Source: Streptomyces venezuelae (lineage in GTDB: Bacteria > Actinomycetota > Actinomycetes > Streptomycetales > Streptomycetaceae). Taken from it: DNA of 64,000 bases. The position numbers and the translations under genes were made by a program. The notes beneath the pieces were generated by a model. It was given only the letters and a program-made list of their open reading frames with translations, searched no databases and had not been told where the DNA came from. The stretch covers positions 5,332,001 to 5,396,000 of the forward strand of contig NZ_CP029192.1 in assembly GCF_008642315.1 (NCBI RefSeq), in the 5' to 3' direction. Of the stretch, positions 1 to 64,000 are shown one piece after another (the stretch's first letter is position 1; each line of letters starts with the position of its first letter).

Positions 1-333
1 ATCGACGCCTACGTCTTCCCCGACGGGGAGCTCGCGCCCCTGGGCACCACGGTCGGCCTCCTGGAACGGGCCGGGTTCGAGGTCCGCGACGTCGAGACCC
101 TCCGCGAGCACTACGCCCTCACCCTGCGCCGCTGGGTCGCCAACCTGGAGGCGCACTGGACGGAGGGCCAGCGGCTCACCTCGCCCGGCCGGGCCCGCAT
201 CTGGCGGCTCTACATGGCCGCGTCCGCGCTGGCCTTCGAACGCAACCGCATCGGCGTCAACCAGGTCCTTGCGGTGAAGACACCGGAGGACGGGGCGTCG
301 GGGATGCCGTTGAGGGCGAGGGACTGGCGGTGA
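1..333 (+). CDS. Cyclopropane-fatty-acyl-phospholipid synthase, C-terminal fragment
   Basis: The gene enters from the left edge with 110 codons visible, ending in TGA at 331-333. The frame reads YVFPDGELAPL near the start, then GLLERAGFEV, LRRWVANLEAHW and WRLYMAASALAFE. This series is typical of the C-terminal part of SAM-dependent CFA synthase family proteins, which add a methylene group across double bonds of membrane phospholipid acyl chains. The SAM-binding domain lies outside the window, so catalytic residues cannot be checked. A 16-bp hairpin terminator follows at 435-474. A different SAM-dependent methyltransferase with the same C-terminal fold is possible. Confidence 0.8.
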   Translation: MDAYVFPDGELAPLGTTVGLLERAGFEVRDVETLREHYALTLRRWVANLEAHWTEGQRLTSPGRARIWRLYMAASALAFERNRIGVNQVLAVKTPEDGASGMPLRARDWR

Positions 334-340
334 GCCGAAA

Positions 341-430
341 TTCAGCCCGTCCGGTGGGATCCAGCCCGTCCGGCGTTTGAGGACGAGCCACGCAGCGGCG
401 ATACGGGGGGGGCGGAGCCCCCGGTACGGC
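341..430. repeat. Dispersed intergenic repeat, family R2
   Basis: The stretch carries AGCCCGTCCGG twice, then GGCGTTTGAGGAC and a GGGGGGCGGAGCCCCC palindrome. The same building blocks recur at 38457-38509 and 41109-41284. It is downstream of the CFA synthase gene and has no ORF of its own. Confidence 0.6.
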
Positions 431-434
431 ATGC

Positions 435-474
435 GAGTGGGGCCCTGGACGCGTCGACGTCCAGGGCCCCACTC
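435..474. terminator. Bidirectional hairpin terminator
   Basis: GAGTGGGGCCCTGGAC at 435-450 pairs perfectly with 459-474 around an 8-nt loop. It lies between the convergent CFA synthase gene and the FtsX-like permease gene, so it can serve both. No long T run follows, as is usual in high-GC actinomycetes. Confidence 0.75.
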
Positions 475-498
475 ACGTAACCGCTCAAGCCCGCGCAG

Positions 499-3015
499 CT
501 ACTCGCTCTTGATGGCCATCAGCGGGTTCAGCCGAGCCGCACTGCGCGCCGGCCACACCGCCGCCATCACACCGACCACCGCGGCGATGGCCAGGAAGAT
601 CACGATCCGGCCGACCGGGATCTCCATCGAGTACGTGGTGACCTTCTCGGCGATGCTGCCGCCCACGGCCCAGCCCATGAAGAGGCCGAGGCCGATGCCG
701 AGGACCGCGCCGAACAGCGAGATCACGACCGACTCCAGGCGCACCATCTGCTTGACCTTCGCGCGGTCAAGGCCGATCGCCCGCAGCATGCCGATCTCGT
801 GCTTGCGCTCGAACACCGACATGGCCAGCGTGTTGATGACGCCGAGCACCGCGATCAGGATGGCCATCGCGAGGAGGCCGTACAGCATGTTCAGGATCAG
901 GTTGATGCCGCCCGCGACCGCGTTGCTGACGTCGTCCTTGTCCTGGACGGTGATGGCCGGGTTGTCGCCCAGCGCGTCGACGATGGCGTTCTCGGCACGG
1001 TCCGACGCACCGCCCTTCATCTTCACCAGGACCTGCTTGTCGACGGGCTTGGAGAGGTGCGGGTCGACGACGGAGGTGGGGGCGAAGAGACCGTTGAGCA
1101 TCTCGTTGCCCTCGTAGACACCCGCGACCTTCAGCCGGACCGTCTTGCCGTCCTCCTCGAACTTCAGCGGGAACGTGTCGCCGGCCTTCAGGCCCTTGTC
1201 CTTCGCCGTGTCCGTGTCGACCAGCGCGGTGCCCGCCTTCAGGTCGTCGATCGATCCGCTGGTGAAGTCGAGGCCGACCAGCTTGCCGAACGACTTCGGG
1301 TCGACGCCGTTGACGACCGAGTAGCTGCCGTCCGCCTCGCCGTACGCGGGGCGCAGCGGGGAGCTCGCCTCGACGTCGGGGATCTTGTCGATCTTCTCGC
1401 GGACCTCGGGGGCCAGCTCCTGGAAGTTCGCCATGGAGACGCTGTAGTCGGCCTTCATGGAGCCCGCGGCCATCTTGTTGATGGCGCTGCCCATGGACAC
1501 CGCGATGACCGTCATCCCGGTGATGAGGGTGAGGCCGATCATCAGGGCCGAGGCGGTGGACGCCGTACGGCGCGGGTTGCGCACCGAGTTGAGGCGCGAC
1601 AGCTTGCCGGTGACGCCGAACGGCTTCAGGAGCGGCGCGGAGGCGGCGATGAACGGCCGGGACAGCAGCGGGGTGAGGACGATGACGCCGACGAGGATGA
1701 TGCCGGCGCCGCCCGCCATCACGTAGTTGTCGTCCATGAACAGCAGGACCGTGCCGAACGCCACGATGAGCGAGCCGATGGTGTTGCGGACGACCAGGCC
1801 GCGCGTGGTGGGCGTCGCGTGGACGCTGTTCATCGCGGCGACCGGCGGGATCTTCGCGGCGCGTCGGCCCGGCAGCCAGGCGGCCAGCATGGTCACGACC
1901 ACGCCGATCAGGAGCGCCACCACGATGGTCGTCGGGGCGATGACGAGGGGCCCGTCGGGCAGCGAGGCGCCGCCGGAGTTCATCAGGGACTCCAGGCCCA
2001 CGGAGACACCGAGGCCGAGCCCGAACCCGGCCACGGCGGCGACCAGGCCGACGAGGAAGGCCTCGATGAGCACGGAGCGCGTCACCTGGCGGCGCGAGGC
2101 GCCGACGGCGCGCATCAGCGCGAGCTCCTTGGTGCGCTGGGCGACCAGCATGGTGAAGGTGTTGGCGATGATGAAGATGCCGACGAACAGCGCGATGCCG
2201 GCGAAGATCAGCAGGACCTGGCTCATGGAGCTGGTCTGCTGCTCGATCATCCGGTCCTGGTCGTCCGAGAGCTGACCGCCGGTGACGGCGTCCGTGTCCT
2301 TCGGCAGGATCTTCTCGACGGAGCTCTTCAGCGCCGACTCTGAGGTGCCCGCGGCGGCCTTGACGTCGATCTCGTCGTACTCGGTCTTGTTCAGCGCCTT
2401 CAGCGCGGTCGTGTTGTCGAGGACGACGAGGCTGCCGCCCGCGACGACGCTGCCGTCGTCGGTGTCGAAGATGCCGGAGACCTTGGCGGAGCGGACGGGG
2501 CCGTCGGTGGAGTAGCGAACGGTGTCGCCCACCTTGAAGCCGGTGCGCTCGGCGGTGCGGGAGTCCAGGGCGATGTCGGCGGCGGACTTCGGCGCGGCGC
2601 CCTTCGTGAAGGCGTACCGGGGGTCCTTGCCGTCCTTGCCCGGGTAGTAGTTGGAGCCGGTGGTGCCCCACTCGCCGCCGACGAGCTTGCCGTCCTTGTC
2701 GGCGAGCGCGGTGAAGCCGTTGACCGAGCCGATGGCGGACTCGGCGCCGGGCAGGGCCGCGGCCTTCTTCAGGAGGCCGTCGGTGAGGCGCGCGGGCTCC
2801 TTGGACTCGCCGTCCTCGGAGGAGCCGCCGTCCGGCTGGATGGCGACGGAGACGTGGTCGAAGCTCTTCGCCGACTTGTTCTTGTAGGCGTTGCCGAAGG
2901 TGTCGGTGAAGACCAGGGTGCCGGAGACGAACGCGACGCCGAGCATGACGGCGAGCACGGTCATCAACAGCCGTGCTTTGTGCGCCAGCACGTTGCGCAG
3001 GGCGGTACGGAACAT
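499..3015 (-). CDS. ABC transporter permease, MacB/FtsX type with duplicated FtsX domains
   Basis: An 838-residue membrane protein starting MFRTALRNVLAHKARLLMTVLAVMLGV, i.e. a first membrane segment, followed by a large extracytoplasmic MacB-like periplasmic core domain. Two FtsX blocks follow, each with three or four membrane segments: one around residues 260-390 (LLIFAGIALFVGIFIIANTF, TKELALMRAVGASRRQV) and one at the C-terminus (LLAMAILIAVLGVINTLAMS, KHEIGMLRAIGLDRAKV). Such proteins couple to a LolD/MacB-type ATPase for extrusion or mechanotransmission. The start was set at 3015 because homology begins at MFRTALRN; the frame is open upstream but runs into a dispersed repeat. The ATPase gene lies upstream on the same strand. 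The substrate is unknown. Confidence 0.9.
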   Translation of the reverse strand: MFRTALRNVLAHKARLLMTVLAVMLGVAFVSGTLVFTDTFGNAYKNKSAKSFDHVSVAIQPDGGSSEDGESKEPARLTDGLLKKAAALPGAESAIGSVNGFTALADKDGKLVGGEWGTTGSNYYPGKDGKDPRYAFTKGAAPKSAADIALDSRTAERTGFKVGDTVRYSTDGPVRSAKVSGIFDTDDGSVVAGGSLVVLDNTTALKALNKTEYDEIDVKAAAGTSESALKSSVEKILPKDTDAVTGGQLSDDQDRMIEQQTSSMSQVLLIFAGIALFVGIFIIANTFTMLVAQRTKELALMRAVGASRRQVTRSVLIEAFLVGLVAAVAGFGLGLGVSVGLESLMNSGGASLPDGPLVIAPTTIVVALLIGVVVTMLAAWLPGRRAAKIPPVAAMNSVHATPTTRGLVVRNTIGSLIVAFGTVLLFMDDNYVMAGGAGIILVGVIVLTPLLSRPFIAASAPLLKPFGVTGKLSRLNSVRNPRRTASTASALMIGLTLITGMTVIAVSMGSAINKMAAGSMKADYSVSMANFQELAPEVREKIDKIPDVEASSPLRPAYGEADGSYSVVNGVDPKSFGKLVGLDFTSGSIDDLKAGTALVDTDTAKDKGLKAGDTFPLKFEEDGKTVRLKVAGVYEGNEMLNGLFAPTSVVDPHLSKPVDKQVLVKMKGGASDRAENAIVDALGDNPAITVQDKDDVSNAVAGGINLILNMLYGLLAMAILIAVLGVINTLAMSVFERKHEIGMLRAIGLDRAKVKQMVRLESVVISLFGAVLGIGLGLFMGWAVGGSIAEKVTTYSMEIPVGRIVIFLAIAAVVGVMAAVWPARSAARLNPLMAIKSE

Positions 3016-3068
3016 GGGTGTGAGTCCTGGGTCAGGTGAGAGAGGGGGGAGCCCCGCAGGGGCCTCCC

Positions 3069-3111
3069 GGGGGCGCGGGGAACTGCGCGACAAGCCACAA
3101 CCGGCCCGCAG
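3069..3111 (+). repeat. Dispersed intergenic repeat, family R1
   Basis: Core GCGCGGGGAACTGCGCGA followed by CAAGCC and CCGGCCCGCAG. It sits in the short gap between the ATPase and permease genes. Other copies are listed separately. Confidence 0.7.
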
Positions 3112-3171
3112 CCCCGAGACATGCCGGGCCCCGACGGCGGTAGGGAAGAACCACCCGAGGCCGAGCGGCCA

Positions 3172-3942
3172 CTAGCTCGTGCGGCCCTTCGCGTCGAAGT
3201 GCTTCATCCGGTCGAGGACCCCGTCCGCCGTCGGCCGGTGCATCTCGTCGACGACCCGCCCGTCCGCGAGGAAGATCACGCGGTCCGCGTACGAGGCGGC
3301 CACCGGGTCGTGCGTGACCATCACGACGGTCTGCCCGAGGTCCCGCACGGAGTTGCGGAGGAAGCCGAGCACCTCCGCGCCGGAGCGCGAGTCGAGGTTT
3401 CCGGTCGGCTCGTCACCGAAGATGATCTCCGGCTGGGAGGCGAGCGCGCGGGCCACGGCCACACGCTGCTGCTGGCCGCCGGAGAGCTCGGTCGGCCGGT
3501 GGCTGAGCCGCCCGGAGAGGCCGACCATCTCGATGACCTGCTCCAGCCACCGCTTGTCCGGCTTGCGGCCCGCGATGTCCATCGGCAGCGTGATGTTCTC
3601 CAGCGCCGTCAGCGTCGGCAGCAGGTTGAACGCCTGGAAGATGAAGCCGATCTTGTCCCGACGGAGCTTGGTGAGCTGCTTGTCCTTGAGCGTGGACAGT
3701 TCCGTTTCGCCGATGCGCACGGAGCCGGAGCTGAAGCTGTCCAGGCCCGCCACGCAGTGCATCAGCGTCGACTTGCCGGATCCCGAGGGACCCATGATCG
3801 CGGTGAACTCGCCCTGCCCGAAGTCGACGGAGACGTGGTCCAGGGCGACCACCTGGGTCTCGCCCTGTCCATACACCTTGGAGAGGTCCGTGGCGCGCGC
3901 TGCCACGGTGGTGGCGCGGGCGGCGAAGGGGGTGGTGGTCAC
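3172..3942 (-). CDS. ABC transporter ATP-binding protein, LolD/MacB family
   Basis: A 256-residue ATPase with Walker A GPSGSGKST, Q-loop FIFQAFNLLP, signature [15 protein letters not shown], Walker B IIFGDEPTGNLD and switch His in VTHDP. Q-loop and signature wording match the MacB/LolD subfamily that works with FtsX-fold permeases. The GTG start at 3942 is preferred to the longer frame because AGGAG lies 8-10 nt upstream and homology begins just after it. The permease gene follows after about 155 bp, so the two form one transport unit. Confidence 0.92.
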   Translation of the reverse strand: MTTTPFAARATTVAARATDLSKVYGQGETQVVALDHVSVDFGQGEFTAIMGPSGSGKSTLMHCVAGLDSFSSGSVRIGETELSTLKDKQLTKLRRDKIGFIFQAFNLLPTLTALENITLPMDIAGRKPDKRWLEQVIEMVGLSGRLSHRPTELSGGQQQRVAVARALASQPEIIFGDEPTGNLDSRSGAEVLGFLRNSVRDLGQTVVMVTHDPVAASYADRVIFLADGRVVDEMHRPTADGVLDRMKHFDAKGRTS

Positions 3943-4376
3943 GGGACGGTGCTCCTGTCGGGACGACGAGTGGGGACGTACTCCATCGTCCTGGCCGATC
4001 ACTGTCCTGTAGTCAGCCGCTGTTCCGGTTCCCGGGGCCCTCTCCAGTCGGACTTGAGGTCGGCCTGTCATACCTGGGGATGACACCTATCCCTGAGTAC
4101 GGCTTGAGACGCGGGGGAGGGAGAAGGCGGAGAAGGCGGAGAAGGGGGGTGAAAGCGGGACCGGGAACGTCCGGGCGGCTAAATTCCGTCATTCCGTGCA
4201 CAGAGCCACGAGACCGGCCGGAGCCGGGACAAGGCCTCCGGCATGTACCAACGGACCGTGTCAGGGCCTGATGCACCCTCAGACGTCAATAAAATAAGAC
4301 AACATCGGGCTGCCCTTCCGCTGTTCGGGGGATGCCTCCCGATAGGGTCGAAGCCTCGACGCGGAGCCCATGGCCT
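3943..4376. other. Intergenic region upstream of the ABC genes and of bldA
   Basis: A 434-bp gap between the leftward ABC ATPase and the rightward tRNA gene. It must hold both promoters. The stretch around 4286-4305 (GTCAATAAAATAAGACAACA) is markedly AT-rich for this genome, and TAGGGT at 4343-4348 could be a -10 box for the tRNA, but I see no convincing -35 partner. No ORF with a ribosome binding site is apparent. Confidence 0.5.
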
Positions 4377-4459
4377 GCCCGGATGGTGGAATGCAGACAC
4401 GGCGAGCTTAAACCTCGCTGCCCCTCGGGGGCGTGCCGGTTCAAGTCCGGCTCCGGGCA
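4377..4459 (+). tRNA. bldA: tRNA-Leu, anticodon UAA (bldA)
   Basis: Acceptor arm GCCCGGA (4377-4383) pairs with TCCGGGC (4452-4458), with discriminator A at 4459; the 3' CCA is not encoded. The anticodon stem GCGAG/CTCGC (4402-4406 and 4414-4418) encloses loop CTTAAAC, giving anticodon TAA at 4409-4411. A long variable arm (class II) and the T-loop GGTTCAAGTCC are present. This is the tRNA reading the rare UUA codon. In Streptomyces that tRNA is the product of bldA, whose late accumulation controls translation of TTA-containing developmental and antibiotic genes. It stands alone rather than in a tRNA cluster. Confidence 0.96.
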
Positions 4460-4673
4460 CATCCCGCCGCACCCGTCGTGCCTCAGCGTCGATCGTGCGT
4501 CGCTCTCCGGGGTCACCCGGGCGGCGCAACGGCGCGGATCCGGGAACAGTGGCCCCTTCGTGCGCGTTCTCCATCACAGTGAGGGAAAGATCCTCCCCAA
4601 GCACTAGGCTCATCCCTTTGCCTACGCATTACTCTTGAGGCAAAGCCACACACGGTGGCCATGGAGGAGTGAA

Positions 4674-5606
4674 ATGAGGAGCAGTAACCCGGTCTTCTCG
4701 CGACGGGGGTTCAGCCGCGACAACGGCTTCGCCGGCTTCGGCCAGCAGCCGCAGGCCGGGGGACCCGCGGGCGCGACCCAGACCCAACAGGGCAACCCGT
4801 ACGCGCAGGGCAATCCGTACGCCGGAGGCCAGCAGGCCCCCGCGGGCAACCCCTACGCCACGAATCCGTACGCCCAGCAGGACCTGCAGCACGGAGCGCC
4901 CCAGGCGCCCGTGACCACCGCGGGCCGTATGACGATGGACGACGTCGTCATGCGTACCGCGACCACGCTCGGCACCCTCGTGGTGACGGCCGCGCTCGCC
5001 TGGGCGCTGCTGCCGGTCGACGACGCCAACATCAGCAAGTCGTACGGCATCGCGATCGGCGCCGGTCTGATCGCGATGGTCCTGGGCCTCGTCCAGGCCT
5101 TCAAGCGCAAGGCCTCGCCCGCGCTGATCCTGTCGTACGCCGCGCTGGAAGGTGTCTTCCTCGGCGTCGTCTCCAGCGTGGTCGACAACCGCATCGCCAG
5201 CGGCGCGGCCATGCAGGCCGTGCTCGGCACGATGGCCGTCTTCATCGGCGTCCTCGTGGCGTACAAGGCGGGCTGGATCCGCGTCAACCGTCGCTTCTAC
5301 GGCTTCGTGATGGCCGCGGCGATGGGCTTCCTGCTGCTGACCGCCGTGAACCTGCTGTTCATGGTCTTCGGCGGCGGTGACGGCCTCGGCTTCCGCAGCG
5401 GTGGCCTCGGCATCGTCTTCGGCATCGTCGGCATCCTGCTCGGCGCGTGCTTCCTGGCCCTGGACTTCAAGCAGGTCGAGGACGGCATCGCGTACGGAGC
5501 GCCGAAGGAAGAGGCGTGGCTCGCCGCGTTCGGTCTGACGATGACGCTCGTCTGGATCTACATGGAGTTCCTGCGCCTGATCGCGATCTTCTCGGGCAAC
5601 GACTGA
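4674..5606 (+). CDS. Bax inhibitor-1/YccA family integral membrane protein
   Basis: A 310-residue protein with a low-complexity N-terminal region rich in Gln, Gly, Pro, Asn and Tyr (residues 18-75, with repeated NPYA motifs), then seven predicted membrane segments starting near residue 95. The core AYKAGWIRVNRRFYGFVMAAAMGF and the C-terminal DFKQVEDGIAYGAPKEEAWLAAFGLTMTLVWIYMEFLRL match the actinobacterial YccA/BI-1-like family. The C-terminal part holds conserved Asp residues of the pH-sensing latch seen in family structures. GGAGGAG sits just ahead of the ATG at 4674. Exact function is unknown; calcium leak is inferred from the family only. Confidence 0.9.
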   Translation: MRSSNPVFSRRGFSRDNGFAGFGQQPQAGGPAGATQTQQGNPYAQGNPYAGGQQAPAGNPYATNPYAQQDLQHGAPQAPVTTAGRMTMDDVVMRTATTLGTLVVTAALAWALLPVDDANISKSYGIAIGAGLIAMVLGLVQAFKRKASPALILSYAALEGVFLGVVSSVVDNRIASGAAMQAVLGTMAVFIGVLVAYKAGWIRVNRRFYGFVMAAAMGFLLLTAVNLLFMVFGGGDGLGFRSGGLGIVFGIVGILLGACFLALDFKQVEDGIAYGAPKEEAWLAAFGLTMTLVWIYMEFLRLIAIFSGND

Positions 5607-5634
5607 GTCGCGTAGTCGCGCAGTAGTCGCAGAA

Positions 5635-5666
5635 GGGCCCGCGGACCGGGGACGGTCCGCGGGCCC
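5635..5666. terminator. Bidirectional hairpin terminator
   Basis: GGGCCCGCGGACC (5635-5647) pairs perfectly with 5654-5666 around a 6-nt loop and is followed by TTT. It lies between the convergent BI-1 family and DUF4287 genes. Confidence 0.85.
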
Positions 5667-5691
5667 TTTGCCGTGTGCCGTGTGGGTGGGG

Positions 5692-5922
5692 TCAGACGAG
5701 CTTGCGGGCGGCCCGCCTGAGGTCGTACTCGTGGATGATCGCCTTAGCGTGCCCGTACGCGAGATTGTGTTCGGAGCGGAGCCAGCTGACTTTTTCCTCG
5801 AAGCGGAAGAGGGAGGGTCCTTCGTCCACGGCGCGCAGCCAGTCGGAGACTTCACGACCGGTGCAGTGGGGGATTCGGGCGAGCAGGTTGCGGTGGGTCT
5901 CCTCGGAGAAGACTTGGGACAT
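5692..5922 (-). CDS. DUF4287 domain protein
   Basis: A 76-residue protein with the DUF4287 pattern: an N-terminal helix with MSQVFSEETHRNLLARIPHCTG, a central W-L pair (VSDWLRAVDEGP) and a helix with LRSEHNLAYGHAKAIIHEYDLRRAARKL. The family is widespread in bacteria and without an established function. It is transcribed alone, convergent with the BI-1 family gene. Confidence 0.8.
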   Translation of the reverse strand: MSQVFSEETHRNLLARIPHCTGREVSDWLRAVDEGPSLFRFEEKVSWLRSEHNLAYGHAKAIIHEYDLRRAARKLV

Positions 5923-6024
5923 CGGCGCCTCCGGACGCGTCGCGATGTGTTCCGGCCTTCACGCCACCGTGCCTGAGCGTTGGGGCGTTGGCAACAGTCC
6001 CGGTAGGGCGCATAAGGTCGCTGC

Positions 6025-6336
6025 GTGCTCGATACGACGCCTTTGACAGCCGCAGTGGACCAATTCGCCGACCGTCTGCGGGCCGCCCCGCAGAGCCGCC
6101 TGCAGCGGGGGGCGGCGACCGAAGCGCTCGCTCTGGCCAGGGAGTTGGCCGCCCGCGCCCAGCGCATCGAGGAACCGGAGGCGCAGCCGCGGGAGATGCC
6201 GGACGCGGGGATGTTCGCCGCGGCCGACCAGATCACCGTCGCGGGGCGCGATCTCGCCCTCGTCCTGACGGACCCCGAGGAGCTCGCGCAAGCGCTGGAG
6301 CTCGTGGAGGAGGCGCAGAAGCGGGCCGGGGTCTAG
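6025..6336 (+). CDS. Conserved small hypothetical protein
   Basis: A 103-residue, Ala- and Glu-rich, probably all-helical protein starting at GTG 6025, with no membrane segment or signal peptide. Helices around residues 8-45 (AVDQFADRLRAA, ATEALALARELAARAQRIEE) and 65-100 suggest a four-helix arrangement. Codon use looks genuine. It is divergent from the DUF4287 gene. The function is not recognised. Its stop codon region is duplicated in tandem just downstream (6327-6411). Confidence 0.7.
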   Translation: MLDTTPLTAAVDQFADRLRAAPQSRLQRGAATEALALARELAARAQRIEEPEAQPREMPDAGMFAAADQITVAGRDLALVLTDPEELAQALELVEEAQKRAGV

Positions 6337-6411
6337 AGGCCCGGCCCTGTGCGTGTACGGGCTCAGGGCCGGGGTCTGGGGCCCGGCCCTGCGCGTGTAC
6401 GGGCTCAGACC
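6327..6411 (+). repeat. Tandem duplication of about 43 bp across a stop codon
   Basis: GCCGGGGTCTAGAGGCCCGG at 6327 is followed by GCCCTGTGCGTGTACGGGC, and the whole unit recurs from 6370 with a few changes. The first unit contains the TAG stop of the 103-residue gene; in the second the TAG has become TGG. The far end reaches the stop codon of the convergent gene at 6405. Confidence 0.75.
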
Positions 6412-7304
6412 GAGGCGATGACGCGGTCGGCCAGGATGTAGACGTTCTCGGTGCCGCACTCGAACGTCAGGGCGTACGCGCCGGAGATGCCGGAGCCGCC
6501 GAGCAGGAACGGGGTGCGGCCCTCGCGCAGCGCGGTCGCCAGGAGCTCCGCGGTCTCGCGGTGTCCGGGCGTCATGCACAGCGTCGTGCCGTCGGCGAAG
6601 ACGTACACGTCCAGCGTGCCCAGCGGACCGGGGCGGACGTCGGCGAGGGCGGTGCGGGCGTCGGCCAGCTCCTCCAGGCATGCCACCGTGCGCTCGTGGT
6701 CACCGTGGTCGCCGTGCCCCTCGGGCGTCGGCGTCTGCACCGGCACGAAGTCCGGGTGCGAGGGGTGCCGGCGGCGCGCGGCGGCCAGCTCCGGGGAGTC
6801 ACCGGCGAACTCGTCGGTGCCCGTCGACTCGGCGAACGGCTCCGTCACCGGCTCCAGGCTGTCGGACTCCAGACCCGCGAAGTCGGCCTGCCGGGGCAGG
6901 AACAGTTCGTCGGCCATGCCGTCGGGCAGGCCGATGCCGTCGTGCAGGCCGGGCAGCCCGCCGAGCATCGAGGGCCCGTCGGCGCCCTCACGGGCCTCCT
7001 GGGCGGCCCAGAACGCACGGGCCTCGGCGAGCTCGCGCTCACGCTCCTCGGCGAGCGCCTCGGACACGGCCGCGCGTATCTCGTCGGTGTCGACCGTGGC
7101 GCGGGCGCCCGGCACTGTGGGGTGCGGGCCGCTCGTGGCGCGGCTGTCGGCTTCGGCGGCTTCGGCTCTGGCGGCCAGCTCGGTGTGCAGGGCTGTGATC
7201 TCGGCGAGCTGCTTGCGCAGGCCGTGCACGGCGTGCAGGGCAGCGACGCCCACGGCCGTGGCAGCGGCCGTGGAGAGCAGCAGGGCAAGAGGCAAGGCGC
7301 TCAC
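6405..7304 (-). CDS. Membrane-anchored hypothetical protein
   Basis: A 299-residue protein. Residues 1-25 (PLALLLSTAAATAVGVAALHAV) form one N-terminal membrane segment, followed by a predicted coiled-coil stretch (LRKQLAEITALHTELAARAEAAEAD) and a second helical region with a charged EALAEERERELAEARAFWAAQ. The C-terminal 80 residues look like a folded beta-rich domain (LGTLDVYVFADGTTLCMTPGH, FLLGGSGISGAYALTFECG). I do not recognise a characterised family. It is probably a cytoplasm-facing anchored protein. The gene is monocistronic, downstream of the thiolase gene. Confidence 0.75.
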   Translation of the reverse strand: MSALPLALLLSTAAATAVGVAALHAVHGLRKQLAEITALHTELAARAEAAEADSRATSGPHPTVPGARATVDTDEIRAAVSEALAEERERELAEARAFWAAQEAREGADGPSMLGGLPGLHDGIGLPDGMADELFLPRQADFAGLESDSLEPVTEPFAESTGTDEFAGDSPELAAARRRHPSHPDFVPVQTPTPEGHGDHGDHERTVACLEELADARTALADVRPGPLGTLDVYVFADGTTLCMTPGHRETAELLATALREGRTPFLLGGSGISGAYALTFECGTENVYILADRVIASV

Positions 7305-7454
7305 TGACGTACTCCCGGTTTCAAGTCGACCCCCGACTTCCTACATCAGCTTGAAGCCTGCACGATCCACCTGTCAGTGCATTACGTCACGAATAGGACA
7401 GGACTTAGGGCCTGAGGTTTAACCCCAGATGTGCTCTGAGCTGGTCATATCCCT

Positions 7455-7487
7455 CTCCCCCAGGAGATAGGTCACATCCTGGGGGAG
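7455..7487 (-). terminator. Hairpin terminator downstream of the thiolase gene
   Basis: CTCCCCCAGGA (7455-7465) pairs with TCCTGGGGGAG (7477-7487) around an 11-nt loop. It is about 80-115 nt past the thiolase stop codon on the minus strand. The rest of the 7305-7568 gap presumably holds the promoter of the membrane-anchored protein. Confidence 0.6.
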
Positions 7488-7568
7488 ATTGGGTCACGAA
7501 GTGATGCAGGGACGGAGGGTCAGCGGTGGGAACTGTGTGTCAGCAGTTTTCGCTGTTTCCAGCCGTAA

Positions 7569-8789
7569 TTAGCTGAGGCGTTCGATAACCATGGCCATGC
7601 CCTGGCCGCCGCCGACGCACATCGTCTCCAGGCCGAACTGCTTGTCGTGGAACTGGAGGGAGTTGATGAGCGTGCCGGTGATGCGGGCGCCCGTCATGCC
7701 GAAGGGGTGGCCGACGGCGATGCCACCGCCGTTGACGTTCAGCTTGTCGATGTCGATGCCCAGGTCGCGGTAGCTGGGGATCACCTGGGCGGCGAACGCC
7801 TCGTTGATCTCGACCAGGTCGATGTCGTCGATGGTCAGCCCGGCGCGCCGGAGCGCCTGCTTGCTCGCCTCGACCGGGCCGAGGCCCATGATCTCGGGGG
7901 AGAGGCCGGTGACGCCGGTGGAGACGATGCGGGCGAGCGGGGTCAGACCGAGCTCGCGGGCCTTCGTGTCGCTCATGATCACGAGGGCGGCGGCGCCGTC
8001 GTTGAGGGGGCAGCAGTTGCCGGCGGTGACGAGGCCGTCGGGGCGGAAGACGGGCTTGAGGCCCTGCACGCCCTCCAGGGTGACCCCGGCGCGCGGCCCG
8101 TCGTCCTTGCTGACGACGGTCCCGTCGGGGGTGGTGACCGGGGTGATCTCCCGCTCCCAGAACCCGTTCTTGATGGCCTCCTCGGCGAGGTTCTGCGAGC
8201 GGACGCCGAACTCGTCCATGTCCTGACGGGTGACGCCCTTCACGCGGGCGAGGTTCTCGGCGGTCTGCCCCATCGCGATGTACGCGTCCGGGACGAGCCC
8301 GTCCTCACGCGGGTCGTGCCACGTGGAGCCCTCGGTCTTGGACACGGCCTCGGTGCGGGCCTCGGCGTCGGCGAACAGCGGGTTGTGGGTGTCGGGGAGC
8401 CCGTCGCTGGTCCCCTTCACGCTCCGGGACACCATCTCGACACCCGCGGAGATGAAGACGTCGCCCTCGCCGGCCTTGATGGCGTGCAGGGCCATGCGGG
8501 AGGTCTGGAGGGACGAGGAGCAGTACCGGGTGATGGTGCAGCCCGGCAGGTGGTCCATGCCCATCTGCACGGCGACGATGCGGCCGAGGTTGTGCCCCTG
8601 CTCGCCGCCGGGCAGGCCACAGCCCAGCATCAGATCGTCGATGTCCTTCGGGTCCAGCTCCGGCACCTTGGCGAGGGCGGCCTCGATGATGGTGGCGGTC
8701 AGGTCGTCCGGCCGCAGATCCTTCAACGAGCCCTTGAAGGCGCGGCCGATCGGGGTGCGGGCAGCGGAGACGATCACGGCTTCGGGCAT
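7569..8789 (-). CDS. Acetyl-CoA C-acyltransferase (thiolase)
   Basis: A 406-residue thiolase. The N-terminal active-site Cys lies in [15 protein letters not shown], the His motif is [10 protein letters not shown], the C-terminal Cys is in CVGGGQGMA, and NEAFAAQ is present, so the catalytic set is complete. Such enzymes cleave 3-ketoacyl-CoA in beta-oxidation or condense acetyl-CoA; the length and [13 protein letters not shown] start suit a FadA-like degradative type. The start was placed at ATG 8789 because the family begins [13 protein letters not shown]. No FadB partner is adjacent, so the gene stands alone. Confidence 0.93.
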
Positions 8790-8960
8790 CAGGGGCTCCA
8801 GTGGCGAAGGGGATGGACTCACTGGGAAGTTACCTGCACGTATCGCTGTCGGTCATCGGGTGGGGCGTGTGACTCCGACCGCATTTCTAAGCGGGCGCTC
8901 AGGCCGCGGGGCCGTGGAGGGGGTCGGCACCCTTGCTCGGGCCTTCGGACGGACCACCCA

Positions 8961-9001
8961 GGGGCGCGGGGAACTGCGCGACAAGCCCCCACCGGGCGGC
9001 A
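8961..9001 (+). repeat. Dispersed intergenic repeat, family R1
   Basis: GGGGCGCGGGGAACTGCGCG followed by ACAAGCCCCCACCGG. It sits between the thiolase promoter region and the end of the first DUF397 gene. Confidence 0.7.
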
Positions 9002-9013
9002 GGCGAGCGGTGA

Positions 9014-9298
9014 CTAAACCCCCTCCACACCCTCCACGAAGTGGTCGAACTCGCCCGCTTGTACGCCGAGTACGAACGCGTCCCACTTCTTGCGGGTGGT
9101 CGTGACGACGTTGTCCGGATCGCTGGTCTCGCGAAGATAGACGGCGTCGTCGTTGTCGCCCTCGCCGAAGGCGATCTCGATCCACGGTCCTGGACCCTGC
9201 TCGTCCTCGGGGGCGGCACGGGTCCAGTCGAGGTCGGTGGGAACGCGGGGGGTCTCGATCTGCGTCGCGGTCTGCTTCTTGGTCTGTTTCTCGGTCAT
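9014..9298 (-). CDS. DUF397 family small protein
   Basis: A 94-residue acidic protein. A hydrophilic Lys/Thr/Gln-rich lead (MTEKQTKKQTATQIE) precedes a DUF397 domain with DLDWTRA, WIEIAFGEGDNDDAVYLRETSDPDN and a C-terminal WDAFVLGVQAGEFDHF. DUF397 proteins are partners of DUF5753-type HTH regulators in WhiJ-like modules of actinomycetes, where they are thought to modulate the regulator. It is the most distal gene of such a module. ATG 9298 is chosen because the longer frame reads through the preceding intergenic repeat-like sequence. Confidence 0.85.
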   Translation of the reverse strand: MTEKQTKKQTATQIETPRVPTDLDWTRAAPEDEQGPGPWIEIAFGEGDNDDAVYLRETSDPDNVVTTTRKKWDAFVLGVQAGEFDHFVEGVEGV

Positions 9299-9440
9299 GG
9301 CTGGGGTCTGAGCCTTCTCTTCGTCTGTGGGGCGGGGCCGCGGAGGTATGTACGTCCTCGCCATCCCGGGGCGGGGCCCCGGTCCGAACCTCCCGGAGCG
9401 TGGCTCACCGTGCTCCGGGCGCACATACCTCCACGTCCCC

Positions 9441-9644
9441 TCAGGCCGTCTCGGCGCCTGCGGGCCGCTGCGTGGTGCGGAGCAGTGCGGCGAAGGCTGT
9501 GGGGGTGGTGCGGAGTATCGCGGCGGTGGGGTCGCTGCTTTCGGTGAGGTGGACCGTCCCGGTGGGGTCGGTGGCTATGTGTACGCAGGAGTCGCCCTGT
9601 CCGCAGTAGGACGACTTCTGCCACTCGTATGTGGGGGCAGGCAT
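9441..9644 (-). CDS. DUF397 family small protein
   Basis: A 67-residue canonical DUF397 protein: the start YEWQKSSYCGQGDSCVHIA matches the family's W-x-K-S-S-Y-S pattern, followed by HLTESSDPTAAILRTTPTAFAALL. The gene starts 10 bp downstream of the DUF5753 regulator stop, which places them in one transcription unit. Because that regulator is split by an IS, expression of this gene may now depend on read-through. Confidence 0.9.
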   Translation of the reverse strand: MPAPTYEWQKSSYCGQGDSCVHIATDPTGTVHLTESSDPTAAILRTTPTAFAALLRTTQRPAGAETA

Positions 9645-9654
9645 GGGGTTCCCT

Positions 9655-10463
9655 TCACAGGTCGCGGATCAGGTGGTGGATGAGGTCGCGTGACCTTGTG
9701 ACGTCGAGGGCGATGGATTCCATCCGGTCGAGGAGTACGCGGTACATCTCCAACTGGGCCTCGGCGTCGAGGAATCTGGGGCCGTGCGACTGGTCGAGGT
9801 GGACCGTGTCCAGCTGGGGGACCTTGCCGCTGGAGTAGAAGAGCGATTGCCCCGACCCCGGGAAGGAGCCCGCGGCAAACGGGAGCACCTTGATCGTGAC
9901 GTGCTCACGCTCGCTCATGTCCAGCAGATGTTGCAACTGTCCCTTGGCTACTTGGGGCCCGCCGAACTGCATCCGCAGGGCCGCCTCGTGGATGATCGCC
10001 AGGTACGGGGTCGGAGGTTCCTGGAAGAGCACCGCTTGCCGCTTGATGCGGAACGACACCCGATGCTCCACGTCCGGGGGAGGGAACTCGGGCACGACCT
10101 GGCGGAACAGTTCGCGTGCGTGGTCCGTGGTCTGGAGCAGGCCCGGGATATGCACGGTGATGGCGGTGCGCAGACGTGTGGCGTGGTGCTCAACCTCGGC
10201 GAGGTCCAACAGCCCGGCAGGCAGGATCTCGCGGTACTCCTCCCACCAGCCGCGCTTACGGTCGCCCGTCATGTCGGCGATGGCCTCGACGAGGGCCTTG
10301 TCCGAGCAGGCATAGTTGCAGGCCAGGGTGCGCACACGCTCGGCGCTCACGCCAACCCTGCCGGTCTCCATGTTGCTCACCTGCGCCTGCCTCATGCCGA
10401 GCAGCTGAGCTGCCGCTGTCGAGGTCAGGCCGGCACGTTCGCGCAGCTTGCGTAGCTCGGCAC
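9655..10463 (-). pseudogene. HTH/DUF5753 (WhiJ-like) regulator, 3' part, split by an IS
   Basis: This is the larger fragment of a helix-turn-helix regulator. It starts in frame at GAELRKLRERAGLTSTAAAQLLGMRQ, continues through the HTH, and holds the full DUF5753 domain (VHIPGLLQTTDHARELFRQ, IIHEAALRMQFGG, LQHLLDMSEREHVTIKVLPF, LDTVHLDQS). The missing 5' end lies at 11365-11407 beyond the IS. Joining 11407-11365 to 10463-9655 gives an intact 283-codon frame, the same length as the related gene at 49281-50132. Restart at ATG 10395 would lose the first HTH helices, so the protein is probably non-functional. Confidence 0.9.
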
Positions 10464-10467
10464 CTAG
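10464..10467. repeat. Target-site duplication of the IS, left copy
   Basis: CTAG at 10464-10467 is repeated at 11365-11368 directly outside the IS ends. It matches the YTAR target preference of many IS5-family elements. Confidence 0.85.
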
Positions 10468-10482
10468 GCGGTTTCGTTTGGA

Positions 10483-10998
10483 TCATCGTGCGGACCAGAG
10501 GAAGATGCCGGCGATGTGGAGTCCGGCCAGGTAGATGGTCGCTGTCTTCTCGTAGCGGGTGGCGATGCCTCGCCATTGCTTGAGGCGGTTGATGCACCGT
10601 TCGACGGTGTTGCGCTGCTTGTAGGCCTCGCGGTCGAAGGCCGGTGGTCTGCCTCCTTGGCTGCCGCGCCGTAGTCGGTGGCCGCGCTGGTCGGCGGGGA
10701 CGGGGATCACGGCACGGATGCCGCGCCGGCGCAGGTGTTCGCGGATCGCCCGGGAGGAATAGGCCTTGTCGGCCAGGACCACGTCCGGTCTGGTGCGCGG
10801 CCGACCGCGTCGTCGGGGAACACGCAGGCGGGCCATGACATCGGTGAAGGCCGGTGCATCGCCCGCCTGTCCGGCGGTTAGGACGAACGCCAGGGGTCGG
10901 CAGCGGGCATCGGCAGCGAGGTGGATCTTGGTGGTCAGCCCGCCCCGGGAGCGGCCGATGGCGTGGTCGTCGGGTTCGCCGGCTGGGGCCCCTTTTTG
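10483..10998 (-). CDS. IS transposase, downstream frame (orfB)
   Basis: In the -1 frame relative to orfA the sequence reads GEPDDHAIGRSRGGLTTKIH, then LADKAYSSRAIREHLRRRGIRAVIPVP and ends with NTVERCINRLKQWRGIATRYEKTATIYLAG. This gives the second Asp-bearing ADKAY block and the Y-(2)-R-(3)-E-(6)-K-like C-terminal signature (FDREAYKQRNTVERCINRLKQ) of IS5 DDE transposases. It has no obvious start of its own near the overlap, so it is most likely made as a -1 frameshift fusion of about 281 residues with orfA. Confidence 0.85.
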   Translation of the reverse strand, partial: QKGAPAGEPDDHAIGRSRGGLTTKIHLAADARCRPLAFVLTAGQAGDAPAFTDVMARLRVPRRRGRPRTRPDVVLADKAYSSRAIREHLRRRGIRAVIPVPADQRGHRLRRGSQGGRPPAFDREAYKQRNTVERCINRLKQWRGIATRYEKTATIYLAGLHIAGIFLWSAR

Positions 10999-11327
10999 CG
11001 GGCCCCAGCCGCGTGCTGGTGGGCCCGCACGATCGTGGAGTCCACTGAGACTGCCCAGTCGAGGTCCTCGCCAGCGTCAGCCTGGGCCATCAGCGCGGTG
11101 AAGACGCGCTCCCAGGTGCCGTCGATGGCCCACATTCGCAGCCGGTTGTAGACGCCTCGCCAGTTGCCGTACTTCTCCGGCAGGTGCACCCACTGGGTTC
11201 CGGTCTGGAACTTGAAGGCGATCGCGTCGATCACCTCCCGGTGATCCCGCCAGCGGCCACCCCGCATCGGCGTCCGGTCCGGAAGCAACGGCTCGATCCG
11301 CGCCCACTGCACGTCAGTTAACGGCAC
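10935..11327 (-). CDS. IS transposase, upstream frame (orfA), with a TTA codon
   Basis: A 130-codon frame beginning VPLTDVQWARIEPLLPDRTP, with the DUF4096-like N-terminal HTH region (RWRDHREVIDAIAFKFQTGTQW) and the first catalytic Asp in WAVSVDSTIVRAHQHAAG. A CGCAAAAAGGGG slippery stretch at 10989-11000 is followed by the orfB frame at -1, in line with programmed frameshifting known in IS5/IS427 elements. Codon 3 is TTA (11319-11321), read only by the bldA tRNA encoded at 4377. The frame is open further upstream, but that crosses the IS end and is not considered real. Confidence 0.85.
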   Translation of the reverse strand: MPLTDVQWARIEPLLPDRTPMRGGRWRDHREVIDAIAFKFQTGTQWVHLPEKYGNWRGVYNRLRMWAIDGTWERVFTALMAQADAGEDLDWAVSVDSTIVRAHQHAAGARKKGPQPANPTTTPSAAPGAG

Positions 11328-11364
11328 ATCCGGACCAACGATCCGATGATCTAAACGAAACGGC

Positions 11365-11368
11365 CTAG
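11365..11368. repeat. Target-site duplication of the IS, right copy
   Basis: Second copy of CTAG, directly adjacent to the right inverted repeat. Confidence 0.85.
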
Positions 11369-11407
11369 CCGGAGTTGTCGACCTGTCGGGTTGTTCCGAA
11401 CGGCCAT
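11365..11407 (-). pseudogene. HTH/DUF5753 regulator, 5' stub
   Basis: ATG at 11407 is preceded by AGGAG and encodes MAVRNNPTGRQLRL before the IS. These 14 codons join the 3' part in frame when the IS and one CTAG copy are removed. In the present sequence the frame runs into the IS and stops at a TAG formed by the inverted repeat. Confidence 0.9.
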
Positions 11408-11488
11408 GCTTGCTGCTCCTGTGCTCTCGCATCACTCACACGAGTGGTTGCTTTTAGTCTCACCCGGAAACAGGTGAAGAATATATCC

Positions 11489-11500
11489 AGTAGCGCTACT
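11489..11500. promoter_or_regulatory. Perfect 12-bp palindrome, candidate operator
   Basis: AGTAGCGCTACT is a perfect palindrome in an AT-rich stretch midway in the divergent gap between the split regulator and the ATP-binding protein gene. Its position suits an operator for the WhiJ-like regulator. That role is inferred from position and symmetry only. Confidence 0.4.
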
Positions 11501-11606
11501 TTTCGTGTGGACGTCCCGCCCAGAAGAACCCCGCTCGACGGAGCGGCAACGTCACTGGGCGTCATCCGGACCGCCCGGCAACTACCCACTCTCCACGGAG
11601 ACTTCC

Positions 11607-12050
11607 ATGCGCACCGCAACCGTATCGCCGCCCTGGACGTACACCCTCCAACTCCCGCACGACCCCCGCGCCCCGGGGATCGGCCGCGCCACCCTCCGTG
11701 CGGTCCTCGAAACGTACGGACTGGGGGACCTCGCCCCCACCGCGGAGCTCCTGGCCGGGGAACTCCTGAACAACGCGCACTGCCACACCGACGGCCCGTA
11801 CGCCCTCCGCCTCCGCTCCTCCTCTCCGGAGGGGATCCGTGTGGCGGTATGGGACTCGAACCCGCAGATCCCACCCGGTTTCGGGGAGGCCGACGGCGGC
11901 GTCGACAGTGGACCGCCGGAGACGGCAGAGAACGGGCGGGGCCTGCACATCGTGCGGGCGTGCGCGGACAGGTGGGGGTCCTACCCCATGGGGGCGGGGG
12001 ACGCGGGGAAGCTGCTGTGGGCGGAGGTCAGGCCGGGTTCCGGACGGTAG
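11607..12050 (+). CDS. ATP-binding protein, HATPase_c anti-sigma-factor-like kinase
   Basis: A 147-residue protein with the GHKL N-box ELLAGELLNNAHCHTDGPY, the G1 box VAVWDSNPQIP and the G2 region NGRGLHIVRACADRWGSYP. This fold is shared with SpoIIAB/RsbW anti-sigma kinases. Genes of this type often sit beside HTH/DUF5753 and DUF397 genes in Streptomyces WhiJ-like modules, as here (divergent from the regulator). ATG 11607 with GGAG upstream is the better start; the longer frame adds low-complexity residues. Confidence 0.88.
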   Translation: MRTATVSPPWTYTLQLPHDPRAPGIGRATLRAVLETYGLGDLAPTAELLAGELLNNAHCHTDGPYALRLRSSSPEGIRVAVWDSNPQIPPGFGEADGGVDSGPPETAENGRGLHIVRACADRWGSYPMGAGDAGKLLWAEVRPGSGR

Positions 12051-12062
12051 TGGACCGGCGAG

Positions 12063-12947
12063 CTACGGGACGGACGGATCCCCCGGCCGGGGCCCAACTC
12101 GTACGCCCGTCTCGTCCATCAAGTTGACGGCCACGTCGAAGCACCCCGCCGCGCACTTGGACGGCGAGCGGACCTCCATCAGGAGGGTGCCGCTCGGCAG
12201 CATGGTGTACGTCGGGGGGTACGGCCTCTCAGGCATCCCGGCACAGAAGCGTGCCGCTTCCCGCTGCTGACCGGCGGTGAGTGCGTTCGCCGGCAGCATG
12301 CGCACGATGCCGGCGTGCATCTGGTCGAGGCGTTCGGCGCTGTTGCGGGCGCCCGTGAAGAGCCGCACCCAGGACCGGTCCGCGAAGGTGAGCCGGATGT
12401 CCGCTCCGAGATTGCTGAACCCCATGTGACGGACTTCGGCTATGGCGTCGAGGGGGAGCTCGCCGAGCACGTCGCCGTGTTCCATCAGCCCGAGCTCCGA
12501 GCCGACGAAGAGGAGGCGGTGATTGGTGACGACCAGGTCCGTGGTGTAGCCCTCGGGTCGGCGTGCGGGGTCCAGTTGCCACGGCAGGGTGCGGGCCAGG
12601 GTGCCGGGAGCTGCCCACATGACGGGGAAGTCGTCGACCTCGTTCTCCGGGTCATCGGGTGGGCCGTCGCCTGAGCCGACGTTGTTCTCGTTGAGGAGGA
12701 GGCTTGTGACCATGGAGAGGGCGGAGGTCAGGGCGCTGCCGACGCGACGGGATGCCTTGTGGCCGGTGGTGCGCGGAGTGTGGGTGGGACCGGTCGGCCA
12801 GCCCGCACCCACTAGCTCTCCCTGAATGTCGTTGCGTTCGGTGTCACGAAACCAACGTTGGCCGGAGACGGCTGGGACCATGCCGGTGGCGAAGGTGGCC
12901 GCGGAATGGATGAGGATGTCTTCTTCGGGGTCGGTGAGCCAGTTCAT
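12063..12947 (-). CDS. Hypothetical protein, paralogue of the 305-residue protein
   Basis: A 294-residue protein sharing blocks RWFRDTERNDIQGEL and EVDDFPVMWAAPGTLARTLPWQLDP with the protein at 13689-14606. The middle region (TTDLVVTNHRLLFVG, LPLDAIAEVRHMGF, IRLTFADRSWVRLF) looks like a bacterial PH/GRAM-like beta fold, an inference from pattern only. Two short hydrophobic stretches (TFATGMVPAVSG, ALTSALSMVTSLLL) may be membrane-associated. It is the last gene of the seven-gene minus operon, and its start overlaps the preceding stop (TGATG). The function is unknown. Confidence 0.75.
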   Translation of the reverse strand: MNWLTDPEEDILIHSAATFATGMVPAVSGQRWFRDTERNDIQGELVGAGWPTGPTHTPRTTGHKASRRVGSALTSALSMVTSLLLNENNVGSGDGPPDDPENEVDDFPVMWAAPGTLARTLPWQLDPARRPEGYTTDLVVTNHRLLFVGSELGLMEHGDVLGELPLDAIAEVRHMGFSNLGADIRLTFADRSWVRLFTGARNSAERLDQMHAGIVRMLPANALTAGQQREAARFCAGMPERPYPPTYTMLPSGTLLMEVRSPSKCAAGCFDVAVNLMDETGVRVGPRPGDPSVP

Positions 12948-13642
12948 CAGTGCGCCATCTCTTCATGAAGGCTTTCATCCGGTTCGGTGAAGGAGACCGT
13001 TTGGAGGATCGCCGACATGATGTTGCAGAACTCGGTCCAGTAGTCCGTGGACGCGGTGTGGAGCGTGAAGACCGCGGTGAACGGGCCTGTGGGGAAAGGG
13101 ACGTGGACCTGGATCTGTCCGGTGAGGAGATCCGCCGGCTCGCCGTCGGCTGTCCCTCTCGGAGTGAGCGTGAACTTCTTCAGCGTGATCGACGACACCG
13201 AGGGGCCGCACGGCAGGTCGAGCCAGCGGGCGTCGTTGTAGGGGTCGCTGGACAGGGCAGCGAGGATGCCTTGGGCGACGACGTCGGTGTCGACGTCGGT
13301 CTGGTCGGTCGGGACGGCCGCCACGGTCAGGGCGCACTGGGCGACTCCGCCAGCGGGGTCATGCCGGGCAGTGTCCCCGTTCTCTCCCTCGTCCGCCGTG
13401 GAGAACAGGCCCATCGCCGAATACGAGACACCCGTGTCCGCCATGAGCTCGGCCATCGCCGCGTAGTAGGGGGCGGCGGGCTCCCAGACGCTGTCGTCGC
13501 CTCGGGAGTAGAGCTGTCGTACGAAGGACTTGGAGTGCTCGGCGCGTTCTTCGGGGGTGGCCGCCACAGGGAGGGCGAAGAAGCCCTCTGGGACGAGGAA
13601 CCATATGGGCGGGGGCTCTTGGCTGACGGTGGGGGAAGTCAT
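12947..13642 (-). CDS. Hypothetical protein of the T7SS-like operon
   Basis: A 231-residue soluble protein with no signal peptide. It reads PPIWFLVPEGFFALPVAATPEERAE at the start, then an alternating pattern with YSAMGLFSTADEG, GGVAQCALTVAAVPTD, SSITLKKFTLTPRG and TAVFTLHTASTDYWTEFCNIMSAILQTVSF at the end. The last block resembles the C-terminus of small chaperone- or effector-like proteins coded beside type VII secretion genes in actinomycetes, but I cannot assign a family. It is tightly coupled to its neighbours, with a 1-nt overlap downstream. Confidence 0.72.
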   Translation of the reverse strand: MTSPTVSQEPPPIWFLVPEGFFALPVAATPEERAEHSKSFVRQLYSRGDDSVWEPAAPYYAAMAELMADTGVSYSAMGLFSTADEGENGDTARHDPAGGVAQCALTVAAVPTDQTDVDTDVVAQGILAALSSDPYNDARWLDLPCGPSVSSITLKKFTLTPRGTADGEPADLLTGQIQVHVPFPTGPFTAVFTLHTASTDYWTEFCNIMSAILQTVSFTEPDESLHEEMAH

Positions 13643-13688
13643 GAGGGCTGTCCTGATTGCATTCAGTTCGGGTGCGGGAGCAGGTGAT

Positions 13689-14606
13689 TCAGTCGGCGAA
13701 GTCTTCTGGGTGGAACGCGACCGGCTCGACCTCCACGCCGTTGGCGTCCATGGTCATGTCCCATTCGGTGGTGCCGAAGTCCGCGTCGACCGTGAGCTGG
13801 TCCATCACGAGAACGCGATAGCAGCCGCAAGCGTTTCGCATGACCAGTGGTGGCTCGACGTCCGGGTGTTGGGTGGCAGCGAAGGCTTCGACGGTGGCCC
13901 ACTGGGCCGACGTCAGTGAATCCAGGGGAATGTAGTCGCGGGGCGCGATCAGAGGCCAGGTGAGACTGCGCCGGGAGAGGGAGCGGAGCCTGCACCAAGA
14001 ACCGTCCGTGAAGACGATCCGCATGTCGTTTCCGGATTTGAAGTCGCGGCGCTCAACCCTGTCGATCGCGGACCGGGGGACCTGCCAGAGGACTTCGTCC
14101 TCGATCCGCGACTCGTCCTTCTTGGAGAAGGGGAATCCTACGATGACGAGTCGGCGGTCGGTCACGATCGCATGCGTGCGGTACCGCTTGTCGTCCGAGC
14201 GCCCTGGGTCCAGCTGCCAGGGCAACGTGCGAGCCAGCGTGCCCGGAGCGGCCCACATGACGGGGAAGTCGTCGACCTCGTCGGCGGGGTCTTCCGGGGT
14301 GTCGGAACCGGAGCCGGGGCCGGAGCCGGTGCTGATATTTCCACCGGCCGCACTGAGAACAACCATGACGGCGGCACCAAGCCCGAGAACGGCACCCATT
14401 CCCGCTTTTCGTGCGAGCGAGCCACTCAAGGAATTCGGTGTGTCGACCGGCCGCTCGGGCCAACCCGGGAGCTCCCCCTGGATGTCGTTCCGCTCGGTGT
14501 CACGGAACCAGCGTTTGCCTTTTACCCGCATGGCGGCGCCGGTGGCGAACGAAACAGGACCACGGGCGAGGAACCTCTCGTCCGGGTCTGTGAGCCAGAT
14601 GTCCAT
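13689..14606 (-). CDS. Hypothetical protein, PH-like, paralogue of the 294-residue protein
   Basis: A 305-residue protein starting MDIWLTDPDERFLARGPVSFATGAAMRVKGKRWFRDTERND. It has a hydrophobic segment near residues 68-90 (GMGAVLGLGAAVMVVLSAAGG), then TGSGPGSGSD linker sequence and the shared EVDDFPVMWAAPGTLARTLPWQLDPG block. After that comes a PH/GRAM-like beta region (THAIVTDRRLVIVGFPF, VPRSAIDRVERRDFKSGNDMRIVFTDGSWCRLR). Duplication of this gene within one operon suggests two related subunits. The function is unknown. Confidence 0.75.
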   Translation of the reverse strand: MDIWLTDPDERFLARGPVSFATGAAMRVKGKRWFRDTERNDIQGELPGWPERPVDTPNSLSGSLARKAGMGAVLGLGAAVMVVLSAAGGNISTGSGPGSGSDTPEDPADEVDDFPVMWAAPGTLARTLPWQLDPGRSDDKRYRTHAIVTDRRLVIVGFPFSKKDESRIEDEVLWQVPRSAIDRVERRDFKSGNDMRIVFTDGSWCRLRSLSRRSLTWPLIAPRDYIPLDSLTSAQWATVEAFAATQHPDVEPPLVMRNACGCYRVLVMDQLTVDADFGTTEWDMTMDANGVEVEPVAFHPEDFAD

Positions 14607-14644
14607 ATTCGTGCATCTCCTACGTGGCGAAAGCCCCGGAACCC

Positions 14645-15901
14645 TCAGCCGCCCGAGGCCGACTTCTCGAACTGGTCACCTGGGAACAGGGCTTCTCCCA
14701 CATGCTGGTGAATGCTTGTGATCTTGGGAAAGATCTTGGCTCCGGCGTCCATCGCGATGCCCGCACCTGCAGGGTCGATCTTCACTCCTGGAATCAGGTT
14801 GAGCCCCCGGGAACCGAGCCACTGGCCTTCGTGATAGCCACCGGCCGCGAGGCCACCCATGCGGTTCATCAAACCACTGCCTGCGTGAGCGACCTCGTAC
14901 ACATCGGTGGACTTGCCGCCCAGCTTCACCAGACCACCGATGCCGAAGCCCTTGGTGAGATCCGCCGAGTGCTCTCCGAACGCCAGCAGGATGCGCCCGT
15001 TGCCGACCCGGGTCGCTTTGAAGCCTTCGCCGAGTTTGGCCGCCAGGGTCACCCCCCTGGTTCTGCCTGCCACCTTGGTCGCCTTGCCGAGCATCCCGAT
15101 GCCAGGCAACAACCCCACGGCATCCAGCCCCATCTGCACCCAACTCACGTCCGCCCCGCCCATCTTGGCGAGCCCGTGGGCCCCCAGCGCGAGCCCGCTC
15201 GTGATGAGCGCCGCCGTGCCGAAGACCGCCGACAGCGGAGGGAAGGGGAGCGTGACGATGGCCAGGAGGGCCAGGACCGCCGTCAGGTCGCTCAGGAGGT
15301 CGCCGATGAGTTTGATCAGGTCGGCGTGGTCCTTGAGCCACTTGCCGGTCGCGTCCCAGGCGTCCTTGACGCCCTTCGTGAGTTTGTCCCAGAAGCCCGG
15401 CTCGTCCGGGGCGATGTCGCCCGCCTTGTCGAGTTCCTTGCTGATTGCCCCGGCCGCCTTGGCGAAGCGGTCCTCCAGGTCGTGGACCTGGGCGATGACC
15501 TCGTCCACGTCCCCCGAGGCCTTGCCGCTCTCCTTGCTGTCGGGCTTCGCCTCCGAGCGGGCGTCGAGTTTTTCCCCGGCCTTCTTCTCCAGGCGGTCGG
15601 TCTCGTCCTGGAATTCCTTGAGTTCCCTGGCCCACCGGTACAGCGCGCGCGACGCCTTGTCGAAGGATTCGTGGCTCTTGCGGATGAGCGGGGTGACGTC
15701 CTCGCCGATGTACTCCGTGAACGCGAGCGCCGCCTTGCCCTTCCAGGCGCCGCACTCGATGCGTTCCAGGTCCCGGACCGCGGTGCCCAGTTCGCCCGCG
15801 AGTCCGCCGAGCTTCTTCGCCAGGTCTCGCGTGTCCTCGACGTTGCCGGGGGTGGGGTCCCAGCCTATGTTCGGGAGCGCGGGGCGCTTGGTGCTGCTCA
15901 C
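14645..15901 (-). CDS. Large T7SS-signal-type protein
   Basis: A 418-residue protein. Residues 1-105 (LPNIGWDPTPGNVEDTRDLAKKLGGLAGELG, then GAWKGKAALAFTEYIGEDVTPLIRKSHESF and ALYRWARELKEFQDETDRLEKKA) form the WXG100-like helical N-terminal domain found in putative type VII-secreted proteins of Streptomyces. A charged linker, then a hydrophobic region at about 205-250 (LIGDLLSDLTAVLALLAIVTLPFPPLSAVFGTAALITSG as separate helices) and a Gly-rich C-terminal part follow. I see no nuclease or ADP-ribosylation toxin motif. GTG start at 15901 lies 1 nt after the upstream stop. Confidence 0.8.
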   Translation of the reverse strand: MSSTKRPALPNIGWDPTPGNVEDTRDLAKKLGGLAGELGTAVRDLERIECGAWKGKAALAFTEYIGEDVTPLIRKSHESFDKASRALYRWARELKEFQDETDRLEKKAGEKLDARSEAKPDSKESGKASGDVDEVIAQVHDLEDRFAKAAGAISKELDKAGDIAPDEPGFWDKLTKGVKDAWDATGKWLKDHADLIKLIGDLLSDLTAVLALLAIVTLPFPPLSAVFGTAALITSGLALGAHGLAKMGGADVSWVQMGLDAVGLLPGIGMLGKATKVAGRTRGVTLAAKLGEGFKATRVGNGRILLAFGEHSADLTKGFGIGGLVKLGGKSTDVYEVAHAGSGLMNRMGGLAAGGYHEGQWLGSRGLNLIPGVKIDPAGAGIAMDAGAKIFPKITSIHQHVGEALFPGDQFEKSASGG

Positions 15902-15902
15902 G

Positions 15903-16232
15903 CTACTTGCTTGTCTTCTCGGCGGACTTGGTGGACTTGGTGGACTTGGTGGACTTGAGGGATTCGGCGAGGGCTTGGTCGAGTTTGCTGAACTCCTCGT
16001 CGATCTTGTTGATCATCTTGACGGCGCCCTCGGTGTGCTTGCCGAGCTGCTTGACGCCGTAGCCCCACTCGTCGGCGAACTCGTGCACGTCCTCGATGAG
16101 TTTCTCGGCTCCGACGACCGAGCCGTCGGCGTTCTTGAGGGTTCTGCGTGCGGCGTCCATACGGTCGCTGACCGAGGAGAAGGTCTTCTTGAGGTTCTCG
16201 AAAACCGTTCCGTCGAGGCGGAGGTCGCTCAT
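15903..16232 (-). CDS. WXG100-like small helical protein
   Basis: A 109-residue all-helical protein (SDRMDAARRTLKNADGSVVGAEKLIEDVHEFADEWGYGVKQLGKHTEGAVKMINKIDEEFSKLDQAL, read as two helices with a W-G-Y-G turn at about residue 52). Length, turn and lack of signal peptide fit an ESX/WXG100-type secreted partner. The C-terminal tail is a KST repeat (about KSTKSTKSTKSAEKTSK), coded by tandem CTTGGTGGA units. The gene directly precedes the larger T7SS-type protein, matching the usual small/large partner pairing. Confidence 0.8.
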   Translation of the reverse strand: MSDLRLDGTVFENLKKTFSSVSDRMDAARRTLKNADGSVVGAEKLIEDVHEFADEWGYGVKQLGKHTEGAVKMINKIDEEFSKLDQALAESLKSTKSTKSTKSAEKTSK

Positions 16233-16287
16233 GTCGGTGTCCGAATTCCCTGTGTCGTCGTGGTCGGGGTTGTGGAGCGGTCAGCGG

Positions 16288-17337
16288 TCAGCGGTTGACG
16301 GACTGGATCTCGCGTACGACTACGTCCTGCGTCGCACCGAACTCACCCGGGGGCAGTTCGCCACCCGGTTCCGTGGTGCTCTTCCAGGTGACCCGCCATG
16401 TGATGGTGGCGCCGAGTTCGTAGGGGGCGTGGTCGCCGGAAGAGCGCAGGTAGCGCACGCCGCATGGCGGATCCGTGTCCCCCGGGGTGCCCTTCGCGCG
16501 GGGCTTGCCGATCCGGCCGTCATCCCCGATCGGACACTCGCCGGACGACGGGTACGTCTCGGCGTCCGACGTTCCCGGGTCGAGCCTCAGGGAGACGGGC
16601 TCGGCGGTCGTCGTCGCGGAGAGGCCCGTGCCCGGCAGGCTCGCGGTCACCGAGATCTTCTTGAACTTGGACTTGTCCAGCCACGCCCACGTCGGCAGGT
16701 TGACCTTCGTCTCACCCTCGGGCGCCATCTTGATCTCTGTGTCGGGGACCGGGATCTGGCCGTAGGCGTACTCCGCGAGGATCCTGGGGGAGACCGCGAG
16801 TCGCTCCTTGGGCGGCTCGCCCTTGGCCACCCAGAACGGCAGCTTGTCGCAGGCCTTGGCTGCTGGTTCGTCCTTACGCTCGTCGTCGACCGCCGCCGCC
16901 CAGAACTGACCCTCGCCCTGCTTGTCGAGGTTGTAGTTCTTGTACGGGTGGCCCTCCTTGAAGTACGAGTCGAAGACTCCGCCCACGAGGTCGCCGATGC
17001 TGAAGGCCTTGAACGACCGGATCGCCTTGACCGTGGCCTCGATCTGCTTCGGGGTGTAGGCGGGCTCGTACCAGCAGGCGGGCGGATCCCAGTTGGAGTT
17101 GGCGGGGGTGAGCGTTCCTGTCTTCGTGGACTTCGGGCTGCCCTTGACCGTCGTCTGGATCTTCGTCTGGACGCCGAGGTTCTTGTCCTGGATGGTGCCC
17201 CTCGACTGCTGCTCGCCCCCGAAGTCTCCCCCTCCCTCGGTGTCGCCACCAGCGGCGTAGGCAGCACCAGGGAGCAGCGCCATAACCATGGCGAGAACAG
17301 GAGCGGCCCAGTGGGCGGCCGACTTCGGTGTGCTCAC
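16288..17337 (-). CDS. Secreted protein of unknown function
   Basis: About 349 residues with an N-terminal signal peptide (AAPVLAMVMALLPGAAYA, cleavage after AYA). The mature part is rich in Trp, Cys and Pro, with PPACWYEPAYTPKQIEATVKAIRSF near the start and SLPGTGLSATTTAEP, VRYLRSSGDHAPYELGATITWRVTW near the end, suggesting a beta-sandwich-like extracytoplasmic domain. Four Cys in the mature part could form disulfides. The GTG at 17337 overlaps the upstream TGA by 4 nt; GTG 17343 is an alternative start. Related proteins appear near type VII-secreted proteins in Streptomyces, but no function is known. Confidence 0.75.
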   Translation of the reverse strand: MSTPKSAAHWAAPVLAMVMALLPGAAYAAGGDTEGGGDFGGEQQSRGTIQDKNLGVQTKIQTTVKGSPKSTKTGTLTPANSNWDPPACWYEPAYTPKQIEATVKAIRSFKAFSIGDLVGGVFDSYFKEGHPYKNYNLDKQGEGQFWAAAVDDERKDEPAAKACDKLPFWVAKGEPPKERLAVSPRILAEYAYGQIPVPDTEIKMAPEGETKVNLPTWAWLDKSKFKKISVTASLPGTGLSATTTAEPVSLRLDPGTSDAETYPSSGECPIGDDGRIGKPRAKGTPGDTDPPCGVRYLRSSGDHAPYELGATITWRVTWKSTTEPGGELPPGEFGATQDVVVREIQSVNR

Positions 17338-18008
17338 ATGCACCGCTTGGTCGCCTCTTCCACGTACGTGACGGACTCCGTCTGCCAGACACCCTTGGCG
17401 TTCTTCTTCACGCGGGTGTTGTAGAAGCCGTAATCGGCCGCTGATTCAGGGATGGATCGGTCGACCTTGCCGGTCTTGAGGTCCTTGGGATACGTCTTGG
17501 TGCCGTCCTTGCAGTACGACACCGCTGCGACGCCGTCCTTGAGGAAGGTGACCTGGCGGTCGTAGTACCGAATGGTCCCGATGAAGCTCTTGTCCTTCTT
17601 CCGGAACCCTTGGATGTAATCCGCCGCCGACAACAGGGCGTCACCCGATCCATAGAACTTCAGAGCCGGATGATCCTTGGCATCGACGACAACGGTGGCC
17701 TCGATCAGGGCGTCGAGCCACCGCTCGTTGTCCGCCAACACCGCGTCCTTCTTCGGATCCCCGGTCTTCCCGCCCTCGAAGACGTTCTTCACGTCCTTCG
17801 GCAGCTTGATCTCCGGGCGGTCGACCCCGTCCTCCTCCGACGCCTTCGGAGACGGCGACTTCTCCTTCTGGCCACCCGGGTTCGAGTCCGCACCCGCGAT
17901 CTTGTCCTCGTCCTTGGAGTCGCCGTCACCCCCTCCGCACGCCGAAAGCGAGAGGACTGCGGCAGCAGTCATGGCGGCCGCTGCGAGCAGGGTGGGGCGG
18001 CGGTTCAC
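17334..18008 (-). CDS. Putative lipoprotein
   Basis: A 224-residue lipoprotein with a clear lipobox, LSLSACGGGDG, at residues 20-30, then a low-complexity charged linker (GDSKDEDKIAGADSNPGGQKEKSPSPK). The folded part from residue 75 includes AVLADNERWLDALIEATVVVDAKDHPALKFYGSGDAL and YYDRQVTFLKDGVAAVSYCKDGTKTYP, reminiscent of NTF2/SnoaL-like accessory domains. GTG start at 18008 with AGGAG upstream. It is the first gene of the minus operon that continues to 12063. Confidence 0.82.
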   Translation of the reverse strand: MNRRPTLLAAAAMTAAAVLSLSACGGGDGDSKDEDKIAGADSNPGGQKEKSPSPKASEEDGVDRPEIKLPKDVKNVFEGGKTGDPKKDAVLADNERWLDALIEATVVVDAKDHPALKFYGSGDALLSAADYIQGFRKKDKSFIGTIRYYDRQVTFLKDGVAAVSYCKDGTKTYPKDLKTGKVDRSIPESAADYGFYNTRVKKNAKGVWQTESVTYVEEATKRCM

Positions 18009-18381
18009 GGTCGGCTCCTGGAGGGGGGCGAGGGTTCTCTGGAGTGAACCAAGCTATCCAGGAGGGGTGGGGGGCACCAGCGGCAGGGTCGGTGGGCGGT
18101 GGCAGATATTGGTTCATACCGGCCGAGTTGGGGCCGCTTTTGCTCACTCTTGGCTCGTATGCGTCGCTCACCGCTATGAGGAGAGAAGTGCGTGACCGTC
18201 CCGGAGAGCAAATCGGGGCTTGGCTGGGGTGCTGTGGGGGGCGTGGGTGTTCGTGTCGCCGGGAGCAAGGCGGCCCGCCGTGCGGGACGCGCCATTTTCG
18301 GGTGTCGGGTGCCTGTCAGGGGCGCGGGGAACTGCGCGAGCGCCCCCCCACGCGCCCGCAGACGAGGAGCCGGAGGGTGGG
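18009..18381. other. Intergenic region with operon promoter and an R1 repeat
   Basis: A 373-bp gap between the lipoprotein start and the SGNH hydrolase stop. The promoter of the seven-gene operon must lie here; the AT-richer part is 18100-18180. An R1 repeat is at 18319-18360. I found no supported gene. Confidence 0.5.
18319..18360 (+). repeat. Dispersed intergenic repeat, family R1
   Basis: GGGGCGCGGGGAACTGCGCG then AGCGCCCCCCCACGCGCCCGCAG in diverged form. Confidence 0.65.
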
Positions 18382-19404
18382 TCAGTGGGGGAGTGGGGTC
18401 GTCGGGGTCGGGGTGTGGATGCGGCGGCGGCGTCGGCGTTTGAGGAGTGCCCACGGGCCACGGGGGCCCGTCGGCATTGCCGCCGTGACCTCCGTGCCGC
18501 CCTCCGAGGCGGCCTGGGCCGCCGCCCTCGCCACCGGCAGGAAGCCCTCGCGGCGCGAGACGTCCGGGCGGTCCTCCTCCGGCCACAGGCCGAACGCCGC
18601 GCAGAGGGTGGGGAGTACCGCCATGGCCGCCGTCGCGTAGCCCTCCGCGGAGGGGTGGTAGCGGTCGGGGCCGAAGAGTTCGCGCGGGTGCGCCGCGAAT
18701 TCCGGGCCCAGGAGGTCGCCGAGGGACACCGTACGACCGCCCTGTTCGACCACCCCGATCGTCTGCGCCGCGGCCAGCTGGCGCGAGACACGGCGGGCCA
18801 GCCACCGCAGGGGCTGGTAGACGTTCTCGACCGTGCCCAGGTCGGGACACGTGCCGACCACGACCTCCGAACCGGCCGTACGGAGCCTGCGTACCGCGGA
18901 GGACAGGTGGCGTACCGACCGTGTCATCGGCATCCGGTGCGTCACGTCGTTCGCGCCGATCATGACGACGCAGACGTCCGGCACCCAGGAGGGGTCCGAG
19001 AGGATCAGCGTCACCTGGCGGTCCAGGTCGTCCGACTGGGCGCCCGGCAGCGCCACGTTCCGCAGGTCGACCGGGCGCTCGGCGACCGCCGCGAGCCCGG
19101 AGGCGAGCAGCGCCGCCGGGGTCTGCCTGGCCCGGTGCACGCCCTGCCCCGCGGCCGTGGAGTCCCCGAGCATCGCGAACCGCACCGGTTCGGCGTGCGT
19201 GGGCCGCGCGGCCTCCGCGGCGAACGCCCCGCCGTAGCGCCCGTCGGCCCGTGGCGGATCCACGTGCCCGTTGCCCACCGTCCGCTTCGCCAGCTGCACC
19301 TCGGCGAGCACCACGCCCACCGTGGCGGCCCCGAGCAGCCCGATGCCTCCGCCGCCGTACGCCGCGCCCGCGGCGATCCGCCGCGCCACCCTCGCCCTCG
19401 ACAT
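18382..19404 (-). CDS. SGNH/GDSL hydrolase, membrane-anchored
   Basis: A 340-residue protein with an N-terminal membrane segment (GIGLLGAATVGVVLAEVQLA) and an SGNH hydrolase domain: block I FAMLGDSTAAGQG with the catalytic Ser, block II NVALPGAQ, block III MIGANDVTH and block V GPDRYHPSAEGY with the catalytic Asp-x-x-His. It is an extracytoplasmic esterase or lipase of unknown substrate. It is divergent from cystathionine beta-synthase. ATG 19404 is used; an upstream ATG at 19452 is possible because GAGGAGG lies a little far (about 12 nt) from 19404. Confidence 0.85.
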   Translation of the reverse strand: MSRARVARRIAAGAAYGGGGIGLLGAATVGVVLAEVQLAKRTVGNGHVDPPRADGRYGGAFAAEAARPTHAEPVRFAMLGDSTAAGQGVHRARQTPAALLASGLAAVAERPVDLRNVALPGAQSDDLDRQVTLILSDPSWVPDVCVVMIGANDVTHRMPMTRSVRHLSSAVRRLRTAGSEVVVGTCPDLGTVENVYQPLRWLARRVSRQLAAAQTIGVVEQGGRTVSLGDLLGPEFAAHPRELFGPDRYHPSAEGYATAAMAVLPTLCAAFGLWPEEDRPDVSRREGFLPVARAAAQAASEGGTEVTAAMPTGPRGPWALLKRRRRRRIHTPTPTTPLPH

Positions 19405-19568
19405 GCCCTGCAGCCACCTCCTCGTGCCGTACCGGTTCGTACGGCCGTACATCCACTCATTGCCCCGTAAGCACGGTCGGCCAATCGCAAGCGGAGGTGA
19501 ACGGATGAGGTGGACCCTTAGGCTGACCGCACCAATTCGTCGCACTACATCGCAGCCCGGAGACAACG

Positions 19569-20960
19569 GTGCAATTCCACGACTCGATGATCAGTCTCGT
19601 CGGCAACACCCCGCTGGTGAGGCTCAACAACGTGACCGCGGGCATCCAGGCGACCGTCCTGGCCAAGGTCGAGTACTTCAACCCCGGCGGTTCCGTGAAG
19701 GACCGCATCGCGCTGCGCATGATCGAGGCGGCCGAGCAGAGCGGGGAGCTGAAGCCCGGCGGCACCATCGTCGAGCCCACCTCCGGCAACACCGGGGTCG
19801 GTCTCGCCATCGTGGCCCAGCAGAAGGGCTACAAGTGCATCTTCGTCTGCCCGGACAAGGTGTCCCTCGACAAGATCAACGTGCTGCGCGCGTACGGCGC
19901 CGATGTGGTGGTCTGCCCGACCGCCGTCGACCCCGAGCACCCGGATTCGTACTACAACGTCTCCGACCGGCTCGTACGGGAGACGCCGGGCGCCTGGAAG
20001 CCCGACCAGTACAGCAACCCGAACAACCCCCTTTCGCACTACCACTCCACCGGCCCCGAGCTCTGGGAGCAGACGGAGGGGAAGATCACCCATTTCGTGG
20101 CGGGCATCGGGACGGGTGGCACGATCTCCGGGACCGGTGGGTACCTGAAGGAGATCTCCGAGGGCGGCGTGACCGTCGTCGGCGCCGATCCCGAGGGGTC
20201 CGTGTACTCCGGCGGGTCCGGGCGGCCCTACCTCGTCGAGGGCGTCGGTGAGGACTTCTGGCCCACGGCGTACGACCGCAACGTCACCGACGAGATCATC
20301 GCCGTGTCCGACAAGGACTCCTTCCAGATGACGCGGCGCCTCGCCAAGGAGGAGGGACTCCTCGTCGGCGGGTCCTGCGGCATGGCCGTCGTGGCGGCGC
20401 TGCGGGTCGCGGAGCGGCTCGGTCCGGATGATGTGGTGGTCGTCCTGCTGCCGGACAGCGGGCGCGGCTACATGAGCAAGATCTTCAGCGACGAGTGGAT
20501 GAACGACTACGGCTTCCTGGAGGAGGCCGGCGACCAGCCGCGCGTCGGCGACGTGCTGAGCCGCAAGGAGGGCGGCGAGCTGCCCTCGCTCGTCCACATG
20601 CACCCCGAGGAGACGGTGGGGGAGGCGATCGAGGTCCTTCGCGAGTACGGGGTCTCGCAGATGCCGATCGTCAAGCCGGGCGCGGGGCACCCTGACGTCA
20701 TGGCGGCGGAGGTCATCGGGTCGGTGGTGGAGCGTGAGCTGCTCGACGCGTTGTTCGCGCAGCGTGCGTCGCTCTCCGACCCGCTGGAGAAGCACATGTC
20801 GGACCCGCTGCCGCAGGTCGGCTCCGGCGAGCCGGTGGCTGACCTGATGTCGGTGCTCGGCCGTGCCGACGCGGCGATCGTGCTGGTCGAGGGGAAGCCG
20901 ACGGGCGTGGTGAGCCGCCAGGACCTGCTCGCGTTCCTCGCGGAGCTGCAGTCGCAGTGA
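19569..20960 (+). CDS. Cystathionine beta-synthase
   Basis: A 463-residue PLP enzyme. The Lys-PLP motif is NPGGSVKDRIALRM, the substrate loop EPTSGNTGVGLA, and the Gly-rich phosphate loop GIGTGGTISGTGGYLKE. Residues 335-460 hold two CBS domains (VGDVLSRKEGG and DPLPQVGSGEPVADLM). It condenses serine and homocysteine to cystathionine in reverse transsulfuration. GTG start at 19569. A DxxS-type O-acetylserine sulfhydrylase is less likely because of the CBS pair. Four tandem 18-bp units duplicate its stop region. Confidence 0.93.
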   Translation: MQFHDSMISLVGNTPLVRLNNVTAGIQATVLAKVEYFNPGGSVKDRIALRMIEAAEQSGELKPGGTIVEPTSGNTGVGLAIVAQQKGYKCIFVCPDKVSLDKINVLRAYGADVVVCPTAVDPEHPDSYYNVSDRLVRETPGAWKPDQYSNPNNPLSHYHSTGPELWEQTEGKITHFVAGIGTGGTISGTGGYLKEISEGGVTVVGADPEGSVYSGGSGRPYLVEGVGEDFWPTAYDRNVTDEIIAVSDKDSFQMTRRLAKEEGLLVGGSCGMAVVAALRVAERLGPDDVVVVLLPDSGRGYMSKIFSDEWMNDYGFLEEAGDQPRVGDVLSRKEGGELPSLVHMHPEETVGEAIEVLREYGVSQMPIVKPGAGHPDVMAAEVIGSVVERELLDALFAQRASLSDPLEKHMSDPLPQVGSGEPVADLMSVLGRADAAIVLVEGKPTGVVSRQDLLAFLAELQSQ

Positions 20961-21019
20961 CAGCAGCAGTCGCGGTGACAGCAGCGGTCGCGGTGACAGC
21001 GGCGGTCGTGGTGACAGCG
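20948..21019 (+). repeat. Four tandem 18-bp units across the cbs stop codon
   Basis: The unit GCAGTCGCGGTGACAGCA is repeated four times with small changes. Because 18 is a multiple of three, every unit presents TGA in the cbs frame, giving four stops in series. Confidence 0.85.
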
Positions 21020-21515
21020 GATCACGTGTGTCCGTGCCGTAACCGGGTGGCACGAGGACGTCATGTGTGCGCAGCACGTGCTTAACACGGGGCGGGCATG
21101 GTGGTCCGTGTCGGCGTCAGGAACTCCGGAGCGGCTCCCGGGTCCGTGGACGCCTGGGCGTGGCCGGCTCTGACCCGGCACGACGTCCCTCCGCGGGGGA
21201 CTGCCGTCGTCCCGCCCCCTGGGCATCCGGGGGTGCGGTGGTCCCTCGCGGTGACGATCCCTCTGCGGGTGGGCGGTCCTTCCCTGCGGGCCGGTGGGGG
21301 CTTGTCGCGCAGTTCCCCGCGCCCCTGGGGTGGTGCGTGCCGTCTTTGCCTGCGGGCCGGTGGGGGCTTGTCGCGCAGTTCCTCGCGCCCCTGGGGTGGT
21401 GCGTGCCGTCTTTGCCTGCGGGCCGGTGGGGGCTTGTCGCGCAGTTCCCCGCGCCCCTGGGTGGTTCTCCCTGGCGCCCCACTAAAGGTGCCCTGCACCG
21501 GTGCCGGTGGGGGCT
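20961..21515. other. Long intergenic region, repeat-filled
   Basis: A 555-bp gap between convergent cbs and the HTH regulator gene. It holds the tail of the 18-bp repeats, an unremarkable stretch with reading frames lacking ribosome binding sites, and the 66-bp R1 repeat tandem at 21283-21462. No gene is supported. Confidence 0.6.
21283..21462 (-). repeat. Three tandem R1 copies with a 66-bp period
   Basis: CCTGCGGGCCGGTGGGGGCT starts at 21283, 21349 and 21415, each followed by the inverted R1 core TCGCGCAGTTCCCCGCGC. The first two units differ by one base; the third is truncated. The identity implies recent amplification. Confidence 0.85.
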
Positions 21516-22376
21516 TTAGGGGCGCGGGTGGCGGTGAGCCTGGGGGTTCCTGCCCGTGGGGGCCGACCAGCTGGCCAGGAGGGACAGGCGGTCCGCGGAG
21601 GGGGAGCCGGGGGTTGGTGTGTAGACGACCATCAGGTGGTCGGGGTCCGCTGGGAGGGTCAGGGTCTCGTAGGGGAGGACGAGTTCGCCCACCAGGGGGT
21701 GGTTGATGCGTTTGACGCCGTGCGTCTTCTCCGCCACCTCGTGGTTCGCCCACAAGCGACGGAAGGGTTCGCTCTTCACGCTCAGCTCGCCCACCAGCGA
21801 AGCGAGCTCCGCGTCCGCGGGGAACCGTGCCGCGTCGAGGCGCAGATACGCGACCGTTTCCGCCGCCACCGATTCCCACTCCGGGTAGCAGTCCCGCTCG
21901 GGAGCGGAAAGGAAGACCTGGCGGGGGATGTTGCGGTCCGCCGGGGCCAGGGCGGAGAAGCCGTTGAGCGCGTCGGCCAGCGCGTTCCACGCGAGGACAT
22001 CCATGCGGCGGCCGAAGATGAACGCAGGCGCCCGGTCGATGCTGTCGAGGAGGAGGCGCAGGCCGGGGCGGACGGTATGGCCGGCGCGAGCGCGGGCCGC
22101 CTGCCGAGGACGCGCCACCGTACGCAGGTACGCCCGTTCCGTCTCGTCCAGACGCAGCGCCCGCGCCACCGAGTCGAGCACCGCGTCCGACACCGAAGCC
22201 GAGCCCCTGCCCTGCTCCAGGCGGATGTAGTAGTCCACGCTGACGCCTGCCAGCTGCGCGACCTCCTCCCGGCGCAGGCCGGGCACGCGCCGCCTGCCGT
22301 ACGCCGTGAGGCCCACGTCGGCGGGCTGTATGCGGGCACGCCGTGAGCGTAGGAAGTCTCCGAGGTCGCCGTCCAT
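21516..22376 (-). CDS. HTH regulator with MmyB-like ligand-binding domain
   Basis: A 286-residue protein. The N-terminal HTH_3/XRE domain (LGDFLRSRRARIQPADVGL, RVPGLRREEVAQLAGVSVDYYIRLEQGRG) is followed by an MmyB-like PAS-type domain (DSIDRAPAFIFGRRMDVLAWNALADAL, NIPRQVFLSAPERDCYPEW, LWANHEVAEKTHGVKRINHPLVGEL). Such regulators often bind fatty acids and control a divergent oxidoreductase, and an SDR gene lies divergently here. The start was set to ATG 22376, where the family begins. Confidence 0.9.
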   Translation of the reverse strand: MDGDLGDFLRSRRARIQPADVGLTAYGRRRVPGLRREEVAQLAGVSVDYYIRLEQGRGSASVSDAVLDSVARALRLDETERAYLRTVARPRQAARARAGHTVRPGLRLLLDSIDRAPAFIFGRRMDVLAWNALADALNGFSALAPADRNIPRQVFLSAPERDCYPEWESVAAETVAYLRLDAARFPADAELASLVGELSVKSEPFRRLWANHEVAEKTHGVKRINHPLVGELVLPYETLTLPADPDHLMVVYTPTPGSPSADRLSLLASWSAPTGRNPQAHRHPRP

Positions 22377-22547
22377 GCGTTCGATCCTAGGTCGCGTGGA
22401 CCATTCCATCCTGGTACTGCCGGACCCAGGAAAAGCGCAGCCCTGGGTAGCGGGGAGCGGGCCGTGGAGGGTGGTGGAACGCCCCGGTGGAGGACACCCC
22501 GGTGGTGGAGCACCCCTACTCGCCCGCTCTCTTGCAGGAGTTCAGCC

Positions 22548-23312
22548 ATGCCCTCGTACGCCACCCTCCAGGACCGCACCGCCCTCATCACCGGCGCCGC
22601 CAGCGGCATCGGCGAGGCCGCGGCCCGGCTGCTCGCCGCCCACGGCGCCCGCGTCGTCCTGCTCGCCCGCCGCACGGAGCGGATCGAGGAGCTGGCCGCG
22701 AAGATCACGGCGGACGGCGGCCGTGCCCTCGCCGTCACCGCCGACGTCACCGACCAGGCCTCCGTGGACGCCGCCGCCGAGCGCGCCCACGGCGCGTACG
22801 GCCGCGTCGACCTCGTCGTGAACTCGGCGGGCGTGATGCTGCCGAATCCCGTCACCGAGGCCCGTACCGACGAGTGGCAGCGGATGCTGGACACGAACGT
22901 CGCGGGCGCGCTGCGCGTCATCGGCGCCTTCACGCCGGACCTGATCGCGGCGGCCGCGGACGGCGGGGCCGCCGACCTCGTCAACATCTCCTCGATCGGC
23001 GCGCACATGGCGTTCACCAACTACGCGGTGTACGGGGCGACCAAGGCGGCGCTGACGTATCTGTCGGAGTGCCTGCGCACCGAGCTCGGGCCGCGCGACG
23101 TGCGCGTCACCAACGTCGAGCCGGGCTTCACGGACACCGAGCTGCGGGGGCACATCGCGAATGCCGAGCTCAGCGGGGAGCTCGAAGGGATGTTCGGGGC
23201 CGTCGGCTCGCTGGAGTCGGAGGACATCGCCGATCTGATCGCGTACGCCACCAGCCGCCCGCGCCACGTCAACCTGCGGCAGATGATCGTGCTTCCGACG
23301 CGGCAGGCGTAG
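22548..23312 (+). CDS. Short-chain dehydrogenase/reductase
   Basis: A 254-residue classical SDR: cofactor motif TGAASGIGEAAA, NNAG equivalent VNSAGVM, catalytic Ser in NISSIGA, and YxxxK in NYAVYGATKAALTYL. The C-terminal part (VEPGFTDTELRGH) is typical of NADP-dependent family members close to the YdfG/serine dehydrogenase group. GCAGGAG precedes the ATG at 22548. It is divergent from the MmyB-type regulator, its probable controller. The substrate is unknown. Confidence 0.9.
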   Translation: MPSYATLQDRTALITGAASGIGEAAARLLAAHGARVVLLARRTERIEELAAKITADGGRALAVTADVTDQASVDAAAERAHGAYGRVDLVVNSAGVMLPNPVTEARTDEWQRMLDTNVAGALRVIGAFTPDLIAAAADGGAADLVNISSIGAHMAFTNYAVYGATKAALTYLSECLRTELGPRDVRVTNVEPGFTDTELRGHIANAELSGELEGMFGAVGSLESEDIADLIAYATSRPRHVNLRQMIVLPTRQA

Positions 23313-23333
23313 GCACCTGTAAGAGGCTTCTGT

Positions 23334-23753
23334 TCAGTCGTCCCACTCCGACTTGCGTTCCTCGCGCCCGCGGCCGAACGACAGGCCGCGGAACGCGTGC
23401 ACCGCGTTCACGCCCACGATGCCCGCCCAGGCCACGAAGAGCCCGGTCAGATCCGCGTTGACCACGGCGATCGCGGAGAGCGGGACCGCGAGGATGAGGG
23501 AGACGACGCCGAATCCGAAGCGCTCGCCCCAGGAGTCGACCCCGCTCGCGGGGGAGCGGGCGCCGCGGGCGACCACCATCTGCTGCTCCGCCAGGTGGCG
23601 GCGCATGCGGCGGTCGATCGTGCCGTCCAGGCGCTGCTCGATCTTCCCGAGGAACGAGTCGACCAAGGCGGAGTCGTACTCTTCGCCGAGCTCTCTGCGG
23701 GCGTGCAGAGTGGCGTCGAGTTCCTTCTTGAGTTCGGCGTCACGGGCTTCCAT
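23334..23753 (-). CDS. Small integral membrane protein
   Basis: A 139-residue protein with a charged helical N-terminal half (residues 1-62, ELKKELDATLHARRELGEEYDSALVDSFLGKIEQRLD) and two membrane helices near 75-95 (FGFGVVSLILAVPLSAIAVV) and 98-118 (LTGLFVAWAGIVGVNAVHAF), ending in a charged tail. The half-coiled, two-helix design is common in actinomycete proteins of unknown role. It is convergent with the SDR gene with a 21-bp gap. Confidence 0.75.
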   Translation of the reverse strand: MEARDAELKKELDATLHARRELGEEYDSALVDSFLGKIEQRLDGTIDRRMRRHLAEQQMVVARGARSPASGVDSWGERFGFGVVSLILAVPLSAIAVVNADLTGLFVAWAGIVGVNAVHAFRGLSFGRGREERKSEWDD

Positions 23754-23764
23754 AAGCGTTTACG

Positions 23765-25192
23765 TTACGGCGCGGGCGCGCTCTCGGCGTTGGTGCTAGC
23801 CCCCCTTTCCGTACGGGGCCCAGCCCCAGGAACGGGCGGGTTCCGCCTGGCCAGGGCCCAGTACAGCACCGCGGGCACCACGAGCCCCACGATCCATGAG
23901 ATGTCCGCGCCGCCCAGCGGGTCGACCAGCGGGCCCGTGTAGAAGTGGGTGACGAGGAAGGGGAGCTGGGCGAGGAGGCCGATGCCGTAGACGGTCAGGG
24001 CGTCCCAGCGCCAGGCGCCGTAGCGGCCCCGCGGGTCGAAGAGGGCGGGGATGTCGTACCGCTCGCGGGAGATCAGGTAGTAGTCGACCAGGTTGATGGC
24101 CGACCACGGCGTGAAGAACGTCAGCAGGAACAGCAGGAAGTCCTTGAAGGAGGAGAGGAAGCTGTCCTTGCCCAGCAGCGCGACCGCCGTGCCCGCCACC
24201 ATGATCACCGCGATGTACGCGGCCCGTCCGCGCGCCCCGAGCACCTTCTGGCCGCGGAAGCCGCTGATGCTCGTGACCATCGACATGAACCCGCCGTAGG
24301 TGTTCAGGACGTTGATCGTCAGCTTGCCGAGCGCGATCACGAAGTACAGGAAGGAGGCGATCAGGCCGGTGCCGCCGAGGCCGACGACGTACCCGACCTG
24401 GTTGGCGAGGAACGCGTCGCCCGCGCTCGCCGCGACGAGCACCCCGAACGTCATCGACCACTGCGAGCCGATCGCCGAGCCCGACAGGGTCCACCAGAAC
24501 GTGGCCTTGGCGGAGGTGGTGCGCGGCAGGTAGCGCGAGTAGTCCGCCACGTACGGGCCGAACGCCAGCTGCCAGGACGCCGACAGCGACACGGCGAGCA
24601 GGAACATCGGCAGGTCGAAGTGGGCGTCGCCGAACAGCGCCCCCACGTCCACGCGGTCGAACAGCCGGATGCCGAGGTAGACGAAGGCGAGCGCGCAGAT
24701 CACGCTCGCCACCCGGCCGAGCACGTGGATGACGCGGTAGCCGACCGCCGCCATGACCGCCGTGACGACGGCGAAGACGACGATGCCCGTGGTGTCGTTC
24801 GTGTGCGTCAGCTCCGCCGTCGCCTGGCCCGCGAGGACGCTGCCGCTCGCGAAGAAGCCGACGTACATGAGGATGACGAGGAGCAGCGGGACGACCGCGC
24901 CCTTCACCCCGAACTGGGCCCGCGACTGGATCATCTGCGGCAGCCCCAGCTTCGGGCCCTGCGCCGAGTGCAGCGCCATGACCGCGCCGCCGAGCAGGTT
25001 GCCGAGGACGAGGCCGACGAGCGACCACACCACGTCGCCGCCGAAGACGACGGCGAGCGCGCCCGTCACGACCGCGGTGATCTGCAGATTGGCGCCGAGC
25101 CAGAGCGTGAACTGGCTGAACGCCGTGCCGTGCCGTTCGTCGTCCGGGACGACGTCGATGGAGCGCCGCTCCACCAGGTCTTCAGCTGCCAT
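23765..25192 (-). CDS. NCS1-family purine/cytosine permease
   Basis: A 475-residue transporter with about 12 membrane helices. The N-terminus (RHGTAFSQFTLWLGANLQITAVVTGALAVVFGGDVVWSLVG) carries the family's substrate-site helix 1, LGLPQMIQSRAQFG is the NCS1 signature loop, and FAPYV-like DYSRYLPRT follows. It likely imports a nucleobase, hydantoin or related heterocycle by sodium or proton symport. The ATG at 25192 is preferred over the TTG nine bases upstream. It lies directly downstream of the betaine-type ABC importer operon, on the same strand. Confidence 0.87.
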   Translation of the reverse strand: MAAEDLVERRSIDVVPDDERHGTAFSQFTLWLGANLQITAVVTGALAVVFGGDVVWSLVGLVLGNLLGGAVMALHSAQGPKLGLPQMIQSRAQFGVKGAVVPLLLVILMYVGFFASGSVLAGQATAELTHTNDTTGIVVFAVVTAVMAAVGYRVIHVLGRVASVICALAFVYLGIRLFDRVDVGALFGDAHFDLPMFLLAVSLSASWQLAFGPYVADYSRYLPRTTSAKATFWWTLSGSAIGSQWSMTFGVLVAASAGDAFLANQVGYVVGLGGTGLIASFLYFVIALGKLTINVLNTYGGFMSMVTSISGFRGQKVLGARGRAAYIAVIMVAGTAVALLGKDSFLSSFKDFLLFLLTFFTPWSAINLVDYYLISRERYDIPALFDPRGRYGAWRWDALTVYGIGLLAQLPFLVTHFYTGPLVDPLGGADISWIVGLVVPAVLYWALARRNPPVPGAGPRTERGASTNAESAPAP

Positions 25193-25240
25193 GCCGGTCA
25201 ACTCCCGCTGTCGGTACGCCTGTCAGTGAGTCGGTTACGC

Positions 25241-26176
25241 CTACTTCTTCGTGATGCCGTGCTGCTCCGCCCAGTCCTGGGCGACGTCCTCCGGGTCCTT
25301 CTTGTCCTTGTCCACGAGCCGGTTGAGCTCGGTGAGCTGTGCCGTCGTCAGGAGGGCGCCGAGGCGGGCGAGGGCCCTGCGGACCGTCGAGTCGGCCTTG
25401 CGGTCGGCGATCAGCGGGACGATGTGCTGGCCGGGGACGAGGTTCTTGGGGTCGGTCAGGACGACCCAGTGCTCGGCGGCGATGTCGGTGTCGGTGGTGA
25501 AGAGGTTCGCGACGTCGACGTCGCCCTTGCGCAGGGCGCCCTTCACCAAGGGCCCGGACGAGTCGAGCGACTTGAACTCCTTGAACTCGACTCCGTAGAC
25601 GTCCTTCAGGCCGACCGCGCCGACCGTGCGCTTCTTGACCTCGGCGGCGGCGCCGATCACCAGCTTGCCGTTGTGCTTCGCCAGGTCGGCGAGGGACTTG
25701 AGGCCGTACTCCTTCGCGGTCTCGCGCGTCACGACGAACGCGTCGGAGTCCTCGGCCCGCCCGTACGGGAGGATCTGCAGGCCGCGCGGGAGGCGCATGG
25801 CGAGGGCGTTCTGCATCTCGCCCTCCTCCGTGGCCTCCGCCTTCGGGTCGAGGTAGTGCAGGAGGGCTCCCTGGTACTCGGGGAGCAGGTCGATGTCGCC
25901 GCCCTTGAGCGCGGGGATGAGGATCTCGCGGGTGCCGAGGTTGGGGCGGACGTTCGTCTTCACGCCCGCCGCTTCCAGGGCCGCCGCGTACAGGTGGCCG
26001 AGGACCTGGTTCTCGGTGAAGTTGGCGGTGCCGATGGTGACGCCGTTCTTGCTGGAGCCGCCCCCGCCGCCGCCTGAACCCCCGCCGTCGAGGGAGGTGA
26101 TGCCGCCGCTGCAGGCGGCGAGCGCGGGAACGGACGCGGTGGCGAGCAGCCCGCCGAGGAGAGTCCTGCGGTTCAT
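25241..26176 (-). CDS. ABC importer substrate-binding lipoprotein, glycine betaine/choline type
   Basis: A 311-residue lipoprotein with a lipobox VPALAACSGG, a Gly/Ser linker and an OpuAC/ProX-type solute-binding domain (VTIGTANFTENQVLGHLYAAALEAAGV, LGTREILIPALKGGDIDLLPEYQGALLHYL, DSDAFVVTRETAKEYGL, NLFTTDTDIAAEHWVVLTDPKN). This fold binds quaternary ammonium compounds through an aromatic cage. It is the last gene of the four-gene importer operon. The true ligand cannot be read from sequence; context suggests a histidine betaine. Confidence 0.9.
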   Translation of the reverse strand: MNRRTLLGGLLATASVPALAACSGGITSLDGGGSGGGGGGSSKNGVTIGTANFTENQVLGHLYAAALEAAGVKTNVRPNLGTREILIPALKGGDIDLLPEYQGALLHYLDPKAEATEEGEMQNALAMRLPRGLQILPYGRAEDSDAFVVTRETAKEYGLKSLADLAKHNGKLVIGAAAEVKKRTVGAVGLKDVYGVEFKEFKSLDSSGPLVKGALRKGDVDVANLFTTDTDIAAEHWVVLTDPKNLVPGQHIVPLIADRKADSTVRRALARLGALLTTAQLTELNRLVDKDKKDPEDVAQDWAEQHGITKK

Positions 26177-26189
26177 GTCCTGGGTGCTC

Positions 26190-26861
26190 CTAAGCCTGCG
26201 GGGAGGGGCGGTGGCGGAAGAGGGCGCGCTGGAGGCCGGCCAGCGCGAGATCGAGTACGACGGCGACGACGGCCACGAGCACGGCGCCGCCGAGCACCTG
26301 GACGAGGTCGCGCTGGGCGAGGCCGTCGAAGACGTAGCGGCCGAGTCCGCCGAAGGAGACGTACGCGGCGATGGTGGCCGTCGCGACGACCTGGATGAGG
26401 GCGAGCCGCAGACCCGTCATGATCAGCGGCAGCGCGAGCGGCAACTCGACTTGCAGCAGCACCTGGTGGGCCCGCATGCCCTGGCCGCGCGCCGCGTCCC
26501 GCACCTCGGGGTCGACGGCGGTCATGCCCGCGTACGTGTTGGTGACGATGGAGGGTACGGCGAGCGCGACGAGCGCGATGTAGACGGGCCACATGGAGAG
26601 GCCGCTCGCCAGGAACACCAGCACGACGAGTCCGACGGTCGGCAGCGCGCGGCCGAAGGAGGCCAGGTTGATGGCGACGAAGGCGCCACGCCCCGTGTGC
26701 CCGATCAGCAGGCCGACCGGCAGGGCGATGGCGGCGGCGACGAGAGTGGCCAGCAGCGAGTACTGGAGGTGCTCGACGAGCCGGTGCCCGATGCCGTCGG
26801 GGCCGGTCCACTGGTCGCCGCTGACCAGCCAGGCGCCGAGGTCCTTGAAGAGTTCGTACAT
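26190..26861 (-). CDS. ABC importer permease, betaine type
   Basis: A 223-residue permease with about five or six membrane helices and the EAA-type loop DPEVRDAARGQGMRAHQVLLQVELPLALPLIMTGLRLALIQVVATATIAA. It is similar to OpuCB/ProW domains without the long N-terminal tail. The start ATG is 1 bp after the stop of the other permease gene. It pairs with the 215-residue permease to form a heterodimeric membrane channel. Confidence 0.92.
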   Translation of the reverse strand: MYELFKDLGAWLVSGDQWTGPDGIGHRLVEHLQYSLLATLVAAAIALPVGLLIGHTGRGAFVAINLASFGRALPTVGLVVLVFLASGLSMWPVYIALVALAVPSIVTNTYAGMTAVDPEVRDAARGQGMRAHQVLLQVELPLALPLIMTGLRLALIQVVATATIAAYVSFGGLGRYVFDGLAQRDLVQVLGGAVLVAVVAVVLDLALAGLQRALFRHRPSPQA

Positions 26862-26862
26862 G

Positions 26863-27510
26863 TCAGGCGCTCCTCCGGCGGCGGGTCCAGGGCGTCAGGA
26901 CGTACTGGAGCGTGACGAGCAGTGCGTCCGCGACGAGCGCGAGGAGCAGCGTGAGGACCACGCCGACGATCACGGGGGTGGGGAAGTTGCGCTGGAACCC
27001 GTCGGTGAAGAGCTGGCCGAGGCCGCCGTCGCCGATGTACGTCGCCACGGAGACGAGCGAGATCGACATGACCGTCGCGATCCGTACTCCGGCCATGATC
27101 ACGGGGAGGGCGAGAGGGAGTTCGACGGTGAGGAGTGTGCGGAGGGGCCGGGTGCCCATGGCCTTGGCGGCCTCTTTCGTCTTCGCCGGGACGGAGTCGA
27201 GTCCCTCGACGGTGTTCCTCAGGAGGACGACGAGGGTGTAGATCGTCAGGCCGATGACGGTGGTGGTGCGGGTGAGGCCGCTGACGGGGAGGAGCAGGAC
27301 GAAGACGGCGATGGAGGGGATGGTGAACAGGACGTTGGAGAGGCCGAGGAGGAGTCCGCGGAGGGGGCGGATGCGGTGGGCGACCACCGCCAGCGGGAGG
27401 GATATCAGCAGCCCCAGTGCCACTGCGGAGAGGGCGGCCTGGAGGTGGGCGAGGGTGAGGGTGGTGAGGTCGTCGGTGTGATCGCGTATCCACGACCAGT
27501 CGACGGTCAT
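26863..27510 (-). CDS. ABC importer permease, betaine type
   Basis: A 215-residue permease (LAHLQAALSAVALGLLISLPLAVVAHRI, LLGLSNVLFTIPSIAVFVLLLPV, EAAKAMGTRPLRTLLTVELPLALPVIMAGVRIATVMSI). Its ATG overlaps the TGA of the ATPase gene (ATGA at 27507-27510), so translation is coupled. It forms the channel together with the downstream permease. Confidence 0.92.
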   Translation of the reverse strand: MTVDWSWIRDHTDDLTTLTLAHLQAALSAVALGLLISLPLAVVAHRIRPLRGLLLGLSNVLFTIPSIAVFVLLLPVSGLTRTTTVIGLTIYTLVVLLRNTVEGLDSVPAKTKEAAKAMGTRPLRTLLTVELPLALPVIMAGVRIATVMSISLVSVATYIGDGGLGQLFTDGFQRNFPTPVIVGVVLTLLLALVADALLVTLQYVLTPWTRRRRSA

Positions 27511-28724
27511 GGGGTGGCCCCCGTCTCACTCGCCTGCGGGCCGGCGGGGGCTTGTCGCGCAGTTCCCCGCGCCCCTGACTGGTCCACCTCGCCCGGCGCC
27601 TCTGGGTGGGGCGGCTCGTTCGGTGGCGCTGGGGTGGACGACTTAGGGGCGCGGGGAACTGCGCGATCAGCCCCCGCCGGGCCGCGGACGGAACGACCCC
27701 TCGCGTGCGCGACGCTCGCACCCTCGTGGATGTCGGACCGGGACGTCACCCCCGTCAGGACGCCTCCCGCGTCGACGCGGGCCACCAGCCCCGTCGGGGC
27801 GGACAGGGACTCGTCCAGCGCCGAGAGGAGGGAGTCCGTGTCGCGGAGGGGCCGTACGGGGACGTCCGCGGACTCTCCGTCCTTGTGGCGCCAGGAAAGA
27901 GGCGCCCCGGACGCGGACAAGCGGAGCGTCCACGCTCCGCCCTCCGGAGCCGGCCCCTGCGGAACGCCCGACAACGTGGACAGGGACAGCAGCTTCAGGC
28001 CGCGCTCCGCGCCCAGGAAGTCCGCGACGAAGTCGTCCGCGGGGCGGGCGAGGAGCTCCGCGGGCTCCGCGCACTGCACGAGATGCCCACCCGTGCGGAA
28101 CACGGCTATGCGGTCACCGAGCCGCACCGCCTCGTCGATGTCGTGCGTGACGAAGACGATCGTCTTGCTCAACTCCCGCTGAAGGCGCAGCAGTTCGTCC
28201 TGGAGCTGGGTACGGACCACCGGGTCCACCGCTCCGAACGGCTCGTCCATGAGGAGGACAGGAGGATCCGCCGCCAGCGCACGCGCCACGCCCACCCGCT
28301 GCTGCTGGCCACCGGACAGCTGGTGCGGATAGCGGCGCCCGGCGTCGGGCGCAAGCCCGACCGTCTCCAGGAGCTCCGCCGCCCGCGCCCGCGCCTTCCT
28401 GCGGCCCCAGCCGAGCAGCAGCGGCACCGTGGCGACGTTGTCGAGGACCGTGCGGTGCGGGAAGAGGCCGGCCTGCTGGATGACGTAGCCGATGGAGCGG
28501 CGCAGTTCGGCCGCGTCCTGCTCCAGGACGTCGCGGCCGCCGACCCGGATGGTCCCGGAGGTCGGGTCGACCATCCGGTTGATCATGCGGAGGGTCGTCG
28601 TCTTGCCGCAACCGGAAGATCCGACGAGGACGGTCACGCCGCCTTCGGGCATGTCGAGGGTGAGGTCGTGGACCGCTGTCGTGCCGTTCGGGAAGCGCTT
28701 GTGGACCGTATCGAATTGGATCAT
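27507..28724 (-). CDS. ABC importer ATP-binding protein, betaine type, with repeat-derived tail
   Basis: A 405-residue ATPase: Walker [11 protein letters not shown], signature [16 protein letters not shown], Walker [13 protein letters not shown], His switch VTHDIDEA. The C-terminal regulatory region (to about residue 340) carries CBS-like traits ([19 protein letters not shown]). Residues about 346-360 and 383-397 are translated from two R1 repeats (27645-27687 and 27533-27578), an insertion compared with the usual ProV/OpuA length. The end is fixed by the ATGA overlap with the permease. It is the first gene of the operon. Confidence 0.92.
27533..27578 (-). repeat. R1 repeat inside the ABC ATPase coding region
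   Basis: CCTGCGGGCCGGCGGGGGCT then TCGCGCAGTTCCCCGCGC, inverted orientation. It encodes about residues 383-397 of the ATPase. Confidence 0.8.
27645..27687 (+). repeat. R1 repeat inside the ABC ATPase coding region, opposite orientation
   Basis: GGGGCGCGGGGAACTGCGCG followed by ATCAGCCCCCGCCGGG. It encodes about residues 346-360 of the ATPase, and forms an inverted pair with the copy at 27533. Confidence 0.8.
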
Positions 28725-28772
28725 GTGGAGTCCCTTGCCCGGCTGTATATCGTCATGCAGAGTTCTCGTTGT

Positions 28773-28791
28773 CTGAATAGGTTGTCAATAG
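28773..28791 (+). promoter_or_regulatory. Two-part motif CTGAATAG-3-GTCAATAG, candidate operator
   Basis: CTGAATAG at 28773-28780 and GTCAATAG at 28784-28791 lie in the gap between the divergent importer operon and the HAL-like gene. The same pair of octamers occurs on the minus strand between the decarboxylase gene and hutU (36691-36711), with a 5-bp spacer. It looks like a direct repeat TNAATAG. A shared regulator, such as the RpiR protein at 30447, is the natural inference. Confidence 0.5.
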
Positions 28792-28872
28792 TTCGCGACG
28801 CTCCGACATGAATCGCTGAGCGAAAAATGGCCGATGGGCAAGACGGAACGTCCGGTTGAGGAGGGTTTACGA

Positions 28873-30450
28873 GTGAAGTCGTCTCGTATCGCGGACATCG
28901 CGGCCAACGACAGAAAAGCGGTCGTCGTCCTCGACGGCCGGGGAATGATGGTCGCAGACGTCGTACGCCTGGCCGAATCCGATGCCCGCCCGGTCCCCGC
29001 GACCGACGGGATGAAGCGCGCCGAGGACTCCTGGAACGCCGCCAGGGAGATCGCCGCCTGGGGCCGCGTCTACGGCCGTTCCACCGGCGTCGGCGCCAAC
29101 CGGAACGAGGACGTGCCCACCGAGGCCGCCGCCGACCACGGCCTGAGACTGCTCCGCTCGCACGCGGGGGCCATCGGCGCCGAACTGCCCGCCCGGCAGG
29201 TCCGCGCGATGCTCGCCGTCCGCGCCAACCAACTCCTCGCGGGCGGCGCCGGACTGCGCCCGAGTGTCGTCACGGCGCTCTGCGAGGCCCTGGAGACCGG
29301 CGCCCACCCCACCGTCAACGAGTTCGGCTCCGTCGGCACCGGAGACATCGCGGCCCTCTCCCAGATGGGCCTCGCGCTCGCCGGGGAACACCCGTGGCAG
29401 GGCCCCGGCAGGGCTCCCGCGGCACAGCCCCTCGACAACAACGACGCCCTCGCCCTGATCAGCAGCAACGCCCTCACCCTCGGCCAGTCCGCGCTCGCCC
29501 TGCACGAACTGCGCGGCCTGATCGGTGCCACGCAGGTGGTCGCGGCGCTGTCGCTGATGGCGGTCGACGGGTCGTACGAGGCGTACGCGCTGCCCGTGCA
29601 CGAGGCGCGGCGGCACCCCGGGTCGTACGCGGTCGCCGAGCGCATGCGCCGCCTGCTGGGCGCCCCCGACCGCCCCACTCCGCCCCTCGGCCGCATCCAG
29701 GACCCCTACGGCTTCCGGTGCGTGCCGCAGATCCACGGCCCCGCGCACGACGCGGCGGACGCCCTCGAGGGTGTCCTGACCGTCGAGATCAACGCGGCCG
29801 CGGAGAACCCGCTGATCTCGCCGGAGGACCTGGCCGCGTACCACCACGGCGGCTTCTACCTGGCCCAACTCGCCCTCGCGCTCGACCACTTCAGGCTCGC
29901 CGTGACCCAGGCGGCCCGCCTCTCCACCTCCCGGCTCTCCACCCTCAACGAACCGGCCTTCACCCGCCTGCGCCCCTTCCTCGCGGACGGCGAACCGGCC
30001 TCGTCCGGCGTCATGATCCTCGAATACGCCGCCGGGGCCGCCCTCGGCGACCTGCGGGCCTTCTCCGCGCCCGCCTCCCTCGGCCACGCCGTGCTCTCCC
30101 GCGGCGTCGAGGAACAGGCGAGCTTCGCCTCGCTCGCCGCCCGGCAGACCCTGCGCGCCTGTGAGGCGTTCCGCATGGTCGTGGGATGCGAACTGGTGGC
30201 CGCCACCAGGGCGTTGCGACAGCGGGACATGCGGCTCGATCCGGACACTCCGCTCGCGCGAGCCTTCGAACTCGCCGACTCCGTCCTGGAAGCGGAGTTC
30301 GCGGACCGGCCGCTGACGGATGATGTGACGGCGGCGGCGGGCCTGCTCGACCGGTTCACCACGGTCTGGTCGGAACTCGGCGCGGCGACGAACGCGGGAA
30401 CGACCGCCGGAACGACAGCGGGTACGGACATCATGAGGGGGACGGCATGA
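28873..30450 (+). CDS. Histidine-ammonia-lyase-family protein lacking the standard MIO triad
   Basis: A 525-residue protein of the aromatic amino acid lyase family. It keeps YGRSTGVGANRNED (active-site Tyr loop), LLRSHAGAIG, SSNALTLGQSALAL and QDPYGFRCVPQIHG, but the cofactor site reads FGSVGTGDIAAL instead of GSVGASGDLAPL. One residue is missing and Ala-Ser-Gly becomes Gly-Thr-Gly, so the MIO electrophile probably cannot form in the normal way. The HAL family is known to include MIO-free members such as ergothionase, which removes trimethylamine. GTG 28873 has GAGGAGG upstream and is preferred to ATG 28834. The gene is divergent from the betaine-type importer and overlaps the RpiR gene by ATGA. 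Confidence 0.85.
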   Translation: MKSSRIADIAANDRKAVVVLDGRGMMVADVVRLAESDARPVPATDGMKRAEDSWNAAREIAAWGRVYGRSTGVGANRNEDVPTEAAADHGLRLLRSHAGAIGAELPARQVRAMLAVRANQLLAGGAGLRPSVVTALCEALETGAHPTVNEFGSVGTGDIAALSQMGLALAGEHPWQGPGRAPAAQPLDNNDALALISSNALTLGQSALALHELRGLIGATQVVAALSLMAVDGSYEAYALPVHEARRHPGSYAVAERMRRLLGAPDRPTPPLGRIQDPYGFRCVPQIHGPAHDAADALEGVLTVEINAAAENPLISPEDLAAYHHGGFYLAQLALALDHFRLAVTQAARLSTSRLSTLNEPAFTRLRPFLADGEPASSGVMILEYAAGAALGDLRAFSAPASLGHAVLSRGVEEQASFASLAARQTLRACEAFRMVVGCELVAATRALRQRDMRLDPDTPLARAFELADSVLEAEFADRPLTDDVTAAAGLLDRFTTVWSELGAATNAGTTAGTTAGTDIMRGTA

Positions 30451-31280
30451 GTGACAGCCCTGCCGCGCGACTGCAAGTGCTCTTCGAGGGCCACCGGCTC
30501 ACACCCACCCAGCGGCGCATCGCGCACTGCATGGTGCGCAGGGCCGCCGACGCGCCCTTCCTCTCCAGCGTGGAGCTCGCCGAACTCGCCGGCGTCAGCC
30601 AGCCCTCGGTGACCCGCTTCGCGGTCGCCCTCGGCTTCGACGGCTATCCGGCGCTGCGCAGACACCTGCGGGACGTGGCACCCGCGGAGGAGTCGGGCGC
30701 GACGGCCGCCAACGAGTACCAGCAGGCGGTCGACGCGGAGATCGAGAACCTCAGGCACCTGGCGGAGGTCCTCGCCGACCCGGAGCCGGTCGAGCGCGCC
30801 GGACGCCTCATCGCCGGGTCCCGGCCCCTGCCCGTCCTCGGCCTGCGGGCCGCCGCGTCCCAGGCGTACGGCTTCTCGTACTTCGCCGCGAAGGTCCACC
30901 CCGAGGTGCGCCTCCTCGACGAGGGCGGCACGATGCTCGCCGACCGCATCGACGCGGCGGTCCGCGCCGGTGCCTCGGCCCTCCTCTGCTTCGCCCTGCC
31001 CCGCCATCCCCGCGAGGTCGTCGACGCCCTCGCCTACGCCCAGTCGGCGGGCCTGACCGTCGTCACCGTCGCCGACTCCGCCTTCGCCCCCGTCGCCGCC
31101 CACTCCGACCTCCTCCTCCCGGCGGCCGTCGGCACGGGCCTCGCCTTCGACACGGCCTGCGCCCCGATGCTCCTCGGCCGCGTCCTCCTGGAAGCCATGT
31201 GCGACAACCTGCCGGACGCGCAGGCCCGCCTGGAGGAGTTCGACGTGCGGGCGGCGGCGCGGGGACTCTTTGTGGAGTGA
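30447..31280 (+). CDS. MurR/RpiR family transcriptional regulator
   Basis: A 277-residue regulator. Residues 1-77 form the HTH_6 domain (LTPTQRRIAHCMVRRAADAPFLSSVELAELAGVSQPSVTRFAVALGFDGYPALRRHL) and residues 110-260 a SIS sugar-isomerase-like effector domain (AGRLIAGSRPLPVLGLRAAASQAYGF, AGASALLCFALPRHPREVVDALAYAQSAGLTVVTVADSAF). Its ATG overlaps the stop of the HAL-like gene (ATGA), so it is co-translated and probably controls that operon and the divergent importer. It could act at the CTGAATAG/GTCAATAG motif. Confidence 0.92.
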   Translation: MSDSPAARLQVLFEGHRLTPTQRRIAHCMVRRAADAPFLSSVELAELAGVSQPSVTRFAVALGFDGYPALRRHLRDVAPAEESGATAANEYQQAVDAEIENLRHLAEVLADPEPVERAGRLIAGSRPLPVLGLRAAASQAYGFSYFAAKVHPEVRLLDEGGTMLADRIDAAVRAGASALLCFALPRHPREVVDALAYAQSAGLTVVTVADSAFAPVAAHSDLLLPAAVGTGLAFDTACAPMLLGRVLLEAMCDNLPDAQARLEEFDVRAAARGLFVE

Positions 31281-31290
31281 TGCACGCGAA

Positions 31291-31325
31291 GGCGGCGCCG
31301 CGCCCGGGGGGAGCGCGGCGCCGCC
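31291..31325. terminator. Bidirectional hairpin terminator
   Basis: GGCGGCGCCGCGC (31291-31303) pairs with 31313-31325 around a 9-nt loop. It lies between the convergent RpiR and roadblock genes. Confidence 0.7.
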
Positions 31326-31339
31326 GGGTGGCCCGGACG

Positions 31340-31714
31340 TCAGACGTCCAGGCCGGTCTCGATGCGCTTGAGCTGATGGCGGGCCATCGCCAGGTTGGCG
31401 CGGTCCTTGTCGAGGGCCAGGTAGAGGAAGAGGCCGTTGTTGTTGCGCCCCTTCATCAGCCGGATGAGGTGGTACTGCGAGCCCAGCGAGATCAGGATGT
31501 CCTCGATCTCGTCCTTGAGCCCGAGCATCTCCATCGTGCGCAGCTTGGCGCGTACGACGTCCGTGTTGCCGGCCGCCGCCACCGACAGGTCCAGGTCCTT
31601 TCCGCCCCCGATCGTGCCGAGGGCCATTCCGCTCGTGTAGTCGACCAGAGCGGCGCCGATGACGCCCTCGATCGTGGTGGTCGCTTCCTTGAGTGCGGTC
31701 TCCGTGTCGGTCAT
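31340..31714 (-). CDS. Roadblock/LC7-like protein
   Basis: A 124-residue protein with [21 protein letters not shown] at the start and [40 protein letters not shown] at the end, the roadblock/LC7 pattern of MglB-type partners of small GTPases. It is clearly related to the protein at 33074-33511 (LIRYVETTFDSSVFLYLWLDRHIGNLAMARIRLRSL). It is the last gene of a four-gene minus-strand set. No Ras-like GTPase gene is near. Confidence 0.8.
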
Positions 31715-31789
31715 GTTCTTGGTGCTTCCTTTCCGTCTGCCGGGCGTCCGCGGTGAGGGGGACGACGAGGATGTGGTGGGGGGCATGGG

Positions 31790-32227
31790 TCAGGTTTCCT
31801 CCGCTCGATCGACGGCGGCGTCGACCAGCTCTCCGATGAGCGCGCTGGAACGGCGGGCCTCCAGGTGCAGCCGCCCCACGTTGATGCGGGGCTCCGCGAG
31901 CAGCGTGAGCACGGCCGACGAACCGGCCGCGTACGTGGCCACGTAGCCCTGGTCGCCACGGATGATCAGTTCGCGGAAGCCGCCCTGATGGGTGGCGTCG
32001 GACAGCCGCAGCGCCACGCCGAGCGCCGCCGCCGTGAGCGCGCAGACGCCCTCGGCCTCCACGTCGGTGGCGTCCTGCGCCAGCAGGAGCCCGTCGACGC
32101 TGGCCGTCAGGGCGCCGCGCAGCTGGGGAATCCGGGTCCGCAGCCGTTTCAGTTCGCCGAGTACGTCGGCTTCGGCAGCCACCAGCTCTCTCCTCCCTGC
32201 GCGCCGCCAGGACGCGAAGAACTTCAT
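31790..32227 (-). CDS. Roadblock/LC7 domain protein, second member
   Basis: A 145-residue protein with an N-terminal charged helix (MKFFASWRRAGRRELVAAEADVLGELKRLRTRIP) and a roadblock domain: [84 protein letters not shown]. This one is closest to the CvnB-type roadblock proteins of Streptomyces conservons. The start at ATG 32227 is tentative; a later start is possible. Confidence 0.82.
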   Translation of the reverse strand: MKFFASWRRAGRRELVAAEADVLGELKRLRTRIPQLRGALTASVDGLLLAQDATDVEAEGVCALTAAALGVALRLSDATHQGGFRELIIRGDQGYVATYAAGSSAVLTLLAEPRINVGRLHLEARRSSALIGELVDAAVDRAEET

Positions 32228-32264
32228 GTGGTCGAGGTCCCGGCCCAGGGGGCGGCAGGGGGTT

Positions 32265-33077
32265 TCACAGCGCCTCCAGGGCGTCACGGACCCGGCGCAG
32301 GAGTGCGATGTCGGGATCGGCGCACTCCGTCGCGGCCGGGAGGGGGAGGGCGACGGCCACCGGCTCCCGCGCCGGTGGCCCCGGGACCTCCACGAGTCCG
32401 GCGGCCGCCAGCCGCCTGACCTCGATCAGGGTGTGGAACGAGGGCCTGCCGAGGGCCCAGGCGATGGCCGTCGGCGTACGGACGCCGTCCGCGAGCCGCA
32501 GCAGCGCACGCTGGCGCACGGTGACGGTCTGGCCGGGCGCGGGCCTGCGCGGCACGACCGGTGCGGTGTCGACCTCGGGGCGCGGCCAGATGCTGTCCAG
32601 GAGGGTCCGGCGCCGCAGCGTCTCGCGTTCCAGGGCGGCGGCGGGCACCGGGCGGACCCGGCCGAGCCAGTGCGCGACGCCGTAGCGGAACCGGGTGGGT
32701 CCGCTCGCCGCGCCGAGCACGAAGAACGCGGCGTCGAAGAGCGCGCCGAGGTGGCACATCTCCAGCTCGCCCGCGGTGACCCGGCCGCTGGCGACGAGTT
32801 CCCTGCCCACCTCGTGCCGGGTGCCGGCCGTGGAGAGGGCCTCCTGCCAGCCCTGCGCGGCGAGTGCGCCGCCGGCCGTGAGCAGGACGTCTATGCCGGG
32901 CGCCGCGGGGCTCTCGGCGTGCACGACGCGCCCGTCCACGAGGTAGAGGGTGCCCTGGGCGCGCAGGAAGGCGCCGGTGGCGCGCTCGGCGGCGAGCCGC
33001 GTCAGGAGGGGCGAGACGGCGGGCGCGCCGACGGCCCGCGGGACGGCGGCGGGTTCGGCGGCCCGCAGGGCGTTCAT
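32265..33077 (-). CDS. DUF4388-like regulatory protein
   Basis: A 270-residue protein. Residues 20-110 resemble the DUF4388 fold (LLTRLAAERATGAFLRAQGTLYLVDGRVVHAESPAAPGIDVLLTAGG), common next to roadblock proteins and response regulators. The C-terminal half (RQRALLRLADGVRTPTAIAWALGRPSFHTLIEVRRLAAAGLVEVP) looks like a winged-helix domain. Its ATG overlaps the stop of the upstream roadblock gene (ATGA at 33074-33077), showing coupled expression. Confidence 0.75.
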   Translation of the reverse strand: MNALRAAEPAAVPRAVGAPAVSPLLTRLAAERATGAFLRAQGTLYLVDGRVVHAESPAAPGIDVLLTAGGALAAQGWQEALSTAGTRHEVGRELVASGRVTAGELEMCHLGALFDAAFFVLGAASGPTRFRYGVAHWLGRVRPVPAAALERETLRRRTLLDSIWPRPEVDTAPVVPRRPAPGQTVTVRQRALLRLADGVRTPTAIAWALGRPSFHTLIEVRRLAAAGLVEVPGPPAREPVAVALPLPAATECADPDIALLRRVRDALEAL

Positions 33078-33511
33078 ACCAGCACCAGCCGTTCGGCCAG
33101 GCTCCGCAGCCGTATCCGAGCCATGGCGAGGTTGCCGATGTGCCGGTCGAGCCAGAGGTAGAGGAAGACGCTGCTGTCGAAGGTCGTCTCCACGTAGCGG
33201 ATCAGGTGGAAGCCGGACTGCGTGGTGAGCATGAGGTCCTCGACGGGGAGCCCCTTGCGGTCCGCACCGTCCGCACCTTCCGCCTCGTGACCGCTTCCGG
33301 CGTCGTCCGCGTCGTCGACCGGCGCGAACGCCTGGTACTCGGCGGCCGCGCGGGCCACCTCGGCGGTCTCGGCGGCGGTCGCTTCGTGGTCACCGTTGGG
33401 GGAGTCGCCGACCGAACCGAGCGCGAGGCCGCTGGTCCAGTCGACGATGGCGGCTCCACGGGCACCGGGCAGTGTCATGGCTTCGTACAGACACTCGTCG
33501 ATTCCGGGCAC
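33074..33511 (-). CDS. Roadblock/LC7-like protein, third member
   Basis: A 145-residue protein with TLPGARGAAIVDWTSGLALGSVGDSP, a variable acidic insert (residues 50-85, DDADDAGSGHEAEGADGAD) and LMLTTQSGFHLIRYVETTFDSSVFLYLWLDRHIGNLAMARIRLR. It is paralogous to the 124-residue protein at 31340. GTG 33511 has GGGAGG upstream; the longer frame is Pro-rich and unlikely to be coding. It is first in the set. Confidence 0.8.
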   Translation of the reverse strand: MPGIDECLYEAMTLPGARGAAIVDWTSGLALGSVGDSPNGDHEATAAETAEVARAAAEYQAFAPVDDADDAGSGHEAEGADGADRKGLPVEDLMLTTQSGFHLIRYVETTFDSSVFLYLWLDRHIGNLAMARIRLRSLAERLVLV

Positions 33512-33740
33512 GCTGCCTCCCCTTCCCCAGGTGGAACCGGGTGGTCCCCACCACCCGACCGGGCGGCTCACGCCACCCGGTGGAGAGGAAAGTACGCAGG
33601 GGAACCGGAGTTCGCGGTGAAAGGGCATATTCCGCGGGAATGCGTCCGAGCCCGACGGGACGCGTTCGGAGATGGCCCCGAACGGCCCATCGCTGACCGA
33701 ATGCGCCGATCACCTGATCGATGCGTCCCCCGGGACGGTG

Positions 33741-35105
33741 TCAGTCCTCGTCGCGCGCGCGGAGTACCACCTTGTTCACGCCCCACAGGGCGACGCCGAT
33801 CGCGATGAGGACACCGGCGCGGATGTAGACCTCCGCGGGGCGGTCCGCGAGGGGGCTCGCGAGGATCAGGGCCGTGACGGCGCCGAGCACCGGCAGGGCG
33901 GTCGGGGTGCGGAAGTGCTTGTGCTCGACGGGGTCGCGGCGCAGGACCAGGACCGCCACGTTGACCACCGCGAACACGCACAGGAGCAGGAACGCCGTGG
34001 TGTCGCCGAGGCCCTCGATCTCGCCCGTGGAGACCAGCCCGATGGCCAGGAGGGAGACGAAGACGATGCCGACGACGGGGGTGCGGCGCCCGGCCAGGAC
34101 GCGGCCCATCGCGCGCGGCAGGATGCGTTCGTTGGCCATGCCGTAGCAGAGCCGCGAGGCCATCATGATGTTGATCAGCGCCGAGTTGGTGACCGCGAAC
34201 AGGGCGATCAGGGCGAAGAGTTCGTGCGGGAAGTCGACGCCGCCCGCCTTCACGACCTCGAGCAGCGGGCCGCTCGACCCCTCCAGTGTCCCGGAGTCGA
34301 CGAGGAGGGACGACACCAGCGCGACGAGGACGTAGATCGTGCCGGTGACCGCGACACCGATGAAGATCGCGCGCGGGAAGGTGCGCACCGGGTCCTTCGT
34401 CTCCTCGGCCATGTTCACCGAGTCCTCGAAGCCGACGAAGGCGAAGAAGCCGAGGGCCGTGGCGCCGAGCACGCCGGTCATCAGGGCGTATCCGCTGCCG
34501 TCGGACTCGAACTCGGTGAGGCGCGAGGCCTCGCCGTCCCCGTTCAGGACGGCGTACGCCCCGATCGCGAGGATGATCGCGAGACCGGTGAGCTCGACGA
34601 GCGTGAGCACCACGTTGGTCTTCACCGACTCCGACACGCCCCGCATGTTGAGCGCCGCGAGCAGCACGATGAAGGTGATGGCGATCAGGGTCGGCGGCAG
34701 CGCGTCGCCGGTGAGTTCGGCGAGGTAGTCACCGCTGAAGGCGCGGGCGGCGGCGCTCGCGGAGGCGAGCCCGGAGCACATCACCATGAAGGCGATGATG
34801 AAGGTGAGGAACGGTGCTTTGAACGCCTTCTGCGTGTAGAGCGCGGCACCGGCCGCCTTCGGGTACTTGCCGACCAGTTCGACGTACGACGCCGCGGTCA
34901 GGATCGCCACGACGAAGCCGATCGCGAACGGCAGCCAGAGCGCGCCGCCGACCTTCCCCGCGACCTTGCCGGTGGTGGCGTAGATGCCGGTGCCGAGGAT
35001 GTCGCCGACCACGAAGAGGATCAGCAGCTTGGGGCCGATGGCCCGGTGCAGCGCGCCCTCTTCGGCGGGCGGTGATGCGGTGGTGGACGTGTCGGATGTC
35101 GTCAC
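33741..35105 (-). CDS. APC-family amino acid permease
   Basis: A 454-residue transporter with about 12 membrane helices. The N-terminal signature AIGPKLLILFVVGDILGTGIYATTGKVAGKVGGALWLPFAIGFVVA holds the unwound helix 1 binding motif GDILGTGIY; FFAFVGFEDSVNMAEETKDP is the classic APC/CAT loop before helix 7. It imports a cationic or other amino acid by proton symport. GTG at 35105 with GGGAGG upstream. The neighbouring type III decarboxylase suggests a basic amino acid or histidine. Confidence 0.9.
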   Translation of the reverse strand: MTTSDTSTTASPPAEEGALHRAIGPKLLILFVVGDILGTGIYATTGKVAGKVGGALWLPFAIGFVVAILTAASYVELVGKYPKAAGAALYTQKAFKAPFLTFIIAFMVMCSGLASASAAARAFSGDYLAELTGDALPPTLIAITFIVLLAALNMRGVSESVKTNVVLTLVELTGLAIILAIGAYAVLNGDGEASRLTEFESDGSGYALMTGVLGATALGFFAFVGFEDSVNMAEETKDPVRTFPRAIFIGVAVTGTIYVLVALVSSLLVDSGTLEGSSGPLLEVVKAGGVDFPHELFALIALFAVTNSALINIMMASRLCYGMANERILPRAMGRVLAGRRTPVVGIVFVSLLAIGLVSTGEIEGLGDTTAFLLLCVFAVVNVAVLVLRRDPVEHKHFRTPTALPVLGAVTALILASPLADRPAEVYIRAGVLIAIGVALWGVNKVVLRARDED

Positions 35106-35220
35106 AGGTGCCTCCCCCGAGACCGAGTGCGGGTCGAGGGAGCTATTGCCCGTGATGCAGGTCACTATGCGGGAGTTGAGGAAGGTCAGAGGGTGTGGCC
35201 CCGGGGCGGCCGACGGGGCT

Positions 35221-36633
35221 TCACAGGTTCCGCAGCGCGTCCCGTTCCGTTCCGCCGCCGGCCTCCGCCACGATCTCGTCCAGCGTCTGCGGCTCGCGCA
35301 CCACGGCGAAGCGCACGTCGTCGGCGTCGGCGGCGAACCCGTGCACACCGGGCCTGGCAAGGCTGTTGTACGAGTAGTGCTGGGCGAAATAGTAGGCGCC
35401 GGTGTCCAACGCGGCCACGTAGTCACCGGGTTCGAGCAGCGGCAGCGGGCGGTTCTCGGCGAGCAGGTCGCCCGCGAAGCAGGCCGGGCCCGCGACGTCC
35501 TGACCGACGGCGGGACCGCTCTTGGGCAGCCCCTTCGCGTCGAACGCGGCGATCCGCAGCGGCCACGACGCGGGCGCGTACACGGTCCTCGTCGCCACCT
35601 GCACGCCCGCGTGCGTCACGGCGATGGGCCGGCCCCCCGCCCGCTTCGCGTACTCGACGCGGGCCAGCACCGTGCCGTGCTTGGCGAGCAGCGAGCGGCC
35701 GAACTCGGTGACGATTCCGTACCGCCCGTCGAGCAGCCCCGGCACCCGGGACTTGAGGCGGCGCGCGTACTGCGCGTGGGTCGGGGTCTCGTCGTCCGAG
35801 CCGAAGTTGACCGGCAGGCCGCCGCCGATGTCGACGGTGTCCACCTGGTGCCGCCCGGCGCGTTCGTTGATCTCCTCCGCCAGTTCGTACGCGGCCGCCA
35901 CGCCCCGCACCATCTTCTCCAGGGGCATGCCCTGCGACCCGGAGTGCGCGTGCAGGCGGGTCAGCCACGGCCGGTCGAGGAAGGCGCGGATCACCCACTC
36001 CCTGGCGTCCTCGTCGCGCAGCGGCACCCCGAACTTCGACGTGGCCGTCGCCGTCGAGAGGGCGTCGATCGCGCCGCCGCCGATCTGCGGGTTGACGCGG
36101 ATGCCGATGGGGGAGCCGGTCAGTGCCGACCGGGTCATCGCGTCCAGACGGGCCAGTTCCTGCGGGTTGTCCGCGTTCACGGCGATGCCGAGCGCGAGGG
36201 CCTCGCGGAGTTCGGCGGGGGTCTTGGCGGGCGAGTCGAGGACGGTCGCGGTGGGCGGCATCCCGGCGGCCCGCGCCAGGGCCAGCTCGCCGGGGCTCGC
36301 CACCTCGGCGCCGATCCCCGCCGCGCGCAGCAGCCGCAGGACCGGCACGAGCGGGGTCGCCTTCACCGCGAAGGCGTGCAGGACGGGGGTGCCGGGCGGG
36401 ACGACGGCCTCGAAGGCGGCGTGCAGGGCCGCGGCGCTCGCGCGGATGCCGGCGACGTCGAGGAGGCCCGCGACGGGGGCGGCGGGGCCGACGACGCCCT
36501 GCTCGACGGCCGCGCGGATGGCGCGGTCGCGGCGGGCGGCGGCGTCACTCCCAAGAGTGGAGGGTGCGGTGCTTCCGGGTGCCGCGTCCGCGCGGAGAAC
36601 CGTGGTCTGGTCGTTGTCCTCGTCGTGGCCCAT
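35221..36633 (-). CDS. Type III PLP-dependent decarboxylase (DAP/ornithine decarboxylase fold)
   Basis: A 470-residue enzyme. The PLP Lys lies in LHAFAVKATPLVPVLRLL, followed by GIGAEVASPGELALARAAG, GIRVNPQIGGG, LHAHSGSQGMPLE, VDIGGGLPVNF, VTEFGRSLLAKHG and the C-terminal substrate region GPACFAGDLLAENRPLPLLEPGDYVAALDTGAYYFAQHYSYNS. This is the alanine racemase-like barrel of diaminopimelate or ornithine/arginine decarboxylases. A lysA role is unlikely because it sits in a catabolic island. It is divergent from hutU and shares the regulatory gap. Confidence 0.88.
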   Translation of the reverse strand: MGHDEDNDQTTVLRADAAPGSTAPSTLGSDAAARRDRAIRAAVEQGVVGPAAPVAGLLDVAGIRASAAALHAAFEAVVPPGTPVLHAFAVKATPLVPVLRLLRAAGIGAEVASPGELALARAAGMPPTATVLDSPAKTPAELREALALGIAVNADNPQELARLDAMTRSALTGSPIGIRVNPQIGGGAIDALSTATATSKFGVPLRDEDAREWVIRAFLDRPWLTRLHAHSGSQGMPLEKMVRGVAAAYELAEEINERAGRHQVDTVDIGGGLPVNFGSDDETPTHAQYARRLKSRVPGLLDGRYGIVTEFGRSLLAKHGTVLARVEYAKRAGGRPIAVTHAGVQVATRTVYAPASWPLRIAAFDAKGLPKSGPAVGQDVAGPACFAGDLLAENRPLPLLEPGDYVAALDTGAYYFAQHYSYNSLARPGVHGFAADADDVRFAVVREPQTLDEIVAEAGGGTERDALRNL

Positions 36634-36690
36634 GTGATCCAGCCAATCACCCGCGACGGAACCCCGCTGGCGTACTCGTGCATTCGTTCG

Positions 36691-36711
36691 CTATTGACTA
36701 GCTCTATTCAG
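36691..36711 (-). promoter_or_regulatory. Two-part motif CTGAATAG-5-GTCAATAG, candidate operator
   Basis: On the minus strand CTGAATAG (36711-36704) and GTCAATAG (36698-36691) flank AGCTA. It is the second occurrence of the pair seen at 28773-28791. It overlaps the -35 box proposed for hutU, a position suited to repression. Confidence 0.5.
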
Positions 36712-36722
36712 CCCACCAGGAT
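36694..36722 (+). promoter_or_regulatory. Candidate hutU promoter
   Basis: TTGACT (36694-36699), a 17-bp spacer and CAGGAT (36717-36722) agree with a vegetative-type Streptomyces promoter. Transcription would start about 43 bp before the hutU ATG at 36772. It is prediction only. Confidence 0.4.
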
Positions 36723-36771
36723 GTGAATAACAAGCTCACAGCAGAGGTCACAGCTTCGAGGAGGCATCGCC

Positions 36772-38433
36772 ATGTCAGGACCCCGCCCCGTACGGGCGCC
36801 GCGCGGTACGGAACTGAGCGCCCTGGGATGGCAGCAGGAAGCCGCCCTCCGCATGCTGCAGAACAACCTCGACCCCGAGGTCGCCGAGCACCCCGACAAG
36901 CTCGTCGTCTACGGCGGCACCGGCAAGGCGGCCCGCGACTGGCGCTCCTTCGACGCGATGGTCCGCACGCTCAAGACCCTGAAGCAGGACGAGACGATGC
37001 TCGTCCAGTCCGGCCGCCCCGTCGGCGTCATGCAGACCCACGAATGGGCCCCGCGCGTCCTCATCGCCAACTCCAACCTCGTCGGCGACTGGGCGAACTG
37101 GGAGGAGTTCCGCCGCCTGGAACAGCTCGGCCTCACCATGTACGGCCAGATGACGGCCGGCTCCTGGATCTACATCGGCACGCAGGGCATCCTCCAGGGC
37201 ACGTACGAGACGTTCGCCGCGGTCGCCGCGAAGAAGTTCGACGGCACGCTCGCCGGAACCATCACCCTCACCGCCGGTCTCGGCGGCATGGGCGGCGCCC
37301 AGCCCCTCGCCGTCACGATGAACGACGGCGTCGCGATCTGTATCGACGTCGACCCGCGCGCCATCGAGCGCCGCATCGAGCACAAGTACCTGGACGTGCA
37401 GGCGGACTCCCTGGAGCACGCGCTCCAGCTGGCGGTCGAGGCCCGCGACGCCCGGCGCCCCCTCTCCATCGGCCTCCTCGGCAACGCGGCCGACCTGCTC
37501 CCGCGCATGCTCGCCGAGGGCGCCCCCATCGACATCGTCACGGACCAGACCTCGGCCCACGACCCGCTGTCGTACCTGCCGACGGGCGTCGACTTCGACG
37601 ACATGCAGACGTACGCGACGAAGGACCCGGCGGGCTTCACCACCCGCGCGCGCGAGTCGATGGCCAAGCACGTCGAGGCCATGGTCGGCTTCATGGACGC
37701 GGGCGCCGAGGTCTTCGACTACGGCAACTCGATCCGCGGCGAGGCACAACTCGCGGGCTTCGACCGCGCGTTCGCGTTCCCCGGCTTCGTCCCCGCCTAC
37801 ATCCGCCCCCTCTTCTGCGAGGGCAAGGGCCCGTTCCGCTGGGCGGCGCTCTCCGGTGAGGCGTCCGACATCCACAAGACGGACAAGGCGCTCCTCGACC
37901 TCTTCCCGGAGAACGAATCCCTCCACCGCTGGATCAAGATGGCCGGCGAGCGCGTCCACTTCCAGGGCCTGCCCGCCCGCATCTGCTGGCTCGGCCAGGG
38001 CGAGCGCGACAAGGCGGGCGACATGTTCAACGACATGGTCGCCAACGGCACGCTCGCCGCGCCCCTCGCGATCGGCCGCGACCACCTGGACTGCGGTTCG
38101 GTGGCCTCCCCCTACCGCGAGACGGAGGCCATGCTCGACGGCTCCGACGCGATCGCCGACTGGCCGCTCCTCAACGCGATGGTGAACGTCGCCTCGGGCG
38201 CCTCCTGGGTCTCCATCCACCACGGCGGCGGCGTCGGCATGGGCCGCTCCATCCACGCGGGCCAGGTCTCGGTCGCCGACGGCACGAAGCTCGCCGGCGA
38301 GAAGATCCGCCGCGTTCTCACGAACGACCCGGGCATGGGCGTCATCCGGCACGTGGACGCGGGATACGACATCGCGGAGTCGGTGGCGGACGCGAAGGGT
38401 GTGCGGGTTCCCATGCGAGAGGGCGAGGCGTGA
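36772..38433 (+). CDS. hutU: Urocanate hydratase
   Basis: A 553-residue enzyme with the full urocanase pattern: [45 protein letters not shown], the NAD-binding [24 protein letters not shown], and the C-terminal [16 protein letters not shown] and [22 protein letters not shown]. It uses NAD as an electrophile to convert urocanate to imidazolone propionate. GAGGAGG precedes the ATG. It is the first gene of the hutU-M20-hutF-hutI set. A thiourocanate-processing role is also conceivable given the context. Confidence 0.96.
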
Positions 38434-39740
38434 GTAATTCGGTGTCTCCGGGGCCAGATTCAGCCCCTCCGGCGTTCGAGGAGCGGGGTCCGGGGCGGAG
38501 CCCCGTGTCCTCCGCCCCGTCCTTCCAGGAGATGTGGCGGGACCTGGCTTCCATCGGCCGCGACGCTGACTCCGGTGGCTACAGGCGGTACGCCTGGACC
38601 CGCGCGGACGCGGACTGCCGAGCCTGGTTCAAGGCGCAGGCGGACACCCGCGGACTGACGTACGAACTGGACCGCAACGGCAACCAGTGGGCGTGGCTCG
38701 GCGATCCCGCGGCCGGTGACGCCGTCGTCACGGGCTCCCACCTGGACTCCGTCCCGGACGGCGGCGCGTTCGACGGCCCGCTGGGCGTGGTGTCCTCGTT
38801 CGCGGCCCTGGACGAACTCCGGGCACGCGGCGCGCAGTTGACCCGCCCCCTGGCGATCGTCAACTTCGGCGACGAGGAGGGCGCCCGCTTCGGCCTGGCC
38901 TGCGTGGGCTCCCGCCTCACCGCGGGACAGCTGACGGTCGAGGCCGCGCACCGGCTGACGGACGGCGACGGCGTGACGCTGCCGAGGGCGATGGAGGCGG
39001 CGGGCTACGACCCGTACGGCATCGGCCCCGACCCCGAACGCCTGGCCCGCATCGGCGCGTTCGTGGAGCTGCACGTGGAGCAGGGCCGCGCCCTCGACCT
39101 CTCCGGCGACCCGGTGGGCATCGCGTCCGCCATCTGGCCGCACGGCCGCTGGCGCTTCGACTTCCGGGGCGAGGCGAACCACGCGGGCACGACCCGGCTC
39201 GTCGACCGCCGCGACCCGATGCTGTCGTACGCGGAGACGGTCCTCGCCGCACGCCGGGAGGCCGAACTCGCGGGCGCGGTCGCCACCTTCGGCAAGATCT
39301 CGGTCGAGCCGAACGGCGTCAACGCGATCCCGTCGCTCGTACGCGGCTGGCTGGACTCGCGCGCGGCCGACCAGTCGACGCTGGACACGGTGGTGACGGG
39401 CATCGAGAAGGCGGCCCGCGAGTACGCGGAGCGGAACGGCATCGACCTGGACGTGGTCCGCGAGTCGTTCACACCGGTGGTCGAGTTCGAGGACGCGCTG
39501 CGGGACGAGCTGGGCAGGATCCTCGGCGCCCGCGCGGAGCAGCCGCGCCCGCTCCCCGTCCTCGGCACGGGCGCGGGCCACGACGCCGGCATTTTGTCGG
39601 GGTCGATCCCCACCGCCATGCTGTTCGTACGGAACCCCACGGGTGTCTCGCACTCCCCGGCCGAGTTCGCCGCCGAGGACGACTGCGTGGCCGGGGTGAC
39701 CGCACTGGCCGACGTACTGGAAGGGCTGGCGTGCAGGTGA
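38430..39740 (+). CDS. M20-family amidohydrolase (allantoate amidohydrolase-like)
   Basis: A 436-residue binuclear metallopeptidase-type amidohydrolase: [22 protein letters not shown] (metal His/Asp), [10 protein letters not shown] (Glu base), [31 protein letters not shown] and [11 protein letters not shown]. Family members release ammonia or cleave carbamoyl/ureido amides. In the hut setting it may replace HutG and hydrolyse N-formylglutamate, which is an inference. The GTG start overlaps the hutU stop (GTGA). Residues about 10-27 are translated from an R2 repeat. Confidence 0.9.
38457..38509 (+). repeat. R2 repeat inside coding sequence
   Basis: CAGCCCCTCCGGCGTTCGAG, then GCGGGGTCCGGGGCGGAGCC, match the blocks at 341-430 and 41109-41284. 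It is in frame in the M20 amidohydrolase gene. Confidence 0.75.
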
Positions 39741-41104
39741 CGACGGAGAGCTCGACGGGCACCACTTACTGGCTGGAGCATGCCTGGCTCGGCACGAACG
39801 TCGAGCCGGGCGTCGCGGTCGACGTGGAGGGCGACCGGATCACCGCCGTCCGCAAGGGCGTCGAGGCACCCCCGCCCGGGGCGACGGTCCTGCGCGGCCT
39901 GACGCTCCCGGGCCTCGCGAACGCCCACTCGCACGCCTTCCACCGCGCGCTGCGCGGCACCGTCCAGGTCGGTTCCGGCACGTTCTGGACGTGGCGCGAG
40001 GTCATGTACTCGGTGGCCGACCGCCTCACTCCCGACACGTACCACGCGCTGGCGCGAGCGGTGTACGCGGAGATGGCGCTGGCCGGCATCACGACGGTGG
40101 GCGAGTTCCACTACCTCCACCACGCACCCGGCGGCACGCCCTACACGGACCCGAACGCGATGGGCGAGGCGCTGATCCGGGCGGCGGCGGACGCGGGCGT
40201 ACGCATCACGCTCCTGGACACGGCGTACGTGGCGTCGGGCCTCCTCGACGCGGACCGCGGCAAGGCGCCGGACCGCCACCAGCTGCGCTTCTCCGACGGT
40301 ACGACGGAGGCGTGGGCGGAGCGGGCCTCGCTCCTCAAGGACCGCCCGCACGCCCGGATCGGTGCGGCGATCCACTCCGTGCGGGCGGTCCCGGCGCGGC
40401 AGCTGGCCACGGTGGCGCAGTGGTCGTCCGCCCGTACGGCCCCCCTGCACGTCCACCTCTCCGAGCAGACGGCGGAGAACGACGCGTGCATGTCGGCACA
40501 CGGCTGCACGCCCACGCAACTCCTCGCGGACCACGGAGTCCTGGGCCCCCGCACGACGGGCATCCACAACACCCACCTCACGGAAGAGGACATCGCCCTG
40601 CTGGGCGGCTCCTCGACCGGCACCTGCATGTGCCCGACGACGGAACGCGACCTCGCGGACGGCATCGGCCCGGCGCTCCGCCTCCAGCGGGCGGGCAGCC
40701 CCCTCTCCCTGGGCAGCGACAGCCACGCGGTGATCGACATCCTGGAGGAGGCCCGCGCCATGGAGCTGAACGAACGCCTCCGCTCCCACACGCGCGGCCA
40801 CTGGACGGCGGCGGCACTGCTCCGCGCGGCGACGGCGGACGGCCACGCGGCCCTGGGCTGGCCGGACGCGGGCGTCATCGAGCCGGGGGCTCTGGCGGAC
40901 CTCACCACGATCGCCCTGGACTCGGTCCGCACGGCGGGCCCCGTCCCACGCCTGGCGGCGGAGACAGCGGTCTTCGCGGCGACGTCGGCGGACGTCCGCC
41001 ACACGGTGGTGGGCGGCACCCACGTCGTACGCGACGGCGAACACGCGCTGGTCCCGGACGTACCGTCGGCGCTGACGGAGGCGGTGGGGGCGCTGAGAGA
41101 TTGA
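39731..41104 (+). CDS. hutF: Formimidoylglutamate deiminase
   Basis: A 457-residue amidohydrolase. Metal-binding PGLANAHSHAFHRALRG and GEFHYLHHAPGG, then VHLSEQTAENDAC, GIHNTHLTEEDIALL and SLGSDSHAVIDI agree with HutF, which deaminates N-formimidoyl-L-glutamate to N-formyl-L-glutamate. Starts with GTG 39731 (GTG 39737 is an overlapping alternative) and overlaps the M20 gene stop. The next step, deformylation to glutamate, has no HutG-type gene here. Confidence 0.93.
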   Translation: MQVTTESSTGTTYWLEHAWLGTNVEPGVAVDVEGDRITAVRKGVEAPPPGATVLRGLTLPGLANAHSHAFHRALRGTVQVGSGTFWTWREVMYSVADRLTPDTYHALARAVYAEMALAGITTVGEFHYLHHAPGGTPYTDPNAMGEALIRAAADAGVRITLLDTAYVASGLLDADRGKAPDRHQLRFSDGTTEAWAERASLLKDRPHARIGAAIHSVRAVPARQLATVAQWSSARTAPLHVHLSEQTAENDACMSAHGCTPTQLLADHGVLGPRTTGIHNTHLTEEDIALLGGSSTGTCMCPTTERDLADGIGPALRLQRAGSPLSLGSDSHAVIDILEEARAMELNERLRSHTRGHWTAAALLRAATADGHAALGWPDAGVIEPGALADLTTIALDSVRTAGPVPRLAAETAVFAATSADVRHTVVGGTHVVRDGEHALVPDVPSALTEAVGALRD

Positions 41105-41108
41105 AGCG

Positions 41109-41284
41109 TTTTCCCCGACCCCGCCCCTTCCCGAAACCGGGGCTCCGCCCCAGACCCCGCTCCTCAAACGCCGGAGGGGCTAAGAATTAGCCCGTCCGGC
41201 GATTGAGGACAGAGCCCGAAGGGCGATTCTGGGGTCCAGGGGGCGAAGCCTCCTGGTTTCGGGAAGGGGCGGGATCGGGGAAAG
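41109..41284. repeat. Long inverted repeat (R2 element) between hutF and hutI
   Basis: TTTTCCCCGACCCCGCCCCT and the rest of a 30-nt left arm (41109-41138) pair with 41255-41284 with about two mismatches. Inside, GCTCCTCAAACGCCGGAGGG pairs with AGCCCGTCCGGCGATTGAGG around a centre at 41185. The whole 176 bp forms one imperfect cruciform. It sits in the transcribed gap of the hut operon. Confidence 0.85.
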
Positions 41285-41322
41285 GACCTCGCCGGACCCC
41301 CACCCCCCCTGGAGCAGCAACC

Positions 41323-42495
41323 ATGACCACCACCCTCATCACGAACATCGCATCCCTGGTCACCAACGACCCCGCGCAGGGAGACGGCACCCCCCTGGGC
41401 CTCCTGACGGACGCGGCCGTAGTCCTCGACGGCGACACGATCGCCTGGGTGGGCCCGACCTCCAAGGCCCCGTCGGCAGACGAGTCGTACGACGCCGCAG
41501 GCCGCGCCGCGATCCCCGGCTTCGTCGACTCCCACTCCCACCTCGTCTTCGCGGGCGACCGCACCCAGGAGTTCAACGCCCGCATGTCGGGCCGCGCGTA
41601 CGAGGCGGGAGGCATCCGCACGACGGTGGCGGCGACGCGAGCGGCTACGGACGCCGCACTGGAGGCGAACCTCACCCACTACCTGGAAGAGGCCCTCCGC
41701 CAGGGCACGACCACGTTCGAGACGAAGTCGGGCTACGGCCTGAACACGGAGGACGAGTCCCGGGCCCTCCGCATCGCGGCGAAGCACACCGACGAGGTGA
41801 CCTTCCTCGGCGCGCACATCGTCTCCCCGGACTACGCGGAGGACCCGGCGGCGTACGTGGACCTCGTCACCGGCGAGATGCTGGACGCCTGCGCCCCCCA
41901 CGCCCGCTGGATCGACGTCTTCTGCGAGAAGGGCGCGTTCGACGGCGACCAGGCCCGCGCGATCCTGACGGCGGGCAAGGCGAAGGGCCTGCACCCGCGC
42001 ATCCACGCGAACCAGCTGTCGTACGGTCCCGGGGTGCAGCTGGCCGTGGAACTGGACGCGGCATCGGCGGACCACTGCACGCACCTGACGGACGCGGACG
42101 TCGACGCGCTGGCGAACAGCTCGACGGTGGCAACCCTCCTCCCCGGTGCCGAGTTCTCGACCCGAGCCGAATGGCCCGACGCCCGCCGCCTCCTGGACGC
42201 GGGCGCCACCGTGGCCCTCTCCACGGACTGCAACCCCGGCTCGTCCTTCACGTCCTCCGTCCCCTTCTGCATCGCCCTGGCGGTGCGGGACATGGGCATG
42301 ACCCCGGACGAGGCGATCTGGTCGGCGACGGCGGGCGGCGCGGCAGCCCTGCGCAGGACGGACGTGGGCCGGGTGACGGCAGGAGCGCGAGCGGACCTCG
42401 CCCTCCTGAACGCCCCGAGCCACGTCCACCTGGCGTACCGTCCGGGAGTCCCGCTGGTCGGCGAGGTGTGGCGCAAGGGCGTGCGGGTGGCATAA
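41323..42495 (+). CDS. hutI: Imidazolonepropionase
   Basis: A 390-residue amidohydrolase: metal site [57 protein letters not shown] and [11 protein letters not shown]. It hydrolyses 4-imidazolone-5-propionate to N-formimidoyl-L-glutamate, linking hutU to hutF. ATG 41323 with GGAG upstream; the upstream open frame runs through the palindromic repeat. The 20-bp 3' end (AAGGGCGTGCGGGTGGCATA) is repeated in tandem beyond the stop. Confidence 0.95.
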
Positions 42496-42515
42496 GGGCG
42501 TGCGGGTGGCGTAAG
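42477..42515 (+). repeat. Tandem duplication across the hutI stop codon
   Basis: AAGGGCGTGCGGGTGGCATA and AAGGGCGTGCGGGTGGCGTA are adjacent; the TAA stop of hutI lies at the junction. Confidence 0.8.
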
Positions 42516-42532
42516 CCGGGCGGCCTGGGGGA

Positions 42533-43321
42533 TCAGGCGGCCCACATCCCCCCATCGACCCGCAGCACCGTGCCGGTGACGTACGAGGCCCGGTCGCTCA
42601 GCAGCCAGGCGGCGGCCTGAGCGACCTCGTCCGGCTCGGCGGCACGCCCCAGCGGCGTCTGGGAGTTCAGGTGGTCGATGGTGCCGGGGGAGGAGTCGTC
42701 CCACTCACGGAGCATCTCGGTGAGCGTGGTGCCGGGCGCGATGGCGTTGACACGGATGCTCTCGGGCCCGTACGTGACGGCGGCGGACGCGGTGAGGCTG
42801 TTGACCGCCCGCTTCGTCGCCGCGTACGCGGGCAGCGCGGGGTTGGCCATGAGGCTCCCGACACTGGACGTGTTGACGATGGCGCCGCGCCCCGACGTGG
42901 CGCGGATGGCGGCCACCTCGGCGTTCATGGCGAGCCAGGTCCCCTTGAGGTTGACGCCGGTCACGCGATCGAAGTCGTCCTCCGACAACTCGTCCATGGG
43001 CCCGGGCGGCTGCCCGCTCGCCCCGTTGTTGAAGGCGACGTCGAGCCGCCCGTACACCTCGACGGCCCGCTCGACGGCACGGCGCACGCTGTCGCCGTCC
43101 CCGAGATCGCACACGACGTACTCGGCGACGCCCCCGACGTCCCGTATCCCCTCGACCACGCCCTTCAACTGCGCCTCGGTACGGGAGGCGAGGAGCACCC
43201 GGGCGCCCTCCCGGGCGAAGAGCCGGGCGGCGGCGGCACCGATGCCGCGCCCGGCGCCGGTGACGAGGGCGACCTTGCCGTCGAGCAGGCCGGCACTGCT
43301 GAAATTCGTCATGTCGTTCAT
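42533..43321 (-). CDS. Short-chain dehydrogenase/reductase
   Basis: A 262-residue SDR: TGAGRGIGAAAARLF cofactor site, ASRTEAQL, NNGASGQPPGP, NTSSVGSL with catalytic Ser, YAATKRAVNSLTAS with YxxxK, and NAIAPGTTLTEML. Typical of 3-oxoacyl-ACP reductase-like or glucose dehydrogenase-like family members. ATG at 43321; ATG 43312 is an equal alternative, and neither has a strong ribosome binding site. It is divergent from an HTH regulator gene. Confidence 0.9.
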   Translation of the reverse strand: MNDMTNFSSAGLLDGKVALVTGAGRGIGAAAARLFAREGARVLLASRTEAQLKGVVEGIRDVGGVAEYVVCDLGDGDSVRRAVERAVEVYGRLDVAFNNGASGQPPGPMDELSEDDFDRVTGVNLKGTWLAMNAEVAAIRATSGRGAIVNTSSVGSLMANPALPAYAATKRAVNSLTASAAVTYGPESIRVNAIAPGTTLTEMLREWDDSSPGTIDHLNSQTPLGRAAEPDEVAQAAAWLLSDRASYVTGTVLRVDGGMWAA

Positions 43322-43408
43322 ACGGAGGAGCCTGCGCCGCCCTCCCGCCCTCATCCAGGCCCCACCAGTACCTGGCTGAGCTGCGACGACACCCGGCACA
43401 CTGACCCG

Positions 43409-44290
43409 GTGAACCGACAAGAACGGGTACGAGAACGGGAACGCGCCCGCGAGCGGGAGCTGGCGGACTTCCTGCGCGGCAGGCGCGAACGCATCACGCC
43501 CGCCGACGTGGGCCTGCCCGCGGGCCCGCGCCGCCGCACGCCGGGCCTGCGCCGGGAGGAGGTGGCGCAGCTGGCGTACATCTCGACGGAGTACTACACG
43601 CGCCTGGAACAGGCCCGAGCCCCGCACCCGTCCCGCGAAGTCCTGACCCAACTGGCCCGCGCCCTGCGCCTGTCGGACCCGGAACGCGACCACCTCCACC
43701 ACTTGGCAGGCGTCCCACCCGCCCCGCCTTCGGGCCCGTCGCGGGAGGTACGCCAGAGCATCGTCCAGCTCCTGGACCGACTCCCGGAGGCGGCGGCGGT
43801 GGTGCTGTCGGCGACGTACGAGGTCATAGCGTGGAACAACCTGGCGGCAGCCCTGATGGAGGACTTCTCCCTCCTGCCCCGCAGGGACCGCAACCTGGCC
43901 CGCCGCACGTTCCTGGGCCCGTGCGACCCGGAGCACTCCCTCTACGGGGTCTCCGACACGGCCGAGTTCTCCCGGACGATGGCCCAACATCTCCGCGCGA
44001 CGGCGGCACGCTACCCGGACGACCCGGAGGTGACCTCGCTCGTGGAGGAACTCCGCACGTCCAGCCGCGAGTTCGCCGCCCTCTGGGCCACCCACGAGGT
44101 GGCGACCCGCCCCACCCTCTGCAAGACCTTCCAGCACCCCACGGTCGGCTTCGTCGCCGTGCACTGCGACGTCCTCGACATCACCGACCGCGACCAACGG
44201 GTCTTCATCTACACGGCGGCGCCGGGCTCGGAGGAGGCGATGCGGCTGTTGTCGGTGATCGGCACGCAGCGGATGGACGTGCCGGGTTGA
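43409..44290 (+). CDS. HTH regulator with MmyB-like domain
   Basis: A 293-residue regulator starting at GTG 43409. The N-terminal HTH (LADFLRGRRERITPADVGLPAGPRRRTPGLRREEVAQLAYISTEYYTRLEQARAPHPSREVL) and MmyB-like C-terminal domain (LLDRLPEAAAVVLSATYEVIAWNNLAAALMEDF, LWATHEVATRPTLCKTFQHPTVGFVAVHCDVLDITDRDQRVFIYTAAPGS) match the protein at 21516-22376. The 87-bp gap to the divergent SDR gene suggests control of that gene. Confidence 0.9.
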   Translation: MNRQERVRERERARERELADFLRGRRERITPADVGLPAGPRRRTPGLRREEVAQLAYISTEYYTRLEQARAPHPSREVLTQLARALRLSDPERDHLHHLAGVPPAPPSGPSREVRQSIVQLLDRLPEAAAVVLSATYEVIAWNNLAAALMEDFSLLPRRDRNLARRTFLGPCDPEHSLYGVSDTAEFSRTMAQHLRATAARYPDDPEVTSLVEELRTSSREFAALWATHEVATRPTLCKTFQHPTVGFVAVHCDVLDITDRDQRVFIYTAAPGSEEAMRLLSVIGTQRMDVPG

Positions 44291-44296
44291 CGACGC

Positions 44297-44842
44297 TCAG
44301 CTCAGGTCACGCGTATACCGCTCGAAAGGCACGGCGTGCGCCAAGGCGAGGTCCCGCCAGGCGATATACCTGGCCAGGTCGGGATTCCGGATCAGCTCGC
44401 GACCGGCCTGCGTACCGTCGGGACGGTAATGCATATGCACGACCGTCGCCTCGTCGAACAGCCAGAAGTCCTGTTCGGGGAGTCCGGGGTTCGGCCGGTC
44501 CGTCACGTCGACGATCCGGTAGTCCTCCCCGGCCGCGACATTTCCCGGAACGCACCACTCGAAGAGATACCGGCTGTACGGCGTGAGGGGCCGGCGCACG
44601 ACCTTCGCGCGCGTCATGGCCCGCCCGGCCGCCGCGTGATCACTGATCGTGCGGTGCCAGGACGCGTTGAAGTCGCGGGGTTTCTCGGCCCCGGCGAGGA
44701 ACGCGCGGACCGTCTCGGCCTCGGCGGGCATGGTGTACGTCTGATGCACTTCGAGCCGGAAGGCGGAACGCTGGAAGTCGCGGAAGTACGACTGCCACGT
44801 ATCGCCGTCCAACAGGACGGGGTCAGAGCGATCGACGGGCAC
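44297..44842 (-). CDS. DUF6879 family protein
   Basis: A 181-residue protein: LDGDTWQSYFRDFQRSAFRLEVHQTYTMPAEAETVRAFLAGAEKP, WHRTISDHAAAGRAMTRAKVV, PYSRYLFEWCVPGNVAAGEDYRIVDV, DFWLFDEATVVHMHYRPDG and AHAVPFERYTRD at the end. This is the DUF6879 pattern, a family often found beside DUF397 and HTH genes in actinomycetes. GTG 44842 with AGAGGAA upstream is preferred over ATG 44896. The function is unknown. Confidence 0.85.
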   Translation of the reverse strand: MPVDRSDPVLLDGDTWQSYFRDFQRSAFRLEVHQTYTMPAEAETVRAFLAGAEKPRDFNASWHRTISDHAAAGRAMTRAKVVRRPLTPYSRYLFEWCVPGNVAAGEDYRIVDVTDRPNPGLPEQDFWLFDEATVVHMHYRPDGTQAGRELIRNPDLARYIAWRDLALAHAVPFERYTRDLS

Positions 44843-44879
44843 GGAATTCCTCTTTCGTGATTCGTCCAGGGCCCCCAGC

Positions 44880-44950
44880 TCGGCGGGGCAGGTCATTCAC
44901 GTACTTCCCGAAAGGCACGGCGTGGGCCGGGCCGCGCGCACCCAGGTGCT
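44880..44950 (-). pseudogene. Remnant of a second DUF6879 gene
   Basis: The minus strand reads LKHLGARGPAHAVPFGKYVNDLP, which matches the C-terminal end (ARYIAWRDLALAHAVPFERYTRD) of the intact DUF6879 protein next door. No rest of the gene is present; a DUF397 gene abuts at 44951. It is best read as a deletion remnant. Confidence 0.6.
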
Positions 44951-45160
44951 TCAGTGCCGCCGGTCCGCGACGGCGGCGACGAAGAGGGACCACACCATCG
45001 TCGGAAATACGAGGGTGGGGCCCTCCGTCCGCTTGGAGTCCCGGACGGGGACCACGCCGGGGAAGCCGTCGGCGACCTCCAGACAGAGGCCGCCGGATCC
45101 GTTGCTGTAGCTGCTGCTTCGCCACTGGGCGGCGCCGAAAACGTCTGTGTTGCGTGCCAT
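44951..45160 (-). CDS. DUF397 family small protein
   Basis: A 69-residue protein: FGAAQWRSSSYSNGSGGLCLEVADGFPGVVPVRDSKRTEGPTLVFPTMVWSLFVAAV as the canonical DUF397 domain. GGAGGG precedes the ATG. It is 35 bp downstream of the methyltransferase stop, in one unit with it. Confidence 0.9.
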   Translation of the reverse strand: MARNTDVFGAAQWRSSSYSNGSGGLCLEVADGFPGVVPVRDSKRTEGPTLVFPTMVWSLFVAAVADRRH

Positions 45161-45194
45161 TTGGTCGACCCTCCACTGCTTTCCGTGATCCTTC

Positions 45195-46367
45195 TCAGGA
45201 ACTGCTGCTCCGGGTGGGAACGCCGTGGCCGACATGCAGTCGTGCTGCCGATCGGTCCAGCCAGAAGTGCTTGCCCTCCTCATCGCAGGTGAGCCCGAAG
45301 CGCGTGTAGTGCGGCTGCCCGGCGATGCGCCACGCGCTGTACGCGCTGACCAGCTCGCGCCAGAGGTTGCGGTGCCCGTAGACGGTCACCGCACCCGTCC
45401 GCCACCACTCGTCATAGTCGACGATCGCGACCGATGTCCCCTTCTCGTCCCAGAGCTGCACCTGCTTGTCCTCTCCCTCCCCGCGGTGGGAGAGGGACAC
45501 ATCCGGCACGTACAGCCCCATCACGAAGTCCTGATCCCATCCCCGGCCCAGGATCTCCTCGGGGTCGATGGGCGAGGCCTCCTTCCGGCTGTCGATGGGC
45601 GGAGCGAGCCGATGGACGGGGCGATGACTGCGTACCCACATGTACCAGGCCCCGCCGACGAACCGGCCCGACGCGGTGCTTCCATGAACCCGCAACCTCA
45701 GAAGCCCTCCACGGGCGTAGAGCGTGTTGAAGGGCGCCAGGATGACCGCGCCGTCGTTGCACTGCTCGCGCCATGGGCGGGGAATGCTCCGTACCGCCGC
45801 TGTCGAGACGACCCGGTCGTAGGGCGCGGTCGGCACCCACCCTTCCAGGCCGTCGCCGCAGACGGTCGTGGGTGTGTACCCGGCCCCTCGCAGGTTCTTG
45901 GCGCCACCCCCGGCCAAGACGGGATCCAGCTCGACCGTGGTCAGGTTCCCGCAGCCGATCCCCACGCCTTCGCTGAGCAGAGCGGAGTCGTAGCCTGATG
46001 CGGTGCCGATGTGCAGCACGTTGTGGCCTGGCTCGAGCGCGAGTTGGTTCAGCTTCTCGAAGACGATGTCCAGTGCGGAGAGCGAAGACGTGAAGTCTCC
46101 CTTGTACGGCCCTTGTTCCGCCGTGACACCGTCATCCATCTGCGTGATGAGTGAGCGATGGGTACTCCACACGGCCCGGCGCCACGCGTCCTCGTCGACC
46201 GCCCTGTCGATCACCAGCTGCCGGCCGTGGTCGTCCGTGTCGTACCCCCAGAACGCGTCAGGGGCGAAGGCCTCGCGGTCCACGGCATCGAAGGCCGCCC
46301 GAAGCCACGGGGACCGGAAGGCCCCCATGACGTCGAGCTCCCGGCGAGCGACTGCCCGGTAGTCCAT
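45195..46367 (-). CDS. PCMT-like methyltransferase
   Basis: A 390-residue protein with a Rossmann methyltransferase core: YKGDFTSSLSALDIVFEKLNQLALEPGHNVLHIGTASGYDSALLSEGVG, TTVELDPVLAGGGAKNL, TVCGDGLEGWVPTAPYDRVVSTAAVRSIPRPWREQCNDG and ILAPFNT. The pattern is that of protein-L-isoaspartate O-methyltransferase-like enzymes linked to peptide modification in actinomycetes. GAGGAGG precedes ATG 46367, partly overlapping the stop of the short ORF upstream. A role in modifying a peptide is inferred only. Confidence 0.85.
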   Translation of the reverse strand: MDYRAVARRELDVMGAFRSPWLRAAFDAVDREAFAPDAFWGYDTDDHGRQLVIDRAVDEDAWRRAVWSTHRSLITQMDDGVTAEQGPYKGDFTSSLSALDIVFEKLNQLALEPGHNVLHIGTASGYDSALLSEGVGIGCGNLTTVELDPVLAGGGAKNLRGAGYTPTTVCGDGLEGWVPTAPYDRVVSTAAVRSIPRPWREQCNDGAVILAPFNTLYARGGLLRLRVHGSTASGRFVGGAWYMWVRSHRPVHRLAPPIDSRKEASPIDPEEILGRGWDQDFVMGLYVPDVSLSHRGEGEDKQVQLWDEKGTSVAIVDYDEWWRTGAVTVYGHRNLWRELVSAYSAWRIAGQPHYTRFGLTCDEEGKHFWLDRSAARLHVGHGVPTRSSSS

Positions 46368-46372
46368 CGCAC

Positions 46373-46462
46373 CTACCTCCTCGGGCCACTGCCATCGGGA
46401 CTCGGCGGCTCCGGCGGCGGCGTCCACGGCTTGTCGCTCGGCTCGCCCTTGTGTTTCCCCAC
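46373..46462 (-). CDS. Short ORF, candidate peptide gene (29 residues)
   Basis: GTG at 46462 follows CAGGAGGAG at ideal spacing and opens a 29-codon frame (VGKHKGEPSDKPWTPPPEPP, then SPDGSGPRR) ending at TAG 46375-46373. The stop lies inside the ribosome binding site of the methyltransferase gene, 5 nt before its ATG, so translation is coupled. The peptide is basic and Pro-rich with one Trp. Whether it is a leader, a substrate peptide or a regulator is unknown. Confidence 0.5.
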   Translation of the reverse strand: MGKHKGEPSDKPWTPPPEPPSPDGSGPRR

Positions 46463-46509
46463 GGCTCCTCCTGGTGATGTGGACGGATTCTGTAAATCAG
46501 AGGTCAGGC

Positions 46510-47127
46510 CTACGGGCCCAACGCCGCCAGTTCGGTGCGCACCAGCGCCTGTGCGTCCTCCCCATAGACCGCCGATCGCTCCAGAAGACCGAAGGCCTTC
46601 TCGTAGATCCGGACTTGGGCGTCGTCGGTGAGTGTCGGGGCTTCCCCGAACAGTTCGACCTCTACGCGCTGCCCGTCGAAGATCCCGAAGCTGTTGCCGG
46701 GAAACACGTGGAGCTGAGCGCGACTGGGGATGATCCCGAGCGTCACGCCGGGAAGCGCGAACGACTCCAGAAGTCGGTTGAGTTGTCCGCGCATCACACT
46801 GCTGCCGCCGATGTTGCAGCGAAGGGCCTGCTCGCCCAGCAGTGTCTTGTACGTCCGCCCGTCCTTGCCGAACAGCTCGGCGCGTGCCGTGCGGGCCTCG
46901 ACGCCCGCCTCGATGTCCCGCGGCGTGTCGAGGAAATCGACGACGAGGGTCAACATCGCTCTCACGTACTCAGGGGTTTGAAGGTTTCCCCAGATCACGT
47001 CGGGGCAATAGTGCTTGGTTTCCTTGGTCTCCCTGACCAAGTCCAAGAACGCTTGCTGAGTCGGCCCCATACCTTCCTGATGAAGCTCATCCCAGGTTTT
47101 CGCACTGCCTTCCGGCGTTGGTCTCAT
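46510..47127 (-). CDS. DUF5753 protein without an HTH domain
   Basis: A 205-residue protein that starts almost directly in the DUF5753 domain: AFLDLVRETKETKHYCPDVIWGNLQTPEYVRAMLTLVVDFLDTP, ELFGKDGRTYKTLLGEQALRCNIGGSSVMRGQLNRLLESFALPGVTLGIIPSRAQLHVFPGNSFGIFDGQRVEVELF. The DNA-binding half found in WhiJ-like regulators is missing, and no HTH is coded upstream in any frame. It may act as an accessory or ligand sensor. It is divergent from the HTH/TPR regulator. Confidence 0.8.
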   Translation of the reverse strand: MRPTPEGSAKTWDELHQEGMGPTQQAFLDLVRETKETKHYCPDVIWGNLQTPEYVRAMLTLVVDFLDTPRDIEAGVEARTARAELFGKDGRTYKTLLGEQALRCNIGGSSVMRGQLNRLLESFALPGVTLGIIPSRAQLHVFPGNSFGIFDGQRVEVELFGEAPTLTDDAQVRIYEKAFGLLERSAVYGEDAQALVRTELAALGP

Positions 47128-47268
47128 GAGTACCTGCTCCGCTGGATCGATCACTCACGGCTGGTTCTGACACTCAGGTAAACACCGGCCGACGGCCCGC
47201 GGGTACGGTGGAGAGACGGGCATCGTGAAAGCCGTGAAAGAGCCTTCTGAGCTGTCGGGAGATTCGCC

Positions 47269-48621
47269 ATGCCGTCCACTTCGCGTACGCCGAACCGCAA
47301 GCTCAGTGCGCTGCTCGACCAGGCGGGTTGCCAACGGCAGGAACTCGCCAGAGCCATCAACCGGGTGAGTGCCCTCGCGGGTTTCCCGCTGCATCTGACC
47401 GGCCAGGCGGTATCGAACTGGATCAGCGGTGCCAACAAGCCCAAGGACCAGGTCAAGCCTCTGCTGCTGGCGGCGCTGTCGGAGAAGTGCGGCCGGCCGA
47501 TCGGTCATGAAGAAGCCGGGCTGGAGCAGAGTGCGTCCGCAGAGTCCGATCAACACCTGGACATCGTTGAGCAGTTGCTTGCCCTGGGCCGGGCAGACAT
47601 GGACCCGTCCCGAAGGGGCGTGCTCGCGGCCGGTGTGTTCTCGGCTGCGCTGGCCGTCCCGGTCTTCGGCGGCCCGTACGCTCACGCCGGCGAGCCGGTC
47701 GCGCCCGGCAAGGCCACCACGCGCATCGGTGCCTCGCAGGTCGCGAGCGTACGTCGCACCACGGGGCGCATCGCCGACATTCTCGACGAGGACGGCGCGG
47801 GCCACGCGCGACCCATAGCGGCCGCGTACCTCGTGAACACCGTCGCGCCCTGGCTCCGCTCGGAAGCCACCGGGCAGGTGGGGAACGACATGAAAGCCGC
47901 TGCGTCCGACCTGACGTACCTCACCGGTTGGATGGCGATGTACGAGAAGGACCACGTCGCCGCGCAGCGCTGGTACCTGAAGGCACTCGACCTGGCCGAC
48001 GAAGCCGACGACCACGTCACGTACTGCCGCACCCTGCGCGGCATGTCGCTCCAGATGACGAGCCTGCGGTACGGGCAGAAGGGGCTGGAGTACGCCGACT
48101 CCGCCGCCGAGGCCGCCCCGAAGGCCGGCCCGCGCCTGGTCGCCTTCCTCCGTGGGCAACAGGCGCACGCCGCCTCCATGGTCAAGGACCGCCGACAGGC
48201 CCACGGGCGGCTGCGCGAGGCGGAGGACGCCCTCTCCAAGGCCGACAACCGCCGAGACGCGGTCGGTGGCTACGACCGGACGGCGTGGCTGTTCCACGTA
48301 TCGCACGTGCTGGCGGAGGAGAACGACCTGCCCGGCTCCATCAAGGCGCTGAAGGAATCCATCGAGGTGCAGCCCGCGCAGGAGCGCCAGGGCCGCGTGC
48401 ATTCCTACGCCCTGCTCGCCCAACGCCAGACGCGGCTCGGGCACGTCGACGCGGCCTGTCAGTCGTGGGGGCGCTTCCTCGACGAGTACGAGAAGGTGTC
48501 ATCGGCCCGCGGGGACGATCATTTCCGCACGATGCGGGAGAGCATGCGCCCGCACCGGACATCGAACGGGGTGCGGGCGCTGGCGGAGAGGGCGCGCGAG
48601 GTCGCGACGCTCAAGGCGTAG
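47269..48621 (+). CDS. HTH/TPR regulatory protein
   Basis: A 450-residue protein with an N-terminal HTH (NRKLSALLDQAGCQRQELARAINRVS, VSNWISGANKPKDQVKPLLLAALSEKCG) and a long TPR-like helical region from residue 180 to the end (AASDLTYLTGWMAMYEKDHVAAQRWYLKALDLADEADD, LRGQQAHAASMVKDRRQAHGRLREAEDALSKADN, GRVHSYALLAQRQTRLGHVDAACQSWGRFLDEYEK). A hydrophobic stretch near 115-135 looks like a Tat-like RRGVLAAGVFSAAL segment common in this family. It probably senses a peptide or small signal. Confidence 0.88.
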   Translation: MPSTSRTPNRKLSALLDQAGCQRQELARAINRVSALAGFPLHLTGQAVSNWISGANKPKDQVKPLLLAALSEKCGRPIGHEEAGLEQSASAESDQHLDIVEQLLALGRADMDPSRRGVLAAGVFSAALAVPVFGGPYAHAGEPVAPGKATTRIGASQVASVRRTTGRIADILDEDGAGHARPIAAAYLVNTVAPWLRSEATGQVGNDMKAAASDLTYLTGWMAMYEKDHVAAQRWYLKALDLADEADDHVTYCRTLRGMSLQMTSLRYGQKGLEYADSAAEAAPKAGPRLVAFLRGQQAHAASMVKDRRQAHGRLREAEDALSKADNRRDAVGGYDRTAWLFHVSHVLAEENDLPGSIKALKESIEVQPAQERQGRVHSYALLAQRQTRLGHVDAACQSWGRFLDEYEKVSSARGDDHFRTMRESMRPHRTSNGVRALAERAREVATLKA

Positions 48622-48628
48622 GTCGCGG

Positions 48629-49042
48629 CTAGTCGCTCTTGGGCCAGACGGGGCGGCCCTGCTCGGTCCAGACGACACCCTTGTTGCGGCAGAGGCAGAA
48701 GGGGTGGCCGACGGGGTCGGCGTAGACGCGGAAGCCGTAGCCGTTGGTGCCGACCATGTCCTGCTTCAGGGTCGCGCCGAGGGCCAGGACACGGCTCTGT
48801 TCGGCCTCGATGTCGTCTACTTCGAAGTCGAGGTGGAACTGCTTCGGGTGCGCGCTGTCGGGCCACCGCGGGGCGCGGTAGTCCTCCACCGGGGTGAAGG
48901 CCAGCTCGATGTCGCCGAGCGCGATACCGGCCCAGTGCTCGTTGCTGTCCTCCTTGACCGGCACCCCCGTCACCTCGGAGTAGAACGCTGCCAGCTTCAT
49001 CGCGTCCGGGCAGTCGATGATGAAGTCAGTGAGTCGTAGCAT
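48629..49042 (-). CDS. VOC superfamily (glyoxalase-like) protein
   Basis: A 137-residue protein: LTDFIIDCPDAMKLAAFYSEVTGVPVKED, HPKQFHLDFEVDDIEAEQSRVLALGATL and YGFRVYADPVGHPFCLCRN with paired beta-alpha-beta-beta-beta modules. The His in FHLDF and the late DPVGHPF are the normal metal positions of VOC proteins. The substrate is unknown. It is convergent with the HTH/TPR gene with a 7-bp gap. Confidence 0.87.
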   Translation of the reverse strand: MLRLTDFIIDCPDAMKLAAFYSEVTGVPVKEDSNEHWAGIALGDIELAFTPVEDYRAPRWPDSAHPKQFHLDFEVDDIEAEQSRVLALGATLKQDMVGTNGYGFRVYADPVGHPFCLCRNKGVVWTEQGRPVWPKSD

Positions 49043-49081
49043 TCCGCGATCTTGCCACGGGGGCGGGCTTTGAGGCAGGCC

Positions 49082-49300
49082 CTAGGTGCGGTCCGGTTCG
49101 TGCCGCGCGATCGCTGTGACGAACGGGGCCCACGCGGTCGCCGGGAACACGAGGGTGGGGCCGGCCGTCAGCTTGGAGTCGCGGACGGGGACGAGACCGG
49201 CGAGGCCGTGGGCGACCTCGACGCACTCGCCGCCAGTGCCGTTGCTGTAACTGCTCCTTCGCCAGACAGCCGTGCTCAGGTCAATCTCGTGGCTTGCCAT
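49082..49300 (-). CDS. DUF397 family small protein
   Basis: A 72-residue protein: LSTAVWRRSSYSNGTGGECVEVAHGLAGLVPVRDSKLTAGPTLVFPATAWAPFVTAIA, a canonical DUF397 domain. Its ATG at 49300 lies inside the 3' end of the HTH/DUF5753 gene (20-nt overlap), so it is co-translated with it. Confidence 0.92.
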   Translation of the reverse strand: MASHEIDLSTAVWRRSSYSNGTGGECVEVAHGLAGLVPVRDSKLTAGPTLVFPATAWAPFVTAIARHEPDRT

Positions 49301-50132
49301 TCCGATAGTCCTCAGCCGCATCCTCGACCATGGCCAGGGTCGCCTCAGGCGGCAGTGCGACGGCCCTGAGCAGATCGTACGACCGCCGGTACTGGTTCAC
49401 GAGCGGTGGATAGTCGATGAGTTGGCCGCTGTGCAGACTCTCGGTGTACACGACCGGGGGTGCGTCCGAGAAGGTCATGGTCCTAGTCATGCCCATCATG
49501 AACGGGTGCGCGGCGGCGGTTTCCGGAACGATCTGCACAATGGACCGCGTGGCCCTGACCACCTCGGCGATGTGCTCGAGAAGTTCGGCCATCAGATGTG
49601 ACGCGAGGACCCGTCGTCGGATCACCGACTCATCCAGGATCGCCCAGAAATCCGGCGCGTTCTCCTGGCCGAAGAGGGCTGCTCGCTCCATCCTGGCGTC
49701 CACCTTTTCCGCGACCTCACGGTTCGAGGCGCGGGGCATCGCCGCCCGCACGATCGTGTGGGCGTATGCAGGTGTCTGCAACAAGCCTGGAACCAGCATG
49801 GGCGCCCAGTCCTCGATGGACTCCGCGAACCGCTCCATCTCCGCCACATCCGCGAAGTACTCGGCGTGCCCGCCCTGGCGGGCCTTGCGCGCGTCTTCAC
49901 AACGGCGTTGGAAAAAGCCGTCCGTCCGGAGCTTGGCGTCGACGTGCTGGGCCAGGTCGCACGGCATGCGTCGCTCGCCGCGCTCGATCTGGCTGAGGAA
50001 GGAGACTGCCCGGAAGCTGCCCTCGGCCAGGCCTTCCAACGTGAGGCCCGCCGCCTCCCTCTTGAAACGCAACTCCGCGCCGTAGAAGGCCGGGACGCTC
50101 GCCGACGCGTCGGGATCCTTACGAGGAGGCAC
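49281..50132 (-). CDS. HTH/DUF5753 (WhiJ-like) regulator
   Basis: A 283-residue protein with HTH (VPAFYGAELRFKREAAGLTLEGLAEGSFRAVSFLSQIERGERRMPCDLAQHVD) and DUF5753 domain (AEYFADVAEMERFAESIEDWAPMLVPGLLQTPAYAHTIVRAAMP, ALFGQENAPDFWAILDESVIRRRV, IVQIVPETAAAHPFMMG). It is the intact counterpart of the IS-split gene at 9655. GTG 50132 is the most likely start. It forms a module with the DUF397 gene downstream and the ATP-binding protein gene divergent upstream. Confidence 0.9.
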   Translation of the reverse strand: MPPRKDPDASASVPAFYGAELRFKREAAGLTLEGLAEGSFRAVSFLSQIERGERRMPCDLAQHVDAKLRTDGFFQRRCEDARKARQGGHAEYFADVAEMERFAESIEDWAPMLVPGLLQTPAYAHTIVRAAMPRASNREVAEKVDARMERAALFGQENAPDFWAILDESVIRRRVLASHLMAELLEHIAEVVRATRSIVQIVPETAAAHPFMMGMTRTMTFSDAPPVVYTESLHSGQLIDYPPLVNQYRRSYDLLRAVALPPEATLAMVEDAAEDYRNGKPRD

Positions 50133-50247
50133 AACCCACCACCGCCATTTGCCAGTTACTCTGCGCAACCCGAACCCCTGTCACGTTACGCCGCGCCACG
50201 TCACTGTGTGACCGAACCGTCACAGAGCGCACGGAGGGCGTACCCCC

Positions 50248-50637
50248 ATGCAAGAGCCACCCCCCACCACCCCCGCCTTCGAACTCTCCCTACTGGCCGT
50301 CCCCAAAGCCGTCCCCGAGATCCGCCGCACCCTGAGCGAGCACCCCTGCGGCAGCCCCCACCCCGACGTGCAACTCTGCGTCAGCGAGCTCCTCAGCAAC
50401 GTGATCCGGCACCTCGGTGAGGGAACGCCCGTCACCGTCCGCCTCACCACCGCCCGCGACCGCATCCGCGTGGCCGTCACCGACCCGGACCCCCGCGCCT
50501 GGCCGCTCCTGCGCAGCGCGGGCCGCGACGACGAGACGGGGAGAGGGCTTGCCCTCCTCGACGCCGTCTCGCTGCGGTGGGGCGTGGAACAGGGAGCCGA
50601 CAGCAAGACCGTCTGGTGCGAACTGGGGGAGGGGTAG
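50248..50637 (+). CDS. ATP-binding protein, HATPase_c anti-sigma-like
   Basis: A 129-residue protein: LSLLAVPKAVPEIRRTLSEHPCGSPHPDVQLCVSELLSNVIRHLGEG as N-box, RIRVAVTDPDPRAWP as G1 and GRGLALLDAVSLRWGVEQGADSKTVWCEL as G2. It resembles the protein at 11607-12050, completing the WhiJ-like triad. It may serve as a kinase or nucleotide-binding partner. Confidence 0.88.
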   Translation: MQEPPPTTPAFELSLLAVPKAVPEIRRTLSEHPCGSPHPDVQLCVSELLSNVIRHLGEGTPVTVRLTTARDRIRVAVTDPDPRAWPLLRSAGRDDETGRGLALLDAVSLRWGVEQGADSKTVWCELGEG

Positions 50638-50641
50638 ACGC

Positions 50642-50971
50642 GTGCTGCGCAGGTTCCTGAACCGGCTGCTGCCCGGCACGGGTGCGAGGCGAGCCGCCGC
50701 AGCGACGGGGGCGCCCCCGCCACCGTCCTCAGCGGCCCACCCCCGACCCCGTCCCGCACACGGCATGCCCCGCCGCCCGCGCAGCCCGTACGCGAAGGAG
50801 GCCGCCGAGGGACGCCCCGTCGACGTCACCGGCGTCCCCCTCACCCGGCCTTATTACCGCGCCGCCGAACACCGCCTCCTCCAAGCCGAGCGGCGCCTCG
50901 CGCTCGCCCTCGCGCTGGAGGGCGTGGACTACGGGCCCGCGGTCGTCCACGGGGTGCCGTTGCCCGCCTGA
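50642..50971 (+). CDS. Hypothetical protein downstream of the ATP-binding protein
   Basis: A 109-residue Arg/Ala/Pro-rich protein from GTG 50642, 4 bp after the preceding stop. The N-terminal half is low-complexity; the C-terminal half (SPYAKEAAEGRPVDVTGVPLTRPYYRAAEHRLLQAERRLALALALEGVDYGPAVVHGVPLP) looks folded and is likely conserved. No family recognised. It is co-transcribed with the ATP-binding protein. Confidence 0.55.
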   Translation: MLRRFLNRLLPGTGARRAAAATGAPPPPSSAAHPRPRPAHGMPRRPRSPYAKEAAEGRPVDVTGVPLTRPYYRAAEHRLLQAERRLALALALEGVDYGPAVVHGVPLPA

Positions 50972-51003
50972 AGGCGCCCCGCCAGGTGCGGCATCCTGGC
51001 CCC

Positions 51004-51702
51004 ATGAAGACCATCGGCCTCATCGGCGGCATGAGCTGGGAGTCCAGCGCCGAGTACTACCGGCTCCTGGACGCACTCGTACGGGAGCGGCTCGGCGGGC
51101 TGCACTCCGCACGCTGCGTGCTGTACTCCGTCGACTTCGCCGAGATCGAGCGGCTGCAAGTCGCGGGGGAGTGGGAGCGGGCCGGGGACGTGCTCGCCGC
51201 TGCCGGCAAGGGAGTCGAGGCCGCGGGCGCCGACCTCGTGCTCATCTGCACCAACACCATGCACAAGGTCGCCGACCAGGTGCAGGCCGCGCTCTCCGTG
51301 CCGCTGCTGCACCTCGGGGACGCCACCGCCGAGGCCGTACGCCGGGCGGGGATCACCCGCGTCGGGCTGCTCGGGACCGCGTTCACCATGGAGCAGGACT
51401 TCTACCGGGATCGCCTTGCCGCGCACGGGCTGGACGTCCTCGTGCCTGACGAGGCCGGCCGGGGCCTCGTCCACCGCGTCATCTACCAAGAGCTGTGCCT
51501 CGGCGTCGTACGGGAGGAGTCGCGTGCCGCGTACCAGGAGGTCATCCACAGCCTGATCGACAGAGGTGCGCAGGGCGTCATCCTCGGGTGCACCGAGATC
51601 GAGCTGCTCATCGGGCAGGGGCACAGTCCCGTGCCCGTGTTCCCCACCACCCGGCTCCACGCCGAAGCCGCGGTCGACGCGGCGCTCGTCACCAGCGGGT
51701 GA
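51004..51702 (+). CDS. Aspartate/glutamate racemase family protein
   Basis: A 232-residue cofactor-independent racemase-type protein: MKTIGLIGGMSWESSAEYYRLLD, first catalytic Cys in LICTNTMHKVAD and second in ILGCTEIELLIGQ. Both Cys are present, as in YgeA-like broad-specificity amino acid racemases. Monocistronic, ending at a hairpin terminator. Confidence 0.92.
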   Translation: MKTIGLIGGMSWESSAEYYRLLDALVRERLGGLHSARCVLYSVDFAEIERLQVAGEWERAGDVLAAAGKGVEAAGADLVLICTNTMHKVADQVQAALSVPLLHLGDATAEAVRRAGITRVGLLGTAFTMEQDFYRDRLAAHGLDVLVPDEAGRGLVHRVIYQELCLGVVREESRAAYQEVIHSLIDRGAQGVILGCTEIELLIGQGHSPVPVFPTTRLHAEAAVDAALVTSG

Positions 51703-51712
51703 CGTGACGTCA

Positions 51713-51745
51713 GTGGGGCCCGCCCCCTCACGGGACGGGCCCCAC
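51713..51745. terminator. Bidirectional hairpin terminator
   Basis: GTGGGGCCCG (51713-51722) pairs with CGGGCCCCAC (51736-51745), between the convergent racemase and sigma factor genes. Confidence 0.75.
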
Positions 51746-51783
51746 CTCGGCGTTCGCGCGCTCAGGCCGAGCGCAGCGGCGCC

Positions 51784-52734
51784 TCACTCCTCGACCGTCA
51801 GTCCCTTGCGGAGCTTGACGAGAGTGCGCGACAACAGTCGCGAAACGTGCATCTGCGAGATGCCGAGCTCCTCGCCGATCTCCGACTGCGTCATGTTCGC
51901 GACGAAGCGGAGGGAGAGGATCTTGCGGTCCCGCGGGGGGAGTTCGGCTATGAGGGGCTTGAGGGACTCGACGTACTCGATGCCCTCCAGGCCGTGGTCC
52001 TCGTACCCGATGCGGTCGGCGAGCGCGCCTTCGGAGTCGTCCTCCTCGGGCTGCGCGTCCAGGGAGCTCGCCGTGTAGGCGTTGGACGCGGCCATCCCCT
52101 CGACGACCTCTTCGTTGGAGATGCCCAGGCGCTCGGCGAGCTCGCCCACCGTGGGGGCGCGATCGAACTGCTGGGCGAGTTCGTCGCCCGCCTTGGCGAG
52201 GTCCAGTCGGAGTTCCTGGAGGCGGCGCGGGACGCGCACCGACCAGCTGGTGTCGCGGAAGAAGCGCTTGATCTCGCCGACGATCGTCGGCATCGCGAAG
52301 GTGGGGAACTCGACGCCGCGGCTGAGTTCGAAGCGGTCGATCGCCTTGATGAGGCCGATCGTGCCGACCTGGATGATGTCCTCCATCGGCTCGCTGCGGG
52401 AGCGGAACCGGGAGGCGGCGAACTTCACCAGGGCGAGGTTCAGTTCGACCAGGGTGTTGCGGACGTACGCGTATTCGTGCGTGCCTTCTTCGAGGGATTC
52501 GAGGCGCTCGAAGAGGGTCTTGGACAGGGCCCTCGCGTCCAGCGGCGCCACCTCGTCGTACGGCGGGATCTCGGGGAGACCGTCGAGACCTTCGTAGGTG
52601 TCCTCGGCGATTTCGTGGGCACCCTGAGCCGGGACGGGCTCGTGGGCGGGGGCCGGGATCTCGGTGGCGGAGCGGTGCGGCGGGAGTGTCGACGTCGCCT
52701 GGTCAGTATGCGATTCGTCGAGCCGGGGTGACAT
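51784..52734 (-). CDS. RNA polymerase sigma factor, SigB/SigF family
   Basis: A 316-residue group 3 sigma factor. Regions 2 (VRNTLVELNLALVKFAASRF, MEDIIQVGTIGLIKAIDRFELSRGVEFPTFAMPTIVGEIKRFFRDTSWSVRVPRRLQEL), 3 (LAQQFDRAPTVGELAERLGISNEEVVEGMAASNAYTASSLD) and 4 (LPPRDRKILSLRFVANMTQSEIGEELGISQMHVSRLLSRTLVKLRKGL) are complete. ATG 52734 is chosen because GGAGGA lies six bases upstream; two earlier ATGs are possible. It is divergent from the STAS gene; with the kinase at 53594 it fits partner-switching control. Confidence 0.95.
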   Translation of the reverse strand: MSPRLDESHTDQATSTLPPHRSATEIPAPAHEPVPAQGAHEIAEDTYEGLDGLPEIPPYDEVAPLDARALSKTLFERLESLEEGTHEYAYVRNTLVELNLALVKFAASRFRSRSEPMEDIIQVGTIGLIKAIDRFELSRGVEFPTFAMPTIVGEIKRFFRDTSWSVRVPRRLQELRLDLAKAGDELAQQFDRAPTVGELAERLGISNEEVVEGMAASNAYTASSLDAQPEEDDSEGALADRIGYEDHGLEGIEYVESLKPLIAELPPRDRKILSLRFVANMTQSEIGEELGISQMHVSRLLSRTLVKLRKGLTVEE

Positions 52735-52984
52735 GGTGTCCTCCATCGTTCTCGGCATATGGCTGCCGATGCCAATACGTGCACTGCGGTGTGCGGCGCC
52801 TCCAAAGCCGTCCGTGTCGATTGATGTCTCTTCTACCCCTACCCGCTTCCGCGCTCCGGTCGCAAGTGCGTTCTGAGGGTAAATGTCCGAATTCGGGGGG
52901 ATGTTCGGGTACCCCGGAGCGCCAGGAGGGCGTAATGTTCAGGGGCGTCATCAACAGCAACGACGGTCGGAAGAGAGAGACGGC

Positions 52985-53353
52985 ATGGACCGCGGGACGG
53001 TCGGCAGCGCACACAGGGGCCGGCTTCTGGTCGAAGTCCGGAAGGTGGGCGCGAGTGCCGTCGTGACCCCGGCGGGTGAGTTGGATCACCACACCGCCGA
53101 CGTGTTGCGCGAACCACTCGAAAATTGCCTGACGGACGGCTACGCACGGCTTGTCGTCGATTGCTCACGCCTCGAATTCTGTGATTCCACGGGACTCAAC
53201 GTGCTCCTCGGCGCCCGGCTCAAGGCCGAGGCGGCGGGTGGCGGCGTCCATCTGGCCGGGATGCTTCCGGTGGTCGCCAGGGTCTTCGAGATCACCGGCG
53301 CGGAGGCGGTCTTCACCGTCCACGACAACCTCGAAGCGGCCCTCGGGGAGTGA
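52985..53353 (+). CDS. STAS-domain anti-sigma factor antagonist
   Basis: A 122-residue STAS protein: VTPAGELDHHTADVLREPLENCLTDGYARLVVDCSRLEFCDSTGLNVLLGARLKAEAAGGGVHLAGMLPVVARVFEITGAEAVFTVHDNLEAAL. The DST-G motif holds the phosphorylatable Ser of SpoIIAA/RsbV-type proteins. It would release the sigma factor from an anti-sigma kinase. ATG at 52985. Confidence 0.93.
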   Translation: MDRGTVGSAHRGRLLVEVRKVGASAVVTPAGELDHHTADVLREPLENCLTDGYARLVVDCSRLEFCDSTGLNVLLGARLKAEAAGGGVHLAGMLPVVARVFEITGAEAVFTVHDNLEAALGE

Positions 53354-53360
53354 GTCCGAC

Positions 53361-53423
53361 ATGGGCGTACGAGAAAATGCCGTGGTCACACGCGAAAGTT
53401 ATGCGTCAGTTGCCTCTGTGTGA
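53361..53423 (+). other. Possible 20-codon ORF after the STAS gene
   Basis: ATG 53361 opens MGVRENAVVTRESYASVASV before TGA. A GGGGAG lies upstream at suboptimal distance. It may be a leader or chance; kept as a weak note. Confidence 0.2.
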
Positions 53424-53593
53424 TCATGGCGTTACCAGCGTCACACGGACCGTGCCGAACTAGTGGGTGTTCTCACGGTTCGTCCGGGCAGGAGAGACCT
53501 GGATCCCGCAGTCAGCGGTCCACAAAGTCAACAGTCAGAACGGCAAGCAGCAGCCGATGTCCCCAGTCCTCCTGTCGGTGAGGTGAAGCGCTG

Positions 53594-54103
53594 ATGAGCA
53601 CCACCCGGCCTTACTCGCCGGGCGACCGCGGCCCGGAGTCCGAGGCCGCAGTCGCGGACGCTCCCGCGGAGCGGGCCTCAGGCACGCCCGCCGCCCGGCA
53701 GGTCCGCAGACTGAGCCTGAACGGCGCGAGCGGCATCGTCCCGCTCGCCCGCGACTACACGCGCGAGGCGCTGCACGCCTGGGGCTGGCTCCCCGCGGAG
53801 AGTGCCGACCGGCGTGCGGCCGCCGAGGACGTCCTCCTCGTCGTCTCCGAGCTGGTCACCAACGCCTGCCTGCACGCCGAGGGCCCCGACGAGCTCTGGC
53901 TGTCCTCCGACGGCAAGGTGCTGCGCATCGAGGTCTCCGACCGGGGCACGGGGCAGCCCGCGCCGCGCACCCCGCACCGCGCCGGGCGGCCCGGCGGGCA
54001 CGGCATGTTCATCGTCCAGCGGCTCTGCCTGGACTGGGGCGTCGTCCGCAGCCCCGGGGTCGCGGGCAAGACGGTATGGGCGGAGGTGGGGGCGCCCGCG
54101 TAG
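53594..54103 (+). CDS. ATP-binding anti-sigma-factor-like protein (HATPase_c)
   Basis: A 169-residue protein: ADRRAAAEDVLLVVSELVTNACLHAEGPDELWLSSDGKVLRIEVSDRGTGQPAPRTPHRAGRPGGHGMFIVQRLCLDWGVVRSPGVAGKTVWAEV, with N-box, G1 and G2 motifs of RsbW/SpoIIAB-type kinases. It is a candidate serine kinase of the STAS protein and inhibitor of the sigma factor. A 240-bp gap and likely own promoter precede it. Confidence 0.92.
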   Translation: MSTTRPYSPGDRGPESEAAVADAPAERASGTPAARQVRRLSLNGASGIVPLARDYTREALHAWGWLPAESADRRAAAEDVLLVVSELVTNACLHAEGPDELWLSSDGKVLRIEVSDRGTGQPAPRTPHRAGRPGGHGMFIVQRLCLDWGVVRSPGVAGKTVWAEVGAPA

Positions 54104-54173
54104 TCCGCGGGTGCTCGCGCGCCGTCCCCAGCTCTGCCCAGCGGTGTTACCCACGGTTAGTGCGTCTCCATGT

Positions 54174-54203
54174 ACGCGCCGGATCATCACGGATCCGGCG
54201 CGT
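54174..54203 (+). terminator. Rho-independent terminator
   Basis: ACGCGCCGGATC (54174-54185) pairs with GATCCGGCGCGT (54192-54203) followed by CTTTT. It ends the anti-sigma-like gene. Confidence 0.85.
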
Positions 54204-54323
54204 CTTTTGTCTTCCCTCGTCAAGGTCCCGGGCGTACCTTGAGCGCCCAATCTGATGTGCCGTCAGTAACACCAGTCACTCCGCACCGCGGCACGCCACG
54301 ACCGGCATGAGGGGACAAACGAG

Positions 54324-55076
54324 GTGTCGCACACGAAAAAATCGGCCGCGCTCGCGCTCGCCACCGTCCTGGCCGGCGGCTCAGCGGTGCTGATGGCCGC
54401 CCCCGCCGCGCAGGCCACCGTCCAGGACGTCAACTACCAGTGCAAGACGCCGATCGGGGACAAGAGCGCCGTCTCGCCGATCGACATCAAGAGCGTCAAG
54501 AGCGGCAGCGGCTACAAGCTCACGATGTCCTTCCAGAAGGGCGTCTCCTCCAGCCCCGTCGAGCTCGGCAAGGGCGCGATGAAGCCAAGCGCGGTGATCA
54601 AGCTGGGCGGCGCGGAGAGCGGCACGGTGCCGGTGTCCGGCGCGACGAACGCCGAGGCCATCCCCGCCAACACCCCCATCAAGATCAGTGACCTGTCGGG
54701 GACGTACACGCCCAAGAAGAGCGGCAAGGTCACGTTCACCGCCGGTGTCCTCACGATCAAGGCGCTCGGTACGACCACGACGTGCACGCCGTCCAACAAC
54801 CCCAAGCCGTCGCTCGAACTGGACGTCAAGGGGTCCGGTGGCTCCGGCGGGTCCGGCGGTACCGGGGGGTCCGATTCGGGCGGCAGCGGTACGTCGGGGG
54901 GCTCCGGCACCACGGGCGGCTCCGACAGCGCGCCCTCCGGCGGCGGCGAGCTCCCGCAGACCGGCCCCGCGGACTCCGCCCTCGCGCTCGGCACCCTCGG
55001 CGGCACGGTGCTGCTCGCGGGCGCGGCCGGGGCGCTCTGGCTGACGCGCCGGAACCAGGCGGCTCGGTCGCGGTAG
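54324..55076 (+). CDS. Sortase-anchored surface protein (LPQTG)
   Basis: A 250-residue precursor: signal peptide (ALALATVLAGGSAVLMAAPAAQA), one domain starting VNYQCKTPIGDKSAVSPIDI and ending TIKALGTTTTCTP, a Gly/Ser linker (residues 170-215) and a C-terminal sorting signal, LPQTG, a membrane segment and RRNQAARSR. The LPXTG-type signal implies cell-wall anchoring by a class E-like or other sortase. The domain recurs in the protein at 57431. GTG 54324 with GAGGGGA upstream. It is the first gene of the four-gene surface set. Confidence 0.88.
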   Translation: MSHTKKSAALALATVLAGGSAVLMAAPAAQATVQDVNYQCKTPIGDKSAVSPIDIKSVKSGSGYKLTMSFQKGVSSSPVELGKGAMKPSAVIKLGGAESGTVPVSGATNAEAIPANTPIKISDLSGTYTPKKSGKVTFTAGVLTIKALGTTTTCTPSNNPKPSLELDVKGSGGSGGSGGTGGSDSGGSGTSGGSGTTGGSDSAPSGGGELPQTGPADSALALGTLGGTVLLAGAAGALWLTRRNQAARSR

Positions 55077-55161
55077 GGCTCGCGGGGGCCCGGCCCGTGG
55101 TCCCGCAGGCCCGTAGGACGACCGCGCGAGCGAGATCCCGTACGAAGATCAGGAGCCGCCG

Positions 55162-56154
55162 ATGACGTTTTCCGCGCGAGGTGCGCTGTGTGCGGCCGCC
55201 CTGGCGCTGGTGGCGGCGGCCGCCGGTGCCGGGCCCGCCCATGCGGACGGCGGCGATCCGGCGCCGTGGTCCGCCGCGCCCTCGGCCGGCGGCGGCACCG
55301 GGCCCGCGAAGGACGGGCGGCCCTCCTTCTACGCGGAGGGCACCCCCGGAGCCGTGCTCCGGGACACCCTCTCCGTCACCAACCCCGGACCGAAGCCCCG
55401 CACGATCACCCTGCGGGGCGCGGACGCGGGCAACACCGGCTCCGGGGCGTTCTCCGTCACCCCGGCCAAGGGCACGCCGAAGGACACCGGGGCGTGGCTC
55501 AGCTTCGCGAAACGGCAGGTGAAGGTACCGCCGCGGACCCGGGCCGAGGTGCCGTTCACCCTCACCGTCCCCACGAACGCGATGCCCGGCGACCACCCGG
55601 GGGCCATCGTCGCGAGCGGCGGCGGCCGCACGGTGGGCGTACGCGTGGACCTGCGGGTCGACGGGCCGACGCTCTCCGCGCTCACCGTCGAACGCGTCGA
55701 CGTCGACACCGAGGCGGGGAGCATCTCGTACGACCTGGTCAACCGCGGCAACACCGTGCTGACCCCGAAGCTCGCGGTGCACGCGGACGGTGTCCTCGGC
55801 ACCCTGCTCGACCGCCCCGCGCGCACGCTGCCGGTCGAGCTGCTGCCCGGCCGCAGGGTGACCCTGACCGAGCCGTGGGCGGACGCCCCGGCGCTCGACT
55901 CGGTCGACGTCGAGCTGACGGCCACGGCGGCCGGCGGCGCCCGCGACACCGCCACGGCCTCGGCCCGCTTCGTGCCGTGGGCCGCGGTGGCGGGCGGCGG
56001 AGCGCTGCTGCTCGCGGCGGCGGGCGGGGCCGTTCATCTCGTACGCAGACGGGGGCGGCGGCGCACGGAGGAAGAGCCCGGGTCGGGTGACGGCGCCGAA
56101 CAGGTAGGTGCGACGCGGGAGTTGGCGCGAGCGGGGACGGGAGACGAACGGTGA
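55162..56154 (+). CDS. DUF916-like secreted, membrane-anchored protein
   Basis: A 330-residue protein: signal peptide, then a beta-rich extracellular part typical of the WxL-associated DUF916/peptidoglycan-binding type (YAEGTPGAVLRDTLSVTNPGPKPRTITL, PRTRAEVPFTLTVPTNAMPGDHPGAIVASGGGRTVGVRVDLRVDGP, ISYDLVNRGNTVLTPKLAVHADG), a membrane segment (AAVAGGGALLLAAAGGAVHLV) and a charged cytoplasmic tail. In firmicutes such proteins work with WxL surface proteins. Overlaps the next gene by 4 nt. Confidence 0.8.
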   Translation: MTFSARGALCAAALALVAAAAGAGPAHADGGDPAPWSAAPSAGGGTGPAKDGRPSFYAEGTPGAVLRDTLSVTNPGPKPRTITLRGADAGNTGSGAFSVTPAKGTPKDTGAWLSFAKRQVKVPPRTRAEVPFTLTVPTNAMPGDHPGAIVASGGGRTVGVRVDLRVDGPTLSALTVERVDVDTEAGSISYDLVNRGNTVLTPKLAVHADGVLGTLLDRPARTLPVELLPGRRVTLTEPWADAPALDSVDVELTATAAGGARDTATASARFVPWAAVAGGGALLLAAAGGAVHLVRRRGRRRTEEEPGSGDGAEQVGATRELARAGTGDER

Positions 56155-57434
56155 ACGGTGAGAACAGGCCGCGCCCGGGGGCCGGAGCGGGAGCGGGAAG
56201 GGGATCGGGGCCGGTGTGGGCAGGGGTGGGGAGGGCGGCGGTCGTTCTCGCCGTGCTCGTTCTGCTCGGTGTCGCGGTGCTGCCGCAGGCACCGTCGGCC
56301 GCCGCCGCGGACAAGCCCAGTGTGAAGCTCTCGGCGTCGCAGGCGGGCAAGGGCGGGTCCATCACCGTGAAGGGCACGGGGTGGCGGCCCGACGCCCTCC
56401 TGATGATGCTCGTCTGCGGCCAGTCGGCCCCCGGCAAGGGCGTCGTCGGCGGCACCAACTCCTGTGCCAACTCGGAAGGCCGCGCCGTCACCACGGACGA
56501 CGACGGCGCCTTCAGCAAGAAGCTCCCCGTGGCCGAGCCGCCGGAGCCCTGCCCCTGCGTCGTCCACGTGGCCACCGTGACCGGTGAGAAACAGCAGGTC
56601 GACGCGGTACTGAAGGTCGCGGGCCACCCCGTGAAGCCGCTGCCCGCACAGGCGACGGGCGGCAAGCTGTCCGTCCTCACGGACACCGCTCTGGAGGGGT
56701 CCGGCGGGGTGCTGACCTGGTTCGGCGCGCCGCCGCGGCGCACGCTCGAATTCACCGTCGGCAACGTCGGCTCGGCGCCGGTGAAGGACCCCGTCTTCCA
56801 GGTCGGCACGTCCCACGGCGTGTTCGCGCCGCAGTGGGAGGAGCAGCAGTGGCGCGGCACGATCGCTCCCGGCAAGAAGGCGCAGATCAAGCTGCCGGTG
56901 GAGCTCTCGGCGGGGGCGCACGGGGACTACCTGGTCTCGCTGAAGTTCGGCGGGAAGGTCCTCGCCGAGCAGCCGTGGGGCGTGGGGCGCCCATGGGGCG
57001 TCACGCTCTTCTGGATCCTGCTCTGCGTCGTCGTGCCCGCGGCCGCCTTCCGCATCGGCATGGCGGTCGTCGACCGGCTCCGGCCGAACCGGCGCGGCGC
57101 CTCCCGGTCGGGCCGCCGCCGTGGTGCCCGGTTCGCCGAACTCGCGCGTCGCGTACCGCAGTTGCGGATGCCGCAAGGGGCGGTCGACGCGGACCGGAAG
57201 GGGCGGGCGTCGCACGCGGCGCGTACGCCCGGCAGGAACTCCACGGGGGCGGCGGGCGCGGGCGGTTCGGGCGGCACGGGCGGTTCGGGCGTCACGGGTG
57301 GGCCGACGGCCACCGGTCCCGCCGCCCCCGCCACCACCGCTCTGCCCTGGTTCGCCCCCGACACAGACCCCGGCGCATCCGCAGGCCGGCTCTCCGCACC
57401 GTCCGACGACAGTCCGACGAAGGGAACCACGTGA
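56151..57434 (+). CDS. Secreted/membrane protein with neocarzinostatin-like domain
   Basis: A 427-residue protein: signal sequence (AAVVLAVLVLLGVAVLPQ), an Ig-like domain (PSVKLSASQAGKGGSITVKGTGWRPDALLMMLVCGQ, CANSEGRAVTTDDDGAFSKKLPV, CPCVVHVATVTGEKQQ) resembling the neocarzinostatin apoprotein family, a second beta domain (RRTLEFTVGNVGSAPVKDPVFQVGTSHGVF), a membrane segment (FWILLCVVVPAAAFRIGMAVV) and a long cytoplasmic tail. GTG start overlaps the preceding stop. The domain pairing suggests a surface adaptor. Confidence 0.75.
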   Translation: MNGENRPRPGAGAGAGRGSGPVWAGVGRAAVVLAVLVLLGVAVLPQAPSAAAADKPSVKLSASQAGKGGSITVKGTGWRPDALLMMLVCGQSAPGKGVVGGTNSCANSEGRAVTTDDDGAFSKKLPVAEPPEPCPCVVHVATVTGEKQQVDAVLKVAGHPVKPLPAQATGGKLSVLTDTALEGSGGVLTWFGAPPRRTLEFTVGNVGSAPVKDPVFQVGTSHGVFAPQWEEQQWRGTIAPGKKAQIKLPVELSAGAHGDYLVSLKFGGKVLAEQPWGVGRPWGVTLFWILLCVVVPAAAFRIGMAVVDRLRPNRRGASRSGRRRGARFAELARRVPQLRMPQGAVDADRKGRASHAARTPGRNSTGAAGAGGSGGTGGSGVTGGPTATGPAAPATTALPWFAPDTDPGASAGRLSAPSDDSPTKGTT

Positions 57435-58780
57435 TCACGCAACGACGGAGAGCGGGCGCGGCCTCGGTCGCGCTCCTGCTGGGCGGGGCGGGCATCCTGC
57501 TCACCGAGGACCCCGCGCACGCCGCGGTGAACGCGGCGGCCGCCGCGGTCGCCTACAAGACGGAGTGCATTCCGCCGCCCATCTCCAATCTGCCGCCCGT
57601 GCAGGGCACGACCCAGGTCGAGATCACCGCGCCCGCGACGGCGAAGGTGGGCGACGAGGTCGACGTCGTGTGGAAGACGACGCAGGCCGCGTCCAAGAAC
57701 CCGGACGTCCTGGACCTCGGCGAGAACACGGTGCAGCCGACCGGCACGATCAAGCTGGGCGGCGGTCAGACGGGCGACCTGAAGATGCAGGGCGAGCGCA
57801 AGAACCCGCCCATCAAGAAGAACAGCCCCATGATCCTCTCCGACATGAAGGGCAAGCTGAAGCTGACGGCGGCGGGCGAGGTGACGCTGACGCCGGACGC
57901 GTACAACATCAACGTCAACAAGCCGATCTCGACGGACACGAAGTGCACGCCCAAGGAGCAGGTGGGGGTGGGCGCGACGATCAAGGTGACGGCGGCGGGC
58001 GGCAGTTCGGGCGGGACGACGTCCGGCTCTTCGGGCGGCACGACGTCCGGTTCCTCGGGGGGTACGACGTCCGGCTCTTCCGGCGGCTCCACGGGCGGAT
58101 CGACCGGCGGGGGCGGCGGGCAGACCGACTTCCCCGGCAAGGAGGTCCAGACCCCGTACAAGTGCAAGACGCCCATCGGCGACAAGGAAGCGACATCGCC
58201 GGTCCAGATCAACGCCAAGAAGGACGGCGGGAGTTACGGCCTGACCGTGCAGTTCAAGAAGGCGGTGATGGACAGCCCGGCGGACATCCCCGCGGACTCC
58301 GTCAAGCCGTCGATGGAGGTCGCGCTGGGCGGCGCGGACAAGGGCACGGTGCATGTGGAGGGGCCGACCAACAAGGAGCCCATCAAGTCGGGCGACCCGA
58401 TGACGATTCCGGACCTGACCGGGACGTACAAGCCCGGGGCGGACGGCAAGTCCACGCTGTCGCCGGGCGTCCTCACCGTGAAGGCGCTGGGCACGATGAC
58501 GACGTGTACGCCGGCGAAGGCGGAGGTCTCCCTCGAACTCGACACGTCCGCGCAGCCGGGCGGGGCGGCGGGAGGCTCCTCCGGGGCGGCGGGCGGCTCT
58601 CCCGGAACGGCCGGGGGCTCGTCCGCGACGGGCGGCTCCGCGTCGGGCGGTGGCCTCGCGGAGACCGGGGCGGACGACAACGGCACGTTGCGGGCGCTCG
58701 GGTTGGTCGCCGGCACGGTGATCCTCCTGGGCGGAGCGGTCTTCACATTCCTCCCCGGACACCGCCGCCGCCTGCGCTGA
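57431..58780 (+). CDS. Surface protein with two related repeat domains
   Basis: A 449-residue precursor: signal peptide, an N-terminal domain ending TDTKCTP, a GGTTSGSS repeat linker (about residues 195-232), a C-terminal domain beginning YKCKTPIGDKEATSPVQI and ending TMTTCTP, a second Gly/Ser linker, LAETG, a membrane segment and RRRLR. The C-terminal domain is homologous to that of the LPQTG protein at 54324, and the N-terminal domain looks like a diverged copy. LAETG may be a variant sorting signal. GTG overlaps the preceding TGA. Confidence 0.85.
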   Translation: MITQRRRAGAASVALLLGGAGILLTEDPAHAAVNAAAAAVAYKTECIPPPISNLPPVQGTTQVEITAPATAKVGDEVDVVWKTTQAASKNPDVLDLGENTVQPTGTIKLGGGQTGDLKMQGERKNPPIKKNSPMILSDMKGKLKLTAAGEVTLTPDAYNINVNKPISTDTKCTPKEQVGVGATIKVTAAGGSSGGTTSGSSGGTTSGSSGGTTSGSSGGSTGGSTGGGGGQTDFPGKEVQTPYKCKTPIGDKEATSPVQINAKKDGGSYGLTVQFKKAVMDSPADIPADSVKPSMEVALGGADKGTVHVEGPTNKEPIKSGDPMTIPDLTGTYKPGADGKSTLSPGVLTVKALGTMTTCTPAKAEVSLELDTSAQPGGAAGGSSGAAGGSPGTAGGSSATGGSASGGGLAETGADDNGTLRALGLVAGTVILLGGAVFTFLPGHRRRLR

Positions 58781-58818
58781 GCGCTCGCGCGACGGGTGAC
58801 CCGTGCGGAGGCTCCCTA

Positions 58819-58934
58819 GGGGCGCGGGGAACTGCGCGAGCGACGCGTGACGGCCCGCGGTCGCCGATGGGCCGCAGGAGGCAGACGCGTCTGCGGGTCG
58901 CCGGTGGCTGGCCGCGCAGTTCCCCGCGCCCCTG
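58819..58934. repeat. Composite palindromic repeat, unit 1
   Basis: Starts with the R1 core (58819-58840) and ends with it in inverted orientation (58913-58934). The middle has CGACGCGTGACGGCCCGCGG and ACGCGTCTGCGG, also partly self-complementary. Confidence 0.8.
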
Positions 58935-59042
58935 ACCGGCGCCTCCGCGCGGGGAGCGTTCGTGCGACGGGTGCCCCGTGCGCAGGCTCCCCAGGGGGCG
59001 CGGTGGTGTTCGCATGACGGGTGGCCTGGGCGGGGCTCCGTA

Positions 59043-59157
59043 GGGGCGCGGGGAACTGCGCGAGCGACGCGCGACGGGCCGCGGCCGCCGTTGGAGCGCT
59101 GGAGGCAGATGCGTCTGCGGGGCGTCGGGGGCTGGGCGCGCAGTTCCCCGCGCCCCT
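59043..59157. repeat. Composite palindromic repeat, unit 2
   Basis: Same architecture as unit 1, with R1 cores at 59043-59063 and inverted 59136-59157. A half unit follows at 59199-59220. Confidence 0.8.
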
Positions 59158-59198
59158 TGGCGGCGCCTCGGCGCCCGGAGCGTTGCGTGGGGGCTTTT

Positions 59199-59280
59199 AG
59201 GGGCGCGGGGAACTGCGCGAGCAACCCGGTGCGGGCCGCAGTCGCCGACGGACCGCCGGAGGCAGACGCACCCGCGTGCG
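59199..59280 (+). repeat. Half composite repeat
   Basis: R1 core at 59199-59220, then GCAACCCGGTGCGGGCCGCA and GGAGGCAGACGCACCCGC, lacking the inverted end. Confidence 0.65.
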
Positions 59281-59424
59281 GGGAGCGTTTCGTTGGTGTG
59301 GGGAATACGTGTCGTGCCGTTGCCCCGTGAGGCGCCGTTCGTTGGGCGGGGCGTGCGCGAGCGAGGGTCGTGGCCGGGGCCGACCCGGAAGGCGCACCCC
59401 GGACAGCGATAGGGAACCGCCTCA

Positions 59425-60810
59425 GTGATCCAGGTAAACGTCGAAGACGTGGAGTTCGCCCCGGGGCACGTGTACGAGTGGCGGATGGCCGTGGCGGAAG
59501 GCGACGCACCGCCGAGCGGGGTCACCAGCTTCAACCAGGAGAAGCACTTCAGCGTCGCCCAGGAGGCCCGCGCCGCCGACGACCCCCTCGCCATGTACAT
59601 CGCCGCGACCTTCGAGCTCCCCGGCCCGGTGGACCGCGAAGCGCTCGGCGCCGCCCTGCTGTACTTCGTACGGCGCCACGACGTGCTGCGCAGCACGTTC
59701 CAGCAGCTCGTCGGCGCCCTGTCCTGCGACGTCCTCGCCCCGGACCAGGTCGAGTCGAGGACGATCGACCACGGGTACGCGCACTCGTCCGACGAGGTGC
59801 GCGACCTTCTGCACGCGACCTTTCAAGGCGTCGACCCCCTCGTCTGGCCCATGATCCGGCTCGGTGCCGTCGTCCGGGACGACTCCGCCACCGTGTGGTT
59901 CACCTGCGACCACGCCGTGGCCGACGGCCTGGCCATGCCGATCGGCGTGCACGACATCGCCGAGGCCTACCTCGCGTACGCGGACGGACGCCACCCCGAA
60001 CTCGCCGAGCCCGGCAGCTATCTCGCCTTCAGCCACGAGCAGCGCGACCGCAACGCCGCCCTGCACGTCGACGACCCGCGCCTGGACCGCTGGAAGGCGT
60101 TCATGGCGGGGGCCGGCAGTTTCTTTCCGCGTTTTCCGCTGGACATGGGTGTGGAGCCGGGCCGCATGTACCCGGCGGTGAACGAGACCACGTCCCTCCT
60201 CACCGCCGAGGAGATGAAGGGCCTGGAGACCGCGTGCCAGGACGTCGGCGGGAAGATCCACATGGGGCTGCTCGCGGCCGTGGGAGTGGCTGTGCGCAAG
60301 GAGGGCGGGCCCGACGTCCACCGGAGCCTCATGCCGGTCAGCGACCGCGGCAGCGGCCCGTACGCCCACTCGATGGGCTGGTTCGTGAACACCATGCCCA
60401 TCGCGTTCCGGGTGGGCGAAGGGCGGAGCTTCGGCGCCGTCATGGACGACGTGCGCGCCGCCCTCGACGACATGCGGCAGCACATCGACGTCCCGTTCGT
60501 GCGGGCCTGGGAACTGCTGGCCCCCGACGAGTACTGCGCCCACCACTACTGGCCGTACTCCGTGAACTGGTTCTCGTACCTCGACTTCCGCCGTTCCCCG
60601 GGAGCCGAGTCCCATCTGGCACGCGACGCCAGGATGCACGTGTGGATGGAAGGCTCGTACTGGTACAGCTTCTGGCTCTTCCGCACCGACACCGGCCTCC
60701 ACATGAACTCGATCTACGCCGGGACGGACCGGGCGAAGGAGACCGCGCACGCCCTCGAAGGCACGCTGCGGCGGACGTTGCGGAATCTGGCCGGTGACGG
60801 GGTCTTCTGA
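59425..60810 (+). CDS. Stand-alone condensation-domain protein
   Basis: A 461-residue protein of the condensation/acyltransferase (C-domain, PapA-like) superfamily. The acceptor motif reads CDHAVADGLAM (H-x3-DG with the first His replaced by Asp), and the second lobe has SVNWFSYLDF and a bridging region. Early residues (FNQEKHFSVAQEARAADDPLAMYIAATFELPGPVDREALGAALLYFVRRHDVLRSTF) are typical. It may acylate or condense small substrates. No peptide synthetase genes lie nearby. GTG start at 59425. Confidence 0.85.
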   Translation: MIQVNVEDVEFAPGHVYEWRMAVAEGDAPPSGVTSFNQEKHFSVAQEARAADDPLAMYIAATFELPGPVDREALGAALLYFVRRHDVLRSTFQQLVGALSCDVLAPDQVESRTIDHGYAHSSDEVRDLLHATFQGVDPLVWPMIRLGAVVRDDSATVWFTCDHAVADGLAMPIGVHDIAEAYLAYADGRHPELAEPGSYLAFSHEQRDRNAALHVDDPRLDRWKAFMAGAGSFFPRFPLDMGVEPGRMYPAVNETTSLLTAEEMKGLETACQDVGGKIHMGLLAAVGVAVRKEGGPDVHRSLMPVSDRGSGPYAHSMGWFVNTMPIAFRVGEGRSFGAVMDDVRAALDDMRQHIDVPFVRAWELLAPDEYCAHHYWPYSVNWFSYLDFRRSPGAESHLARDARMHVWMEGSYWYSFWLFRTDTGLHMNSIYAGTDRAKETAHALEGTLRRTLRNLAGDGVF

Positions 60811-60816
60811 CCTCGG

Positions 60817-60854
60817 TCCACGTCCACATCCACATCCACGTCCGCGTTCACGTC
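60817..60854. repeat. Hexanucleotide repeat
   Basis: CCACGT/CCACAT hexamers recur about five times in the gap between convergent genes. Confidence 0.6.
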
Positions 60855-61692
60855 ACGCCCGGCCCCGCAGCCAGCGCAGGACCGACTGGGCCATCCCCGG
60901 GCTCCGGAGCAGCGGGCCCCCGTGCGCGGAGCCCGACACCGTGCGGACGGTGATGTCGCCGAGGCCCGCGCCCCGCTCCGCGCTCGCCACCTCCGACGAG
61001 TGCGTGCGCGGAACGAAGTCCCCCGCCGAGTGGACCAGGAGGAGCGGCGCGTCGTCCGCGCCCGACGCGTGGGACGCGACCGACAGGTCCGTCCAGCGCG
61101 CCCGGCACGCCCGCCCCGCCCCGTCCCCCGGCACGCACCCCGCGAGCCGCACCGCCGCCCTCCGCAGCTCCCGCCGCTCCGCGGACGCCCCCGGTCTCGC
61201 CCCGTCGCGCCACGCCCGCCGCGGCGACGCCACCGGCGACAGCGCGACCACACCCAGCGCCCGCGCCCGCCCCGCCCCGTACGCCCCCGCCTGCAACGCC
61301 AAGTGCCCGCCCGCCGAGGAACCGAGCACGAGGGGCCGCCGCCCGCCCTCCCGCAACTGCACCCAGTGCAGCGCCGCGAGGACGTCGTCGCGCTGCGCGG
61401 GCCAGACCGCGTCCGAGGTGAGGCGGTAGTCGGTGTCGTACACCGTGAATCCGCGCGCCGCGAACCACCGCGCCCAGCCGCTCCAGTCCGTGTCCTTCGA
61501 CCAGTAGCCGCCGTGCACGATGACGAGCGGAGTGCCGCCGTCGCCGTACACCGTGATGTTCTGGCGGGGGTGTCCCCCGTAGCGGAAGAGCTGCCCGTTC
61601 GGGGGCTCGGGGGCCGCCTGGGCGGCGGCACTGGACGACAGCAGCGCCCCGCAGAGGGCCAGGCTGAGCAACGTACGACGCATGGCGGGCAT
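60853..61692 (-). CDS. Secreted alpha/beta hydrolase
   Basis: A 279-residue protein with a signal peptide (RRTLLSLALCGALLSSSAAAQA) and an esterase/acetylxylan-esterase-like fold: oxyanion HGGYW, nucleophile elbow LGSSAGGHLALQ, Asp in HSAGDFVP, His in SGSAHGG. The set Ser, Asp, His is complete. It is an extracellular carboxylesterase of unknown substrate. ATG 61692, with 61683 as an alternative. Confidence 0.88.
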   Translation of the reverse strand: MPAMRRTLLSLALCGALLSSSAAAQAAPEPPNGQLFRYGGHPRQNITVYGDGGTPLVIVHGGYWSKDTDWSGWARWFAARGFTVYDTDYRLTSDAVWPAQRDDVLAALHWVQLREGGRRPLVLGSSAGGHLALQAGAYGAGRARALGVVALSPVASPRRAWRDGARPGASAERRELRRAAVRLAGCVPGDGAGRACRARWTDLSVASHASGADDAPLLLVHSAGDFVPRTHSSEVASAERGAGLGDITVRTVSGSAHGGPLLRSPGMAQSVLRWLRGRA

Positions 61693-61793
61693 GGCGAGAT
61701 GCTGCACCGCGCGGACCGCACAACCCCCGCGCACCACCTGTGCGGGTGGCAGAACGTTCCTCTGTTCGCACGCCGCCAGGGGCTGCGGACAGC

Positions 61794-61830
61794 GGAAAGG
61801 GCCGCTGCTCCAGGAGCAGCGGCCCTTTCC
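61794..61830 (-). terminator. Near-perfect hairpin terminator
   Basis: GGAAAGGGCCGCTGCTCC (61794-61811) and its complement (61813-61830) form an 18-bp inverted repeat around a single A. It ends the peptide transporter transcript on the minus strand. Confidence 0.85.
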
Positions 61831-61845
61831 GATGAAACCGTGGGG

Positions 61846-63342
61846 TCAGTTGACCGAACCCATGAGTTCCTTGACCTTCTTGCGGGACGTCCAGATGCCG
61901 AAGCCCGCGAGGACGGCGATGATCGCTTCGACGGCGACCGCCCCCGAATTGTTCAGGTCCACGCCCAGCTGCGGCGAGGTCAGCAGACCCGTCACCGAGT
62001 CGCCCGCGGTGACCGCGAGGAACCAGACACCCATCATCTGGGCGCTGTACTTCTCCGGGGCCATCTTGGTCGTGAGCGACAGGCCGACCGGGGAGAGGCA
62101 GAGCTCGCCGACGGTCTGGATGAAGTAGATCGAGACCAGCCACATCGGGCTGACGCGGCCGCCGTTGTTGGCGGTGTCGATCAGCGGGATGAGGAAGACG
62201 GCGAAGGAGATGCCGATCAGCGTGAGGCTGGAGGCGAACTTGACGGCCGTGCTCGGCTCCTTGCCCCGCTTGTTCAGCCACAGCCACGCCGAGGCGACCA
62301 CGGGGGCCAGCGCCATGATGAAGATCGGGTTCAGCGACTGGTACCAGGAGGTCGGGAAGTCGAACCCGAGCAGGTTGTTGGTCGTCGAGCCCTTGCCGAA
62401 GATCGACAGCGTCGAGCCGTTCTGGTCGTAGATCATCCAGAAGACGGCGGCGACCACGAAGAACCAGATGTAGCCCGACAGCTTGGACTGCTCCAGCTGC
62501 GAGAGCTCCTTGTCGCGCTTCATGCGGGCGAGGACGGTGACCGGGATGACCAGGCCGGCGATGATCAGCGGCATCAGGGCCCAGTCGGCGAAGTTGCCGG
62601 TCACGCCCATGAGCGTGTAGAGCGCGGCGGCGACGATCAGCCAGATCAGGCCGTTGCGCAGGGCCGAGGCGCGCTGCTGCGGCGTCGCGGGCTGCGAGAC
62701 CACGCTGCTCTGGGCGCTCAGGTGGCGCGAGCCGATCATGAACTGGGCGAGACCCAGGGCCATGCCGACCGCGGCGAGCGCGAAGCCGAGGTGCCAGTTG
62801 ACGTTCTCGCCGACCGTGCCGATGGACAGCGGGGCGAGGAAGGCGCCGAGGTTGATGCCGATGTAGAAGAGCGTGAAGCCACCGTCACGGCGCGGGTCCT
62901 TCGGACCGTCGTAGAGGTGGCCGACCATCACGGAGATGTTCGCCTTCAGGAGGCCGGAGCCGAGAGCGACGAGCGCGAGGCCGGCGAAGAAGGTGGCCGA
63001 GCTCGGCAGCGCGAGCGTGATGTGGCCGAGGATCACGACGGCCGCACCGATGACGACCGTCTTGCGCGGACCCCAGAAGCGGTCCGCCATCCAGCCGCCG
63101 GGCATGGCGAGGAGGTAGACCATCGACATGTAGACGGAGTAGATCGCCGTCGCCGTCGTGGCACTCATGTTCATGCCGCCGGGGGCGATCAGGTACAGCG
63201 GGAGCAGTGCCTTCATGCCGTAGAAGCTGTAGCGCTCCCACATCTCGGTCATGAAGAGAGTGGCCAGTCCGCGGGGGTGGCCGAAGAAGGTCTTCTCGGA
63301 GCCAGGGGTGCTGGCGGAGTCCTTCGTCAGGCTGGACGCCAT
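61846..63342 (-). CDS. POT/PTR family peptide MFS transporter
   Basis: A 498-residue proton-coupled oligopeptide transporter with 12-14 membrane helices. The N-terminal motif LFMTEMWERYSFYGMKALLPLYLI is the POT E-x-x-E-R-like site; GGWMADRFWGPRKTVVIGA and GINLGAFLAPLSIGTVGENVNWHLGFALAAVGM are family signatures. It imports di- and tripeptides. ATG 63342; the longer upstream frame lacks homology. It is divergent from the response regulator gene. Confidence 0.93.
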   Translation of the reverse strand: MASSLTKDSASTPGSEKTFFGHPRGLATLFMTEMWERYSFYGMKALLPLYLIAPGGMNMSATTATAIYSVYMSMVYLLAMPGGWMADRFWGPRKTVVIGAAVVILGHITLALPSSATFFAGLALVALGSGLLKANISVMVGHLYDGPKDPRRDGGFTLFYIGINLGAFLAPLSIGTVGENVNWHLGFALAAVGMALGLAQFMIGSRHLSAQSSVVSQPATPQQRASALRNGLIWLIVAAALYTLMGVTGNFADWALMPLIIAGLVIPVTVLARMKRDKELSQLEQSKLSGYIWFFVVAAVFWMIYDQNGSTLSIFGKGSTTNNLLGFDFPTSWYQSLNPIFIMALAPVVASAWLWLNKRGKEPSTAVKFASSLTLIGISFAVFLIPLIDTANNGGRVSPMWLVSIYFIQTVGELCLSPVGLSLTTKMAPEKYSAQMMGVWFLAVTAGDSVTGLLTSPQLGVDLNNSGAVAVEAIIAVLAGFGIWTSRKKVKELMGSVN

Positions 63343-63813
63343 GGGTCGATCCTCGTGGGTTCGGGACGCGCGCGGCAGGAGCGTGAGCGCGCCCGGTGGG
63401 GGGCGGTCGGCACCGTCGTCATGGCCGCCCACCCCCACGCCCAGGGGGAGTTCACCCCGCTCAAGAGACGGGGGGCGGTGACTCCGGGATCCACACCCTG
63501 GCGCATCCTCGCGCGCAGGGCCCGACCACAGGTCATTCCTTTCAAGGCTGGCCGAGGCCAGCCCGCACATAAAAGAGACCTAAGGCGCGCACAGCGGGCC
63601 AAAGGTCCTTGAGTAGTGCATCAGGCGTTGGGTCACCATACGACACGTCAGGGATGCATATGGAAGGACTTGAGAGATGGATCACAGGTGTCGCTGCAAC
63701 CAACAGCGCACATTCAAAGGTGTTTCACAGAATTGCTTCCCATAGCCGCAGGGTCACCCCCACACTGTGCGATCACCTCCCTGACGTTGTCCACCGCGGA
63801 CTACCATCACCCC
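63343..63813. other. Divergent intergenic region of the peptide transporter and response regulator
   Basis: A 471-bp gap that must hold both promoters. I see no ORF with a ribosome binding site, no repeat element of the families described here and no clear hairpin. The part from 63600 on is relatively AT-rich. Confidence 0.4.
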
Positions 63814-64000
63814 ATGACCCGTGTACTGCTCGCCGAGGACGACGCGTCCATCTCGGAGCCGCTGGCCCGCGCCCTGCGGAGGGAGGGGTACGAGGTCGAA
63901 GTCCGTGAGGACGGCCCGACCGCCCTCGACGCAGGTCTGCAGGGCGGTGTCGACCTTGTCGTACTCGACCTGGGGCTGCCCGGCATGGATGGCCTTGAGG
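63814..64000 (+). CDS. Response regulator, N-terminal fragment
   Basis: Receiver domain start MTRVLLAEDDASISEPLARALRREGYEVEVREDGPTALDAGLQGGVDLVVLDLGLPGMDGLE, with the acidic pair EDD and phospho-acceptor Asp in LDLGLPGMDG. It runs off the right edge, so the output domain is not seen; OmpR-type is most likely from the sequence style. No Shine-Dalgarno sequence precedes the ATG, suggesting leaderless translation. Confidence 0.88.
   Translation, partial: MTRVLLAEDDASISEPLARALRREGYEVEVREDGPTALDAGLQGGVDLVVLDLGLPGMDGLE

Follow-up and report, generated by a model that had tools for sequence, protein, structure and literature searches.

A MIO-less HAL-family lyase with its own ABC importer, coupled to histidine degradation in Streptomyces: a candidate hercynine trimethylamine-lyase

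A lyase of the histidine ammonia-lyase (HAL) family in Streptomyces venezuelae has lost the MIO triad, is partnered with an ABC importer, and is coupled to the histidine degradation (hut) genes through a common operator-like site. For its substrate and chemistry we infer, as the most likely reading and with somewhat more confidence than doubt, that hercynine is taken up, that the MIO-less lyase eliminates trimethylamine from it and that the resulting urocanate enters the Hut pathway.

In the window (the whole 64,000-nucleotide stretch of DNA that was analysed), the importer genes on the minus strand diverge from the lyase gene on the plus strand, and all open reading frames were confirmed at the following positions.

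23765..25201, minus strand: NCS1-family permease, an optional neighbour of the importer (PF02133, 191 bits)
25241..26176, minus strand: importer substrate-binding protein (SBP), OpuAC family (PF04069, 185 bits)
26190..26861, minus strand: importer permease B (weak choline/ProW permease model matches, below cut-off; its adjacency is conserved)
26863..27510, minus strand: importer permease A (weak ProW/choline permease model matches, below cut-off)
27507..28724, minus strand: importer ATPase, ProV-like (TIGR01186 proV, 304.6 bits, below the cut-off of 326.6)
28774..28791, plus strand: operator-like site TGAATAG-N4-TCAATAG in the gap between the ATPase and lyase genes
28834..30450, plus strand: MIO-less HAL-family lyase, 538 aa, proposed to be a hercynine trimethylamine-lyase (PF00221, 370 bits)
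30447..31280, plus strand: RpiR-family regulator (HTH_6, 43.9 bits, gathering threshold 28.3)
31290..31326, plus strand: G+C-rich hairpin 3' of the RpiR gene, a possible terminator (-42.9 kcal/mol, z -2.7)
36692..36710, minus strand: operator-like site TGAATAG-N6-TCAATA upstream of hutU
36772..38433, plus strand: hutU, urocanate hydratase (TIGR01228, 897 bits, cut-off 375)
38430..39740, plus strand: AAH, allantoate-amidohydrolase-family gene of the hut cluster (NF006770, 662.7 bits, cut-off 372)
39731..41104, plus strand: hutF, formimidoylglutamate deiminase (TIGR02022, 543 bits, cut-off 413)
41203..42495, plus strand: hutI, imidazolonepropionase (TIGR01224, 367 bits, cut-off 298)

The ORFs and their Pfam matches bear out the original prediction of a divergent four-gene ABC importer, a HAL-family protein and a coupled RpiR regulator, the rpiR start overlapping the lyase end by 4 bp. 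At E 0.001 Pfam finds no sugar-isomerase (SIS) ligand domain in the regulator, whose matches to RpiR equivalogs are full-length but weak. The hutU, hutF and hutI genes, also predicted to be nearby, belong to a cluster 5.5 kb downstream whose members all score above their model cut-offs and in which AAH overlaps hutU. A longer minus-strand ORF (41164-42555) was considered as hutI and rejected for the plus-strand ORF listed. Of the 69 named Streptomyces loci whose flank is long enough, 20 have the NCS1 permease. For the hairpin, 3 of 200 shuffles fold equally well.

The lyase loop reads GSVG-TG-DIAALSQ, compared with GSLG-CSG-DLAPLSH in the HutH of the same genome; it is one residue shorter, and the Ser is missing. 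That bona fide HutH is located 1.9 Mb away (708 bits), while the lyase reaches 284.6 bits against the hutH equivalog model, below the cut-off of 539.15. We aligned the lyases of 104 of the 160 loci with a match, plus the window. L001-L032 (repeats and true HutH), L113-L129 and L150-L152 (short copies), and L138, L139, L140 and L157 (<380 residues after trimming) were left out; in L132 and L151 no lyase gene was called. The samples taken at class, phylum and genus level overlap. An A-S-G triad is present in 0 of the 105 aligned homologues, confirming the predicted absence of an intact, full-length triad. GTGD is found in 102 of them, its four positions being kept in 105, 104, 103 and 105 rows, respectively. 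The departures are L153, L137 and L148, and Ala replaces the last Gly of the triad in two members. The loss of MIO is thus family-wide and no isolated defect, in a clade that is actinobacterial and spans many soil actinobacteria. A lost cofactor, together with the overlapping regulator gene, could also fit a catalytically dead lyase that acts as a sensor or regulator in the RpiR/hut system. This is very unlikely, because Tyr80, His110, Arg295 and Glu426 are invariant in all 105 rows and the lyase has its own importer.

Of the 62 Streptomyces genomes in which the lyase has a match at E 1e-100, 44 carry a close orthologue of the SBP. None of the 88 others, which lack such a match, does, a zero that is set by the threshold, as at least G013, G095 and G107 carry a lyase of lower similarity (E 9e-87 to 3e-69). 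Importer and lyase are paired again in 8 of 11 genomes from outside Streptomyces; in the other 3 no importer was seen. Co-occurrence of importer and lyase in other genomes had been anticipated, and these counts agree with it. They argue against a merely accidental neighbourhood of the lyase and a common osmoprotectant importer. Membership of the OpuAC family is consistent with that reading, but the glycine-betaine cage is not kept, and we rate it the least probable of all. The nearest solved structures to the SBP are Lmo1422 (4z7e) and EgtUC (9egh), at ~100 bits. The cage sites of the window SBP are Tyr, Asp, Phe and Gln, which do not form a four-aromatic cation cage, and in nearly all linked SBPs two of the four aromatics have given way to other residues, one Tyr to Asp and a second mostly to Gln. 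In the SBP alignment (75 of 84 loci plus window with a match; L131 is missing), Tyr341 is replaced by Asp in 72 of 75, Tyr443 mostly by Gln, and Thr275 by Arg. Therefore, the predicted betaine-type importer stands by family only and not by its pocket. The Asp/Gln/Arg pocket would suit a protonated amine or an extra carboxylate better than trimethylammonium, suggesting that the substrate could be a histidine with a different N-substitution (one or two methyl groups, or an opine-like conjugate), from which the lyase would free the corresponding amine and urocanate. The hut link described below holds equally for such a compound. We nevertheless consider it unlikely. Around the site of the lost cofactor, the lyase's residues agree with those of a trimethylamine-lyase, the exceptional SBP of L154 retains the ProX-like Lys, Asn-Thr-Tyr and Tyr, and an amine with an N-H should, by our reasoning, be harder to expel without MIO.

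The evidence for coupling of the lyase unit to histidine degradation is strong. In L154, which is from another class, a single operon reads rpiR-symporter-hutH-ATPase-permeases-SBP-lyase-AAH-hutU-hutF-hutI. Among 11 genomes from outside Streptomyces, 5 have their single hutU no more than 10 kb from the lyase, with a chance of ~1.5e-9 under random placement; in the other 6 no hutU lies within that distance. The 8.94-Mb genome contains exactly two copies of the operator-like site, one between importer and lyase and one before hutU; the reversed control gave 0, and none of 100 shuffled versions of the window contains such sites. Of 67 regions upstream of hutU, 63 contain the site. Sites of the hutU type also persist in 23 Streptomyces genomes where no lyase matches at E 1e-100, suggesting that the regulator serves hut in its own right as well. 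The suspected link to hut thus holds, through both the L154 operon and the common site.

Since the lyase appears to be under the same control as hutU, and the true hutH, 1.9 Mb off, lacks the site (only half-site matches with one mismatch were found there, and an operator at hutH was rejected), a second histidine ammonia-lyase with a shortened or Thr-derived MIO has to be considered. The HAL fold and the imidazole-site residues are kept, as expected of such an enzyme. However, the loop is one residue short and the last triad Gly is Ala in the two members mentioned. A full HutH scores above the cut-off in 13 of the 14 lyase genomes tested, so a second one would be redundant, and we regard this reading as quite improbable. 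L136:13173 and L155:12358 were rejected as hutH; they are AAG-type paralogues.

The urocanase-family genes bear on the product. Each of the 14 lyase genomes tested has one such gene (one a fragment), and in none does a thiourocanate hydratase exceed the cut-off. The window hutU, the only urocanase-family gene of its genome, scores 650 against the thiourocanate hydratase model, whose cut-off is 930. This makes urocanate the probable product, and hercynine, in preference to ergothioneine, the probable substrate. The original prediction had allowed for either compound; its hercynine-to-urocanate branch is favoured and its thiourocanate branch is not preferred. Lys383, which we take to be an important active-site residue of ergothionase, points the same way: conserved in 115 of 120 ergothionases, it is Tyr in 103 of 105 lyases. 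In the tree, the lyases and the known ergothionases fall into separate clades (100/98 and 100/100), and HutH lies outside the lyase clade too. An actinobacterial ergothionase, converting imported ergothioneine to trimethylamine and thiourocanate, is accordingly improbable. Several observations are consistent with it, including a shared loop deletion and Ser-x-Asn-Ala motif, a joint clade of lyase and ergothionase that is not rejected (p-AU 0.25), and ergothionase 6s7j as the best Foldseek match of the lyase. Ranked by Z, the model of the lyase does not put ergothionase ahead of HAL. The egtABCD genes adjoin lyase, importer and hut in L130, which fits hercynine as the substrate as well, and in some genomes a cysteine-dioxygenase-like gene is beside the lyase (within 8 kb in 5 of the 6 sampled genomes that have such a gene). 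A study of EgtU names Gly244 and Phe293 as its determinants (PMC9732360); in the linked SBPs these are Phe (72 of 75) and Tyr (73 of 75), and EgtU orthology was rejected. A doubtful variant is that ergothioneine is recycled via hercynine. The cysteine-dioxygenase-like enzyme would oxidise its sulfur to the sulfinate, leaving hercynine and sulfite, and another MIO-less member of the HAL family, which may have evolved independently, would turn the hercynine into trimethylamine plus urocanate for Hut. EgtD makes hercynine, from which ergothioneine is then formed. EgtD is present in the window's own genome but in only 7 of the 14 lyase genomes, suggesting an outside source of the compound in the others.

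We propose that the unit is a side-entry to histidine degradation. The ABC importer would bring in a histidine betaine, for which hercynine is the likeliest candidate, and the MIO-less lyase would expel trimethylamine by beta-elimination. By analogy with HAL, Tyr80 presumably serves as the base, His110 and Glu426 hold the imidazole and Arg295 binds the carboxylate. The leaving group is a quaternary amine without an N-H, and by chemical reasoning MIO may for that reason be dispensable. Urocanate would then pass to HutU, AAH, HutF and HutI. RpiR is likely the regulator of the common site, where it may act before both importer/lyase and hutU. Weighing against this reading, the SBP keeps only two of the four cage aromatics and has Asp at a third site, some lyase genomes lack EgtD, an importer or a nearby hutU, hutU-type sites occur where no close lyase is matched, and the Z ranking does not single out ergothionase.

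Among the open-access papers listed for hercynine with ammonia lyase, Streptomyces or urocanate, no title or displayed abstract describes an enzyme that breaks it down. If our reading is correct, 62 of 150 sampled Streptomyces species have a hercynine lyase. Such an enzyme would release trimethylamine in soil and offer a natural experiment on how a MIO enzyme can function without its cofactor. Sources label the Streptomyces lyase a histidine or aromatic amino acid ammonia-lyase. Separately, hercynine appears together with urocanate in a metabolomics study in the open-access literature.

Among the nearest known enzymes is ergothionase (Treponema denticola, PDB 6s7j/6s7q; Burkholderia sp. HME13), which has a HAL fold without MIO, as described in PMC13405746. 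The lyase has ~25% identity to it. According to our alignment, Val86, Ala429 and the Ser-x-Asn-Ala motif of the lyase are common to ergothionase and absent from HAL, and equivalents of ergothionase Tyr53, His83, Arg280 and Glu411 are kept, whereas Trp61 is replaced by Ala, Arg57 by Thr and Gln382 by Glu397. Unlike ergothionase, the lyase accompanies canonical hut genes and is not partnered with thiourocanate hydratase. HutH and the lyase are alike in fold, imidazole-site His and Glu, carboxylate Arg and the link to hutU, but HutH keeps its MIO triad (Ala/Cys-Ser-Gly), and both coexist in the genome. The importer has the same plan as EgtU and OpuC/ProX, an OpuAC-type SBP with two permeases and a ProV-like ATPase. 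Equivalents of their Glu375 and Arg379 are kept, while Lys242 is Ala or Asn. Finally, the same four canonical genes of the Streptomyces hut cluster (hutU-AAH-hutF-hutI) are found near the window lyase; unlike in the plain cluster, a second, MIO-less lyase with its own importer and the common site appears to feed hut.

All six ORFs of the importer, lyase and RpiR layout are present in the window, on a chromosome of 8.94 Mb, with domains as expected. The lyase and RpiR reading frames share 4 bp. RpiR is followed by a G+C-rich hairpin. The HAL-like protein indeed lacks the normal MIO site; its loop reads GSVGTGD vs GSLGCSGD in the HutH of the same genome. Among 105 aligned lyase-family members, the MIO triad occurs in none and GTGD in 102, and Tyr80, His110, Ser210, Ser211, Ala213, Gln289, Arg295, Glu324 and Glu426 are invariant. 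A tree of 44 proteins places the lyase family in a single clade (support 100/98), ergothionase in a separate one (100/100) and HAL, with five rows, in a third (98/98). Judged from these sequences, the missing triad is a trait of a clade and not a defect of a single gene. A joint clade of the lyase family and ergothionase, as a single MIO loss would give, is not rejected (p-AU 0.25). Lyase homologues were found in 62/150 Streptomyces genomes (E up to 1e-100) and, with E up to 1e-60, in 20/246 genomes of a class-level and 11/296 of a phylum-level sample; the samples overlap, and 11 distinct genomes outside Streptomyces have a match. At two lyase loci (L136:13173-14642 and L155:12358-13860, both minus strand), a HAL paralogue with GAAGE for GASGD, its Ser lost, lies near the lyase and hut genes, in L136 adjoining an ornithine-cyclodeaminase-like gene and an RpiR gene. 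This paralogue falls outside the lyase-family, ergothionase and HAL groups in the tree and is possibly another MIO-less lyase.

Importer and lyase also co-occur in other genomes, as the original prediction led one to expect. Orthologues of the substrate-binding protein (SBP; at least 69% identity, the one in G085 partial) are present in 44/62 Streptomyces genomes with a lyase match vs 0/88 without, at least three of which carry a more distant lyase (Fisher about 1e-23, kinship among genomes uncorrected). In 80 named Streptomyces loci, each count being limited to those with enough flank, the ATPase is divergent from and adjacent to the lyase in 60/72, RpiR is present in 67/79 and hutU in 54/63. 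Eight full-flank loci have no RpiR within 1.5 kb (that of L072 is 3 kb away) and no hutU; the importer stays beside the lyase in 8/8. Of the 11 genomes outside Streptomyces, 8 have importer genes next to the lyase (L130, L131, L134, L136, L137, L153, L154 and G353, the last, locus L119, counted on the ATPase, the sole importer gene in view). A roadblock/kinase-like cluster separates the permeases from the SBP in another Streptomyces clade. In L138, L140, L142, L143, L145 and L146, the conserved block between the permeases and the SBP-lyase pair includes roadblock-sized small genes and one gene of ~820-1090 residues. In five genomes (L141, L144, L148, L149, L156) an MFS transporter adjoins the lyase with no ABC importer beside it; these transporters match aromatic-acid/cation subfamilies below cut-offs. 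Another transporter gene adjoins the importer in the window:

23765-25201, minus strand: NCS1-family permease (nucleobase/allantoin type)

Among 69 Streptomyces loci with enough flank, such a permease neighbours the importer in 16 and an importer-less lyase in 4.

L154 comes from a genome that belongs to the window's phylum but to another class; there, rpiR, a sodium symporter gene, hutH, the ATPase, two permeases, the SBP, the lyase, AAH (allantoate-amidohydrolase family), hutU, hutF and hutI follow in one direction, and many of these genes have overlapping ends. In 5/11 non-Streptomyces genomes (G382, G273, G223, G424, G495), hutU and the lyase are less than 10 kb apart; the other six have no hutU in that range, several of these assemblies being in many contigs. 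Two genes precede hutU in the window:

33741-35105, minus strand: APC amino acid permease, behind the decarboxylase-like gene
35221-36633, minus strand: diaminopimelate-decarboxylase-like gene (lysA 216 bits, below the cut-off of 298)

The decarboxylase-like gene diverges from hutU with an operator-like site between them, and holds the same place in most hutU-bearing Streptomyces loci. The pattern TGAATAGN{3,7}TCAATA occurs twice genome-wide, at 28774 and 36692-36710 of the window. Because the two sites, with their orthologues, supplied the pattern, the genome count speaks to exclusiveness. The reversed pattern gave no occurrence in the whole genome, and shuffled windows 0/100. Of the 150 Streptomyces genomes, 66 carry the pattern, with 75 sites in all against 2 for the reversed control; the hutU type is present in 59 genomes (36 with and 23 without a lyase match) and the importer type in 13. 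The hutU-side site was found in 63/67 loci; in the importer/lyase gap, TGAATA is kept in 62/70 and exact TCAATA in 13/70. At hutH, no site of this kind turned up. Since the site includes a -35-like TTGAC, its conservation may be partly that of a promoter.

What the importer binds was approached through 75 aligned SBPs, numbered as in EgtUC (PMC9732360). EgtUC Glu375 and Arg379 are retained by 74/75. Tyr341 is replaced by Asp (72/75), Tyr443 by Gln (64/75), Tyr419 by Phe (74/75), Phe293 by Tyr (73/75), Lys242 by Ala or Asn (72/75) and Thr275 by Arg (72/75); the SBP of L154 is the sole one retaining Lys, Asn-Thr-Tyr and Tyr. The betaine-type importer originally predicted thus stands only in part, the substituted pocket residues being the chief result against a plain betaine importer. 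Hercynine is the compound fitting the lyase, hut and egt genes jointly, though the SBP pocket would also allow some other N-substituted histidine. Among 14 lyase genomes, 13 have a true HutH above cut-off, 7 have EgtD and each has exactly one urocanase-family gene, that of G505 being a fragment; none of these genes exceeds the thiourocanate-hydratase cut-off. In L130, the lyase is flanked by hutH, hutU and the importer on one side and by egtD, egtC, egtB and egtA, all four above cut-off, on the other. Next to the lyase locus in L130, L132, L133, L136 and L159 lies a set of three genes, which encode a LacI, an amidohydrolase-like and a cysteine-dioxygenase-like (PF05995) protein. The dioxygenase gene was sought in 22 genomes, 18 of them picked for carrying the lyase; 6 have close matches, in 5/6 within 8 kb of the lyase, and the window's own genome has no close match. 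This suggests a putative step, ahead of hercynine, in which the dioxygenase partner would act on the sulfur of ergothioneine.

The predicted lyase structure (pLDDT 90.1, pTM 0.89; six ergothionase rows in the input alignment) has ergothionase 6s7j as its top Foldseek match, tied by Z with tyrosine aminomutase and HAL. Compared with 120 ergothionase relatives and a few HALs, the lyase family shares the loop deletion, Val86, Ser210-x-Asn212-Ala213 and Ala429 with ergothionase, and Tyr398 with HAL, where ergothionase has Lys383. Glu397 (104/105), His337 (102/105) and His338 (100/105) are specific to the lyase family. Six diagnostic columns are shared with ergothionase only, eight with HAL only and four are unique; the likeness to ergothionase is therefore local, around the lost cofactor, and not global.
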